Source: Bacteroides sp. (GTDB lineage Bacteria; Bacteroidota; Bacteroidia; Bacteroidales; Bacteroidaceae). Taken from it: a stretch of 36,830 nucleotides of DNA. The translations under genes and the position numbers were made by a program. Under the pieces are notes generated by a model. It ran no database searches. It had not been told where the DNA came from and saw only the letters and a list, made by a program, of their open reading frames with translations. Positions within the stretch are counted from its first letter, which is position 1, and every line of letters starts with the position of its first letter. The DNA is taken from contig SUXX01000023.1 in the NCBI GenBank assembly GCA_015060735.1, positions 1-36,830 of the forward strand, written 5' to 3'. Shown piece by piece: positions 1 to 36,830 of this stretch.

Positions 1-77
1 CGCAGATACTCATTCGATTCCTTTTTAGGTTCTTCTTCTGATTTCTTATTTTTTTTCTTATTAGAATCTTCCTGCAT
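1..77 (-). CDS. Start of a probable SufB (Fe-S assembly scaffold), partial
   Basis: An ATG on the minus strand at 75-77 opens a frame that stays open to the window edge. It encodes a very lysine- and glutamate-rich start (MQEDSNKKKNKKSEEEPKKE) followed by SNEYLR. It lies 6 bp beyond the cvpA stop, so it is probably in the same transcript. From memory, Bacteroidales often place the suf genes after infB and cvpA, and SufB proteins start with a short NEY-like helix; this is the only basis for the name. The charged extension before that point would be unusual for SufB. Only 25 codons are visible, so the function is inferred from gene order. Confidence 0.45.
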   Translation of the reverse strand, partial: MQEDSNKKKNKKSEEEPKKESNEYL

Positions 78-83
78 AATCCT

Positions 84-605
84 TTATTTGATTAAACCAT
101 CCGTTACCTCCTTGATGTCGTCCGTCACGTCCTTGACTACGGGCAGACATTGATCTACCAATTCTTTCATGGGTTCATATAACACGGATGCTCTTTTGGT
201 TGTTCTACTAATCATCTCACTTTTCGGGTCAATGTATTCCAACACATAAATACCGATACCAACAAGCAACATCATCTTCACAGCCCCCAACATCGCGCCG
301 GCCAAACGATTCAACCAACCCAAGTTTACTACATCCAGGGCCTTGGTCAGTACCGATGCCACCAACGAACAGCCAATGGGTACTGCCACCCAAATGAGAA
401 TGAACGACAATATCTGTGCAATGGTGATCGATGTACCCAAGGCTGGTGCCAATTGCTCTGCCACCGTACCGAACAAGGCACGTGCCAACAGCAAGCCTGC
501 CACAAAGCCGACAATCGATGCCAGTTGCTTGATGGAACCTTTCATCAGCCCCTGGATGACACCAACACCTATCAGTATTAATATGATAATGTCTATTACT
601 TCCAT
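84..605 (-). CDS. cvpA: CvpA family inner-membrane protein
   Basis: This encodes a small integral membrane protein of about 173 residues starting MEVIDIIILILIGVGVIQGL. It has about four hydrophobic segments (roughly residues 5-25, 30-50, 65-90 and 105-125) and an amphipathic charged tail. The MKGSIKQLASIVGFVAGLLLA region fits the CvpA/colicin V production family, whose molecular role is poorly defined. The frame is open further upstream, but those codons fall in the palindromic repeat at 626-713 and are not membrane-like, so I chose the ATG at 603-605; an ATG at 609-611 is the alternative. It follows infB by about 130 bp and is probably expressed with it. Confidence 0.8.
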   Translation of the reverse strand: MEVIDIIILILIGVGVIQGLMKGSIKQLASIVGFVAGLLLARALFGTVAEQLAPALGTSITIAQILSFILIWVAVPIGCSLVASVLTKALDVVNLGWLNRLAGAMLGAVKMMLLVGIGIYVLEYIDPKSEMISRTTKRASVLYEPMKELVDQCLPVVKDVTDDIKEVTDGLIK

Positions 606-625
606 TGTCATTAATAAAAACATAT

Positions 626-713
626 GTGTCATTCTGAACGGAGTGAAGAATCTGTAGTCATAGCGCAGCCTTTGAGGATGCAATCAGATTCTTCGCTACG
701 CTCAGAATGACAC
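626..713. repeat. Palindromic repeat between infB and cvpA
   Basis: Two 28-base arms (626-653 and 686-713) are inverted copies with 25 of 28 positions matching, separated by 32 bases. Each arm carries a TCATTCTGA core and ends in GAAGAATCT. The arms could fold into a long hairpin in the infB-cvpA mRNA. The sequence resembles dispersed palindromic elements I know from several gut bacterial genomes, but I cannot count copies here. There is no T-tract after it, so it is not a classical terminator. Confidence 0.7.
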
Positions 714-739
714 TTATAGTTATATCAATTATCTTTCTT

Positions 740-3601
740 TTACAACGTCTGCTTCACTTCGATTTCTTCGAATGTTTCAATGATATCGCCTACCTTAATG
801 TCGTTGCAACCAGCCAAACTGATACCACACTCAAAGTTCGTACCCACTTCCTTCACATCGTCCTTGAAACGCTTCAAGGCATTGATGTTACCAGTGAATA
901 CCACGATACCGTCACGAATCAAGCGGGCACGGTCGCTACGCTTCACCTTACCGGTCTTCACCATGGCACCGGCTACCTGCCCCACCTTGCTGATGTTGAA
1001 TACTTCACGCACTTCGATGGTAGCAGTTACCTGTTCCTTCAATGTCGGAGCCAACATACCTTCCATCGCTGCCTTCACTTCTTCGATAGCATCGTAGATG
1101 ACTGAGTACTTGCGGATATCCACACCTTCCTGTTCGGCCAACTTGCCTGCCGATGCCGAAGGACGTACCTGGAAGCCGACGATGATGGCATCCGAAGCAG
1201 CCGCCAAGGTCACATCCGATTCCGAAATCTGACCTACGCCCTTGTGGATGACGTTCACTTGAATCTGTTCGGTTGACAACTTGATCAACGAGTCGCTCAA
1301 TGCTTCTACCGAGCCGTCCACGTCACCCTTCACGATGATGTTCAGTTCATGGAAGTCACCCAATGCGAGACGACGACCCACTTCATCCAATGTCAACATC
1401 TTCTGTGTTCGTAAGCCCTGTTCGCGTTGCAACTGTTCACGTTTGTTGGCCACTTCACGAGCTTCCTGATCAGTATCGAACACATGGAAAGTATCACCTG
1501 CAGCTGGAGCACCGTTCAAACCAAGAATCAATACCGGTTCAGCCGGACCAGCTTCTTTAATACGCTGGTTACGTTCGTTAAACATCGCCTTCACCTTGCC
1601 ATACGAAGTGCCTGCCAATACGATGTCACCCACACGGAGTGTACCGTTGCTCACCAATACGGTAGCCACATAACCACGACCCTTATCAAGAGACGACTCA
1701 ATGATAGAACCGGTTGCCTTTCTGTCTGGATTGGCCTTGAGTTCCAACATTTCAGCTTCGAGCAATACCTTTTCCAACAAATCTTCTACACCTAAGCCCT
1801 TCTTGGCCGAGATATCTTGTGACTGGTACTTACCGCCCCATTCTTCCACGAGGAAGTTCATAGCAGCCAATTCTTCCTTAATCTTATCCGGATTAGCAGC
1901 CGGCTTATCAATCTTGTTGATGGCAAATACGATAGGTACACCAGCAGCCATAGCGTGATTGATGGCTTCCTTAGTCTGCGGCATCACATTGTCATCGGCA
2001 GCAACGATGATGATAACGATATCCGTCACCTTCGCACCACGGGCACGCATGGCAGTAAATGCTTCGTGGCCCGGAGTATCTAGGAATGTGATACGACGAC
2101 CGTCTTCCAACTTCACATTGTATGCACCAATGTGTTGGGTGATACCACCTGCTTCACCAGCAATTACATTTGCCTTACGAATATAGTCAAGCAATGAAGT
2201 CTTACCATGGTCAACGTGACCCATTACGGTCACAATTGGAGCACGTGGCACCAAATCTTCCTCGGCATCAACTTCCTCTGTAATAGCCTGCGATACTTCT
2301 GCACTCACATATTCTGTCTGATAACCAAATTCTTCAGCCACCAAATTGATTGTTTCTGCATCCAAACGCTGATTGATAGACACCATCATACCGATGCTCA
2401 TACAAGTACCGATAACTTGTGTCACAGGAATATCCATCATGTTCGCCAATTCGTTGGCTGTTACAAATTCTGTCAGCTTCAGAATTTTGCTTTCTTCTTG
2501 CTGCATTTCTTCCTGTTCCATCATACGGTCGCGTACATTCTCACGCTTTTCCTTACGATATTTAGCAGCCTTATTCTTGCTCTTGTTGGTCAGGCGAGCC
2601 AATGTTTCCTTTACTTGCTTTGCTACATCTTCATCACTAACCTCTACCTTGGGAGCCGGCTTCTTGAAACGTTCTTTGTTTGGCTTGCCTTGGTTACTAC
2701 CCTTACTTTGAGGATTATTCCCCTTATTTGAATGACCTTCTTTCCGTTGAACTCCTTGATTGTTTGAGGCATTAAGATCTATCCGTTCCTTTCCAATACG
2801 ATTCCTCTTCTTCTTCTTGTTATTTTCTTCATCGGTATCCTTCGGAGTATTATCATCATTCTTTCGAATTTCCTTAATGATAGCATCCTTCATCTGTTGG
2901 CGTTGTTGCTGACGAAGTTTTTCCTTTTCGTCTCTTTCTTTACGCTTTTCTTCTTTTGTTTTCTTCTTTGGACGAGTAGATTGATTCAATGCATCCAAAT
3001 CGATTTTACCTAGCACATTTATAGCAGATTTAAATCCTGTTGGACGTATTTTAAATACATCAGGATTTTGATTTTCATCCACCACAACATTTTGAGGCTC
3101 TGAAGTTTCTTCTTTTATTTGTACTTCCTGTTTCTCCATTTCGTTCACAGAGGGCATTTCTTTTTCTACCAACTTTTCTTCAGTTGGTACTTGATTTTCA
3201 GGCTCTGCCGCAATAGTTTCTTGTTCTACAATTTTTACCGGTTCTTCTAGTGCAACTATTACGGGGCGTTTATCTAAATTATCCAAATCGATTTTACCTA
3301 TTGGCTTATACTTAGGACGAAGGTCTATTTCTTCTTCCACTTGTTTTAGTTCTTCATAACCTTCAATAAAGACTGAGGCTTTGTTGCGATCCTTACTTTG
3401 TCTTTCCTGAATAAACTTTTCTGTTTCTTTCTTTAAATTTTTATCTGTGCTGAACTCTTTCACAAGCACAGCATATTGCTCTTCGGTAATTTTTGTGTTA
3501 GGATTTGCTTCTATTTCATACCCTTTCTTCTGCAAGAACTCAACTACCGTCGTTATTCCTACATTTAAATCTCTTGTTACTTTGTTCAGTCTTATCGTCA
3601 T
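740..3601 (-). CDS. infB: Translation initiation factor IF-2
   Basis: IF-2 is the GTPase that brings initiator tRNA to the 30S subunit and promotes subunit joining. The 953-residue protein has a short N-terminal IF2_N-like domain (residues 1-50, [15 protein letters not shown]), a long charged linker rich in Lys, Glu and Gln (about 60-370), a second IF2_N domain (about 375-425), and then the GTPase core. G1 is GHVDHGKTS near residue 460, G3 is DTPGHE near 507 and G4 is NKID near 560. Beta-barrel domains and the fMet-tRNA-binding C-terminus follow. The length is normal for Bacteroidetes. It starts 6 bp after the nusA stop, in the conserved rimP-nusA-infB operon. Confidence 0.97.
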
Positions 3602-3607
3602 TTTTCT

Positions 3608-4864
3608 TTATTCTTCAAATTCTGCACTTAAAATATCCAGCACCTCGTCTACGGTGTCTTCTTCCAAATCGGCCTTTTCAATCAGCATTTCGCGAGGAGC
3701 ATTCAAGACTGCTTTCGCCGTATCCAAACCAATTGACTTAATGGCATTGATTACCCATTCGTCAATTTCATCCTTGAATTCATCCAAATAGATATCTTCA
3801 TCATCTGCACTTTCATCCAATTCGCGATAAACGTCAATGGTATATTCTGTTAGCATACTGGCCAATTTGATATTCATACCTCCCTTACCTATGGCTAAAG
3901 AGACTTCTTCTGGCTTGAGATATACTTCAGCCTTCTTTTCTTCTTCGTGCAATACGATGGAAGAAACCTTTGCAGGACTCAACGCACGTTGGATAAAAAG
4001 TTGGATATTGGATGTGTAGTTAATGACATCGATGTTTTCGTTTCGCAATTCGCGGACAATTCCATGGATACGCGAACCTTTTACACCTACACATGCTCCT
4101 ACCGGGTCGATACGGTCATCATAACTTTCTACGGCGATTTTTGCTCTTTCACCCGGGATACGTGCAATCTTCTTAATAGTAATCAGGCCATCGTTGATTT
4201 CAGGAACTTCCTGTTCGAAAAGACGTTCCAAGAACACCGGTGATGTACGGCTTAAGATAATCTTCGGGTTGTTATTACGATTATCTACACGGGCTACCAC
4301 AGCACGAACGGTTTCGCCTTTACGATAGAAGTCTGCCGGAATCTGTTCAGTCTTAGGTAAGAGCAATTCATTACCCTCGTCGTCCAACAACAGGATTTCT
4401 TTCTTCCAAATCTGATAAACTTCAGCTGCGATTACGGTACCTACCTTATCAATATACTTGTTATATAAGCTATCCTTTTCCAATTCTAGAATCTTGGAGG
4501 CCAGTGTCTGACGCAAATTCAAAATCGCTCTACGGCCAAACTTCGCAAAAATAACTTCGTCGGTCACTTCTTCGCCCACTTCGTATGAAGCATCGATTTT
4601 CTGTGCTTCTGTCAACGAAATCTGCATGTTTTCGTTCGTCAACTCCTCATCTTTCACCACCACACGATTTCGCCAGATTTCAAAGTCACCCTTATCTGGA
4701 TTTACAATTACGTCGTAATTTTCATCGGTACCAAACATCTTTGCAATCACACTACGGAACGATTCTTCCAAGACGCTAACCATAGTGGTTCTATCAATGT
4801 TTTTGGTTTCCTTAAAATCCGAAAATGTATCAATCAAGCTGATTGTTTCCTCTTTCTTGGCCAT
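3608..4864 (-). CDS. nusA: Transcription termination/antitermination factor NusA
   Basis: NusA binds RNA polymerase and nascent RNA and modulates pausing, termination and antitermination. The 418-residue product has the N-terminal polymerase-binding domain (about 1-125), an S1 domain (about 135-205), and two KH domains visible as VGVKGSRIHGIVREL near 260 and AIGKGGMNIKLASML near 330. It ends in an acidic helical tail (about 355-418). The E. coli-type duplicated C-terminal acidic repeats are shorter here, as is usual outside Proteobacteria. It lies 2 bp after rimP and 6 bp before infB. A hairpin in the operon leader raises the possibility of NusA-dependent attenuation of its own operon. Confidence 0.97.
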   Translation of the reverse strand: MAKKEETISLIDTFSDFKETKNIDRTTMVSVLEESFRSVIAKMFGTDENYDVIVNPDKGDFEIWRNRVVVKDEELTNENMQISLTEAQKIDASYEVGEEVTDEVIFAKFGRRAILNLRQTLASKILELEKDSLYNKYIDKVGTVIAAEVYQIWKKEILLLDDEGNELLLPKTEQIPADFYRKGETVRAVVARVDNRNNNPKIILSRTSPVFLERLFEQEVPEINDGLITIKKIARIPGERAKIAVESYDDRIDPVGACVGVKGSRIHGIVRELRNENIDVINYTSNIQLFIQRALSPAKVSSIVLHEEEKKAEVYLKPEEVSLAIGKGGMNIKLASMLTEYTIDVYRELDESADDEDIYLDEFKDEIDEWVINAIKSIGLDTAKAVLNAPREMLIEKADLEEDTVDEVLDILSAEFEE

Positions 4865-4866
4865 AA

Positions 4867-5334
4867 TTATTTAAAACTAATTAAGTATTTCGTATATTTT
4901 ATTTCTTCGTATCTGAATGTCACATCTTCTTCCACCAGTTTAGGGCGTTTAGCACCTTCCGGCTTCACTTTTTTCAGGATTGTCACCGTCATGTTCTCTT
5001 CATTGGCATCCTTCAACACCCCTTCCAGCTTTTTGCCCTCTTTGGTCAGCACTTCCACTTCCTGACCAATATGAATCAAATATTGCTGCAACACCTTAAA
5101 AGGTTGTCCGATACCTGCCGACCCAACTTCCAGTTCGTAATCTTCCTGCTCACGATCGAGCTTCGATTCGATGAAACGGCTCAATTCCACACAATCATCA
5201 ATCCACACCCCTTCGGCATGGTCGATTTCCACTACAATCTTGTTGTCTGGGCTGATGGCTACATCTACCAAAAAGTATTCTTTATCCTCCAGCCATTCAT
5301 TAACAATCCCGCTTACAATGTTTCTGTCTATCAT
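4867..5334 (-). CDS. rimP: Ribosome maturation factor RimP
   Basis: RimP acts in the cytoplasm in 30S subunit maturation. The protein is 155 residues, the usual size. It has the DUF150 N-terminal alpha/beta domain, with the typical VEIDHAEGVWIDDCVELSRFIE stretch (residues about 34-57, given in part) and YELEVGSAGIGQPF near 67-80. A small beta-rich C-terminal domain follows. It is the first gene of rimP-nusA-infB. A TAnnTTTG promoter lies about 65 bp upstream, with a terminator-like hairpin in between. Confidence 0.95.
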   Translation of the reverse strand: MIDRNIVSGIVNEWLEDKEYFLVDVAISPDNKIVVEIDHAEGVWIDDCVELSRFIESKLDREQEDYELEVGSAGIGQPFKVLQQYLIHIGQEVEVLTKEGKKLEGVLKDANEENMTVTILKKVKPEGAKRPKLVEEDVTFRYEEIKYTKYLISFK

Positions 5335-5352
5335 TTATTCACTTTTAAGAAC

Positions 5353-5376
5353 AAAAAAAGGGCTTAATCAAGCCCC
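5353..5376 (-). terminator. Terminator-like hairpin in the rimP operon leader (candidate attenuator)
   Basis: On the minus strand, GGGCTT-GATT-AAGCCC forms a 6-bp stem with a 4-base loop (5360-5365 paired with 5370-5375), followed directly by seven T residues (5359-5353). The T-tract is on the minus strand only. No minus-strand gene lies upstream, and the predicted rimP promoter is at 5397-5428. The hairpin is therefore inside the 5' leader of rimP-nusA-infB, placed to stop transcripts before the first gene. Function is inferred from position. Confidence 0.7.
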
Positions 5377-5396
5377 ACCATTCATCCATTTCGGTG

Positions 5397-5428
5397 CAAA
5401 AGTACAAATTATCTATCAGAGCCACAAC
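5397..5428 (-). promoter_or_regulatory. Predicted promoter for rimP-nusA-infB
   Basis: The minus strand reads TACTTTTG at 5404-5397, an exact match to the Bacteroidetes -7 consensus TAnnTTTG. GTTG at 5428-5425 lies 20 bp upstream and fits the -33 TTTG element with one mismatch. The implied start site is about 5390. Confidence 0.65.
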
Positions 5429-5447
5429 ATTTACCCGTTTTTTTTTA

Positions 5448-5455
5448 TAGTTTTG
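5448..5455 (+). promoter_or_regulatory. Predicted -7 box for the 5473 gene
   Basis: TAGTTTTG matches TAnnTTTG and lies 17 bp before the ATG at 5473, implying a very short leader. I see no clear -33 element at the expected spacing. It is divergent from the rimP promoter. Confidence 0.45.
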
Positions 5456-5472
5456 CAAAAACTTCTGAAACC

Positions 5473-5886
5473 ATGACCCGAAAAAGACAAAATCCTCATA
5501 AGCCCTTTATGGTGTTCAACACCGTCCTCTTCTTTGCCGTACTGTTCATTACAGGTCTTTTTCTCTACTTGGCCTATACCTTCAAACGCGATGCGGAAAA
5601 GAAGACCCATACGTACCAAGAAGCATATCAGATAGAAATCACCCCGGACTTCTCCGGTGAAAGCCTCAGCATTTACCTGAACGATAGTCTGTTATTGAAT
5701 GGTATCATACCCGATACAACCCTTCGGATGGACATCCACCGTTTTGCCGAGGAACATGCATTGATAGTCGTCGACAATGAGACCGACACGGCCACCCCAT
5801 TCAACTTGAGTAAGAACGGAGGCAAGATTGTCTTGAAAAAGGCAGAAGGTGAAATCGTCATTGAAGAAACACCTTCACGTTTTTAA
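5473..5886 (+). CDS. Hypothetical membrane-anchored protein
   Basis: The 137-residue product is not one I can name. Residues 1-12 are basic and residues about 13-34 form one hydrophobic helix (FMVFNTVLFFAVLFITGLFL), followed by positive residues. This predicts a single-pass inner-membrane anchor with the remaining roughly 100 residues outside. That part is soluble and beta-rich and contains SLSIYLNDSLLLNG near 58-71. It is followed 40 bp later by the YgjP-like peptidase gene on the same strand, so the two are probably co-transcribed. Two 15-base direct copies of ACACCTTCACGTTTT (5869 and 5890), 21 bp apart, span its stop codon. Confidence 0.75.
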   Translation: MTRKRQNPHKPFMVFNTVLFFAVLFITGLFLYLAYTFKRDAEKKTHTYQEAYQIEITPDFSGESLSIYLNDSLLLNGIIPDTTLRMDIHRFAEEHALIVVDNETDTATPFNLSKNGGKIVLKKAEGEIVIEETPSRF

Positions 5887-5926
5887 AATACACCTTCACG
5901 TTTTCACTTAAACGCCTTCACCTATC

Positions 5927-6631
5927 ATGGCCACCAAAAGAGTCATCCTCGACAATGATTTCGGGCAAATCATTATCCGTACCCGACGAACAGCCCGCAA
6001 CATCACGATGCGTACCAAGCCCGATGGGCTTCATGTCACGACACCACCCCGAAGCCTCACCAGCAAAGTTTTGGAAGTCATCGACAAGTTCCGCCCTTCC
6101 CTCTTGGAAAACTGGACAAAGGTCGTTCCTAAGAAATTTGATTTCGATTTTCGAATCGAGGCTCCTTGCTTCCGCCTAAGTCTGGCTTCTAGTAGATTAA
6201 AATGCTTCACCCTAAAACATACCGAAGAAAACACCATCCTCTATTGCCCCAAGCAAGTGGATTTCGCCTCTGAAGCTACCCAAAAGTTAATTCGAAACGC
6301 TATCATCCGTGCCTTGAAAAAAGCAGCATCTTCCTATCTGCCAACTCTATTGGAAGCCTTATCCGAGCGATACGGCCTGCCTTTCAACCGAGTAAAGATA
6401 ACAGGTAGCCGAAGCCGTTGGGGAAGTTGTTCGGCCATAAAAAGCATCAACCTCTCCTGCTACTTGATGCTACTTCCGCCCCACTTGATGGATTATGTCT
6501 TGTTGCATGAATTGGCACACACCAAAGAAATGAATCACGGCCCGAAGTTTTGGGAGATTCTGGACGAACTGACGGAAGGTAAAGCCAAAACATTACGTGC
6601 GGAATTGAAGAACTTCCGCACCGAGTTCTAA
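5927..6631 (+). CDS. YgjP-like (SprT/DUF45-type) metallopeptidase
   Basis: The 234-residue protein carries the zinc-binding HELAH motif (about residues 193-197), followed by MNHGPKFWEIL, which supplies the third zinc ligand. Upstream is SRSRWGSCS (about 162-170), characteristic of the YgjP/DUF45 family. There is no signal peptide, so it is probably cytoplasmic. Members are predicted metal-dependent hydrolases; substrates are not established. Its stop codon lies inside a small palindrome shared with the end of argB on the opposite strand. Confidence 0.88.
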   Translation: MATKRVILDNDFGQIIIRTRRTARNITMRTKPDGLHVTTPPRSLTSKVLEVIDKFRPSLLENWTKVVPKKFDFDFRIEAPCFRLSLASSRLKCFTLKHTEENTILYCPKQVDFASEATQKLIRNAIIRALKKAASSYLPTLLEALSERYGLPFNRVKITGSRSRWGSCSAIKSINLSCYLMLLPPHLMDYVLLHELAHTKEMNHGPKFWEILDELTEGKAKTLRAELKNFRTEF

Positions 6632-6648
6632 TAGTCAAACGACTATTA
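6629..6648. terminator. Short palindrome over two convergent stop codons
   Basis: TAATAGTC (6629-6636) and GACTATTA (6641-6648) form an 8-bp perfect stem with loop AAAC. The stop codon of the YgjP-like gene (6629-6631) is in the left arm and that of argB (6646-6648) is in the right. T-richness follows on the plus strand only. It could be a compact terminator between convergent genes. Confidence 0.4.
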
Positions 6649-7419
6649 TTTTCGAATTACCGTACCACCTTCCTGATGAATGGCCGACGCCAAAGTAATC
6701 ACCACCTGCGACACACCGGCATCGATGGCGGAGAAAGAGTTTTCCAGCTTTGGAATCATGCCACCTTGAATAATGCCCTTATCAACATATTCCTTAAAGA
6801 GTTCCGGGGTAATGATGGGAATGACACTATCGTCATCATTTTCATCCAAGAGCACCCCCTTCTTCTCGAAACAAAACACGAGGGTTACATCGAATAATTG
6901 GGCCAATGCCTTGGCGGTCTCACCGGCAATGGTATCGGCATTGGTATTAAGCATCGAACCTTGTCCATCGTGTGTCAATGGTGCCATTACCGGCACAATG
7001 CCTTGGCGGATCAAGTTACCCAATAATTCGGCATTCACCTTTTCCACATCGCCCACAAAGCCATAATCAATATCCTTCACCGGACGCTTTATCGAGCGGA
7101 TAACATTCATATCTGCACCGGTGAATCCCATCGCATTTACGCCTTTGGCTTGAAGACCAGCCACTATGTTCTTGTTTACCAGCCCCCCATATACCATCGT
7201 TACCACCTTCAAGGTTTCAGCGTCCGTTATCCGGCGTCCATTCACCATCTTGCTCTCTATACCTAATTGAGAAGCCAGTTTAGTAGCCGAACGGCCACCT
7301 CCATGTACCAATACTTTATAACCTTCAATAGCAGAAAAATCGGCCAACAATTGGCTCAATGTATTTTCTTCTTCTACTATTTTACCTCCGACTTTTATTA
7401 CGGTCAATTTCTCCTTCAT
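6646..7419 (-). CDS. argB: Acetylglutamate kinase
   Basis: ArgB phosphorylates N-acetyl-L-glutamate in the second step of arginine biosynthesis. The 257-residue protein starts MKEKLTVIKVGGKIVEEE with the amino-acid kinase glycine motif. It has VHGGGRSATKLASQLGI (about 38-54) and MVNGRRITD (about 58-66) for substrate binding, and NTNADTIAGETAKALAQL (about 157-174) in the nucleotide site. Its ATG overlaps the aroK TGA as ATGA, so translation is probably coupled. The order topA-aroK-argB links DNA topology, shikimate and arginine genes with no obvious pathway connection. Confidence 0.95.
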   Translation of the reverse strand: MKEKLTVIKVGGKIVEEENTLSQLLADFSAIEGYKVLVHGGGRSATKLASQLGIESKMVNGRRITDAETLKVVTMVYGGLVNKNIVAGLQAKGVNAMGFTGADMNVIRSIKRPVKDIDYGFVGDVEKVNAELLGNLIRQGIVPVMAPLTHDGQGSMLNTNADTIAGETAKALAQLFDVTLVFCFEKKGVLLDENDDDSVIPIITPELFKEYVDKGIIQGGMIPKLENSFSAIDAGVSQVVITLASAIHQEGGTVIRK

Positions 7420-7946
7420 ACGATGTTGAGTAACTTTTTTAATGATTCAACCGATTTCTGTATTTGATGTCTGTTCTCCAGTTCATCACCACAAAAATTA
7501 TATTTTGCCTGCCGATAGAAAGGCAAGCGTTTCTCTAGAGCTACATCAATCAACTCTTTCAATTCCTCATCCGTTTTTTTTGCCAACAACGGACGTTGTT
7601 GTTTAGCCACACTCAAACGTCTAAACAACACTTTCGTATCGACATCCATAAACACCGTATCCCCACAAGCATTCATGTATTCCATATTGTCGAAAAAGCA
7701 AGGCGTCCCACCTCCTGTAGCAATAACCACATCTTCGAATGCAGCTACTTCATGCAACATCTTTTTCTCGATTTCCCGGAAAGCATCTTCACCTCGTTCC
7801 TCAAAAAGCTGGCGAACTGTTTTATGGAATCTTTCCTCGATATACCAATCCAAATCGATGAAAGAGATTCCCATCTCACGGGCAAAGGCTCTTCCCAATG
7901 TTGTTTTGCCTGCACCCATATATCCGATTAAAAATATACGTATCAT
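7416..7946 (-). CDS. aroK: Shikimate kinase
   Basis: This enzyme phosphorylates shikimate at the 3-hydroxyl in the pathway to chorismate. The 176-residue protein has the Walker A motif GYMGAGKTT at residues 8-16, the shikimate-binding DLDWYIEERF (about 32-41) and the GGGTP loop (about 78-82). An RPLLAKK lid segment lies near 118. Length is typical. It overlaps topA upstream and argB downstream by 4 bp each (ATGA), which is strong evidence for one operon. Confidence 0.95.
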   Translation of the reverse strand: MIRIFLIGYMGAGKTTLGRAFAREMGISFIDLDWYIEERFHKTVRQLFEERGEDAFREIEKKMLHEVAAFEDVVIATGGGTPCFFDNMEYMNACGDTVFMDVDTKVLFRRLSVAKQQRPLLAKKTDEELKELIDVALEKRLPFYRQAKYNFCGDELENRHQIQKSVESLKKLLNIV

Positions 7947-10285
7947 TTCTTTGAAGAACTGTAACGTGACTTCCGGTTATCCTTCTTGATTTTCTGAAGT
8001 TCAATAACCTTGAAACAAGTGGCCAAGTCCAAATCCTTTGGATTCACATTTTCGGGAATCTTATAATTCTTCTTCTGATAAGCAATGTAAGGACCATAAC
8101 GTCCATTCAACACTTGGAGTTCCGGCTCTTCTGCAAAAGATTTAATAACCTTGTTTTCTACCGTTTCCCGTTTCTGTTGAACCAATTCAATAGCATCTTC
8201 CAAAGAGACTTCCATCGGGTCAGTGCCCTTAGGTATAGATACAAACATCTTGTCGTGACGAATGTAAGGGCCAAAACGACCAACACCTACAACAACGTCC
8301 TGTCCCTCAAACTCACCCAATGAACGTGGTAACTTAAAAGAATCCAAAGCCTCTTCCAAGGTAATAGTTTCCATAGACATACCTTTAGCCAATTGTGCAA
8401 AACGCGGTTTTTCTTCATCCTCGGCACTGCCTATCTGGATAATCGGTCCGTATCGACCAATCTTGACAGAAACCGGTTTCCCACTAACCGGGTCGGTACC
8501 CAACAGACGTTCACCCACCTTCCGTTCACTCTTGCTATTCATGGTTTTATCCACCAACGGATGGAAGTTCTGATAAAAGTTTTCCATCAGGCCTGTCCAT
8601 TCTTTATTACCTTCTGCCACTTCATCAAATTCTTTTTCCACACTGGCAGTAAAATTGTAATCCATGATTTCAGGGAAATAAGCCATCAGAAAATCATTCA
8701 CGACAACTCCCACATCGGTAGGAAGCAATTTCGATTTCTCATTTCCTGTAATCTCAGATTTTACACTCTCTGTTATCTTGCTTCCTCTCAACTTCAATAT
8801 TTCATACGAACGCTTTACACCTTCTTTATTTCCCTTTTCGACATATCCTCTCTGCTGAATAGTTGAAATTGTTGGAGCATAAGTTGACGGACGTCCAATA
8901 CCCAGTTCCTCCAGCTTACGTACCAAACTGGCTTCCGTATAACGGAGAGGACAAGTAGAGAAGCGTTGTGTAGCCAATATTTCCACTTTTTCCAAAGTCT
9001 GCCCTACGGACATTGGCGGAAGCAGACGACTTTCATCTTCCTGCTCGCTATCTTCATCAAACGATTCTTTATATACTCGCAAAAAACCATCAAAAGTCAC
9101 CACCTCACCTGCTGCGATAAAGGTCTCACCACTATTACTGATAGCAATCGTTGCCGTAGTCTTTTCAAGTTCGGCATCCGCCATCTGAGAAGCAATCGTT
9201 CGTTTCCAAATCAATTCATACAATTTTTGCTCCTGTACAGAACCAGCAATCTTCTCATTGCTCATATAGGTCGGTCGAATGGCCTCGTGAGCTTCTTGGG
9301 CACCTTTGCTTTTAGTCGCAAATTGACGGGTCTTGATGTATTTTTCTCCCATCAAGGCTGCAATTGTATCCCGGCTTGTACCCAATGCTAAATCCGACAG
9401 GTTCACCGAGTCGGTACGCATATAGGTAATCTGACCGTTTTCATACAAATGTTGGGCAACAACCATTGTTTGTGATACCGAGAAACCCAATTTCCGAGCA
9501 GCTTCCTGTTGCAACGTAGAAGTAGTAAACGGAGGAGCCGGTGACTTCTTAGAAGGACGAGTAACAATATCCTTAATTTCGAAATCTGCATTCTTACACA
9601 TTTCAAGAAAAGCATGTGCCTCTTCTTTCGTTTTAAAACGGCGTCCCAATTCAGATCTGACTTCAGCCTTTTCACCGTTAGCGTCAAGGACATTGAAAAT
9701 TGCAGTTAACCGATAAGAAGACTCACTGACGAATGCATTCACTTCTCGTTCGCGTTCTACAATCAGACGAACCGCAACCGACTGAACACGTCCTGCCGAC
9801 AGAGCCGGTTTCACTTTCCGCCAAAGTACCGGTGAAAGTTCAAAACCAACAATACGGTCAAGCACACGACGTGCCTGTTGGGCATTCACCAGATTCACAT
9901 CAATATCACGAGGATTCTGAATTGCCTTCTGAATAGCCGTTTTAGTAATTTCATGAAAAACAATACGTTTTGTCTTTGCCGGATCTAAACCCAACACTTC
10001 GAACAAATGCCAGGAAATAGCTTCTCCTTCGCGGTCCTCATCGGATGCGAGCCAAACCATATCCGCTTTCTTGGCCTCAGCTTTCAGCTCCTTTACTAGC
10101 TTCTTCTTATCATCAGGTATTTCATAAGTAGGTCGATAGCCATTTGCAACATCAATACTGAATACTTTCTTCTTCAAATCGCGTATATGACCATAACTGG
10201 ACAAGACTTTGTAATCTGATCCTAAAAACTTCTCAATGGTTTTTGCCTTGGCAGGAGACTCTACAATTACTAGGTTTTTCTGCAT
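7943..10285 (-). CDS. topA: DNA topoisomerase I (type IA)
   Basis: TopA relaxes negative supercoils through a 5'-phosphotyrosine intermediate. I start it at MQKNLVIVESPAKAKTIEKF (ATG at 10283-10285), which aligns with family N-termini; the open frame upstream is non-homologous. The product is 780 residues. The Toprim domain (1-115) includes DEDREGEA, and the catalytic tyrosine is in ITYMRTDSVNLS (about 286-297). In place of the C-terminal CxxC zinc fingers of E. coli there are three GRYGP-type repeats (KIGRYGPII, GVGRFGPYI, LNGRYGPYI), a zinc-free arrangement known in several phyla. It is first in topA-aroK-argB. Confidence 0.96.
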   Translation of the reverse strand: MQKNLVIVESPAKAKTIEKFLGSDYKVLSSYGHIRDLKKKVFSIDVANGYRPTYEIPDDKKKLVKELKAEAKKADMVWLASDEDREGEAISWHLFEVLGLDPAKTKRIVFHEITKTAIQKAIQNPRDIDVNLVNAQQARRVLDRIVGFELSPVLWRKVKPALSAGRVQSVAVRLIVEREREVNAFVSESSYRLTAIFNVLDANGEKAEVRSELGRRFKTKEEAHAFLEMCKNADFEIKDIVTRPSKKSPAPPFTTSTLQQEAARKLGFSVSQTMVVAQHLYENGQITYMRTDSVNLSDLALGTSRDTIAALMGEKYIKTRQFATKSKGAQEAHEAIRPTYMSNEKIAGSVQEQKLYELIWKRTIASQMADAELEKTTATIAISNSGETFIAAGEVVTFDGFLRVYKESFDEDSEQEDESRLLPPMSVGQTLEKVEILATQRFSTCPLRYTEASLVRKLEELGIGRPSTYAPTISTIQQRGYVEKGNKEGVKRSYEILKLRGSKITESVKSEITGNEKSKLLPTDVGVVVNDFLMAYFPEIMDYNFTASVEKEFDEVAEGNKEWTGLMENFYQNFHPLVDKTMNSKSERKVGERLLGTDPVSGKPVSVKIGRYGPIIQIGSAEDEEKPRFAQLAKGMSMETITLEEALDSFKLPRSLGEFEGQDVVVGVGRFGPYIRHDKMFVSIPKGTDPMEVSLEDAIELVQQKRETVENKVIKSFAEEPELQVLNGRYGPYIAYQKKNYKIPENVNPKDLDLATCFKVIELQKIKKDNRKSRYSSSKK

Positions 10286-10303
10286 AATTTTCAAATTTGG
10301 GGG

Positions 10304-10311
10304 CAAAAGTA
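10304..10311 (-). promoter_or_regulatory. Predicted -7 box for topA-aroK-argB
   Basis: TACTTTTG on the minus strand is an exact TAnnTTTG match 18 bp before the topA ATG. The -33 region falls inside the terminator hairpin at 10321-10356, so the two signals overlap. Confidence 0.55.
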
Positions 10312-10312
10312 G

Positions 10313-10363
10313 AAAAAAAAGCAGAATCACACCTATATAATAAGGTATGTTTCTGCTTTTTTT
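10313..10363. terminator. Terminator after the TPR/beta-barrel operon
   Basis: Arms 10321-10334 and 10343-10356 pair over 14 positions with one mismatch and one wobble, around an 8-base loop. The minus-strand side runs into eight T residues (10320-10313), and the plus-strand side has seven T residues after 10356, so it may work both ways. It ends the minus-strand operon 14951-15475/12052-14949/10396-12033. Confidence 0.75.
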
Positions 10364-10395
10364 CTTAATTTTCTTTAAATACAGGGGAAGACTTA

Positions 10396-12033
10396 CTAGA
10401 AACGGAATGAAATTCCACCTAAAATATTCAAGCCTTGTGCCGGATAAGCATCAGCTCTGAAATAGTCTTTATCCAAAAGATTATGAATCCGACCATACAC
10501 CTGCACATTGTCCAAAACTTCGAAAGCAGCTCCAACATGCAAATCACTAATTGGTTCAAACAGACCTTCATATCGTTTTACATAATCGTATCCGACATTC
10601 ACCTTCAATCCTTCGAAAACCTTAAAATCCACATTAGCGTTCAACTCAAGTTCAGGTTTCAATGCCAATGCGGCAGATTCATCCACGCCCAAGGCTCGTG
10701 CATCTTCCCACGTCCAGCTATAATAGGTTCCTTTCAAGGAAATACCCAACAGGTCTTTATAATCGTATTTCAGTTCTGCACTACCATAGGCAGCTTTTGT
10801 CTTGCCTTGATTAAAGGTTGTGTATGACAGAGGACCGTTATATCCCAATCCCCAACATAAATCATCCTCTCTCATCTGATACCCTCCGGTTAAATTGAAC
10901 CAAAAACCATTGATAGGAGAAGCCATCAAACCTGCCGATGCATCAAACAGTACATATGTAGGAAACAAAGCATAAGACGATGGTGCCCAATAAGGGGTTA
11001 AGTCCGTCAGTTCATAAAAGCTACGATTCTCACGTCCGCCAATCGCTTTTGCATAAAGCACATAACTTTCAGAGAACACATATTCCAAATTTACATCCGG
11101 CGAAAACTTCACCTTATCCTCGGCACCACTCCACCAATCGACATGAGCACCCAAACGAAGGCGTAAGTTTTCTCCCTTCATGGCATAATATGGATTCAGC
11201 TCCAATGAGGTGGCATCTTCCATTCCTTCCATTGAATAAAGATAATTATTGAAATCAAACTTTAAGCCGAAACTTTGTCCTGCGAACGGTTTCCAAACAT
11301 CCCCCTTCACATAAATTGTTTTTTCATTACCTGCTGTAATCAAGGTCGGATATTTCTGCTTAAAATAGTTCAATCCCAATTCACCTTGATATTGAACGGA
11401 CAAGTCCTTATCTGTCGAGGCCAACCCTAAATACACATGTCCCAATGTCTGATGTTGTTTGTCATCAGTTTTCAGTTCTGAACTGACAGGATTACCCATG
11501 TAGTTGAAAACCTGAGAACGGTAATTACCTCCCAACAGAAAATCCAACTTTTTGAAGGAATGCTTATAATCCAATCCCGCTTTGGTGTGATAAAGTCTGG
11601 ATTTCCAATCCAAGCCAGCCACATCTTTTAACGTTCCATTCCAACCATCCACCGATACGGCGATATTCAAACGGTCTTTCGGAGTCATATCCCAGAGATA
11701 GCCCGCTTTTACATCAACATTTCCATCTGTTCCATAACCTGCTCGAAAATGTCCGCGATATGCCTTGTCCATTTCCCACTCACGAACGACCGGTGACATG
11801 GCCTGATAATTCCACGAAGCAACTGGCCTCAACGAGGTTGCATAATCAATATTCCTTTTAGTCGCTTTGGGTTCTTCAACCTTCGGCATTACATTGATTT
11901 TCGACGCATCCATCACAGTCGGGTTATATTCATTCTCCACAATGACAGTACGGTTCATTGTCGTGTCTTGCTGAGCATAAACCGTTCCTAACGAAAACAA
12001 GCATATACTTGCCACAATCGCAATCTTCTTCAT
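10396..12033 (-). CDS. Outer-membrane beta-barrel protein (TonB-receptor-like barrel without plug)
   Basis: The 545-residue protein has a clear signal peptide (MKKIAIVASICLFSLGTVYA, then QQ). A short proline-rich N-terminal stretch containing VENEYNPTVMDASKI follows, then about 470 residues of alternating aromatic strands. It ends in the HNLLDKDYF motif and a C-terminal GGISFRF, both typical of TonB-dependent receptor barrels. No plug domain or carboxypeptidase-like domain is present, so it is not a standard receptor. It lies 18 bp after the TPR gene and probably forms a pair with it in the cell envelope. Substrate is unknown. Confidence 0.8.
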   Translation of the reverse strand: MKKIAIVASICLFSLGTVYAQQDTTMNRTVIVENEYNPTVMDASKINVMPKVEEPKATKRNIDYATSLRPVASWNYQAMSPVVREWEMDKAYRGHFRAGYGTDGNVDVKAGYLWDMTPKDRLNIAVSVDGWNGTLKDVAGLDWKSRLYHTKAGLDYKHSFKKLDFLLGGNYRSQVFNYMGNPVSSELKTDDKQHQTLGHVYLGLASTDKDLSVQYQGELGLNYFKQKYPTLITAGNEKTIYVKGDVWKPFAGQSFGLKFDFNNYLYSMEGMEDATSLELNPYYAMKGENLRLRLGAHVDWWSGAEDKVKFSPDVNLEYVFSESYVLYAKAIGGRENRSFYELTDLTPYWAPSSYALFPTYVLFDASAGLMASPINGFWFNLTGGYQMREDDLCWGLGYNGPLSYTTFNQGKTKAAYGSAELKYDYKDLLGISLKGTYYSWTWEDARALGVDESAALALKPELELNANVDFKVFEGLKVNVGYDYVKRYEGLFEPISDLHVGAAFEVLDNVQVYGRIHNLLDKDYFRADAYPAQGLNILGGISFRF

Positions 12034-12051
12034 TATTCTTTTTTTTAGTGA

Positions 12052-14949
12052 TTATTCCTTTAATTTTTCCAGACGACTTTCAATCATACCTGAGATATCA
12101 TCTTCTGCTTGATAATTCTGCTTTAAAGAAAGCAGATATTGACGGGCATCCAACTTTCTGTCCAACTTCACATAAACATCAGACAACAACACGAAACTAC
12201 GAGCCAACCAATAAGCATGGGGAGTGCTTACATTTATATAATCCAATAATACCGCCTCTGCCTCTGAGGTTTGTCCGGCATCGTAATACCCTTGTGCCAA
12301 CTGATACTTGGCTTCTGCTCCATAAATATTTCGCGTATCTTTCGACAATACTTGCCAATCATTCATCGCCTCTTTTTGCTGACCTACGGCCAACAATGCT
12401 TTCGCACGATGATAGAGTGCTTCATTTACGAGTTCAGGCGACATCTTTGTATCCGCAAGAATGGCGGTCGAGGCAAAAATGGTTTCTTCCGCATTACCCG
12501 ACATCACGGCACTCCGCAAAATTCCTATTTCGGCCAACTGACGACGTTCGGCAGACGAAGCCTGTTCCTTCAAACGCTTGTAGTTCTCCAACGCCTTTTC
12601 ATAATTTCCTGCCGTATAAGCAATTTCTGCATTCATCATCCTTGCATCCTCCGAATATTTGTTAGCCGGAAATTCCAAAACTTTGTCCAAATATCTTGCT
12701 GCAACTTCCCCATTTTGCTGATTGTATTCTATCAGGCCGAGATAATAATTCGCATTCAATCCGAATGCTCCTTCCGGGAATGTTTGCAGATAACGGGCAA
12801 AACTTTCCTTCGCCTGGTTCATATCGCCACGCATATAGACCTTTTCAGCAGCTACATAAGTCAAGGAGTCCCTTTCATTAATATCAAAGCCAACTCCTCC
12901 AGATACGGACGAGGCATAATTGGCATATTCATCTACCTGATTCAAATCGATGTATATCGACTTCAAGTCGCGTTGAGCCAACCTCGCTTCTTCACTGCCC
13001 GGATAGTTTTTCACTACTTCCTTATAAGCAGCAATGGCCTCCGGATATTTGTCATCCTGATAATATAGCAAACCGATTTCATTGGCAGCCCGACGAGCAT
13101 GATTACTCTCCGGGAAGTTCTTCACCAGCATCTGATAACGACCAATGGCATTCGTATTGTCTTCCAATTGCACAAAGGCACGCCCTTGTTCATACAAAGC
13201 ATCATCGATGTATTGCGACTTCGGATAATCTGTTATCAACTTGTTCAACGACTGGATTTTACCTACATAATCACGTTGAAGTCCTTTTACAAAACCTTCT
13301 TGATAAAGAGAGTAATCTCCCATGGAAGGCTCTACTTCGGATGCTTTGTGATAATTTTGTCGGGCAGCATCAAACTCGCGTGCATAGAAATGACAATCCC
13401 CTATACGATTGTAAGCATCTGCCAAAATCTGCCGATGATCATTTTTCCCTACCTTCACATAACGAGAGAACCAATGTAAGGCTTCTGAATATTTCTTTTG
13501 TTTGAATTCTGTATAACCTAAATTATACTGAGCCAACCCGTATTCCTGACTTGAGCGATCAGTGGCTAGATTCAGATATTGACGCAAATCATTGCCTGCC
13601 TCCGGATATTTCCCCAAGCGATAATTTGCTTCTCCCCGCCAGTAAAAAGCATTGGCTTGTGTCGTCGGATTATATTGACCCAATTTCAGGGATTCGCTCA
13701 GGTATTGATTCGCCTTCGCAAAATCGGCATTCGCGAAGGCCTGTGTACCTAAACGGAAAAGGATATTTTGTTTGGCTTCCCAAATGCGTACCCCGGGTTG
13801 ACGGATTTTGTCTATCGATGCTAAGGCTGCTTCATAACTTCGTGTATTCATATACACTTCCACCAAATAATCATTAACCTTTTCGGCATATGCAGATGTC
13901 GGGAACTCGTTCAAGAAACGTTCAAAGACATGGACGGATTCCGCAAAGGGTGAATAAGAGGTTTCATGTATGCAAAGTGCATAATTGTATAAAGCCTGTT
14001 CCTTTACTGCCAAATCATAATCTCCCAAAGAGGCTTGCTCAAAAGCCATGCGGGCCTGGTTTCTTTCCTTTAAGTTCAGATAGGCCAGCCCCATGTGCAG
14101 ATAAGCGTTTTGCGACAAAACATCTTCAGCAACAGTTACCCTTCCCAAAGCTTCGACCGCTTTTGAAAAAGCTTCCGCATGGTAATGGCTCATCCCCAAT
14201 TCGTAGAGGGATTTTCTTTGTGGAGAAGGCACAGAAAGGGTGTAAGCTTCCAACGAAGCAGCTGCCCCCACATAATCTTGCAATCCATAACGGGCTTCAC
14301 CTTGGATTCGAAGCATTTCAGCCTCATCCTTATGTCCTTTATAATTCTTCAGATACTCCGAAGCCACTTTCTCGGCTCCCCGATAATCTTCACGAAGCAA
14401 ACATATCTCGCCCATGTAATAAGGCACCAACGAAGCATAGGTTTTGTTATTCTTCAACGACTCGAACGCTTCCAAAGCCTGGTCATAGCGTTTTTCTACA
14501 TAATCGATGTATCCTAAATTAAAGGTTGCATCAGCAGCGTGCGTCTTGCTCACCTCTCCCAACATCGTAAACCAAATCTTGGCTTCCTTCAAATTGCCAA
14601 TATTCAAATAAGCCGTTGCCATCTTACACACCGATTCATCCCTTTCCTTATCGGCCAAAGCTTCCAAATCGCATGTCTGAAAAACGTCCAAAGCCTCCTG
14701 ATAACGACCTTCGTTCACATAAGTCGACGCAATCATGGATTGAACACGATTGGCATGCCGCGAATCCGGATATTGCTTCAAATAGTTCTTTAGCAATTCA
14801 ACACTATTCTTCGATTGCAACTCATACTCCCTACAAACACGAGCATATTCCTTATCGCCGGCTGCATCCGTCGCTCCTATCTGCTGAGCAAATCCCTGTT
14901 GCACCAACAAAACCATACATACGGCCAATGCAATGATACTTTTCTTCAT
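12052..14949 (-). CDS. Large secreted tetratricopeptide-repeat protein
   Basis: The 965-residue protein has a signal peptide (MKKSIIALAVCMVLLVQQGFA, cut before QQ) and then TPR/Sel1-like helical repeats over nearly its whole length. Examples are YLNIGNLKEAKIWFTMLGEV, YRLGKYPEAGNDLRQYLNLA and YYQDDKYPEAIAAYKEVVKN. There is no lipobox, so it is probably periplasmic or associated with the outer membrane through a partner. The ATG is 1 bp past the Nudix stop, and a plug-less beta-barrel gene follows at 18 bp. This suggests a two-protein envelope complex in which the TPR solenoid is the scaffold. Function is not known to me. Confidence 0.85.
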   Translation of the reverse strand: MKKSIIALAVCMVLLVQQGFAQQIGATDAAGDKEYARVCREYELQSKNSVELLKNYLKQYPDSRHANRVQSMIASTYVNEGRYQEALDVFQTCDLEALADKERDESVCKMATAYLNIGNLKEAKIWFTMLGEVSKTHAADATFNLGYIDYVEKRYDQALEAFESLKNNKTYASLVPYYMGEICLLREDYRGAEKVASEYLKNYKGHKDEAEMLRIQGEARYGLQDYVGAAASLEAYTLSVPSPQRKSLYELGMSHYHAEAFSKAVEALGRVTVAEDVLSQNAYLHMGLAYLNLKERNQARMAFEQASLGDYDLAVKEQALYNYALCIHETSYSPFAESVHVFERFLNEFPTSAYAEKVNDYLVEVYMNTRSYEAALASIDKIRQPGVRIWEAKQNILFRLGTQAFANADFAKANQYLSESLKLGQYNPTTQANAFYWRGEANYRLGKYPEAGNDLRQYLNLATDRSSQEYGLAQYNLGYTEFKQKKYSEALHWFSRYVKVGKNDHRQILADAYNRIGDCHFYAREFDAARQNYHKASEVEPSMGDYSLYQEGFVKGLQRDYVGKIQSLNKLITDYPKSQYIDDALYEQGRAFVQLEDNTNAIGRYQMLVKNFPESNHARRAANEIGLLYYQDDKYPEAIAAYKEVVKNYPGSEEARLAQRDLKSIYIDLNQVDEYANYASSVSGGVGFDINERDSLTYVAAEKVYMRGDMNQAKESFARYLQTFPEGAFGLNANYYLGLIEYNQQNGEVAARYLDKVLEFPANKYSEDARMMNAEIAYTAGNYEKALENYKRLKEQASSAERRQLAEIGILRSAVMSGNAEETIFASTAILADTKMSPELVNEALYHRAKALLAVGQQKEAMNDWQVLSKDTRNIYGAEAKYQLAQGYYDAGQTSEAEAVLLDYINVSTPHAYWLARSFVLLSDVYVKLDRKLDARQYLLSLKQNYQAEDDISGMIESRLEKLKE

Positions 14950-14950
14950 C

Positions 14951-15475
14951 CTATTTACTTTTCGTATTGATAAACCTCCTGACCCCTTCCCGAACCGAAT
15001 CCAATCCGAAATCGTCAGGACAAATATTCTCTAAAGGCATCCAGAAAGAATCGGCCACATCATCCATGGCTCGCAAGCCAGATTCATCCTTCACCTTACA
15101 GACAAAGAACTGATCCAACGTATGCACCAAGAAACCTGCATACAGATACGTATTAGGCAAAGAAAACAGATAAGTAGCCTCCATCACTTCCAGCCCGGTT
15201 TCCTCCAGCACCTCACGAGACACACCTTGTTCTCCTGTTTCAAAACGGTCTATAAACCCTCCTGGCAAATCCAGCGTCCCTTTTTGAGGTTCCTTGGCCC
15301 GTCTGCAAACCAACAACTCACCTTCTGCATTCAAAATAAAGGCCACAGTAGCTGCACTGACATTAAAATAGTACACAAAACCACAATCCGGACAGCACTT
15401 GGATTTCTCATTATGAATCTGAAACGCCGAAGAACCACATTGAGGGCAATAGCGGAATTGTTTCAACGGATGCAT
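14951..15475 (-). CDS. Nudix hydrolase with N-terminal zinc ribbon
   Basis: The 174-residue cytoplasmic protein starts with a zinc ribbon (C10-x2-C13 and C28-x2-C31). The Nudix domain follows, with an intact box: G73, E79 and REVLEETGL at 87-95, matching Gx5Ex7REUxEExGU. This resembles the ribbon-plus-Nudix layout of NudC-type NAD pyrophosphatases, but it is shorter and lacks the NudC N-terminal domain, so the substrate cannot be called. It is the first gene of an operon with the TPR and barrel genes, which looks functionally unrelated. Confidence 0.9.
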   Translation of the reverse strand: MHPLKQFRYCPQCGSSAFQIHNEKSKCCPDCGFVYYFNVSAATVAFILNAEGELLVCRRAKEPQKGTLDLPGGFIDRFETGEQGVSREVLEETGLEVMEATYLFSLPNTYLYAGFLVHTLDQFFVCKVKDESGLRAMDDVADSFWMPLENICPDDFGLDSVREGVRRFINTKSK

Positions 15476-15504
15476 GATTATTCTTTCTATATATTAATAA
15501 GGTG

Positions 15505-15512
15505 CAAAGATA
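15505..15512 (-). promoter_or_regulatory. Predicted -7 box for the Nudix/TPR/barrel operon
   Basis: TATCTTTG on the minus strand matches TAnnTTTG, 29 bp before the Nudix ATG. No convincing -33 element is seen. It is divergent from the box at 15577. Confidence 0.45.
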
Positions 15513-15576
15513 GCAATACCATTCGTAACTTCCCGTTAATAAAAGCTAAAGCCTGTATTTCTCAGACAATTCTTTC

Positions 15577-15584
15577 TATTTTTG
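15577..15584 (+). promoter_or_regulatory. Predicted -7 box for the CBS/CorC gene
   Basis: TATTTTTG matches TAnnTTTG, 27 bp before the ATG at 15612. The -33 region is weak. Confidence 0.45.
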
Positions 15585-15611
15585 CCACCATTACATAAAA
15601 AAACACTCTTC

Positions 15612-16901
15612 ATGGAATTAACGATTATCATTGTCCTCATTTTATTGAACGGAATATTTGCTATGTCTGAAATAGCTCTCATCTCTGCTCGGAAAAGCAA
15701 TCTCACCAATGACTCACGCAAAGGGAGCCAATCTGCACGCATTGCCTTGAAACTGGCCAGCGACCCGGACAAGTTCCTCTCAACCGTACAAATCGGCATC
15801 ACTTTGATTGGCATTGTTACCGGTATCTACTCCGGTGATGCTTTGGCCGATGATTTCAGTGTTGTACTGACCGAATGGGGAATCCCTGCGACCATTGCCC
15901 ATCCGGTCGCCCAATCACTTATTGTCATTTTGGTAACTTACTTCAGCATCTTGTTCGGAGAACTTGTACCCAAACGAATAGGCATGACAGCCTCTGCCCG
16001 AGTAGCCAAATGGGTTGCCCGTCCCATGTACGGACTTTCCCTGATTGCTTCTCCATTCGTCTGGTTGCTTTCTCAAAGTACTTCCATCATCTTCAACCTA
16101 TTAAACATCAACACATCCAGCGAAAAAATTACGGAAGAAGAAATCAAATCCATGATTGACGAAGGAGCTGAAAGTGGCGAAGTACAAGAAGTAGAACAAG
16201 AAATAGTAGACCGCGTCTTCTCATTGGGCGACCGCAGTTTAAACACCATCATGACTCATCGCAACGACATCATTGCCCTGGACATAGACATGAGCAATCA
16301 GGACGTTTCACGAATCGTTTGCGAACATTTGTTTCAAGTCTATCCGATTACTCGTAACAAAAGTCTAGACGACATCGTAGGCGTTGTCTATCTGAAAGAC
16401 CTTTTCGGAAAATTATCAACCCCCACTTTCGAATTACGCAATATTTTGCGTCCGGCCCAATATTTCCACGAAAACATGGACGTTTACAAAGCTTTGGAAC
16501 TTATCCGGACAAATCATATCAAATATGGGCTCATTTGTGATGAATTCGGTAGTCTACAAGGAATCATCACCATGAAAGACATCCTGGAAGCTTTGGTCGG
16601 TTCACTCCCAAGCGAAAGTGAAGACCCCGACATCATCGCACGCAAAGATGGTGGTTGGCTTATCGACGGACAATGTTCTTTCTACGATTTCCTGAAACAC
16701 TTTGATTACGAAGAACTATATTCTGAACATAACTACAACACACTCGGAGGTCTCATCCTACATCAATTGGAGCATATTCCCCATGCCGGCGAAACCTTGC
16801 AATGGAATGGATTCCAACTAGAAATCATGGATATGGACGGAGCACGCATCGACAAGGTATTGGCCATCCCACCCACCAAAGAAGATGAATCGAATCCCTA
16901 G
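15612..16901 (+). CDS. DUF21/CBS/CorC-type membrane protein (hemolysin-like, YtfL family)
   Basis: The 429-residue protein starts MELTIIIVLILLNGIFAMSE; I chose this ATG because it begins directly with the first membrane helix. Residues 1-185 form a DUF21 (CNNM) domain with about four membrane segments. Residues about 195-325 carry a CBS pair with VYPITRNKSLDDIVGVVYLK and LICDEFGSLQGIITMKDILE. Residues about 340-429 form a CorC_HlyC transporter-associated domain. Family members are linked to Mg/Co efflux or resistance, and the hemolysin name is historical. It stands alone, with its own predicted promoter. Confidence 0.9.
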   Translation: MELTIIIVLILLNGIFAMSEIALISARKSNLTNDSRKGSQSARIALKLASDPDKFLSTVQIGITLIGIVTGIYSGDALADDFSVVLTEWGIPATIAHPVAQSLIVILVTYFSILFGELVPKRIGMTASARVAKWVARPMYGLSLIASPFVWLLSQSTSIIFNLLNINTSSEKITEEEIKSMIDEGAESGEVQEVEQEIVDRVFSLGDRSLNTIMTHRNDIIALDIDMSNQDVSRIVCEHLFQVYPITRNKSLDDIVGVVYLKDLFGKLSTPTFELRNILRPAQYFHENMDVYKALELIRTNHIKYGLICDEFGSLQGIITMKDILEALVGSLPSESEDPDIIARKDGGWLIDGQCSFYDFLKHFDYEELYSEHNYNTLGGLILHQLEHIPHAGETLQWNGFQLEIMDMDGARIDKVLAIPPTKEDESNP

Positions 16902-16965
16902 CCATGCATAAAAGGGGAAAAACATACATTTTATCATTATTCATTGATTTTTCTTTCCAAAAAGC

Positions 16966-16995
16966 ATTGTTTTTCAAAACAAACACTTATATTTG
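16966..16995 (+). promoter_or_regulatory. Predicted promoter for the Lrp-type regulator
   Basis: TATATTTG at 16988-16995 matches TAnnTTTG. ATTG at 16966-16969 lies 18 bp upstream as a weak -33 element. The start codon is about 35 bp downstream. Confidence 0.5.
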
Positions 16996-17029
16996 CTTAC
17001 AGAATGATAAACAATAAAAACAATACCAT

Positions 17030-17491
17030 ATGGAGAAAATTGACAACCTTGACAAACAAATTCTAGAAATCATTTCTCAGAATGCCCGTATACCATTTAA
17101 AGATGTTGCTGCCCAGTGCGGTGTATCGCGTGCTGCTATCCATCAACGCGTACAACGCTTAATCGACATGGGCGTTATCATAGGCTCCGGATACCATGTA
17201 AATCCCAAAAGTTTGGGTTATAGAACCTGTACCTATGTAGGAATCAAGTTGGAAAAGGGTTCTATGTACAAAGCCGTGGTTGCAGAATTGAAAAAAATCC
17301 CTGAAATTGTGGAATGTCATTTCACTACCGGCAACTATACCATGCTCACCAAGCTATATTCTCGCGACAACGAACACCTGATGGATTTATTGAACTCCAA
17401 GATTCAAGAAATACCGGGTGTCACTGCAACCGAGACGTTGATTTCCTTGGAACAAAGCATCAAGAAAGAAATCCCTATCCGTTCTGAATAA
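17030..17491 (+). CDS. Lrp/AsnC family transcriptional regulator
   Basis: The 153-residue protein has an N-terminal AsnC-type helix-turn-helix (LDKQILEIISQNARIPFKDVA, then CGVSRAAIHQRVQRL at about 28-42). A RAM ligand-binding domain follows, with IVECHFTTGNYTMLTKLY around 91-108. Such proteins form octamers or dimers and respond to amino acids or other small molecules. Its TAA overlaps the next ATG by one base (TAATG), so it is translationally coupled to the DUF4491-like gene. Targets cannot be inferred here. Confidence 0.93.
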   Translation: MEKIDNLDKQILEIISQNARIPFKDVAAQCGVSRAAIHQRVQRLIDMGVIIGSGYHVNPKSLGYRTCTYVGIKLEKGSMYKAVVAELKKIPEIVECHFTTGNYTMLTKLYSRDNEHLMDLLNSKIQEIPGVTATETLISLEQSIKKEIPIRSE

Positions 17492-17808
17492 TGGAATGGT
17501 TAGCTGAATATCATTTGGTCGGAATCGTGATTGGTATCAGCACCTTTCTGATTATCGGCCTTTTTCACCCCATTGTCATCAAGGCAGAATATTATTGGGG
17601 AACTCGTTGTTGGTGGATATTCCTATTATTGGGCATTGCAGGTATCATCGGCTCACTGCTTATCAGTGATTTACTAATATCCTCTTTGCTTGGGGTTTTT
17701 TCTTTTTCTTCCTTTTGGACCATCAAGGAAGTGTTCGACCAACGTAAACGCGTCTTGAAAGGATGGTTTCCGATGAATCCTAAACGAAAGCATGAATATG
17801 AATCATAA
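17491..17808 (+). CDS. DUF4491-like small membrane protein
   Basis: The 105-residue protein has three hydrophobic segments (about 10-27, 40-58 and 60-76), with the conserved-looking LFHPIVIKAEYYWGTRCWW between the first two, and a basic C-terminal tail (RKRVLKGWFPMNPKRKHEYES region). I recognise this as the DUF4491 type common in gut anaerobes, with no known function. It is coupled to the Lrp-type regulator by a one-base overlap, so it may be part of that regulator's response. A strong terminator follows. Confidence 0.82.
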   Translation: MEWLAEYHLVGIVIGISTFLIIGLFHPIVIKAEYYWGTRCWWIFLLLGIAGIIGSLLISDLLISSLLGVFSFSSFWTIKEVFDQRKRVLKGWFPMNPKRKHEYES

Positions 17809-17840
17809 AATAATGGGGGCTTTTAAGAGCCCCCATTATT
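17809..17840. terminator. Bidirectional terminator between DUF4491-like gene and buk
   Basis: A perfect 13-bp stem (AATAATGGGGGCT at 17809-17821 and its complement at 17828-17840) encloses a 6-base loop. The GC core is flanked by A/T-rich arms, giving U-runs on both strands. It separates convergent genes, and its right arm touches the buk stop codon at 17840. Confidence 0.85.
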
Positions 17841-18913
17841 TATTCCGGTCGATAAACCTGCAATTCCAATTCGTTTTTCAAAGCCCCCAATGCATTGTAG
17901 GCCAAAGACCCCATTTCGTCTTCTCCAGGCATCAATACAATAGGTGCCAAATAATCAATCCAACCTTTCAACACACTCACACAATATTTACTATGTGCGA
18001 TTCCCCCTGTTAGGATAATGGCATCCACTTGACCACGTAAAGCCACATAGCGTGATCCCGTCTCCTTGGCCACAGTATACATCATGGCATCAAGAACACC
18101 TTTGTAAGGCTCTTCACCCGCCTCCGCTTTAGCAGCGATAGCTATCATGTCTGTTTCTCCCAAATGTCCATTCAGTCCTCCGCCACCACTCAACATCTTC
18201 TTCACCTGACGCAATGAATATTTACCACTGAAACAAAGTTCAGCCAACTGCCCTGCCGGCACTGTTCCTGCCCGTTCCGGACTGAAAGGGCCATCACCGT
18301 CCAACGCATTATTCACATCAACCACCAACCCTTTCCGGTGGGCACTGACAGAAATACCTCCCCCCAGATGAACAACTATCAAGTTCAAGTCTTCATAGCG
18401 TTTGTCAACCGATGCAGCATATTTACGCGAAACGGCCTTACTGTTCAGTGCATGAAAGATGGAAATACGCTCCATCCCCGGAATCCCGGTCAATCTGGCT
18501 TCCGGCATCCGTTCGTCTACAACCACCGGATCGGCAATATAAGCCGGACAATTACATACACGGCTCAGTTCATCTGCAATCAATGCTCCCAAATTGGACG
18601 CATGTTCTTTCTCTGCATAAATCAAATCATGCTTCATCCGTTCATTAACGGCATATACTCCCCCGGGAGTCGGCTTCAACAAACCTCCACGAGCTATTAC
18701 CGCATCAAACGCCAAAGGAATTCCTGCCTCGCTCAAAGTACGGACAATAAACTCTTTACGGTATTCATATTGTTCACTGACAGATTGAAAAACAGCCAAT
18801 TCTTCCACCGGGTGATGTACACTCTTGGTCCATATAGGGGTTTCATCTTCATAAACAGCCAACTTGGTCGAAGTTGACCCCGGATTGATTACAAATATCT
18901 TCATCTTATTCAT
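17840..18913 (-). CDS. buk: Butyrate kinase
   Basis: Butyrate kinase converts butyryl phosphate and ADP to butyrate and ATP, or the reverse. The 357-residue protein shows the acetokinase-family phosphate-binding start (MKIFVINPGSTSTKLAVYED), VVHLGGGISVSAHRKGLVVD (about 198-217) and ILTGGIAHSKYC (about 297-308). The ATG at 18911-18913 overlaps the ptb TGA as ATGA; a second ATG three codons in (MKIF) is an alternative start. Paired ptb-buk points to acyl-CoA to acid conversion with ATP gain. In Bacteroidales the natural acids may be branched-chain or aryl rather than butyrate. Confidence 0.92.
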   Translation of the reverse strand: MNKMKIFVINPGSTSTKLAVYEDETPIWTKSVHHPVEELAVFQSVSEQYEYRKEFIVRTLSEAGIPLAFDAVIARGGLLKPTPGGVYAVNERMKHDLIYAEKEHASNLGALIADELSRVCNCPAYIADPVVVDERMPEARLTGIPGMERISIFHALNSKAVSRKYAASVDKRYEDLNLIVVHLGGGISVSAHRKGLVVDVNNALDGDGPFSPERAGTVPAGQLAELCFSGKYSLRQVKKMLSGGGGLNGHLGETDMIAIAAKAEAGEEPYKGVLDAMMYTVAKETGSRYVALRGQVDAIILTGGIAHSKYCVSVLKGWIDYLAPIVLMPGEDEMGSLAYNALGALKNELELQVYRPE

Positions 18914-19830
18914 TCTTTATTCTCACTACATACACAGGCCAATGCCAGACTATAAAATTTTGAATTACCTGAATCGGCACGCGAAGGTACTACCACCGGT
19001 GCTGTTGTTCCTTGCAACATCCCTGCCATGTTGGCATCGCCAAAAAGGGAAAGAGTCTTATAAAAAGTATTACCCGACTCGATATTGGGGAATATCAACA
19101 TATCGGCATGCCCTACTACCGGCGAACTGATTCCCTTCACTTCTCCACTATGCGAATCACAAGCAGTCTTTGCATCCATCGGACCATCCAAATACATGTC
19201 ACCATAGATACCGGCCATCGCCCGTTCCTTCAAAGTGACATAATCCAACGTATGAGGGAATTTTTCATTGACTTTCTCTGTGCAGTGAATCAAAGCTACC
19301 CGAGGGCTATCAATACCCATTCGTCTGCAAACGGCTACGTTATAGCGAATCATAGCATCAAACTGTTCCAAGGTAGGACGGGGTATCACTGCTGCATCCG
19401 AAAAGAACAACAATTTATTATAGGTAGGCACTTGGGCTACGGTCACATGGCTCAACACATTGCCTTTCGGCAACAATCCATACTCCTTATTCAACACTGC
19501 ACGCAGCAAATTATCCGTATTGATAATCCCTTTCATCAACACGTCCGCATGCCCTTCTCTTACCAACAGCACCCCTTCCTGAGCTGCCTTATCCGGGCTA
19601 CTTGCTTCGTACACCCGGACATGTTCCGGATATTGCTGACGGATATATTCTGCATTCAACAAGTGAGGTGTATCGGCCACCAACAAAAAATCGGCAAATC
19701 CTTCACGTAAGCTTCGAATAACCACGTATTCCGTATGAGCATCGTTCGGACATACCACCACAACTCGTTTTCGTTTTTTCAAACCACGCAAACGACCAAC
19801 CAAGCTGGAGAAATCTTGTATCGGTTCCAT
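18910..19830 (-). CDS. ptb: Phosphate butyryltransferase
   Basis: Ptb exchanges CoA for phosphate on short acyl groups, feeding butyrate kinase. The 306-residue protein belongs to the phosphate acetyl/butyryltransferase family. It shows VLMKGIINTDNLLRAVLNKEYGL (about 95-117, central part), LFFSDAAVIPRPTLEQFDAM (about 145-164) and DGPMDAKTACDSHSGEVKGI (about 216-235) near the CoA site. Its stop overlaps the buk start, so the two are one operon. I find no exact TAnnTTTG box upstream; CATATTTG near 19849-19856 has one mismatch. Confidence 0.92.
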   Translation of the reverse strand: MEPIQDFSSLVGRLRGLKKRKRVVVVCPNDAHTEYVVIRSLREGFADFLLVADTPHLLNAEYIRQQYPEHVRVYEASSPDKAAQEGVLLVREGHADVLMKGIINTDNLLRAVLNKEYGLLPKGNVLSHVTVAQVPTYNKLLFFSDAAVIPRPTLEQFDAMIRYNVAVCRRMGIDSPRVALIHCTEKVNEKFPHTLDYVTLKERAMAGIYGDMYLDGPMDAKTACDSHSGEVKGISSPVVGHADMLIFPNIESGNTFYKTLSLFGDANMAGMLQGTTAPVVVPSRADSGNSKFYSLALACVCSENKE

Positions 19831-19878
19831 AAATATTAGATTTTCAGCAAATATGCAAAAATTATCTGGATTTATCCC

Positions 19879-19886
19879 TATCTTTG
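19879..19886 (+). promoter_or_regulatory. Predicted -7 box for the C26/M19 fusion gene
   Basis: TATCTTTG matches TAnnTTTG, 26 bp before the ATG at 19913. No good -33 element is visible. Confidence 0.45.
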
Positions 19887-19912
19887 TTCAAGTTTCTTTG
19901 AACGATTAACCT

Positions 19913-21670
19913 ATGAAAAAAAATCCGTCTTTTGATATTGCATCCGACTATCATCGGATTCATCAGCAGAAACCTATTCATGACTCGGCTCCTTTGATTG
20001 GTCTGACCGGAAATTTCAGTGACACCAACTGCACCTTGGCCGAAGGATATTACCAATCCGTACTAAAGGCGGGAGGCATTCCGATTATCATTCCTCCTTA
20101 TGACAACACTGACCTATTGATTCAGACATTAGACCGGTTGGATGGCATTTTACTAACCGGCGGTGGCGACATCAACCCACTGTTCCTAGGTGAAGAACCG
20201 ATTCGGGAGCTACATGGCATTAATCCCCGACGCGACCGACAGGAGTTGCTCCTAGCCCAACTGGCAGCCAATCGACAAATCCCTATTCTGGGCATTTGCC
20301 GAGGGATTCAAGTCCTGAATGCAGCCTTCGGAGGTACTTTGTATCAAGACATCCACTCACAAATGGAAGGAACACGTATCAAGCACAGCCAAGATTTAGA
20401 TCGCAGTTATGCCTCGCATACCGTATCTATCGAAAAAGATTCCAGGCTCCACCGCTTGTTCGGAACAGATACCCTTGCTGTAAATTCTTTCCATCACCAA
20501 GCCGTTCAGGCTCCGGCTCCAGGCTTCCGAGTATGTGCCCGATCTACCGATGGAGTTATTGAGGCCATCGAATCGGCGGAATTCAAGTCAATATTAGGTG
20601 TCCAATGGCATCCGGAATGTTTCATCTTACGACAAGACGAATGCATGATGCCCTTGTTTCAATGGCTAACTCGCGAAGCATCCTCCTTCAAAGAAGCCAA
20701 ACGTCTGCACAACCGAATCCTTACTCTGGATTCGCACTGCGACACCCCCATGTTCTTCGACCACAACATCCATTTCGACACTCGCGACCCACACTTGTTG
20801 GTCGACCTTCACAAGATGACAGAGGGCCGTTTGGATGCCACGATTATGGTAGCCTATTTGGAACAGAAAGAACGCACCGACGAAGCCTTATTGGCTGCCA
20901 CTGCCAAGGCCGACCGCATTCTGAATGAAATCGAATCACTTGCGGCAACCCATTGTACTGCTATCGACATAGCCCGTACACCAGCTGACCTTTACCGATT
21001 AAAAGCTGCCGGCAAGAAAGCCATCATGCTAGGCATCGAAAATGGCTATGCCATTGGGAAAGACCTGAGCAATGTGGAACGTTTCCGAAACCGCGGCGTG
21101 GTATACATGACACTCTGCCACAACGGCAACAATGACCTCTGCGGTTCTGCCCGTCACAACGAAGAAGGCTTGGGCGTCAGTGACTTCGGAGCAGAAGTCA
21201 TTCGGGAAATGAACCGAGTTGGTATGATGGTCGACATTTCACATGCCGGCGAACAGAGTTTCTACGATGCTCTGACCATCAGCCGAAAACCGATTGTAGC
21301 CTCACATTCCTCGTCCAGAGCATTGTGCAACCATCCTCGCAACCTCACAGACAATCAGCTTCGTACCTTGGCCGCACAGGGTGGCGTAGCCCAAGTTACT
21401 TTATACCATGGATTCTTACGCGAAGGGGGTACTGCGACCATACAAGATGCCATCGAACACCTTAACCACATGGTCAATATCATGGGTATCGAGCATGTAG
21501 GCATCGGAACCGACTTCGATGGTGACGGTGGTATCCTCGGTTGTGCATCGGCTTCTGAACTGATTAACTTTACCCGATGTTTATTAAAAGAAAGATATAA
21601 TGAAGAAGACATCCGTCGCATCTGGGGAGGAAACTTCCTACGTGTAATGGAAGAAGTACAAAGAATTTGA
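19913..21670 (+). CDS. Fused glutamine-amidotransferase-like (C26) and membrane-dipeptidase-like (M19) protein
   Basis: The 585-residue protein joins two hydrolase domains. Residues about 24-255 form a class I glutamine-amidotransferase/gamma-glutamyl hydrolase domain (peptidase C26, PuuD type) with nucleophile Cys in GICRGIQVLNAAFGG near 127 and HPE in VQWHPECF near 230. Residues about 265-585 form a renal-dipeptidase (M19) domain with zinc ligands visible in DSHCDTP (near 276), GIENGYAIG, DISHAG, SHSSSRAL and GTDFDGDGG (near 530). No signal peptide is seen, so it is probably cytoplasmic. Both active sites look intact, suggesting stepwise breakdown of gamma-glutamyl compounds and dipeptides; that is inference. 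Confidence 0.88.
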   Translation: MKKNPSFDIASDYHRIHQQKPIHDSAPLIGLTGNFSDTNCTLAEGYYQSVLKAGGIPIIIPPYDNTDLLIQTLDRLDGILLTGGGDINPLFLGEEPIRELHGINPRRDRQELLLAQLAANRQIPILGICRGIQVLNAAFGGTLYQDIHSQMEGTRIKHSQDLDRSYASHTVSIEKDSRLHRLFGTDTLAVNSFHHQAVQAPAPGFRVCARSTDGVIEAIESAEFKSILGVQWHPECFILRQDECMMPLFQWLTREASSFKEAKRLHNRILTLDSHCDTPMFFDHNIHFDTRDPHLLVDLHKMTEGRLDATIMVAYLEQKERTDEALLAATAKADRILNEIESLAATHCTAIDIARTPADLYRLKAAGKKAIMLGIENGYAIGKDLSNVERFRNRGVVYMTLCHNGNNDLCGSARHNEEGLGVSDFGAEVIREMNRVGMMVDISHAGEQSFYDALTISRKPIVASHSSSRALCNHPRNLTDNQLRTLAAQGGVAQVTLYHGFLREGGTATIQDAIEHLNHMVNIMGIEHVGIGTDFDGDGGILGCASASELINFTRCLLKERYNEEDIRRIWGGNFLRVMEEVQRI

Positions 21671-21671
21671 T

Positions 21672-21679
21672 TATTTTTG
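21672..21679 (+). promoter_or_regulatory. Predicted -7 box for the M28-sufE pair
   Basis: TATTTTTG matches TAnnTTTG just after the fusion-gene stop, 39 bp before the ATG at 21719. The -33 element is weak. Confidence 0.4.
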
Positions 21680-21718
21680 CAAGCGAAATTTACCTTCGGG
21701 TCATCATACAACGAATTT

Positions 21719-22726
21719 ATGAAAATAAAAAACCTATTCATTGCTCCCATCCTGTTACTGACATTAACCGGTGTCGTATCTTGCGGAAACAGTCAGAAAA
21801 AGGATGAAATCCAAACTACCGAGAAAAAAATTACGGTCAAAGTACCGGCTTTCAATGCCGATAGTGCTTACCATTACATACAAACCCAAGCCGACTTCGG
21901 TCCTCGCGTGCCTAATACACAGGCACACCGCGATTGTGGCGAATATCTGGCCAAGCAACTCGAAGCATTCGGAGCTAAAGTGTATAACCAATACGCTGAT
22001 TTATCAGCCTGGGACGGTACCATCCTGAAAGCAAGAAACATCATCGGTGCCTATAACCCCGATAGCAAAAAACGTGTACTGCTATGTGCCCACTGGGATA
22101 GCCGCCCCTATGCAGACAACGATCCGGACCAGAAAAATCATCGCAAACCAATCCTCGGTGTAAACGACGGAGCCAGTGGGGTAGGAGTACTCCTCGAAAT
22201 TGCTCGTCACCTCCAACAAGAAGCACCCACCATCGGCATCGACATCATCTTCTTTGATGCCGAAGACTATGGTATTCCCGAATTCCACCAAGGAGCCTAT
22301 AAAGAAGATACCTGGTGTCTTGGTTCCCAATATTGGGCACGCAGTCCGCATGTGCAAGGTTATTTTGCCCGTTATGGCATCCTGCTCGACATGGTAGGCG
22401 GTAAGGGAGCAACCTTCTATTACGAACCCTATTCCGCTCGTACCGCTCGCTCGGAAATGAAGAAAATCTGGAAGAAAGCCAATGAACTGGGATACGGCAA
22501 ATACTTCATACAGCAAGAAGGCTCTGAAGTTATCGATGACCATGTTTATGTTAACCGCATCGCCCGCATTCCATGTGTAGACATCATCAATTACGACCCA
22601 ACTTGCCAAACATCTTCTTTTGGTTCGTACTGGCACACGTTGAACGATACCATGGAAAATATTGACCGGAACACCCTGAAAGCCGTGGGACAAACAGTGA
22701 TGGACGTGATTTACAATGAGAAATAA
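21719..22726 (+). CDS. M28-type lipoprotein, probable glutaminyl-peptide cyclotransferase
   Basis: The 335-residue protein starts MKIKNLFIAPILLLTLTGVV with a lipobox ending at Cys22, so it is an envelope lipoprotein. The zinc-dependent M28 fold is visible in AHWDSRPYADNDPDQ, GVNDGASGVGVLLEIA (zinc Asp), FFDAEDYG (catalytic/zinc Glu), ARYGILLDMVGGKG and YWHTLNDTMENIDR (zinc His). The WCLGSQYWARSPHVQGY and DNDPDQKNH segments resemble the Porphyromonas type II glutaminyl cyclase, from memory. Such an enzyme would form pyroglutamate on exported proteins whose mature N-terminus is Gln, which many Bacteroidales signal peptides (AQQ) produce. It is 16 bp upstream of sufE. Confidence 0.85.
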   Translation: MKIKNLFIAPILLLTLTGVVSCGNSQKKDEIQTTEKKITVKVPAFNADSAYHYIQTQADFGPRVPNTQAHRDCGEYLAKQLEAFGAKVYNQYADLSAWDGTILKARNIIGAYNPDSKKRVLLCAHWDSRPYADNDPDQKNHRKPILGVNDGASGVGVLLEIARHLQQEAPTIGIDIIFFDAEDYGIPEFHQGAYKEDTWCLGSQYWARSPHVQGYFARYGILLDMVGGKGATFYYEPYSARTARSEMKKIWKKANELGYGKYFIQQEGSEVIDDHVYVNRIARIPCVDIINYDPTCQTSSFGSYWHTLNDTMENIDRNTLKAVGQTVMDVIYNEK

Positions 22727-22742
22727 TTAAAAACATAACCCC

Positions 22743-23168
22743 ATGAAGACCATAAACGAACTGCAAGACGAAATCATCGAAGAATTCAGTGACTTTGACG
22801 ATTGGATGGACAAATACCAACTCCTCATCGACCTGGGTAACGAACAAGAACCGCTTGCCCCCGAATATAAGAATGATCAGAACCTGATTGACGGTTGCCA
22901 AAGCCGAGTATGGCTACAAGCCGACCTTGTAGACGGAAAAATAGAATTCCAGGCCGAAAGCGACGCCTTAATTGTTAAAGGTATCATCGCCCTACTCATC
23001 AAGGTCGTATCAGAGCATACCCCTGACGAGATCCTTGAAAACGACCTCTATTTCATCGAAGCTATCGGTTTAAAGGATCACCTCTCCCCTACCCGAAGCA
23101 ACGGACTTTTGGCCATGGTAAAACAAATGCGGATGTACGCTTTGGCCTTCAAAGCCAAAATGGCTTAA
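22743..23168 (+). CDS. sufE: SufE family cysteine desulfurase activator
   Basis: SufE accepts persulfide sulfur from the cysteine desulfurase SufS and passes it to the SufBCD scaffold. The 141-residue protein has the conserved active Cys52 in LIDGCQSRVWL, a helical N-terminus (ELQDEIIEEFSDFDDWMDKY) and SPTRSNGLLAMVKQM near the C-terminus, all family hallmarks. Length is typical. It shares an apparent transcript with the M28 lipoprotein gene and is far from the possible suf genes at the left edge. A terminator follows 11 bp after the stop. Confidence 0.92.
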   Translation: MKTINELQDEIIEEFSDFDDWMDKYQLLIDLGNEQEPLAPEYKNDQNLIDGCQSRVWLQADLVDGKIEFQAESDALIVKGIIALLIKVVSEHTPDEILENDLYFIEAIGLKDHLSPTRSNGLLAMVKQMRMYALAFKAKMA

Positions 23169-23178
23169 AAATAACGAG

Positions 23179-23226
23179 GATGTGTCAGTAATCTTATTTA
23201 AATGCGGATTTTGGCACATCTTTTTT
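23179..23226 (+). terminator. Terminator after sufE
   Basis: GATGTGTCA (23179-23187) pairs with TGGCACATC (23212-23220) with one wobble, followed by six T residues. The loop is long (24 bases), so the structure is only moderately convincing. Confidence 0.5.
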
Positions 23227-23450
23227 AATTGCATATACAACTAAAACAAATACAACTATAAGGATATTTCTCTTTTACTTTCCCTTAACATGCCGGCTCG
23301 AAATAAATATTCCTAACAACACGCAAGCCTTCAACATCTCCTTGTCTAAATAATAACAATACAGTAAATAAACGATATATCTTAAATAAAAATACTTGTC
23401 ACATATGCCTCTAAGGCCGATTTTACACGTTATTATTCTTTCCAAAATTT

Positions 23451-23481
23451 GTTGCGAATATACAATAAAAGGCTAACTTTG
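23451..23481 (+). promoter_or_regulatory. Predicted promoter of the recombinase gene
   Basis: TAACTTTG at 23474-23481 matches TAnnTTTG. GTTG at 23451-23454 lies 19 bp upstream (with TTTG at 23448-23451 as an alternative -33). This is one of the best -33/-7 pairs in the window. The leader to the ATG is about 90 nt. Confidence 0.65.
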
Positions 23482-23482
23482 T

Positions 23483-23500
23483 GTTACTCGTTTGTTACTC
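23483..23500 (+). repeat. Paired GTTAC repeat, copy 1 (recombinase leader)
   Basis: GTTACTCGTTTGTTACTC contains two GTTACTC units 11 bp apart, immediately downstream of the predicted -7 box. A similar pair in the same orientation follows the gene (24737-24754; 14 of 18 bases identical). It could bind the recombinase or another regulator; this is speculation from position. Confidence 0.45.
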
Positions 23501-23576
23501 ATCTTTTTTCTTTCAAAAGATGAAATAACGATAGAAAAATAACTTTTATAGACAAACCATTAAAGTTTCCCGACAA

Positions 23577-24719
23577 ATGACCGGAGCTAAAGAACCTATC
23601 AAGATTCGGACAAAAAAATTGGCCAACCAAAATCTGTCTCTTTACCTCGATATTTATTATCAAGGCAAACGGACATACGAATTTTTGAAACTTTACTTAA
23701 TTCCGGAAAAGACAAAGGCCGACCGGCAAAAGAATCAACAAACCATGCAGCTAGCCAACACCATCAAGGCTCAACGAATTGTCGAACTACAAGGTAAAGC
23801 CTATGGTTTAAAAATACCGGTTAAAGCCGAAATTAGTTTCTTCGACTACTATCAAGCCATGTGCGAGAAAAGAGAAGATTCGGCCAGCAAGGGAAACTGG
23901 GAGAATTGGGTTGCCTGCTTGAAACACTTACGAAAATACGAACCCAACTCACGCATCTCTTTCTCACAAATCACTCCCAAATGGATCAACGGATTCAGAG
24001 ACTATCTGGAGCATCGTGCTACTGCTTGGGGATGCGATAGTCGGAATCGTACTAAAAGTACTCCATTGGCTCCCAATTCACGCCACAGCTACTTTAATAA
24101 GCTCAAGGCATGTCTGAAACAGGCTTATGAAGACGGTATCATCGAAACCAACCCCATGCTACGGGTCGACAAGCCCCGTCCGGAGGAAGTCAAACGGATG
24201 TATCTCACCATGGACGAGATTCGGATACTTGCTGAAACAGAATGCGAACACCCCGGTACCAAACGGGCTTTCCTGTTTGCCTGCCTCACCGGATTAAGAC
24301 GTTCCGACATCAGCCGCCTCACCTGGAAGGATGTGCAATCACAAGGAGACTTTACCCGTATTATTTTCAAGCAGAAGAAAACCAGCGGTCAGGAATATCT
24401 CGACATAACCCCGCAAGCAGCCCTATTGATGGGTGAAAAGGGGCGTTTGGAAGAACGCATCTTTCAGGACATGTACACGCCAAGCAATACCAATCAAATC
24501 ATCAAACGCTGGATTGTCAAGGCCGGTATACACAAGAATATCACCTTCCATTGCTCCCGACACACATTCGCAGTAATGATGCTCGACCTCGGTACCGACA
24601 TCTACACGGTAAGTAAACTATTAGGTCATCGCGACCTATCTACAACCCAAATTTACGCCAAGATTTTAGACAAGAACAAGCAGGCTGCGGTAGCTCGCAT
24701 CCCCGAGCTACTGACATAA
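23577..24719 (+). CDS. Tyrosine recombinase (site-specific integrase/invertase)
   Basis: The 380-residue protein has the Bacteroidetes layout: an N-terminal Arm-like domain (1-95), a SAM-like core-binding domain (about 98-205) and a catalytic domain (about 215-380). The visible catalytic set is Arg near 240 (GLRRSDISRLTW), Lys in KQKKTSG near 266, His-x-x-Arg in FHCSRHTFA near 325-328, His in LLGHRDLSTTQIY near 351 and the nucleophile Tyr near 360. It appears intact and has its own promoter. It sits 100 bp outside the left 183-bp inverted repeat, so it is the obvious candidate to invert the SusC/SusD segment, as recombinases do next to SusC/SusD shufflons in other Bacteroides. Confidence 0.93.
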   Translation: MTGAKEPIKIRTKKLANQNLSLYLDIYYQGKRTYEFLKLYLIPEKTKADRQKNQQTMQLANTIKAQRIVELQGKAYGLKIPVKAEISFFDYYQAMCEKREDSASKGNWENWVACLKHLRKYEPNSRISFSQITPKWINGFRDYLEHRATAWGCDSRNRTKSTPLAPNSRHSYFNKLKACLKQAYEDGIIETNPMLRVDKPRPEEVKRMYLTMDEIRILAETECEHPGTKRAFLFACLTGLRRSDISRLTWKDVQSQGDFTRIIFKQKKTSGQEYLDITPQAALLMGEKGRLEERIFQDMYTPSNTNQIIKRWIVKAGIHKNITFHCSRHTFAVMMLDLGTDIYTVSKLLGHRDLSTTQIYAKILDKNKQAAVARIPELLT

Positions 24720-24736
24720 CCAACTTGTTCGGTTCT

Positions 24737-24754
24737 GTTACCTTTTTGTTACCC
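24737..24754 (+). repeat. Paired GTTAC repeat, copy 2 (after the recombinase gene)
   Basis: GTTACCTTTTTGTTACCC repeats the GTTAC-N6-GTTAC layout of 23483-23500, with the same 11-bp period and orientation, 18 bp after the recombinase stop and 65 bp before the left inverted repeat. Confidence 0.45.
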
Positions 24755-24819
24755 GAATCCTTCTTGTATATCTTTCATCTTATTCATTAATGGATATTTA
24801 AGCAAATAATACTTACATC

Positions 24820-25002
24820 CTGCATCGGAAAGTGCTAGTATTGTCTGCATTCTTCCTGATGTGTACGATGGCCTTTGCTCAGCAAGGTACCGTAACCGGG
24901 AAAGTTATCGACGACTTGGGTGAACCAGTCATTGGTGCCAACGTAATCGTAAAGGGTACCACAACAGGTGTCATTACCGACGTTGACGGTAACTTCTCAT
25001 TA
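24820..25002 (+). repeat. Left 183-bp inverted repeat (5' part of susC1)
   Basis: It is identical base for base to the reverse complement of 35717-35899. After one mismatch (25003) the match continues to 25022. It encodes the end of the signal peptide and the first half of the carboxypeptidase-regulatory-like domain, up to DVDGNFSL. Beyond about 25023 the two susC genes diverge by many silent and coding changes. Confidence 0.95.
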
Positions 25003-27738
25003 GCAGTAAAAGATCTCAAGAAGAACATCTTGGTGGTTTCTTTCGTAGGTTATAACACCGTAGAAGAACCATTGCGTGGCCGTGCCAAGGTGGGTATCAA
25101 GCTTGAATCTTCAGTAATTAACTTGGGCGAAGTCGTAGCCATCGGTTATGGTACCCAAACTCGTCGCCAGATTACAGGTTCTGTTGCTAACGTATCTGAA
25201 AAGGACTTCAACACTGGTGTTACTCGTGAAGCAACTGACTTGTTGCAAGGTCGTGTAGCCGGTTTGAACATTACTTCAGGTTCAGGTGACGTTTCTTCAG
25301 CTCCTCAAATCCGCTTGCGTGGTACTTCTACTTTGCAGAACGACCAGGGTCCGATGATCGTAATCGACGGTATCCCGGGTGGTGACATGTCAACAGTAGC
25401 TCCATCGGATATTGAATCTATCTCTGTATTGAAGGATGCTTCTTCTGCAGCTATCTACGGTTCTCGTTCTGCAGGTGGTGTTATCTTGATTACTACCAAG
25501 AGAGGTCAGGGTGGCAAGACTCAAGTAAACTATGATGGTTATGTAGCGATGTCTACATTGGCTAACAAGCCTGACTTGTTGACTGCTGACGAATGGCGTG
25601 ACTATGCAAAGAACAACGGTTATGCAGAAACTATGGGTCAGTACGATATGTACGGTGCTAACACAGACTGGTTCGATGTAATCTCTCGTACAGGTATTTC
25701 TCAAAACCACTCGTTGTCTTTGTCAGGCGGTACTTCAAAGAGTAATTACCGTGCATCTGTAACTTACCAGAAGGGTGAAGGTGTCATCCGCGACAACAGC
25801 CAGGAACGCTTCAACTTCCGTTTCCAATTCCAGCAACGTGCCATCAATGACCGTTTGCGTATTGGTTTGACCGGTGCGGGTACAATGATGAACTATAGCC
25901 CAACTTACGGTTATAACTTCGTATTGGCTTACAACATGTTGCCGGTATTCCCAGTTTACAACTCAGACGGTACATGGCACGAAGAAGTTGGTTACGACCA
26001 AGGTAACCCGCTTCACAACATCGAAGCCAACACTCGTGAAAACAAGGGCGTACGTTTCTATGGTAGCGGTGACTTGCAGTTCACCATCGTGGATGGTTTG
26101 AACATCAAGGCTATGCTTTACAAGAGCCGTAACCAGAACGAATATTCTCAATACTACGATTCTACAACTGACGCCGGTCGCGACGACGGTGGTTATGCTT
26201 ACAGAAGCAGTAACACTCGCGACAAGGAATTGATGGAATGGACTTTGGACTTCGACAAGACTTTCAACGATGTTCATAAGGTGAACGCTTTGTTGGGTTA
26301 CTCTTGGGAAGAAAATACTTATCAATCTATGTCAGCAGCTAACCGTAGCTTTACAACTGACAACTTGGGTGCCAACAACTTGGGTGCTGGTCAGGATGTA
26401 CGTCCAGACGACGTTGCTTCTTCAAAGAACGAATACCGTTTGATCTCTATGTTTGCTCGTGCTAACTATAGCTATGGCGAACGTTACATGGTAACAGCTA
26501 CTGTACGTCGAGACGGTTCTTCTAAGTTCGGTGCTAACCACAAGTGGGGTATTTTCCCGTCAGTATCTGCAGCATGGGGTATCTCTCAGGAAGCTTTCAT
26601 GGAAAACGTTGACTGGGTAAGCGACTTGAAGTTGCGTGCCGGTTGGGGTGTTACAGGTAACCAGGACGGTTTGTCTCCTTACAAGACTCTCGAACTTTAC
26701 GGTGCTTCCAGCAAGTACTATGACAATGGTAAGTGGTTGACAGGTTATAAGATTAACCAGAATGCTAACCCTGACTTGAAGTGGGAAGAAACTTCGATGT
26801 TGAACATCGGTTTGGACTTCCAGTTGTTCAAGGGTCGCTTGGGTGGTACCATCGAATGGTATAGCAAGCAGACTAAGGATATGCTTTACACTTATACAGT
26901 GCCTTCTCCTCCATACTTGTATCGTAGCATGATGGCCAACGTAGGTGACATGAGCAACAAGGGTATTGAAGTATTGTTGAACTTCGATGCTATCAAGACT
27001 AAGGACTTCTCTTGGAACACTAGCTTGAACTTGGCTCACAATAAGAACGAAATCACTAAGCTTTCTAACGACCAATTCTCTACTACTCGCGTTTACGCAG
27101 GTGACGCTTGGATCCGCGGTAGTTCCGGTGGTACAACTCACGTAGTTGAAGAAGGTTACCCTGTAGGTCAGTTCTACGGTTGGTTATGCGAAGGTATCAA
27201 GGACGGTAAGTATATCTTGAAGGATATGAACGGTGACGGTCAGATTTCTGAAGACGACCGTACATACATCGGTTCTGCTCAACCTGACTTGACATTCGGT
27301 TGGAACAACAGCTTCCGTTTCAAGAACATCGACTTCTCATTCTTCTTCCGCGGTAGCATTGGCCAAGACGTAATGAACCACGTAAGAATGGCTTACGCTC
27401 AGCCGGGTTACTTGATTGGTGCCAACGCTTTGGACGATCCTTTGACTTACGAATTGAAGGAAGTTCCTAAGTACTGTTCATACTACATTGAAGATGCTTC
27501 ATTCGTTCGTTTGGACAACGTAACTTTGGGTTATACATTCAATACTAAGGGTATCGACTGGTTGCAGAAGGCACGTGTTTACGTTACAGGTCAGAACTTG
27601 TTCGTGATTACAGGTTATAAGGGTCTTGACCCGGAAACTAACGTAGGACGTAACGACGGTTTGGCTCCGGGCGTTGAAGACCGTGAATTCTATCCAAAAG
27701 CTAGAACATTTACTTTGGGTGTTAACTTGACATTCTAA
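24832..27738 (+). CDS. SusC-like TonB-dependent outer-membrane transporter, silent cassette copy (susC1)
   Basis: SusC proteins are TonB-dependent barrels that import glycans or peptides with a SusD lid. The 968 residues from a GTG at 24832 include the end of a signal peptide (LVLSAFFLMCTMAFA, QQ), a CarbopepD_reg domain (about 20-95), the plug with EVVAIGYGTQTRRQITGS and GPMIVIDGIPGGDMS (about 100-225), and a barrel ending GVNLTF. The frame is open back to 24802, but there is no ATG, no normal signal-peptide start and no TAnnTTTG box; a TAA stands at 24799. It is probably not expressed in this orientation. The GTG could permit weak translation from recombinase read-through. Codon choice is strongly biased (AAC, AAG, GGT), suggesting high expression when on. 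Confidence 0.88.
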   Translation: MLVLSAFFLMCTMAFAQQGTVTGKVIDDLGEPVIGANVIVKGTTTGVITDVDGNFSLAVKDLKKNILVVSFVGYNTVEEPLRGRAKVGIKLESSVINLGEVVAIGYGTQTRRQITGSVANVSEKDFNTGVTREATDLLQGRVAGLNITSGSGDVSSAPQIRLRGTSTLQNDQGPMIVIDGIPGGDMSTVAPSDIESISVLKDASSAAIYGSRSAGGVILITTKRGQGGKTQVNYDGYVAMSTLANKPDLLTADEWRDYAKNNGYAETMGQYDMYGANTDWFDVISRTGISQNHSLSLSGGTSKSNYRASVTYQKGEGVIRDNSQERFNFRFQFQQRAINDRLRIGLTGAGTMMNYSPTYGYNFVLAYNMLPVFPVYNSDGTWHEEVGYDQGNPLHNIEANTRENKGVRFYGSGDLQFTIVDGLNIKAMLYKSRNQNEYSQYYDSTTDAGRDDGGYAYRSSNTRDKELMEWTLDFDKTFNDVHKVNALLGYSWEENTYQSMSAANRSFTTDNLGANNLGAGQDVRPDDVASSKNEYRLISMFARANYSYGERYMVTATVRRDGSSKFGANHKWGIFPSVSAAWGISQEAFMENVDWVSDLKLRAGWGVTGNQDGLSPYKTLELYGASSKYYDNGKWLTGYKINQNANPDLKWEETSMLNIGLDFQLFKGRLGGTIEWYSKQTKDMLYTYTVPSPPYLYRSMMANVGDMSNKGIEVLLNFDAIKTKDFSWNTSLNLAHNKNEITKLSNDQFSTTRVYAGDAWIRGSSGGTTHVVEEGYPVGQFYGWLCEGIKDGKYILKDMNGDGQISEDDRTYIGSAQPDLTFGWNNSFRFKNIDFSFFFRGSIGQDVMNHVRMAYAQPGYLIGANALDDPLTYELKEVPKYCSYYIEDASFVRLDNVTLGYTFNTKGIDWLQKARVYVTGQNLFVITGYKGLDPETNVGRNDGLAPGVEDREFYPKARTFTLGVNLTF

Positions 27739-27757
27739 TCTTAAAAACAGTACAATT

Positions 27758-29299
27758 ATGAAAAAATCAATTATAACAAAATGGTTGTTGGGTGCGGCTA
27801 TCCTTGCTGCTCCTGCATGTACCGATTTGGACGAGAATGTGTACGACTCTATTCCGTCTAGCGAGTTTGGTACAACTCAGGCACAGATCAACTCCATCAT
27901 TGCCCCGATTTACAGTGAATTGAAGGGTGTATGGCAGGGTGACTTCTTCTGTGCTATCGAAGAAGCATCAGATATGGCTATCACTCCGACTCGTATCGGT
28001 GGTGACTGGTGGGACGGTGGTTACCACATGGAAATGAAGCGTCGTAACTGGACTTCTATGAACAGCTTGATCAACAATGGCTGGAACGAATGTATGGACG
28101 GTATCGCTACTTGTAACATGGTATATCACATGGTAGCCCAAAACGAATCTATGGATGAAGCTTTGAAGACTCAGACTTTCGCTGAAATCCGTGGTGTACG
28201 TGCTTACTGGGTATATATGCTGGTAGACAACTGGGGTAATGCTCCTTTGGCAACTGACTTCGGTTCTACAGAATTGCCTACTATGTCAAACCGTTCTGAA
28301 TTGTTCAACTTTGTAGTAACTGAATTGAACGAAATCAAGGATCAACTTCCAACTAATTCGGATGCTACATATGGTAAGTTCACTCAAGGTGCTGCTTACA
28401 CTTTGTTGGCTAAGATGTATTTGAATGCTGAAGAATGGGTAGGTACTCCGATGTACGACAAGGTAGTTCCTGCTTGTGATGCTGTATTGGCTATGGACTA
28501 TGTATTGGAAGGCGAGTGGAAGGTAAACTTCCAAGTGAAGAACGAAGTTTCAGATGAAGCTATCCTTTCTGTACCTTATAGTGCTTCTGCTGGTGGTAAC
28601 AATATCCACAACCGTACTCTCCACTACAAGGACCCTATCGCATTGGGCTTCTCTCGTGGTACTTGGAACGGTATCTCAGCTAACCCTGACTACGTAAAGG
28701 AATTCGATCCGGAAGACCCACGTTTCGAAGGTTCATTCTTGTTGGGTGAAATGATCGACCCATCGACAGGTGAGGTAATCGTAACTGACCACGGTCGTGA
28801 CTTGATCCATACTATCGACTTCAACATGATGTCTACTGACAAGTACGACGGCATTTGGGGTGAAGTACAACAGGAAGAAGGTGCACGTGTTAACAAGTGG
28901 GAATACGAAGCTGGTATGAATAACACTGCCATGGAAAATGACTACCACATCTTCCGTTTGGCTGACGTTTACTTGATGAAGGCTGAAGCTTTGGTACGCC
29001 AAGGTAAGGACAATGCAGAAGCTACTAAGTTGGTGAACGCAATCCGTCAACGTGCTTATCAAAATGCAGACCATAACTATGCAAGCGTAGACTTGGATAA
29101 GATTTATAAGGAACGTCGTTTCGAATTTGCATGGGAAATGTTCAGCCGTCAGGATATGATCCGCTTCGGTAAGTTCAACGAACCGGGTTACTTGTTGCCT
29201 GAAACAACTCCAGATTACAAGAAGTTGTTCCCAATCCCATACAAGGCATGGCAAGCTAACGACAAGTTAGTTCAGAACCCAGGTTATCCTGCATTCTAA
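27758..29299 (+). CDS. SusD/RagB-like surface lipoprotein (susD1)
   Basis: SusD-like proteins cap the SusC barrel outside the cell and bind the substrate. The 513-residue protein has a lipoprotein signal with Cys21 (AAILAAPAC) followed by acidic TDLDEN, which fits Bacteroidetes surface-export signals. The TPR-like SusD core shows EIRGVRAYWVYMLVDNWGNAP, GKFTQGAAYTLLAKMYLNAE and HIFRLADVYLMKAEALVRQG, ending in YKAWQANDKLVQNPGYPAF. It begins 19 bp after susC1 and shares its transcript, so it should be off when susC1 is off. It is about the same length as susD2 but clearly diverged from it. Confidence 0.93.
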   Translation: MKKSIITKWLLGAAILAAPACTDLDENVYDSIPSSEFGTTQAQINSIIAPIYSELKGVWQGDFFCAIEEASDMAITPTRIGGDWWDGGYHMEMKRRNWTSMNSLINNGWNECMDGIATCNMVYHMVAQNESMDEALKTQTFAEIRGVRAYWVYMLVDNWGNAPLATDFGSTELPTMSNRSELFNFVVTELNEIKDQLPTNSDATYGKFTQGAAYTLLAKMYLNAEEWVGTPMYDKVVPACDAVLAMDYVLEGEWKVNFQVKNEVSDEAILSVPYSASAGGNNIHNRTLHYKDPIALGFSRGTWNGISANPDYVKEFDPEDPRFEGSFLLGEMIDPSTGEVIVTDHGRDLIHTIDFNMMSTDKYDGIWGEVQQEEGARVNKWEYEAGMNNTAMENDYHIFRLADVYLMKAEALVRQGKDNAEATKLVNAIRQRAYQNADHNYASVDLDKIYKERRFEFAWEMFSRQDMIRFGKFNEPGYLLPETTPDYKKLFPIPYKAWQANDKLVQNPGYPAF

Positions 29300-29303
29300 T
29301 CTT

Positions 29304-29364
29304 AGAGTTTAAGTCGTTTTAAACCTAATAGAGAAAGGCTACTCCTTCGGGGTAGCCTTTTATT
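29304..29364 (+). repeat. 61-bp inverted repeat copy A, containing the susD1 terminator
   Basis: It is identical to the reverse complement of 31305-31365 over 61 bp. It begins 5 bp after the susD1 stop. It includes a 12-bp hairpin (29334-29345 with 29349-29360, loop TTC, one wobble) followed by a T-rich tail, so it is both the pair's terminator and an inverted repeat. Confidence 0.93.
29334..29364 (+). terminator. Terminator of susC1-susD1
   Basis: AAAGGCTACTCC / GGGGTAGCCTTT around loop TTC, then TATTATTAT. This is a strong intrinsic terminator. Confidence 0.85.
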
Positions 29365-29380
29365 ATTATCTTGTAGCAGC

Positions 29381-29469
29381 CTCCAAACACCAAGGCATTT
29401 AACTCCAAACACCAAGGCATTTAACCCAAAACACCTTGGCATTTTTTTGAAACGCCTTGTTGTTTGGGA
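29381..29469. repeat. Tandem and inverted copies of a CCAAACACCAAGGCATTT unit
   Basis: Two identical 22-bp units lie end to end (29381-29402, 29403-29424). A third, altered unit (ACACCTTGGCATTT) follows at 29431-29444. An inverted relative (GCCTTGTTGTTTGGGA) spans 29454-29469. The inverted copy lets the cluster fold back on itself. Confidence 0.7.
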
Positions 29470-29490
29470 GAAATACCTTAATTAAACGAA

Positions 29491-29583
29491 TCTGCCACAT
29501 CTGCCACAAAAAGAGTTAACAAACTGAGAGCCAAAGAAATGTTGGTGGCAGAAGGCTCCAAAATCTGCCACAATTCTGCCACA
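29491..29583. repeat. TCTGCCACA motif cluster
   Basis: TCTGCCACA occurs tandemly at 29491-29499 and 29500-29508, and again at 29564-29572 and 29575-29583. An inverted TGGCAGA lies at 29546-29552. The same motif forms the arms of the hairpin at 29669-29718. Confidence 0.65.
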
Positions 29584-29668
29584 ACCATACTTCTTGTCTC
29601 ATGGACTTGCGAAGCTAGTCTCATGTACCTATCTGACTACAAGCACATGGCAATGAGACTGCAAGCGT

Positions 29669-29718
29669 ATATCTGTGGCAGAAATACAACGGTGTGACAA
29701 TATTTCTGCCACAGATAT
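29669..29718. repeat. 18-bp perfect inverted repeat built from the TCTGCCACA motif
   Basis: ATATCTGTGGCAGAAATA (29669-29686) is the exact inverse of 29701-29718, with a 14-base loop. There is no T-tract after either arm, so it is not a simple terminator; a protein-binding site or recombination site is possible. Confidence 0.8.
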
Positions 29719-29772
29719 GCATTGATTATCAAGCTATTAAGAATCCGTTGCAGATTTTGCAGAAATTTGAAA

Positions 29773-29856
29773 GTCTTCTAGCATGACGGGGTGTAGTCAT
29801 CTAGCATGACCAAGCCCGGTCTTCTAGCATGACCGACCGTGGTCTTCTAGCATAAC
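29773..29856. repeat. Four 15-bp repeats at exact 23-bp spacing
   Basis: GTCTTCTAGCATGAC or a one-base variant starts at 29773, 29796, 29819 and 29842. The 8-bp spacers differ (GGGGTGTA, CAAGCCCG, CGACCGTG). The constant core with variable spacers looks like an iteron or degenerate tandem array. It lies just beyond the ATPase stop at 29876. Confidence 0.8.
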
Positions 29857-29875
29857 AAGCATTGCAACAATGTAT

Positions 29876-31222
29876 CTATACTAGTCCGCTTAAATCAACT
29901 TTGTAGAAAGTAGGTGTATCATTTTTTCTTTCCAGGAACATAACCATATAAACAGGAGCATACACTAACTTTCCTTCCACCCGGAGATTGTCGTTGTTTA
30001 AGATGACAGCTTCCGGCAAATTGTATTCGCTACAATCCATGATATTTGATAAAGCCCGATGGATTTCGTAATCTTTGCCCGATTTAACTTCAATCGGAAG
30101 GATTTTTCCACCAAGTTCTATGACAAAATCCAATTCACCTCGTTTCTTGTTATTGTAATAATAAGGTTCCACTCCATGTGCCACCAACTCTTGGGCAATT
30201 GCATTTTCGTATATGGAACCATGGTTGATGTCTTTATCTCCCTGTATGATTCGAAGTTGGATACCCTCTGCATATTGGGCAGCCAATAGACCTATGTCGC
30301 TTTGAAAAAGTTTAAACAGATTGCGTGAACGTGCATGCAATAAAGGAGTTTTCGGCTCTTCCACATTGTAGACAGGAAGAGCCACCCCTGCGTTCTTCAG
30401 CCAAAGGAAACTATTCTGATAACGCTCGAATTTAGCGTTCTCGTTCAAGCGTTTCAGAATGAATCGTTTGTTTTTTGCGTCAAGTTCGGGCGGAATCAGG
30501 TTAAAAATTTCTTCTATGTATAGCTTGTTTGCCGGGTCGTATTGGGCGATGTCACGTTTATACAATTGAATAATCTGCTGTTGTATCGCTATTACTTCTT
30601 GCAGATTATTACTCTCCAGATATTTGCTGACAACGGCAGGCATTCCCCCTACAACTAAGTAGAGGCGGAAAAGTTCCATCAGTTTGGAATGTACAAAATC
30701 ATCGACCGGGATTCGTCGCTCCCAGGCATCACGAAGTGATATTACCACATTTTCGTTGACCCCTATACATGTGATGAATTCTTCAAAGTCTAACGGATAC
30801 ATATCCTTCACTCCCATATATCCTACGGGCTCTGAACGCAAGTCTTTCAGCTCTACTCCCAACAGCGAACCGCTCAGGATATATCTATACGAACCTTCGT
30901 CTACCAAGAACTTAATGGCCGTAACTATTTCCGGACATTTTTGTACTTCATCGAAGAATATTAATGTCTCGCCTTTTATGAGTGGAACAGAAGTCATTGC
31001 CGATAGGCGAAACAGTATATCAGAAGCATTCTTTGCTCCTTTAAAGATGCCCGTAGCCTCGGGGTTGTCTACGAAATTTATCTCAATAAAGCTTTTGAAT
31101 GACTTGCCGAACTCGCGAATAGAGAATGTTTTTCCTATCTGTCGAGCACCGGTTACTAAAAGAGCATTGGTTGTTATCTCGTAGAAATTACGTATATAGC
31201 TGTCTATCTTTCTTTTAATCAT
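29876..31222 (-). CDS. AAA ATPase with C-terminal DUF4143/nuclease-like domain
   Basis: The 448-residue protein has Walker A GARQIGKT at 25-32 and Walker B LIFFDEVQKCPEIV near 80-93. A central helical region follows. The C-terminal DUF4143-like domain includes KKRGELDFVIELGGKILPIEVKSG, which shows the Asp...Glu-x-Lys pattern of PD-(D/E)xK-like folds. These ATPases are very common in Bacteroidales, often in accessory regions, and their function is unresolved. I start it at ATG 31220-31222 (MIKRKIDSYIRNF); the open frame reaches a TTG at 31273. It sits between the two SusC/SusD pairs, inside the invertible segment, on the strand of susC2, and its codon use is unlike theirs. It looks like a passenger. 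Confidence 0.88.
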   Translation of the reverse strand: MIKRKIDSYIRNFYEITTNALLVTGARQIGKTFSIREFGKSFKSFIEINFVDNPEATGIFKGAKNASDILFRLSAMTSVPLIKGETLIFFDEVQKCPEIVTAIKFLVDEGSYRYILSGSLLGVELKDLRSEPVGYMGVKDMYPLDFEEFITCIGVNENVVISLRDAWERRIPVDDFVHSKLMELFRLYLVVGGMPAVVSKYLESNNLQEVIAIQQQIIQLYKRDIAQYDPANKLYIEEIFNLIPPELDAKNKRFILKRLNENAKFERYQNSFLWLKNAGVALPVYNVEEPKTPLLHARSRNLFKLFQSDIGLLAAQYAEGIQLRIIQGDKDINHGSIYENAIAQELVAHGVEPYYYNNKKRGELDFVIELGGKILPIEVKSGKDYEIHRALSNIMDCSEYNLPEAVILNNDNLRVEGKLVYAPVYMVMFLERKNDTPTFYKVDLSGLV

Positions 31223-31304
31223 ATTTCTTCCACTTTTCCAAGGAATATCATTGCTTTTTTGCCGTTTTTCCAAGAATAGTATTTTTTCAGAACCTGTTCA
31301 CATG

Positions 31305-31335
31305 AATAAAAGGCTACCCCGAAGGAGTAGCCTTT
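31305..31335 (-). terminator. Terminator of susC2-susD2
   Basis: Same 12-bp hairpin with TTC loop and T-rich tail as after susD1, on the minus strand. Confidence 0.85.
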
Positions 31336-31365
31336 CTCTATTAGGTTTAAAACGACTTAAACTCT
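31305..31365 (-). repeat. 61-bp inverted repeat copy B, containing the susD2 terminator
   Basis: It is the exact inverse of 29304-29364, with the same hairpin and T-tail reading on the minus strand after susD2 (stop at 31369-31371). Confidence 0.93.
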
Positions 31366-31368
31366 TTT

Positions 31369-32934
31369 TTAGTTGAATGATGGGTAACCCGGATTTTGAA
31401 CCAAGTTCGGGTTAGTCTGCCATGCTGTGAATGATACAGGGTACAACTTCAAGTGTTCACCAGTCTTTCTTGGACAGTTGGAAGCTGACCACATACCAGT
31501 TTCGAAGCAACCGAAGCGGATGTCATCCTGACGAGACTTCAACTCCCAAGCAAATTCCAAACGACGTTCCAATTGGATTTCGTCCAAACCTACTGTAGCA
31601 TAATTGTGATCAGTGTCGCCGAATGCACGTGAACGAACAGCGTTTACTAATGCAGCAGCTTCTGCACCACTACCACCGCTACGGATGATAGCTTCTGCCT
31701 TCATCAAGTAGATTTCAGCCAAACGGAAGATGTGGAAGTCATGTCCCATCGCACTAGTCATACTAGAAGTGTAAGGCCATTTCAAAGTACGTACACCGTC
31801 ATGCTGGTTTACGTCACCCCAAGGTGTACCGTCGCGTTCTGTACCCGGAAGGATAGTTACATCGATGGTGTGATCCAATACAAAGTTGTGAGCGGTGATG
31901 ATAGGTTCGCCTGTTGCCGGGTCGTAAGAGATGCCGTGCATGAATGACCAGTCGAAACGTGGGTCGTCATCTGAATACAACTTAGCGTAGTCAGGTTGTG
32001 CACACATACCGTTCCAAGCAGAGAAGCTAGCACCAAATACGATATTATCCTTATAGTGCAATGTATTGAAGTGCAACTGGTTAGTATTAGAAGTATCAGC
32101 TTCATCATAAACAGCAGCCAAGATAGCTTCTTGAGAATTTTCATTATCAATTGAGAAGTTGTCCGGCCAATGTGGCTCGAGGATATAACCCATACCCAAT
32201 ACCTTGTCGCAAGCACTGATTACTTGTTGGTAAGCATTGCCATCGCAAGTTACACCCCAAGCTTCAGCGTTCAAATAAAGAACAGCGAGCAAAGAGTAAG
32301 CAGCACCCTGAGTGAACTTACCATAATTACCTTCGCGAGCAGGCAATTTATCAGCGATGTCCTTCACTTCAGACAACAACCAACTGTAAACTTCCTGACG
32401 TGGCTTGTTAGTAGGCAATTCCTTGTCGCTATAGTCAGTTACCAAAGGTACATTTCCCCAATAATCCATCATCTTGTAAATCCAGAATGCACGTACACCA
32501 CGGATTTCGGCTAACTTCATAGCCTTATCGGCTTCACTCAACAATTCTGAAGCTTCAATTACCTGATAAGTAGCATTACATTTACCAATGTTAGAAGAAG
32601 CAGTTGACCATGCACCACGGATACAAGAAGTCTGTGCTGTATAGTCGTGCATATACATTTCACGATACTGACCACCGTCGTACCAGTCACCACCCTTACG
32701 AGTCGGCTTCATAGACATGGAACCACCCATGTCGTCCAATGCTGTATAATTAGCATTGAAATAATTCTTCAAGGTGTTGTATACCGTACCCAATAGGGCA
32801 TTGATTTCGATTTCGGTATTACCGAAGCTCTGTGCCGGAAGCTTGTCATAAATATCTTCATCCAAGTTGGTACAAGCCGGAGTAAAGAGTAACGAAGCAC
32901 CAAGCAAAAAGGCTATAAATGATTTCTTTTTCAT
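31369..32934 (-). CDS. SusD/RagB-like surface lipoprotein (susD2), active-orientation copy
   Basis: The 521-residue protein has a lipoprotein signal with Cys21 (ASLLFTPAC) then acidic TNLDED, and the SusD helical core: EIRGVRAFWIYKMMDYWGNVP, GKFTQGAAYSLLAVLYLNAE, HIFRLAEIYLMKAEAIIRSG. It ends FTAWQTNPNLVQNPGYPSFN. It is the lid partner of susC2, 19 bp downstream of it. It shares the framework of susD1 but differs through the substrate-binding middle part (about residues 200-400), so the two pairs probably bind different ligands. Confidence 0.93.
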   Translation of the reverse strand: MKKKSFIAFLLGASLLFTPACTNLDEDIYDKLPAQSFGNTEIEINALLGTVYNTLKNYFNANYTALDDMGGSMSMKPTRKGGDWYDGGQYREMYMHDYTAQTSCIRGAWSTASSNIGKCNATYQVIEASELLSEADKAMKLAEIRGVRAFWIYKMMDYWGNVPLVTDYSDKELPTNKPRQEVYSWLLSEVKDIADKLPAREGNYGKFTQGAAYSLLAVLYLNAEAWGVTCDGNAYQQVISACDKVLGMGYILEPHWPDNFSIDNENSQEAILAAVYDEADTSNTNQLHFNTLHYKDNIVFGASFSAWNGMCAQPDYAKLYSDDDPRFDWSFMHGISYDPATGEPIITAHNFVLDHTIDVTILPGTERDGTPWGDVNQHDGVRTLKWPYTSSMTSAMGHDFHIFRLAEIYLMKAEAIIRSGGSGAEAAALVNAVRSRAFGDTDHNYATVGLDEIQLERRLEFAWELKSRQDDIRFGCFETGMWSASNCPRKTGEHLKLYPVSFTAWQTNPNLVQNPGYPSFN

Positions 32935-32953
32935 AATGCAATCGATTTTAAGA

Positions 32954-35929
32954 TTAGAATGTTAAGTTAACACCGAAGGTGAACGAACGTGCCTTAGGCA
33001 TGTAGTTACGTGGTTCGATACCTGGGTCCAAACCTGCGTTGCTGTCGCTGGCTTCACCGCGGAATATTTCCACTTCAGGGTCAAGACCCTTATAGCCTGT
33101 AATCACGAACAAGTTCTGAGCAGCTACGTAAACGCGAGCCTTGGTCAACCAACCGATGTTCTTGGTGTTGAATGTATAACCGAGAGACATGTTATCCAAA
33201 CGAGCGAATGAAGCGTCTTCTACATAGTAAGAACATACACGTGAAGATTCAGACATCTTCAGCAACATGTCGTTCTTCATAGCATTGGTACCGCTGATGT
33301 AAGTGTTGTTACCGTAAGCAGCAACCGGGTTGTTCAATACCTTGTTACCGATAGTACCACGGATGAAGAAGCTGGCATCCCAATTCTTCCAAGAGAAGGT
33401 GTTGTTCCAACCGAATGTCAAGTCAGGTTGAGCATCACCGCAGTATGTACGGTCGTCGTCTGTAATCTGACCATCACCATTAACATCTTCGATGATGTAC
33501 TTACCGTTAGCATCGATACCATTACACTTCAACATGAAGAACTGACCTACCGGACAACCTTCTTCTACTACGTGAGAAGTAACGCCTGATGCACCACGGA
33601 TCCATGGGTCACCTACGTAAACACGGTCGGTAGAATACAATTCGTTAGACAACTTGGTGATTTCATTCTTGTTGTGAGCCAAGTTCAAAGAAGTAGTCCA
33701 ACGGAAGTTCTTTGTACGGATAGCATCGAAGTTCAAAGCCAATTCAATACCCTTGTTGCTCATGTCACCTACGTTGGCAGCGATAGTACCATATACGTAT
33801 GTCGGAGTCGGTACAGAGTAGTTGTAAAGCATATCCTTAGTCTGCTTGCTATACCATTCGACGGTACCGTTCAAGCGACCCTTGAACAACTGGAAGTCCA
33901 AACCAATGTTGAACATGGAAGTTTCTTCCCACTTCAAGTTCGGGTTAGCATTCTGAGATATGGCAAATGCTGTCAAGAAAGCACCATTGCTGAAATAAGT
34001 ACCACTAGATTGGTACAATTCCAAAGACTTGTACGGAGTCAAACCGTCCTGGTTACCTGTAACACCCCAACCGGCACGCAACTTCAAGTCGCTTACCCAG
34101 TCTACATTTTCCATGAAGGCTTCCTGAGAGATACCCCAAGCTGCAGATACTGACGGGAAGATACCCCATTTGTGTTCAGCACCGAACTTAGAAGAACCGT
34201 CTCGACGTACAGTAGCTGTCACCATATAGCGTTCACCGTAGCTATAGTTTGCACGAGCAAACATAGAGATGAGCTTGTATGCATTACGTCCGGAAGTAAC
34301 ATTACCAATCTTCAAAGTGTTACCAGTTTGCAAGTTGTCAGCACCCATGGAAGTTACGGCAAAGTTAGTAACTTGTGCATATTGAGAAGCAAATTCATTA
34401 TTTTCCCAAGAATAACCAATCAAACCATTGATCTTGTGCATTTCGTCAGCACCGAATGACTTGTTGTAGTCCAAAGTCCATTCCATCAATTCACGGTTAG
34501 AAGTATTGCTTGAGCGTTGAGCCAAACCATTGTTGCCCAAACCGATAGAAGTGGTTGGGTCATCCCAACGGCTGTAGTCACTTGAAGAGCGGCTCTTGTA
34601 CAAGCTCACCTTAGCTACCAAACCGTCGATGATTTCGAATTGAACATCACCTTGACCATAGAAGTAGTTATTGCTACGACGACGGTAATTCAATTCTTGG
34701 TTCTGAATCGGGTTACCTTGGTCATATTCTGCATTGAAAGCAGTCATCCAAGTTCCATCAGGATTCTTCACCGGAAGAATCGGAGCCATGTTATAAGCCA
34801 AGATATAGTTAGTACCGTTAGGCATGTCCATATCTGTCAAAGAAGCAGAACCGGTCAAGCTGATACGCAAGCGGTCATTGATAGCACGTTGTTGGAATTG
34901 GAAACGGAAGTTGTGACGAGTCATAGAGTTGTCACGAGCGATACCGTTACGATCCAGGAAAGTATAAGAGGCACGATAGTTACTCTTTGAAGAACCACCG
35001 CTCAAAGACAATGAATGGCTCTGAGAGATACCGGTACGCATCATTTCACCGAACCAGTCTGTGTCAGCATTGTATTGGTCGAATACACTTACATCGTTGC
35101 CCAACTGTCTATTAGCATCACGCCATTCTTCAGCATTCAGCATATCAGGTTTGTTAGCAACCACGTCTGCAGTCACATAACCGTTATAGCTAACCTGAGT
35201 CTTAGAGCCAGAACCTCTTTTGGTAGTAATCAAGATAACACCACCGGCAGCACGAGAACCGTAGATAGCTGCAGAAGAAGCATCCTTCAATACAGAAATA
35301 GCTTCGATATCATCCGGAGCAACTGTTGACATATCACCACCCGGAACACCGTCGATAACGATCATCGGACCCTGGTCGTTCTGCAAGGTAGAAGTACCAC
35401 GCAAACGAATCTGAGAACCACGAGTTACGTCACCTGAACCGGAAGTAATGGTCAAACCGGCCACCTTACCTTGCAACAAGTCAGAAGCGTCGCGAGTCAA
35501 ACCTTTGTTGAACTCTTCTTCTGATACGTTAGCAACAGAACCGGTAATCTGACGACGAGTCTGGGTACCGTAACCGATGGCTACGACTTCGCCCAAGTTG
35601 ATAACTGAAGATTCAAGCTTGATGCCTACTTTAGTACGGCCACGCAACGGTTCATCTACCGTATTGTAACCTACGAAAGATACAGTAATCACATCTTTCT
35701 TGAGATCTTTTACTGTTAATGAGAAGTTACCGTCAACGTCGGTAATGACACCTGTTGTGGTACCCTTTACGATTACGTTGGCACCAATGACTGGTTCACC
35801 CAAGTCGTCGATAACTTTCCCGGTTACGGTACCTTGCTGAGCAAAGGCCATCGTACACATCAGGAAGAATGCAGACAATACTAGCACTTTCCGATGCAGA
35901 AAGGAATTAAATAAATCCTTTGTTTTCAT
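32954..35929 (-). CDS. SusC-like TonB-dependent outer-membrane transporter (susC2), active-orientation copy
   Basis: The full-length 991-residue protein starts MKTKDLFNSF, encoded outside the inverted repeat, then LHRKVLVLSAFFLMCTMAFA encoded inside it; the signal peptide is cut before QQ. Domains are CarbopepD_reg (about 32-108), plug (EVVAIGYGTQTRRQITGS, GPMIVIDGVPGGDMS; about 115-240) and a barrel ending GVNLTF. Blocks such as RYMVTATVRRDGSSKFGA and EAFMENVDWVSDLKLRAGWG are nearly identical to susC1, while extracellular-loop regions differ. This copy has the ATG and leader, so it is the one on in this orientation. The substrate is unknown; no glycan-degrading enzymes flank it. Confidence 0.93.
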   Translation of the reverse strand: MKTKDLFNSFLHRKVLVLSAFFLMCTMAFAQQGTVTGKVIDDLGEPVIGANVIVKGTTTGVITDVDGNFSLTVKDLKKDVITVSFVGYNTVDEPLRGRTKVGIKLESSVINLGEVVAIGYGTQTRRQITGSVANVSEEEFNKGLTRDASDLLQGKVAGLTITSGSGDVTRGSQIRLRGTSTLQNDQGPMIVIDGVPGGDMSTVAPDDIEAISVLKDASSAAIYGSRAAGGVILITTKRGSGSKTQVSYNGYVTADVVANKPDMLNAEEWRDANRQLGNDVSVFDQYNADTDWFGEMMRTGISQSHSLSLSGGSSKSNYRASYTFLDRNGIARDNSMTRHNFRFQFQQRAINDRLRISLTGSASLTDMDMPNGTNYILAYNMAPILPVKNPDGTWMTAFNAEYDQGNPIQNQELNYRRRSNNYFYGQGDVQFEIIDGLVAKVSLYKSRSSSDYSRWDDPTTSIGLGNNGLAQRSSNTSNRELMEWTLDYNKSFGADEMHKINGLIGYSWENNEFASQYAQVTNFAVTSMGADNLQTGNTLKIGNVTSGRNAYKLISMFARANYSYGERYMVTATVRRDGSSKFGAEHKWGIFPSVSAAWGISQEAFMENVDWVSDLKLRAGWGVTGNQDGLTPYKSLELYQSSGTYFSNGAFLTAFAISQNANPNLKWEETSMFNIGLDFQLFKGRLNGTVEWYSKQTKDMLYNYSVPTPTYVYGTIAANVGDMSNKGIELALNFDAIRTKNFRWTTSLNLAHNKNEITKLSNELYSTDRVYVGDPWIRGASGVTSHVVEEGCPVGQFFMLKCNGIDANGKYIIEDVNGDGQITDDDRTYCGDAQPDLTFGWNNTFSWKNWDASFFIRGTIGNKVLNNPVAAYGNNTYISGTNAMKNDMLLKMSESSRVCSYYVEDASFARLDNMSLGYTFNTKNIGWLTKARVYVAAQNLFVITGYKGLDPEVEIFRGEASDSNAGLDPGIEPRNYMPKARSFTFGVNLTF
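35717..35899 (-). repeat. Right 183-bp inverted repeat (5' part of susC2)
   Basis: Exact inverse of 24820-25002. Its outer end lies exactly after codon 10 of susC2, and outside it come the ATG and leader. Confidence 0.95.
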
Positions 35930-36219
35930 AATACATAGATTTAAAGGTTGATATTTAAATAAAGTTAGTTTCTCGGGGTCGAAGATATTCTAAATATTCT
36001 AAAAAACCAAAAAAAGTGAAAACAAATTATTGTCTTTTTTTCATCAAAAAAAAAGCGAATCGACTTCAACGTAAAATTTAATGGATAATTATGCTATATA
36101 CCTTTAAATTGGACGTTTGGCCTTTTTTTATCGACAACGGTTGAAAATCAAGGGAAAAAGTGAAGGAAAATCAGCCTAAAAAGGAGAAAAGGAACAACAA
36201 AAGAGTCTAAACACAGACG

Positions 36220-36227
36220 CAAATATA
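36220..36227 (-). promoter_or_regulatory. Candidate -7 box for the expressed susC-susD pair
   Basis: TATATTTG on the minus strand is an exact TAnnTTTG match, 290 bp before the susC2 ATG. No -33 TTTG is seen at the right spacing; the palindrome AATAAGC-GTAG-GCTTATT (36243-36260) occupies that position. Confidence 0.4.
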
Positions 36228-36242
36228 ATTATTTTTCATCTA

Positions 36243-36260
36243 AATAAGCGTAGGCTTATT
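36243..36260. promoter_or_regulatory. Palindrome upstream of the susC promoter candidate
   Basis: AATAAGC (36243-36249) and GCTTATT (36254-36260) form a 7-bp perfect stem with loop GTAG. It has no T-tract. It may be an operator, or a weak 3' structure of the methyltransferase mRNA. Confidence 0.4.
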
Positions 36261-36328
36261 GTATTATAAACAATTTTTAGTTTTCACAAGACAACTCCAA
36301 TAAAAGCCTATTTTAACATTTCAAAGTG

Positions 36329-36830
36329 TTACTTCAGGCAATGTACTAACACCTTCTCACCGCTTGCCAACGTGGTTGCAAACAGATAATCATCACCTCC
36401 TTCTTTCAATTTCAAACGCTTTCGAAGTTCGGCAACGGTAGCCGGGAAGTTACGGACAGTCAGATTAGCCTTTTCCAAGCTTCCCAAAAGGGTCTTCAGT
36501 TCTTTCTTCCCGAATCCGCAGACTGCTTTCACTTTGAAACAACGCCCCGGGAAATCGGGTATGAAGTATTCCGAAGTATAAAGGTGACTGCTTGTGTGAA
36601 GCTTCTGCACAGAGTAAGCTTGTGTCAACGACCGATAAGCACCCGCCTTGAGGATGGAAGGATGAGGCTCGTACAACCAAGCTCCAACCTCTGCGGCCAA
36701 AGGACAATCGGCTTGCCGTTCTTGTTCTTGGGTAAATACATCGTGACGGCTCTCGCCAGAAGACAACAACTGGACGCAATGGATGGGGATATCCAATGAG
36801 GAGCCTTCTTTTTGCAATACCAAAAGTAAC
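36329..36830 (-). CDS. Probable THUMP-like-domain methyltransferase, C-terminal part
   Basis: About 167 codons are visible, and the frame is open to the window edge, so the 5' part is missing. The stretch LYEPHPSILKAGAYRSLTQA, followed by LHTSSHLYTSEYFIPDFPGRCFKV (given in part) and NLTVRNFPATVAELRKRLKLKEGGDDYLFATT, fits the THUMP-like C-terminal domain of Bacteroidetes class I SAM-dependent methyltransferases. The SAM-binding part would be outside the window. An internal TTG at 36823 is not a credible start. Naming rests on recall of the family. Confidence 0.65.
   Translation of the reverse strand, partial: LLLVLQKEGSSLDIPIHCVQLLSSGESRHDVFTQEQERQADCPLAAEVGAWLYEPHPSILKAGAYRSLTQAYSVQKLHTSSHLYTSEYFIPDFPGRCFKVKAVCGFGKKELKTLLGSLEKANLTVRNFPATVAELRKRLKLKEGGDDYLFATTLASGEKVLVHCLK

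Follow-up and report, generated by a model that had tools for sequence, protein, structure and literature searches.

A probable two-state SusC/SusD inversion switch in Bacteroides with att-like sites resembling those of mnmE 3'-end integrases

Described inversion systems and the layout of the locus

In B. fragilis, alternative SusC/SusD pairs reach a single expression site through inversion at repeats that overlap the starts of susC, and Tsr0667 has been named as the recombinase behind these inversions (PMC5729914, PMC4747536, PMC11852207); this enzyme is said to act on three clusters and on nine regions besides (PMC4747536), while the 'region EE' shufflon is a multi-pair arrangement downstream of an invertible promoter (PMC5729914). 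The first-pass annotation of the DNA considered here had stated that SusC/SusD inversion occurs in Bacteroides, and what is described for B. fragilis (PMC4747536) bears this out. Two further systems are relevant, namely the SGI1-type elements, which attach at the 3' end of trmE (PMC8409611, PMC6531882), and the Hin-type flagellar switch, in which inversion selects one of two surface proteins and whose enzyme is a close relative of phage enzymes (PMC8987985). SusC/SusD inversion is already known, and no description was found of the apparent mnmE-integrase origin of the switch: the combination of Bacteroides, mnmE, integrase and attachment site returned no paper in the open-licence literature, and nothing among the open-licence matches listed (for SusC inversion, trmE/thdF islands, domesticated integrases and Tsr0667) ties SusC inversion to mnmE sites.

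The window (the whole stretch of DNA analysed, 36,830 nt from Bacteroides sp.) contains two SusC/SusD pairs in mirror orientation between exact inverted repeats, with a recombinase gene alongside; it appears that this gut-type bacterium, by flipping 11 kb of DNA, chooses which surface nutrient-transporter pair gets made. The features are as follows.

23482-23498, +: P'-type arm pair ahead of the recombinase gene, TGTTAC-N5-TGTTAC with 11-bp spacing (motif scoring)
23577-24719, +: tyrosine recombinase, 380 aa (open frame; Arm, SAM-like and catalytic domains)
24736-24752, +: P-type arm pair TGTTAC-N5-TGTTAC, 85 bp ahead of the core's TGCATCGG
24815-24833, +: att core on the recombinase side, ACAT followed by (TC)CTGCATCGGAAAGT, agreeing with the mnmE 3' end at 15/16 positions
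24820-25002, +: 183-bp exact inverted repeat, left arm (repeat search)
24820-27738, +: susC1, without ATG, apparently silent copy in the present orientation (reading frame, domains)
27758-29299, +: susD1 (reading frame, domains)
29304-29364, +: inner 61-bp exact inverted repeat, left arm (terminator-like hairpin judged by eye)
29876-31273, -: AAA_14/DUF4143 ATPase-like gene, cargo between the pairs (domains)
31305-31365, -: inner 61-bp exact inverted repeat, right arm (repeat search)
31369-32934, -: susD2 (reading frame, domains)
32954-35929, -: complete susC2, attached to the fixed start in the present orientation (reading frame, domains)
35717-35899, -: 183-bp exact inverted repeat, right arm (repeat search)
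35886-35901, -: promoter-side att core TTCTGCATCGGAAAGT, inside the susC leader, 16/16 identical to the mnmE 3' end
35900-35929, -: fixed ATG and leader codons (frame inspection, in-silico inversion)
35980-36010, -: promoter-like -33 TTG / -7 TATCTTCG (match to consensus)

As in the B. fragilis clusters, the inverted repeats overlap the susC 5' ends and one copy only carries an ATG and leader; as in Bacteroides SusC/SusD invertible clusters, an intact tyrosine recombinase is linked. Unlike the B. fragilis clusters, the invertible segment holds two pairs only, not the at least three described for B. fragilis 638R and HMW615; no repeats that would make the promoter itself invertible were found around it (none of at least 20 nt among those listed for 35930-36330), the recombinase gene is adjacent, and the repeat edges carry an mnmE-type att core. 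The earlier label of 'shufflon' is too strong for what is a two-state rather than a many-segment design. The mirror orientation of the pairs and the ATG with leader on one side, both claimed before, agree with the open frames; 'head-to-head' does not: transcription of susC1-susD1 and susC2-susD2 converges from susC starts that lie outermost in the segment.

Inverted repeats, gene starts and the related genome

The 183-bp perfect inverted repeats already reported over both susC 5' ends were confirmed at 24820-25002 and 35717-35899, and are followed by one mismatch and 19 more identical bases (left arm to 25022); in 30 first-order Markov simulations of the 13.8-kb stretch, the longest exact inverted match was at most 20. 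A search for strong copies of the repeat in the window's genome (81% complete) gave nothing beyond the two arms except a 74-bp match of 77% on contig C23. The 61-bp inner repeat, absent from the first-pass annotation, lies in the terminator region; considered as a second inversion site, it has a terminator-like hairpin and could flip the cargo only, and was treated as a cassette border.

Reading-frame inspection of both repeat copies places an ATG and leader on susC2 only (susC2-susD2 together span 35929-31369, strand -), while the susC1 frame, traced upstream, meets a stop at 24799 and has no ATG ahead of the repeat. In-silico inversion yields a complete susC1 of 982 aa, in frame behind the fixed ATG; this anatomy supports the earlier proposal that the locus would switch between the two pairs, with pair 2 presumably on at present. 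As for its wording 'locked-on/locked-off', the second half is unproven: susC1 might in principle start from a GTG at 24832 (GTA in the relative discussed below), transcription of the recombinase gene runs in the direction of susC1, and the recombinase side has, at 24746, a promoter-like match equal to the one before susC2 (5/6 fixed positions of the -33/-7 promoter consensus), so that the promoter cannot be assigned to one side alone.

One related genome (G032) has the same design with its own repeat, at which it is split; the 183-bp repeat is identical within each genome and about 83% alike between the two, and the 282-bp promoter stretch (36040-35760) is 89% identical. Its contig ends were considered as a sign of mixed orientation and set aside, the inverted repeat alone explaining them, so that they show only the repeat; the AAA_14/DUF4143 cargo has no match in its contig C71. 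Compared with this relative, the silent susC1 is open and under purifying selection (dN/dS 0.13), and the dS of the susC1 cassette between the species is 0.26, against 1.3-2.5 in flanking genes; the cassette has, judging from these distances, been exchanged between species. Such swapping, together with the fact that the other orientation was not observed in the present assembly, would also suit a static locus, that is, an inverted duplication whose starts are kept identical by conversion and in which susC1 is a sequence reservoir; this is the least probable of the accounts weighed here, as the ATG-less susC1 is still open and constrained, both repeat arms share a frame for clean fusion, and the site architecture is common to both species.

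Recombinase kinship and att-like sites

The recombinase had been called an intact tyrosine recombinase, and it is indeed an open frame of 380 aa with Arm-DNA-bind_5, Phage_int_SAM_5 and Phage_integrase domains (domain search). Alignment to the PDB chain IntI4 places its H-x-x-R, G-H and Y motifs, while the first arginine and the lysine were assigned by visual inspection. In a tree of 44 rows, which resolves group membership and not the order within the group, it forms a clade with the G032 recombinase (99/100) among mnmE-linked and viral integrases; omitted from the tree were L045 (from G019, two stops), L040 (a partial copy of L010), and L155, L158 and L160 (fewer than 340 residues). The dN/dS against G032 is 0.07, with dS near saturation.

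Most of the nearer homologues sit at mnmE and not at SusC: 14 of 18 other recombinase homologues (non-SusC, 46-64% identity; seven further matches and the genus matches of 34-43% identity were left out of the count) lie directly downstream of mnmE, three do not (G007, G076, G602), and one (G013) is undecided, its contig ending 208 bp upstream. SusC, expected beside other homologues, is absent from all 12 stretches around or near them (L039-L045, L103-L106, L008), and among 29 loci of the genus (L009-L037, flanks up to about 1.5 kb) it stands beside the recombinase only in G032.

The mnmE 3' end, TTCTGCATCGGAAAGT, is found at the outer edges of both repeat arms, the recombinase-side core straddling that edge; an exact match to the core pattern occurs in the window's genome at the promoter-side arm only. 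The recombinase side bears the signature of an attP, a pair of TGTTRC arms at -85 with ACAT after it, in the same layout as in G032, whereas motif scoring found no arm pair outside the promoter-side core, which is attB-like. The P' pair comes directly after the promoter-like TAACTTTG of the recombinase gene (23474-23481), and a P'-like pair in G032 scores 11/12. It was in the window that the arm motif was first noticed, and L103 had already been seen when the core pattern was settled; of the four arm-pair hits of at least 10/12 in the window, two are the real pairs, and an arm-like pair at 35714 inside susC2 (10/12) was taken as chance.

Three of six mnmE-linked genomes searched (G228, G144, G006) have a second same-strand core on the recombinase side, 55.8, 44.1 and 52.4 kb away respectively, placed as attL/attR would be and in every case accompanied by ACAT and by paired arms (at -105, -83 and -83; the pairs of G144 and G006 reach only 9 and 10 of 12 against TGTTAC); at one mismatch, no second core was present on the contigs of G003, G014 and G298 (68, 19 and 52 kb). 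The joint pattern built from the core, arm and ACAT sites has no other match in 399 family genomes, nor has its reversed control, and matches 18 viral contigs, in nine of which a recombinase relative follows the core after about 180-265 bp, with a second arm pair between in 9/9. This P' pair, taken as TGTTRC between core and integrase, scores 12/12 in G228 and G144 and 11/12 in 9/9 viral contigs; four homologues (L041, L042, L044, L106) carry the arm version TTGTCCCC in place of the TGTTAC pair, and motif scoring detected no P'-type pair in L043.

The window thus shares with mnmE 3'-end systems its tree position, core identity and P and P' arm pairs and, like trmE/mnmE 3'-end elements such as SGI1, whose integrase is a tyrosine recombinase, it has a site matching the mnmE 3' end. 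Unlike SGI1-type elements, which integrate and excise, its cores are inverted and lie in susC, rather than forming direct att repeats at mnmE, and no element body is left; mnmE itself was found in neither assembly, the window's genome being 81% complete and G032 72%. In the window the recombinase gene parts the P' pair from the core, and no second core was seen upstream of this pair in a search to 5 mismatches, where a fully preserved reduced element would show one. An ordinary SusC/SusD invertase of the Tsr0667 type, with the mnmE likeness coincidental or general to the enzyme family, is very unlikely: inversion of SusC/SusD clusters by enzymes of this kind is on record (PMC4747536), but coincidence is hard to reconcile with a 16/16 core combined with P arms, ACAT and the tree position. 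Tsr0667 may share an mnmE-type origin.

Predicted inversion and its possible origin

We consider it probable, from the DNA itself, that the locus is a two-state inversion switch whose recombinase and sites derive from integrases of the mnmE 3' end, which insert phages and other elements there. With the repeats, cores, arm motifs, kinship and open frames as its observed components, the recombinase (23577-24719) would bind and recombine the arm-bearing attP-like core beside its own gene with the arm-less attB-like core in the susC leader; since the two cores are oriented toward one another, the segment 24820-35899 (11,080 bp) would flip, strand exchange being predicted within TGCATCGGAAAG, so that the promoter, ATG and signal-peptide start, which are fixed, would serve the expression of either susC2-susD2 (present assembly) or susC1-susD1. 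As the arms lie outside the flipped DNA, inversion would remake the same two sites and should be reversible with no need of a separate excision factor.

A site-specific reaction needs a short core only, so the 183-bp identity calls for another cause, which may be gene conversion or else selection that keeps a single N-terminus common to both genes. The excess of the repeat over the core such a reaction requires, and its homogenisation within each genome, may be taken to favour RecA-type homologous recombination or gene conversion between long repeats as what flips the segment, the recombinase being an immobilised bystander integrase. This is an unlikely explanation, against which stand the outer edge of the repeat, within 1-2 bases of the integrase-family att core in two species, the P arms and ACAT at the distance usual for the family, and a recombinase gene still open and with low dN/dS (0.07, dS near saturation).

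A more specific version of the integrase-derived switch seems to us rather plausible: an mnmE-targeting integrase of a phage or other element would have been stripped to P'-int-P-core and now act as a reversible invertase, with the attP half fixed next to the gene, the attB-like core in susC signal-peptide codons, no need of an excisionase, and cassettes exchanged between species. If so, the locus would show at the level of single bases how a mobile-element integrase can become a phase-variation invertase whose ancestral att parts can still be recognised; this reading predicts the position of the crossover, offers a reason for reversibility, and suggests looking for housekeeping-gene att cores at Bacteroidales phase-variable loci. 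Since SusC/SusD pairs are both nutrient ports and surface proteins, a swap would change what the cell imports and displays. The Hin enzyme, which acts at hix sites, is a serine recombinase, whereas in the window the enzyme is a tyrosine integrase, the sites consist of arms and cores, and a core lies in coding sequence.

Anatomy of the SusC/SusD locus

The window, which is the entire contig C43 of a draft genome of 2.45 Mb (96 contigs, 81% complete), carries a segment bounded by an exact inverted repeat of 183 bp, as the first-pass annotation had claimed; in 30 simulations the longest exact inverted repeat did not exceed 20 bp. The main features are the following:

23577-24719, left of the segment: tyrosine recombinase of 380 aa with arm, SAM-like and catalytic domains
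24820-35899: segment bounded by the 183-bp repeat
within the segment, + strand: susC1-susD1
within the segment, between the two pairs: AAA_14/DUF4143 gene
within the segment, - strand: susC2-susD2
right of the segment: fixed block of promoter-like sequence, ATG and leader
29304-29364 and 31305-31365: inner inverted repeat, 61 bp and without mismatch, at the terminators
29381-29424 and 29773-29856, adjoining the cargo gene: two copies of a 22-bp tandem repeat, and units of about 23 bp with TCTAGCATGAC

The recombinase gene is intact and the start one-sided, both as previously annotated. The two pairs converge in transcription, and the fixed ATG and leader connect to susC2 alone, while in-silico reversal of the segment fuses susC1 in frame to the same start (982 aa). 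G032, a relative from the same genus with the same locus design, shares 89% identity over a 282-bp stretch that begins in the fixed block and runs into the repeat. Since a second promoter-like match at 24746, on the recombinase side, scores the same as that of the fixed block, the off copy susC1 may also be transcribed; the assembled orientation may, moreover, be arbitrary, a draft assembly having had to span the 183-bp repeat.

Another recombinase-SusC/SusD locus occurs in the same genome (L094, G000:C22:45001-65000, at 4854-15801), where a different recombinase (28-29% identical) sits between two divergent SusC/SusD pairs and a 50-bp exact inverted repeat (9289-9338 / 11476-11525) links a start-less susC with a complete one; given this placement, promoter, leader and recombinase would all be within the flipped segment.

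Relatives of the recombinase and the mnmE attachment site

Eighteen non-SusC homologues of the recombinase were examined (46-64% identity; six from the genus search, seven of the 14 extra-genus matches of the family search and five from the order search), genus matches at 34-43% identity being checked for an adjacent SusC only. Fourteen of the 18 lie directly downstream of mnmE, some 180-275 bp off; those of G007, G076 and G602 do not, and the contig of G013 ends too early to tell. The 3' end of mnmE reads TTYTGCATCGGNAARTRA or near variants, and the edges of the window's repeat agree with TTCTGCATCGGAAAGT at 16/16 positions on the promoter side and 15/16 on the recombinase side, the core 16-mer overlapping the repeat edge and straddling it by two bases. 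Across the window's genome the core pattern is matched exactly by the promoter-side repeat arm only, and with one mismatch four times, the other arm included (reversed control, one match); both arms of G032 bear the same one-base change in the core.

The core search at no more than one mismatch covered 12 genomes, six of them with an mnmE-linked recombinase. In G228, G144 and G006 a second core lies on the same contig and strand, on the recombinase side of mnmE, at 55.8, 44.1 and 52.4 kb, an arrangement such as an integrated element would give; none was found at this threshold in G003, G014 and G298 (contigs of 68, 19 and 52 kb), and G144 has an additional copy 238 kb distant. ACAT precedes all three distal cores, and direct-repeat pairs with 11-bp spacing stand at -105, -83 and -83, matching TGTTAC at 12, 9 and 10 of 12 positions; the window and G032 have, on the recombinase side, ACAT and an arm pair at -85 (12 and 12 of 12), scores of at least 9 arising in about 8% of random 250-mers and of 11 or 12 in about 0.1%. 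By their att cores and integrase alone, the three stretches (G228:C5:132352-188178, G144:C1:553368-597498, G006:C87:8889-61281), 44-56 kb long, are taken as candidate integrative elements sited at the mnmE 3' end.

A joint pattern built from the three distal sites and the window, which recovers the four by construction, matched only them among 399 family genomes (reversed control, 0), and it also matched 18 viral contigs; its information lies in this rarity elsewhere and in the viral contigs. Nine of the 18, not all of them independent (L155, L161 and L165 are nearly the same), have a recombinase relative (47-63%) about 180-265 bp past the core, and in all nine a further arm pair (11/12 against TGTTRC; null about 0.15%) lies between core and recombinase gene. 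The P' motif of one branch (L041, L042, L044, L106) consists of TTGTCCCC pairs, and no P' arm pair was seen in L043. Within the available sequence, the other nine contigs gave no recombinase match and none of the 18 matched mnmE or SusC. The viral and element layouts together indicate, for attP in this family, the order P arms - ACAT - core - P' arms - integrase. A 44-recombinase tree (several long branches flagged) places the enzymes of the window and G032 together (99/100), among mnmE-linked and viral integrases and apart from a group of 22 rows (99/98); the closest to the window's by tree path are G032, G228 and viral L150, and the tree does not resolve the order within the mnmE group.

The closest other genus relative found of susC2-susD2 (L066, G001:C4, 8767-15192; 74% / 62%) also follows directly on mnmE, the gene at which relatives of the recombinase attach, without an adjoining recombinase gene and with no arm pair evident by eye.

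According to published accounts, SusC/SusD clusters of B. fragilis invert at repeats over the susC start, the enzyme being named Tsr0667 (PMC5729914, PMC4747536), a whole shufflon has reportedly been replaced through chromosomal transfer (PMC5729914), and SGI1-type islands are known to attach at trmE (mnmE) (PMC8409611, PMC6531882). Our literature search found no paper on mnmE-attaching integrases in Bacteroides; SusC/SusD inversion itself is thus known, and the locus is a variant of a known system whose apparent origin and att-site anatomy were not found described.

Proposed inversion mechanism

The window instead reads P' arms (23482) - recombinase - P arms (24736) - ACAT - core (24820), the order that would result if all DNA between the integrase and the far end of an element had been lost; such loss would leave a further core upstream of the P' arms, and none was found there at up to five mismatches. 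The promoter-side core lacks an outer arm pair. In the proposed reaction the recombinase would join an arm-bearing core to an arm-less one and, the cores being inverted, the DNA would flip instead of leaving. When elements integrate, the products attL and attR differ from the substrates, hence the usual excision factor. Here, arms and leader lie outside the flipped segment and the inner repeats are identical, so that inversion would yield the same two sites from which it started, and we infer that it is reversible. The upstream (P') pair directly follows the promoter-like -7 element of the recombinase and may serve its autorepression.

Conservation and probable exchange of the cassettes

Three contigs of G032 converge on its own repeat: C132 (recombinase side) and C98 (start side) have an identical 141-bp end in common, within which C71 (susC1-like body) starts, overlapping by 103 bp; no second closely related susC body was found in this genome, 72% complete. 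The repeat arms are identical inside each genome and about 83% alike between the two, and thus evolve in concert. The silent susC1 retains 94.7% protein identity to the G032 copy, with dN/dS of 0.13, and its dS of 0.26 is far below that of the neighbouring SufE (1.3), M28 peptidase (1.9) and recombinase (2.5). In 60-column blocks, identity to G032 is 68-88% at 24901-25200; over the part of susC covered beyond that, most blocks reach 88-100% and one 82.5%, and similarity stops within the 61-bp inner repeat (29360). These sequence comparisons suggest that the switch is inherited vertically and has received SusC/SusD cassettes by exchange between species. Beyond the inner repeat the genes differ, the window having the DUF4143 ATPase and G032 S24 peptidase-like and BT4734-like genes; the susD1-like gene of G032 (L067, G032:C71, 2900-4440) is split into two frames, by a frameshift or an assembly error.
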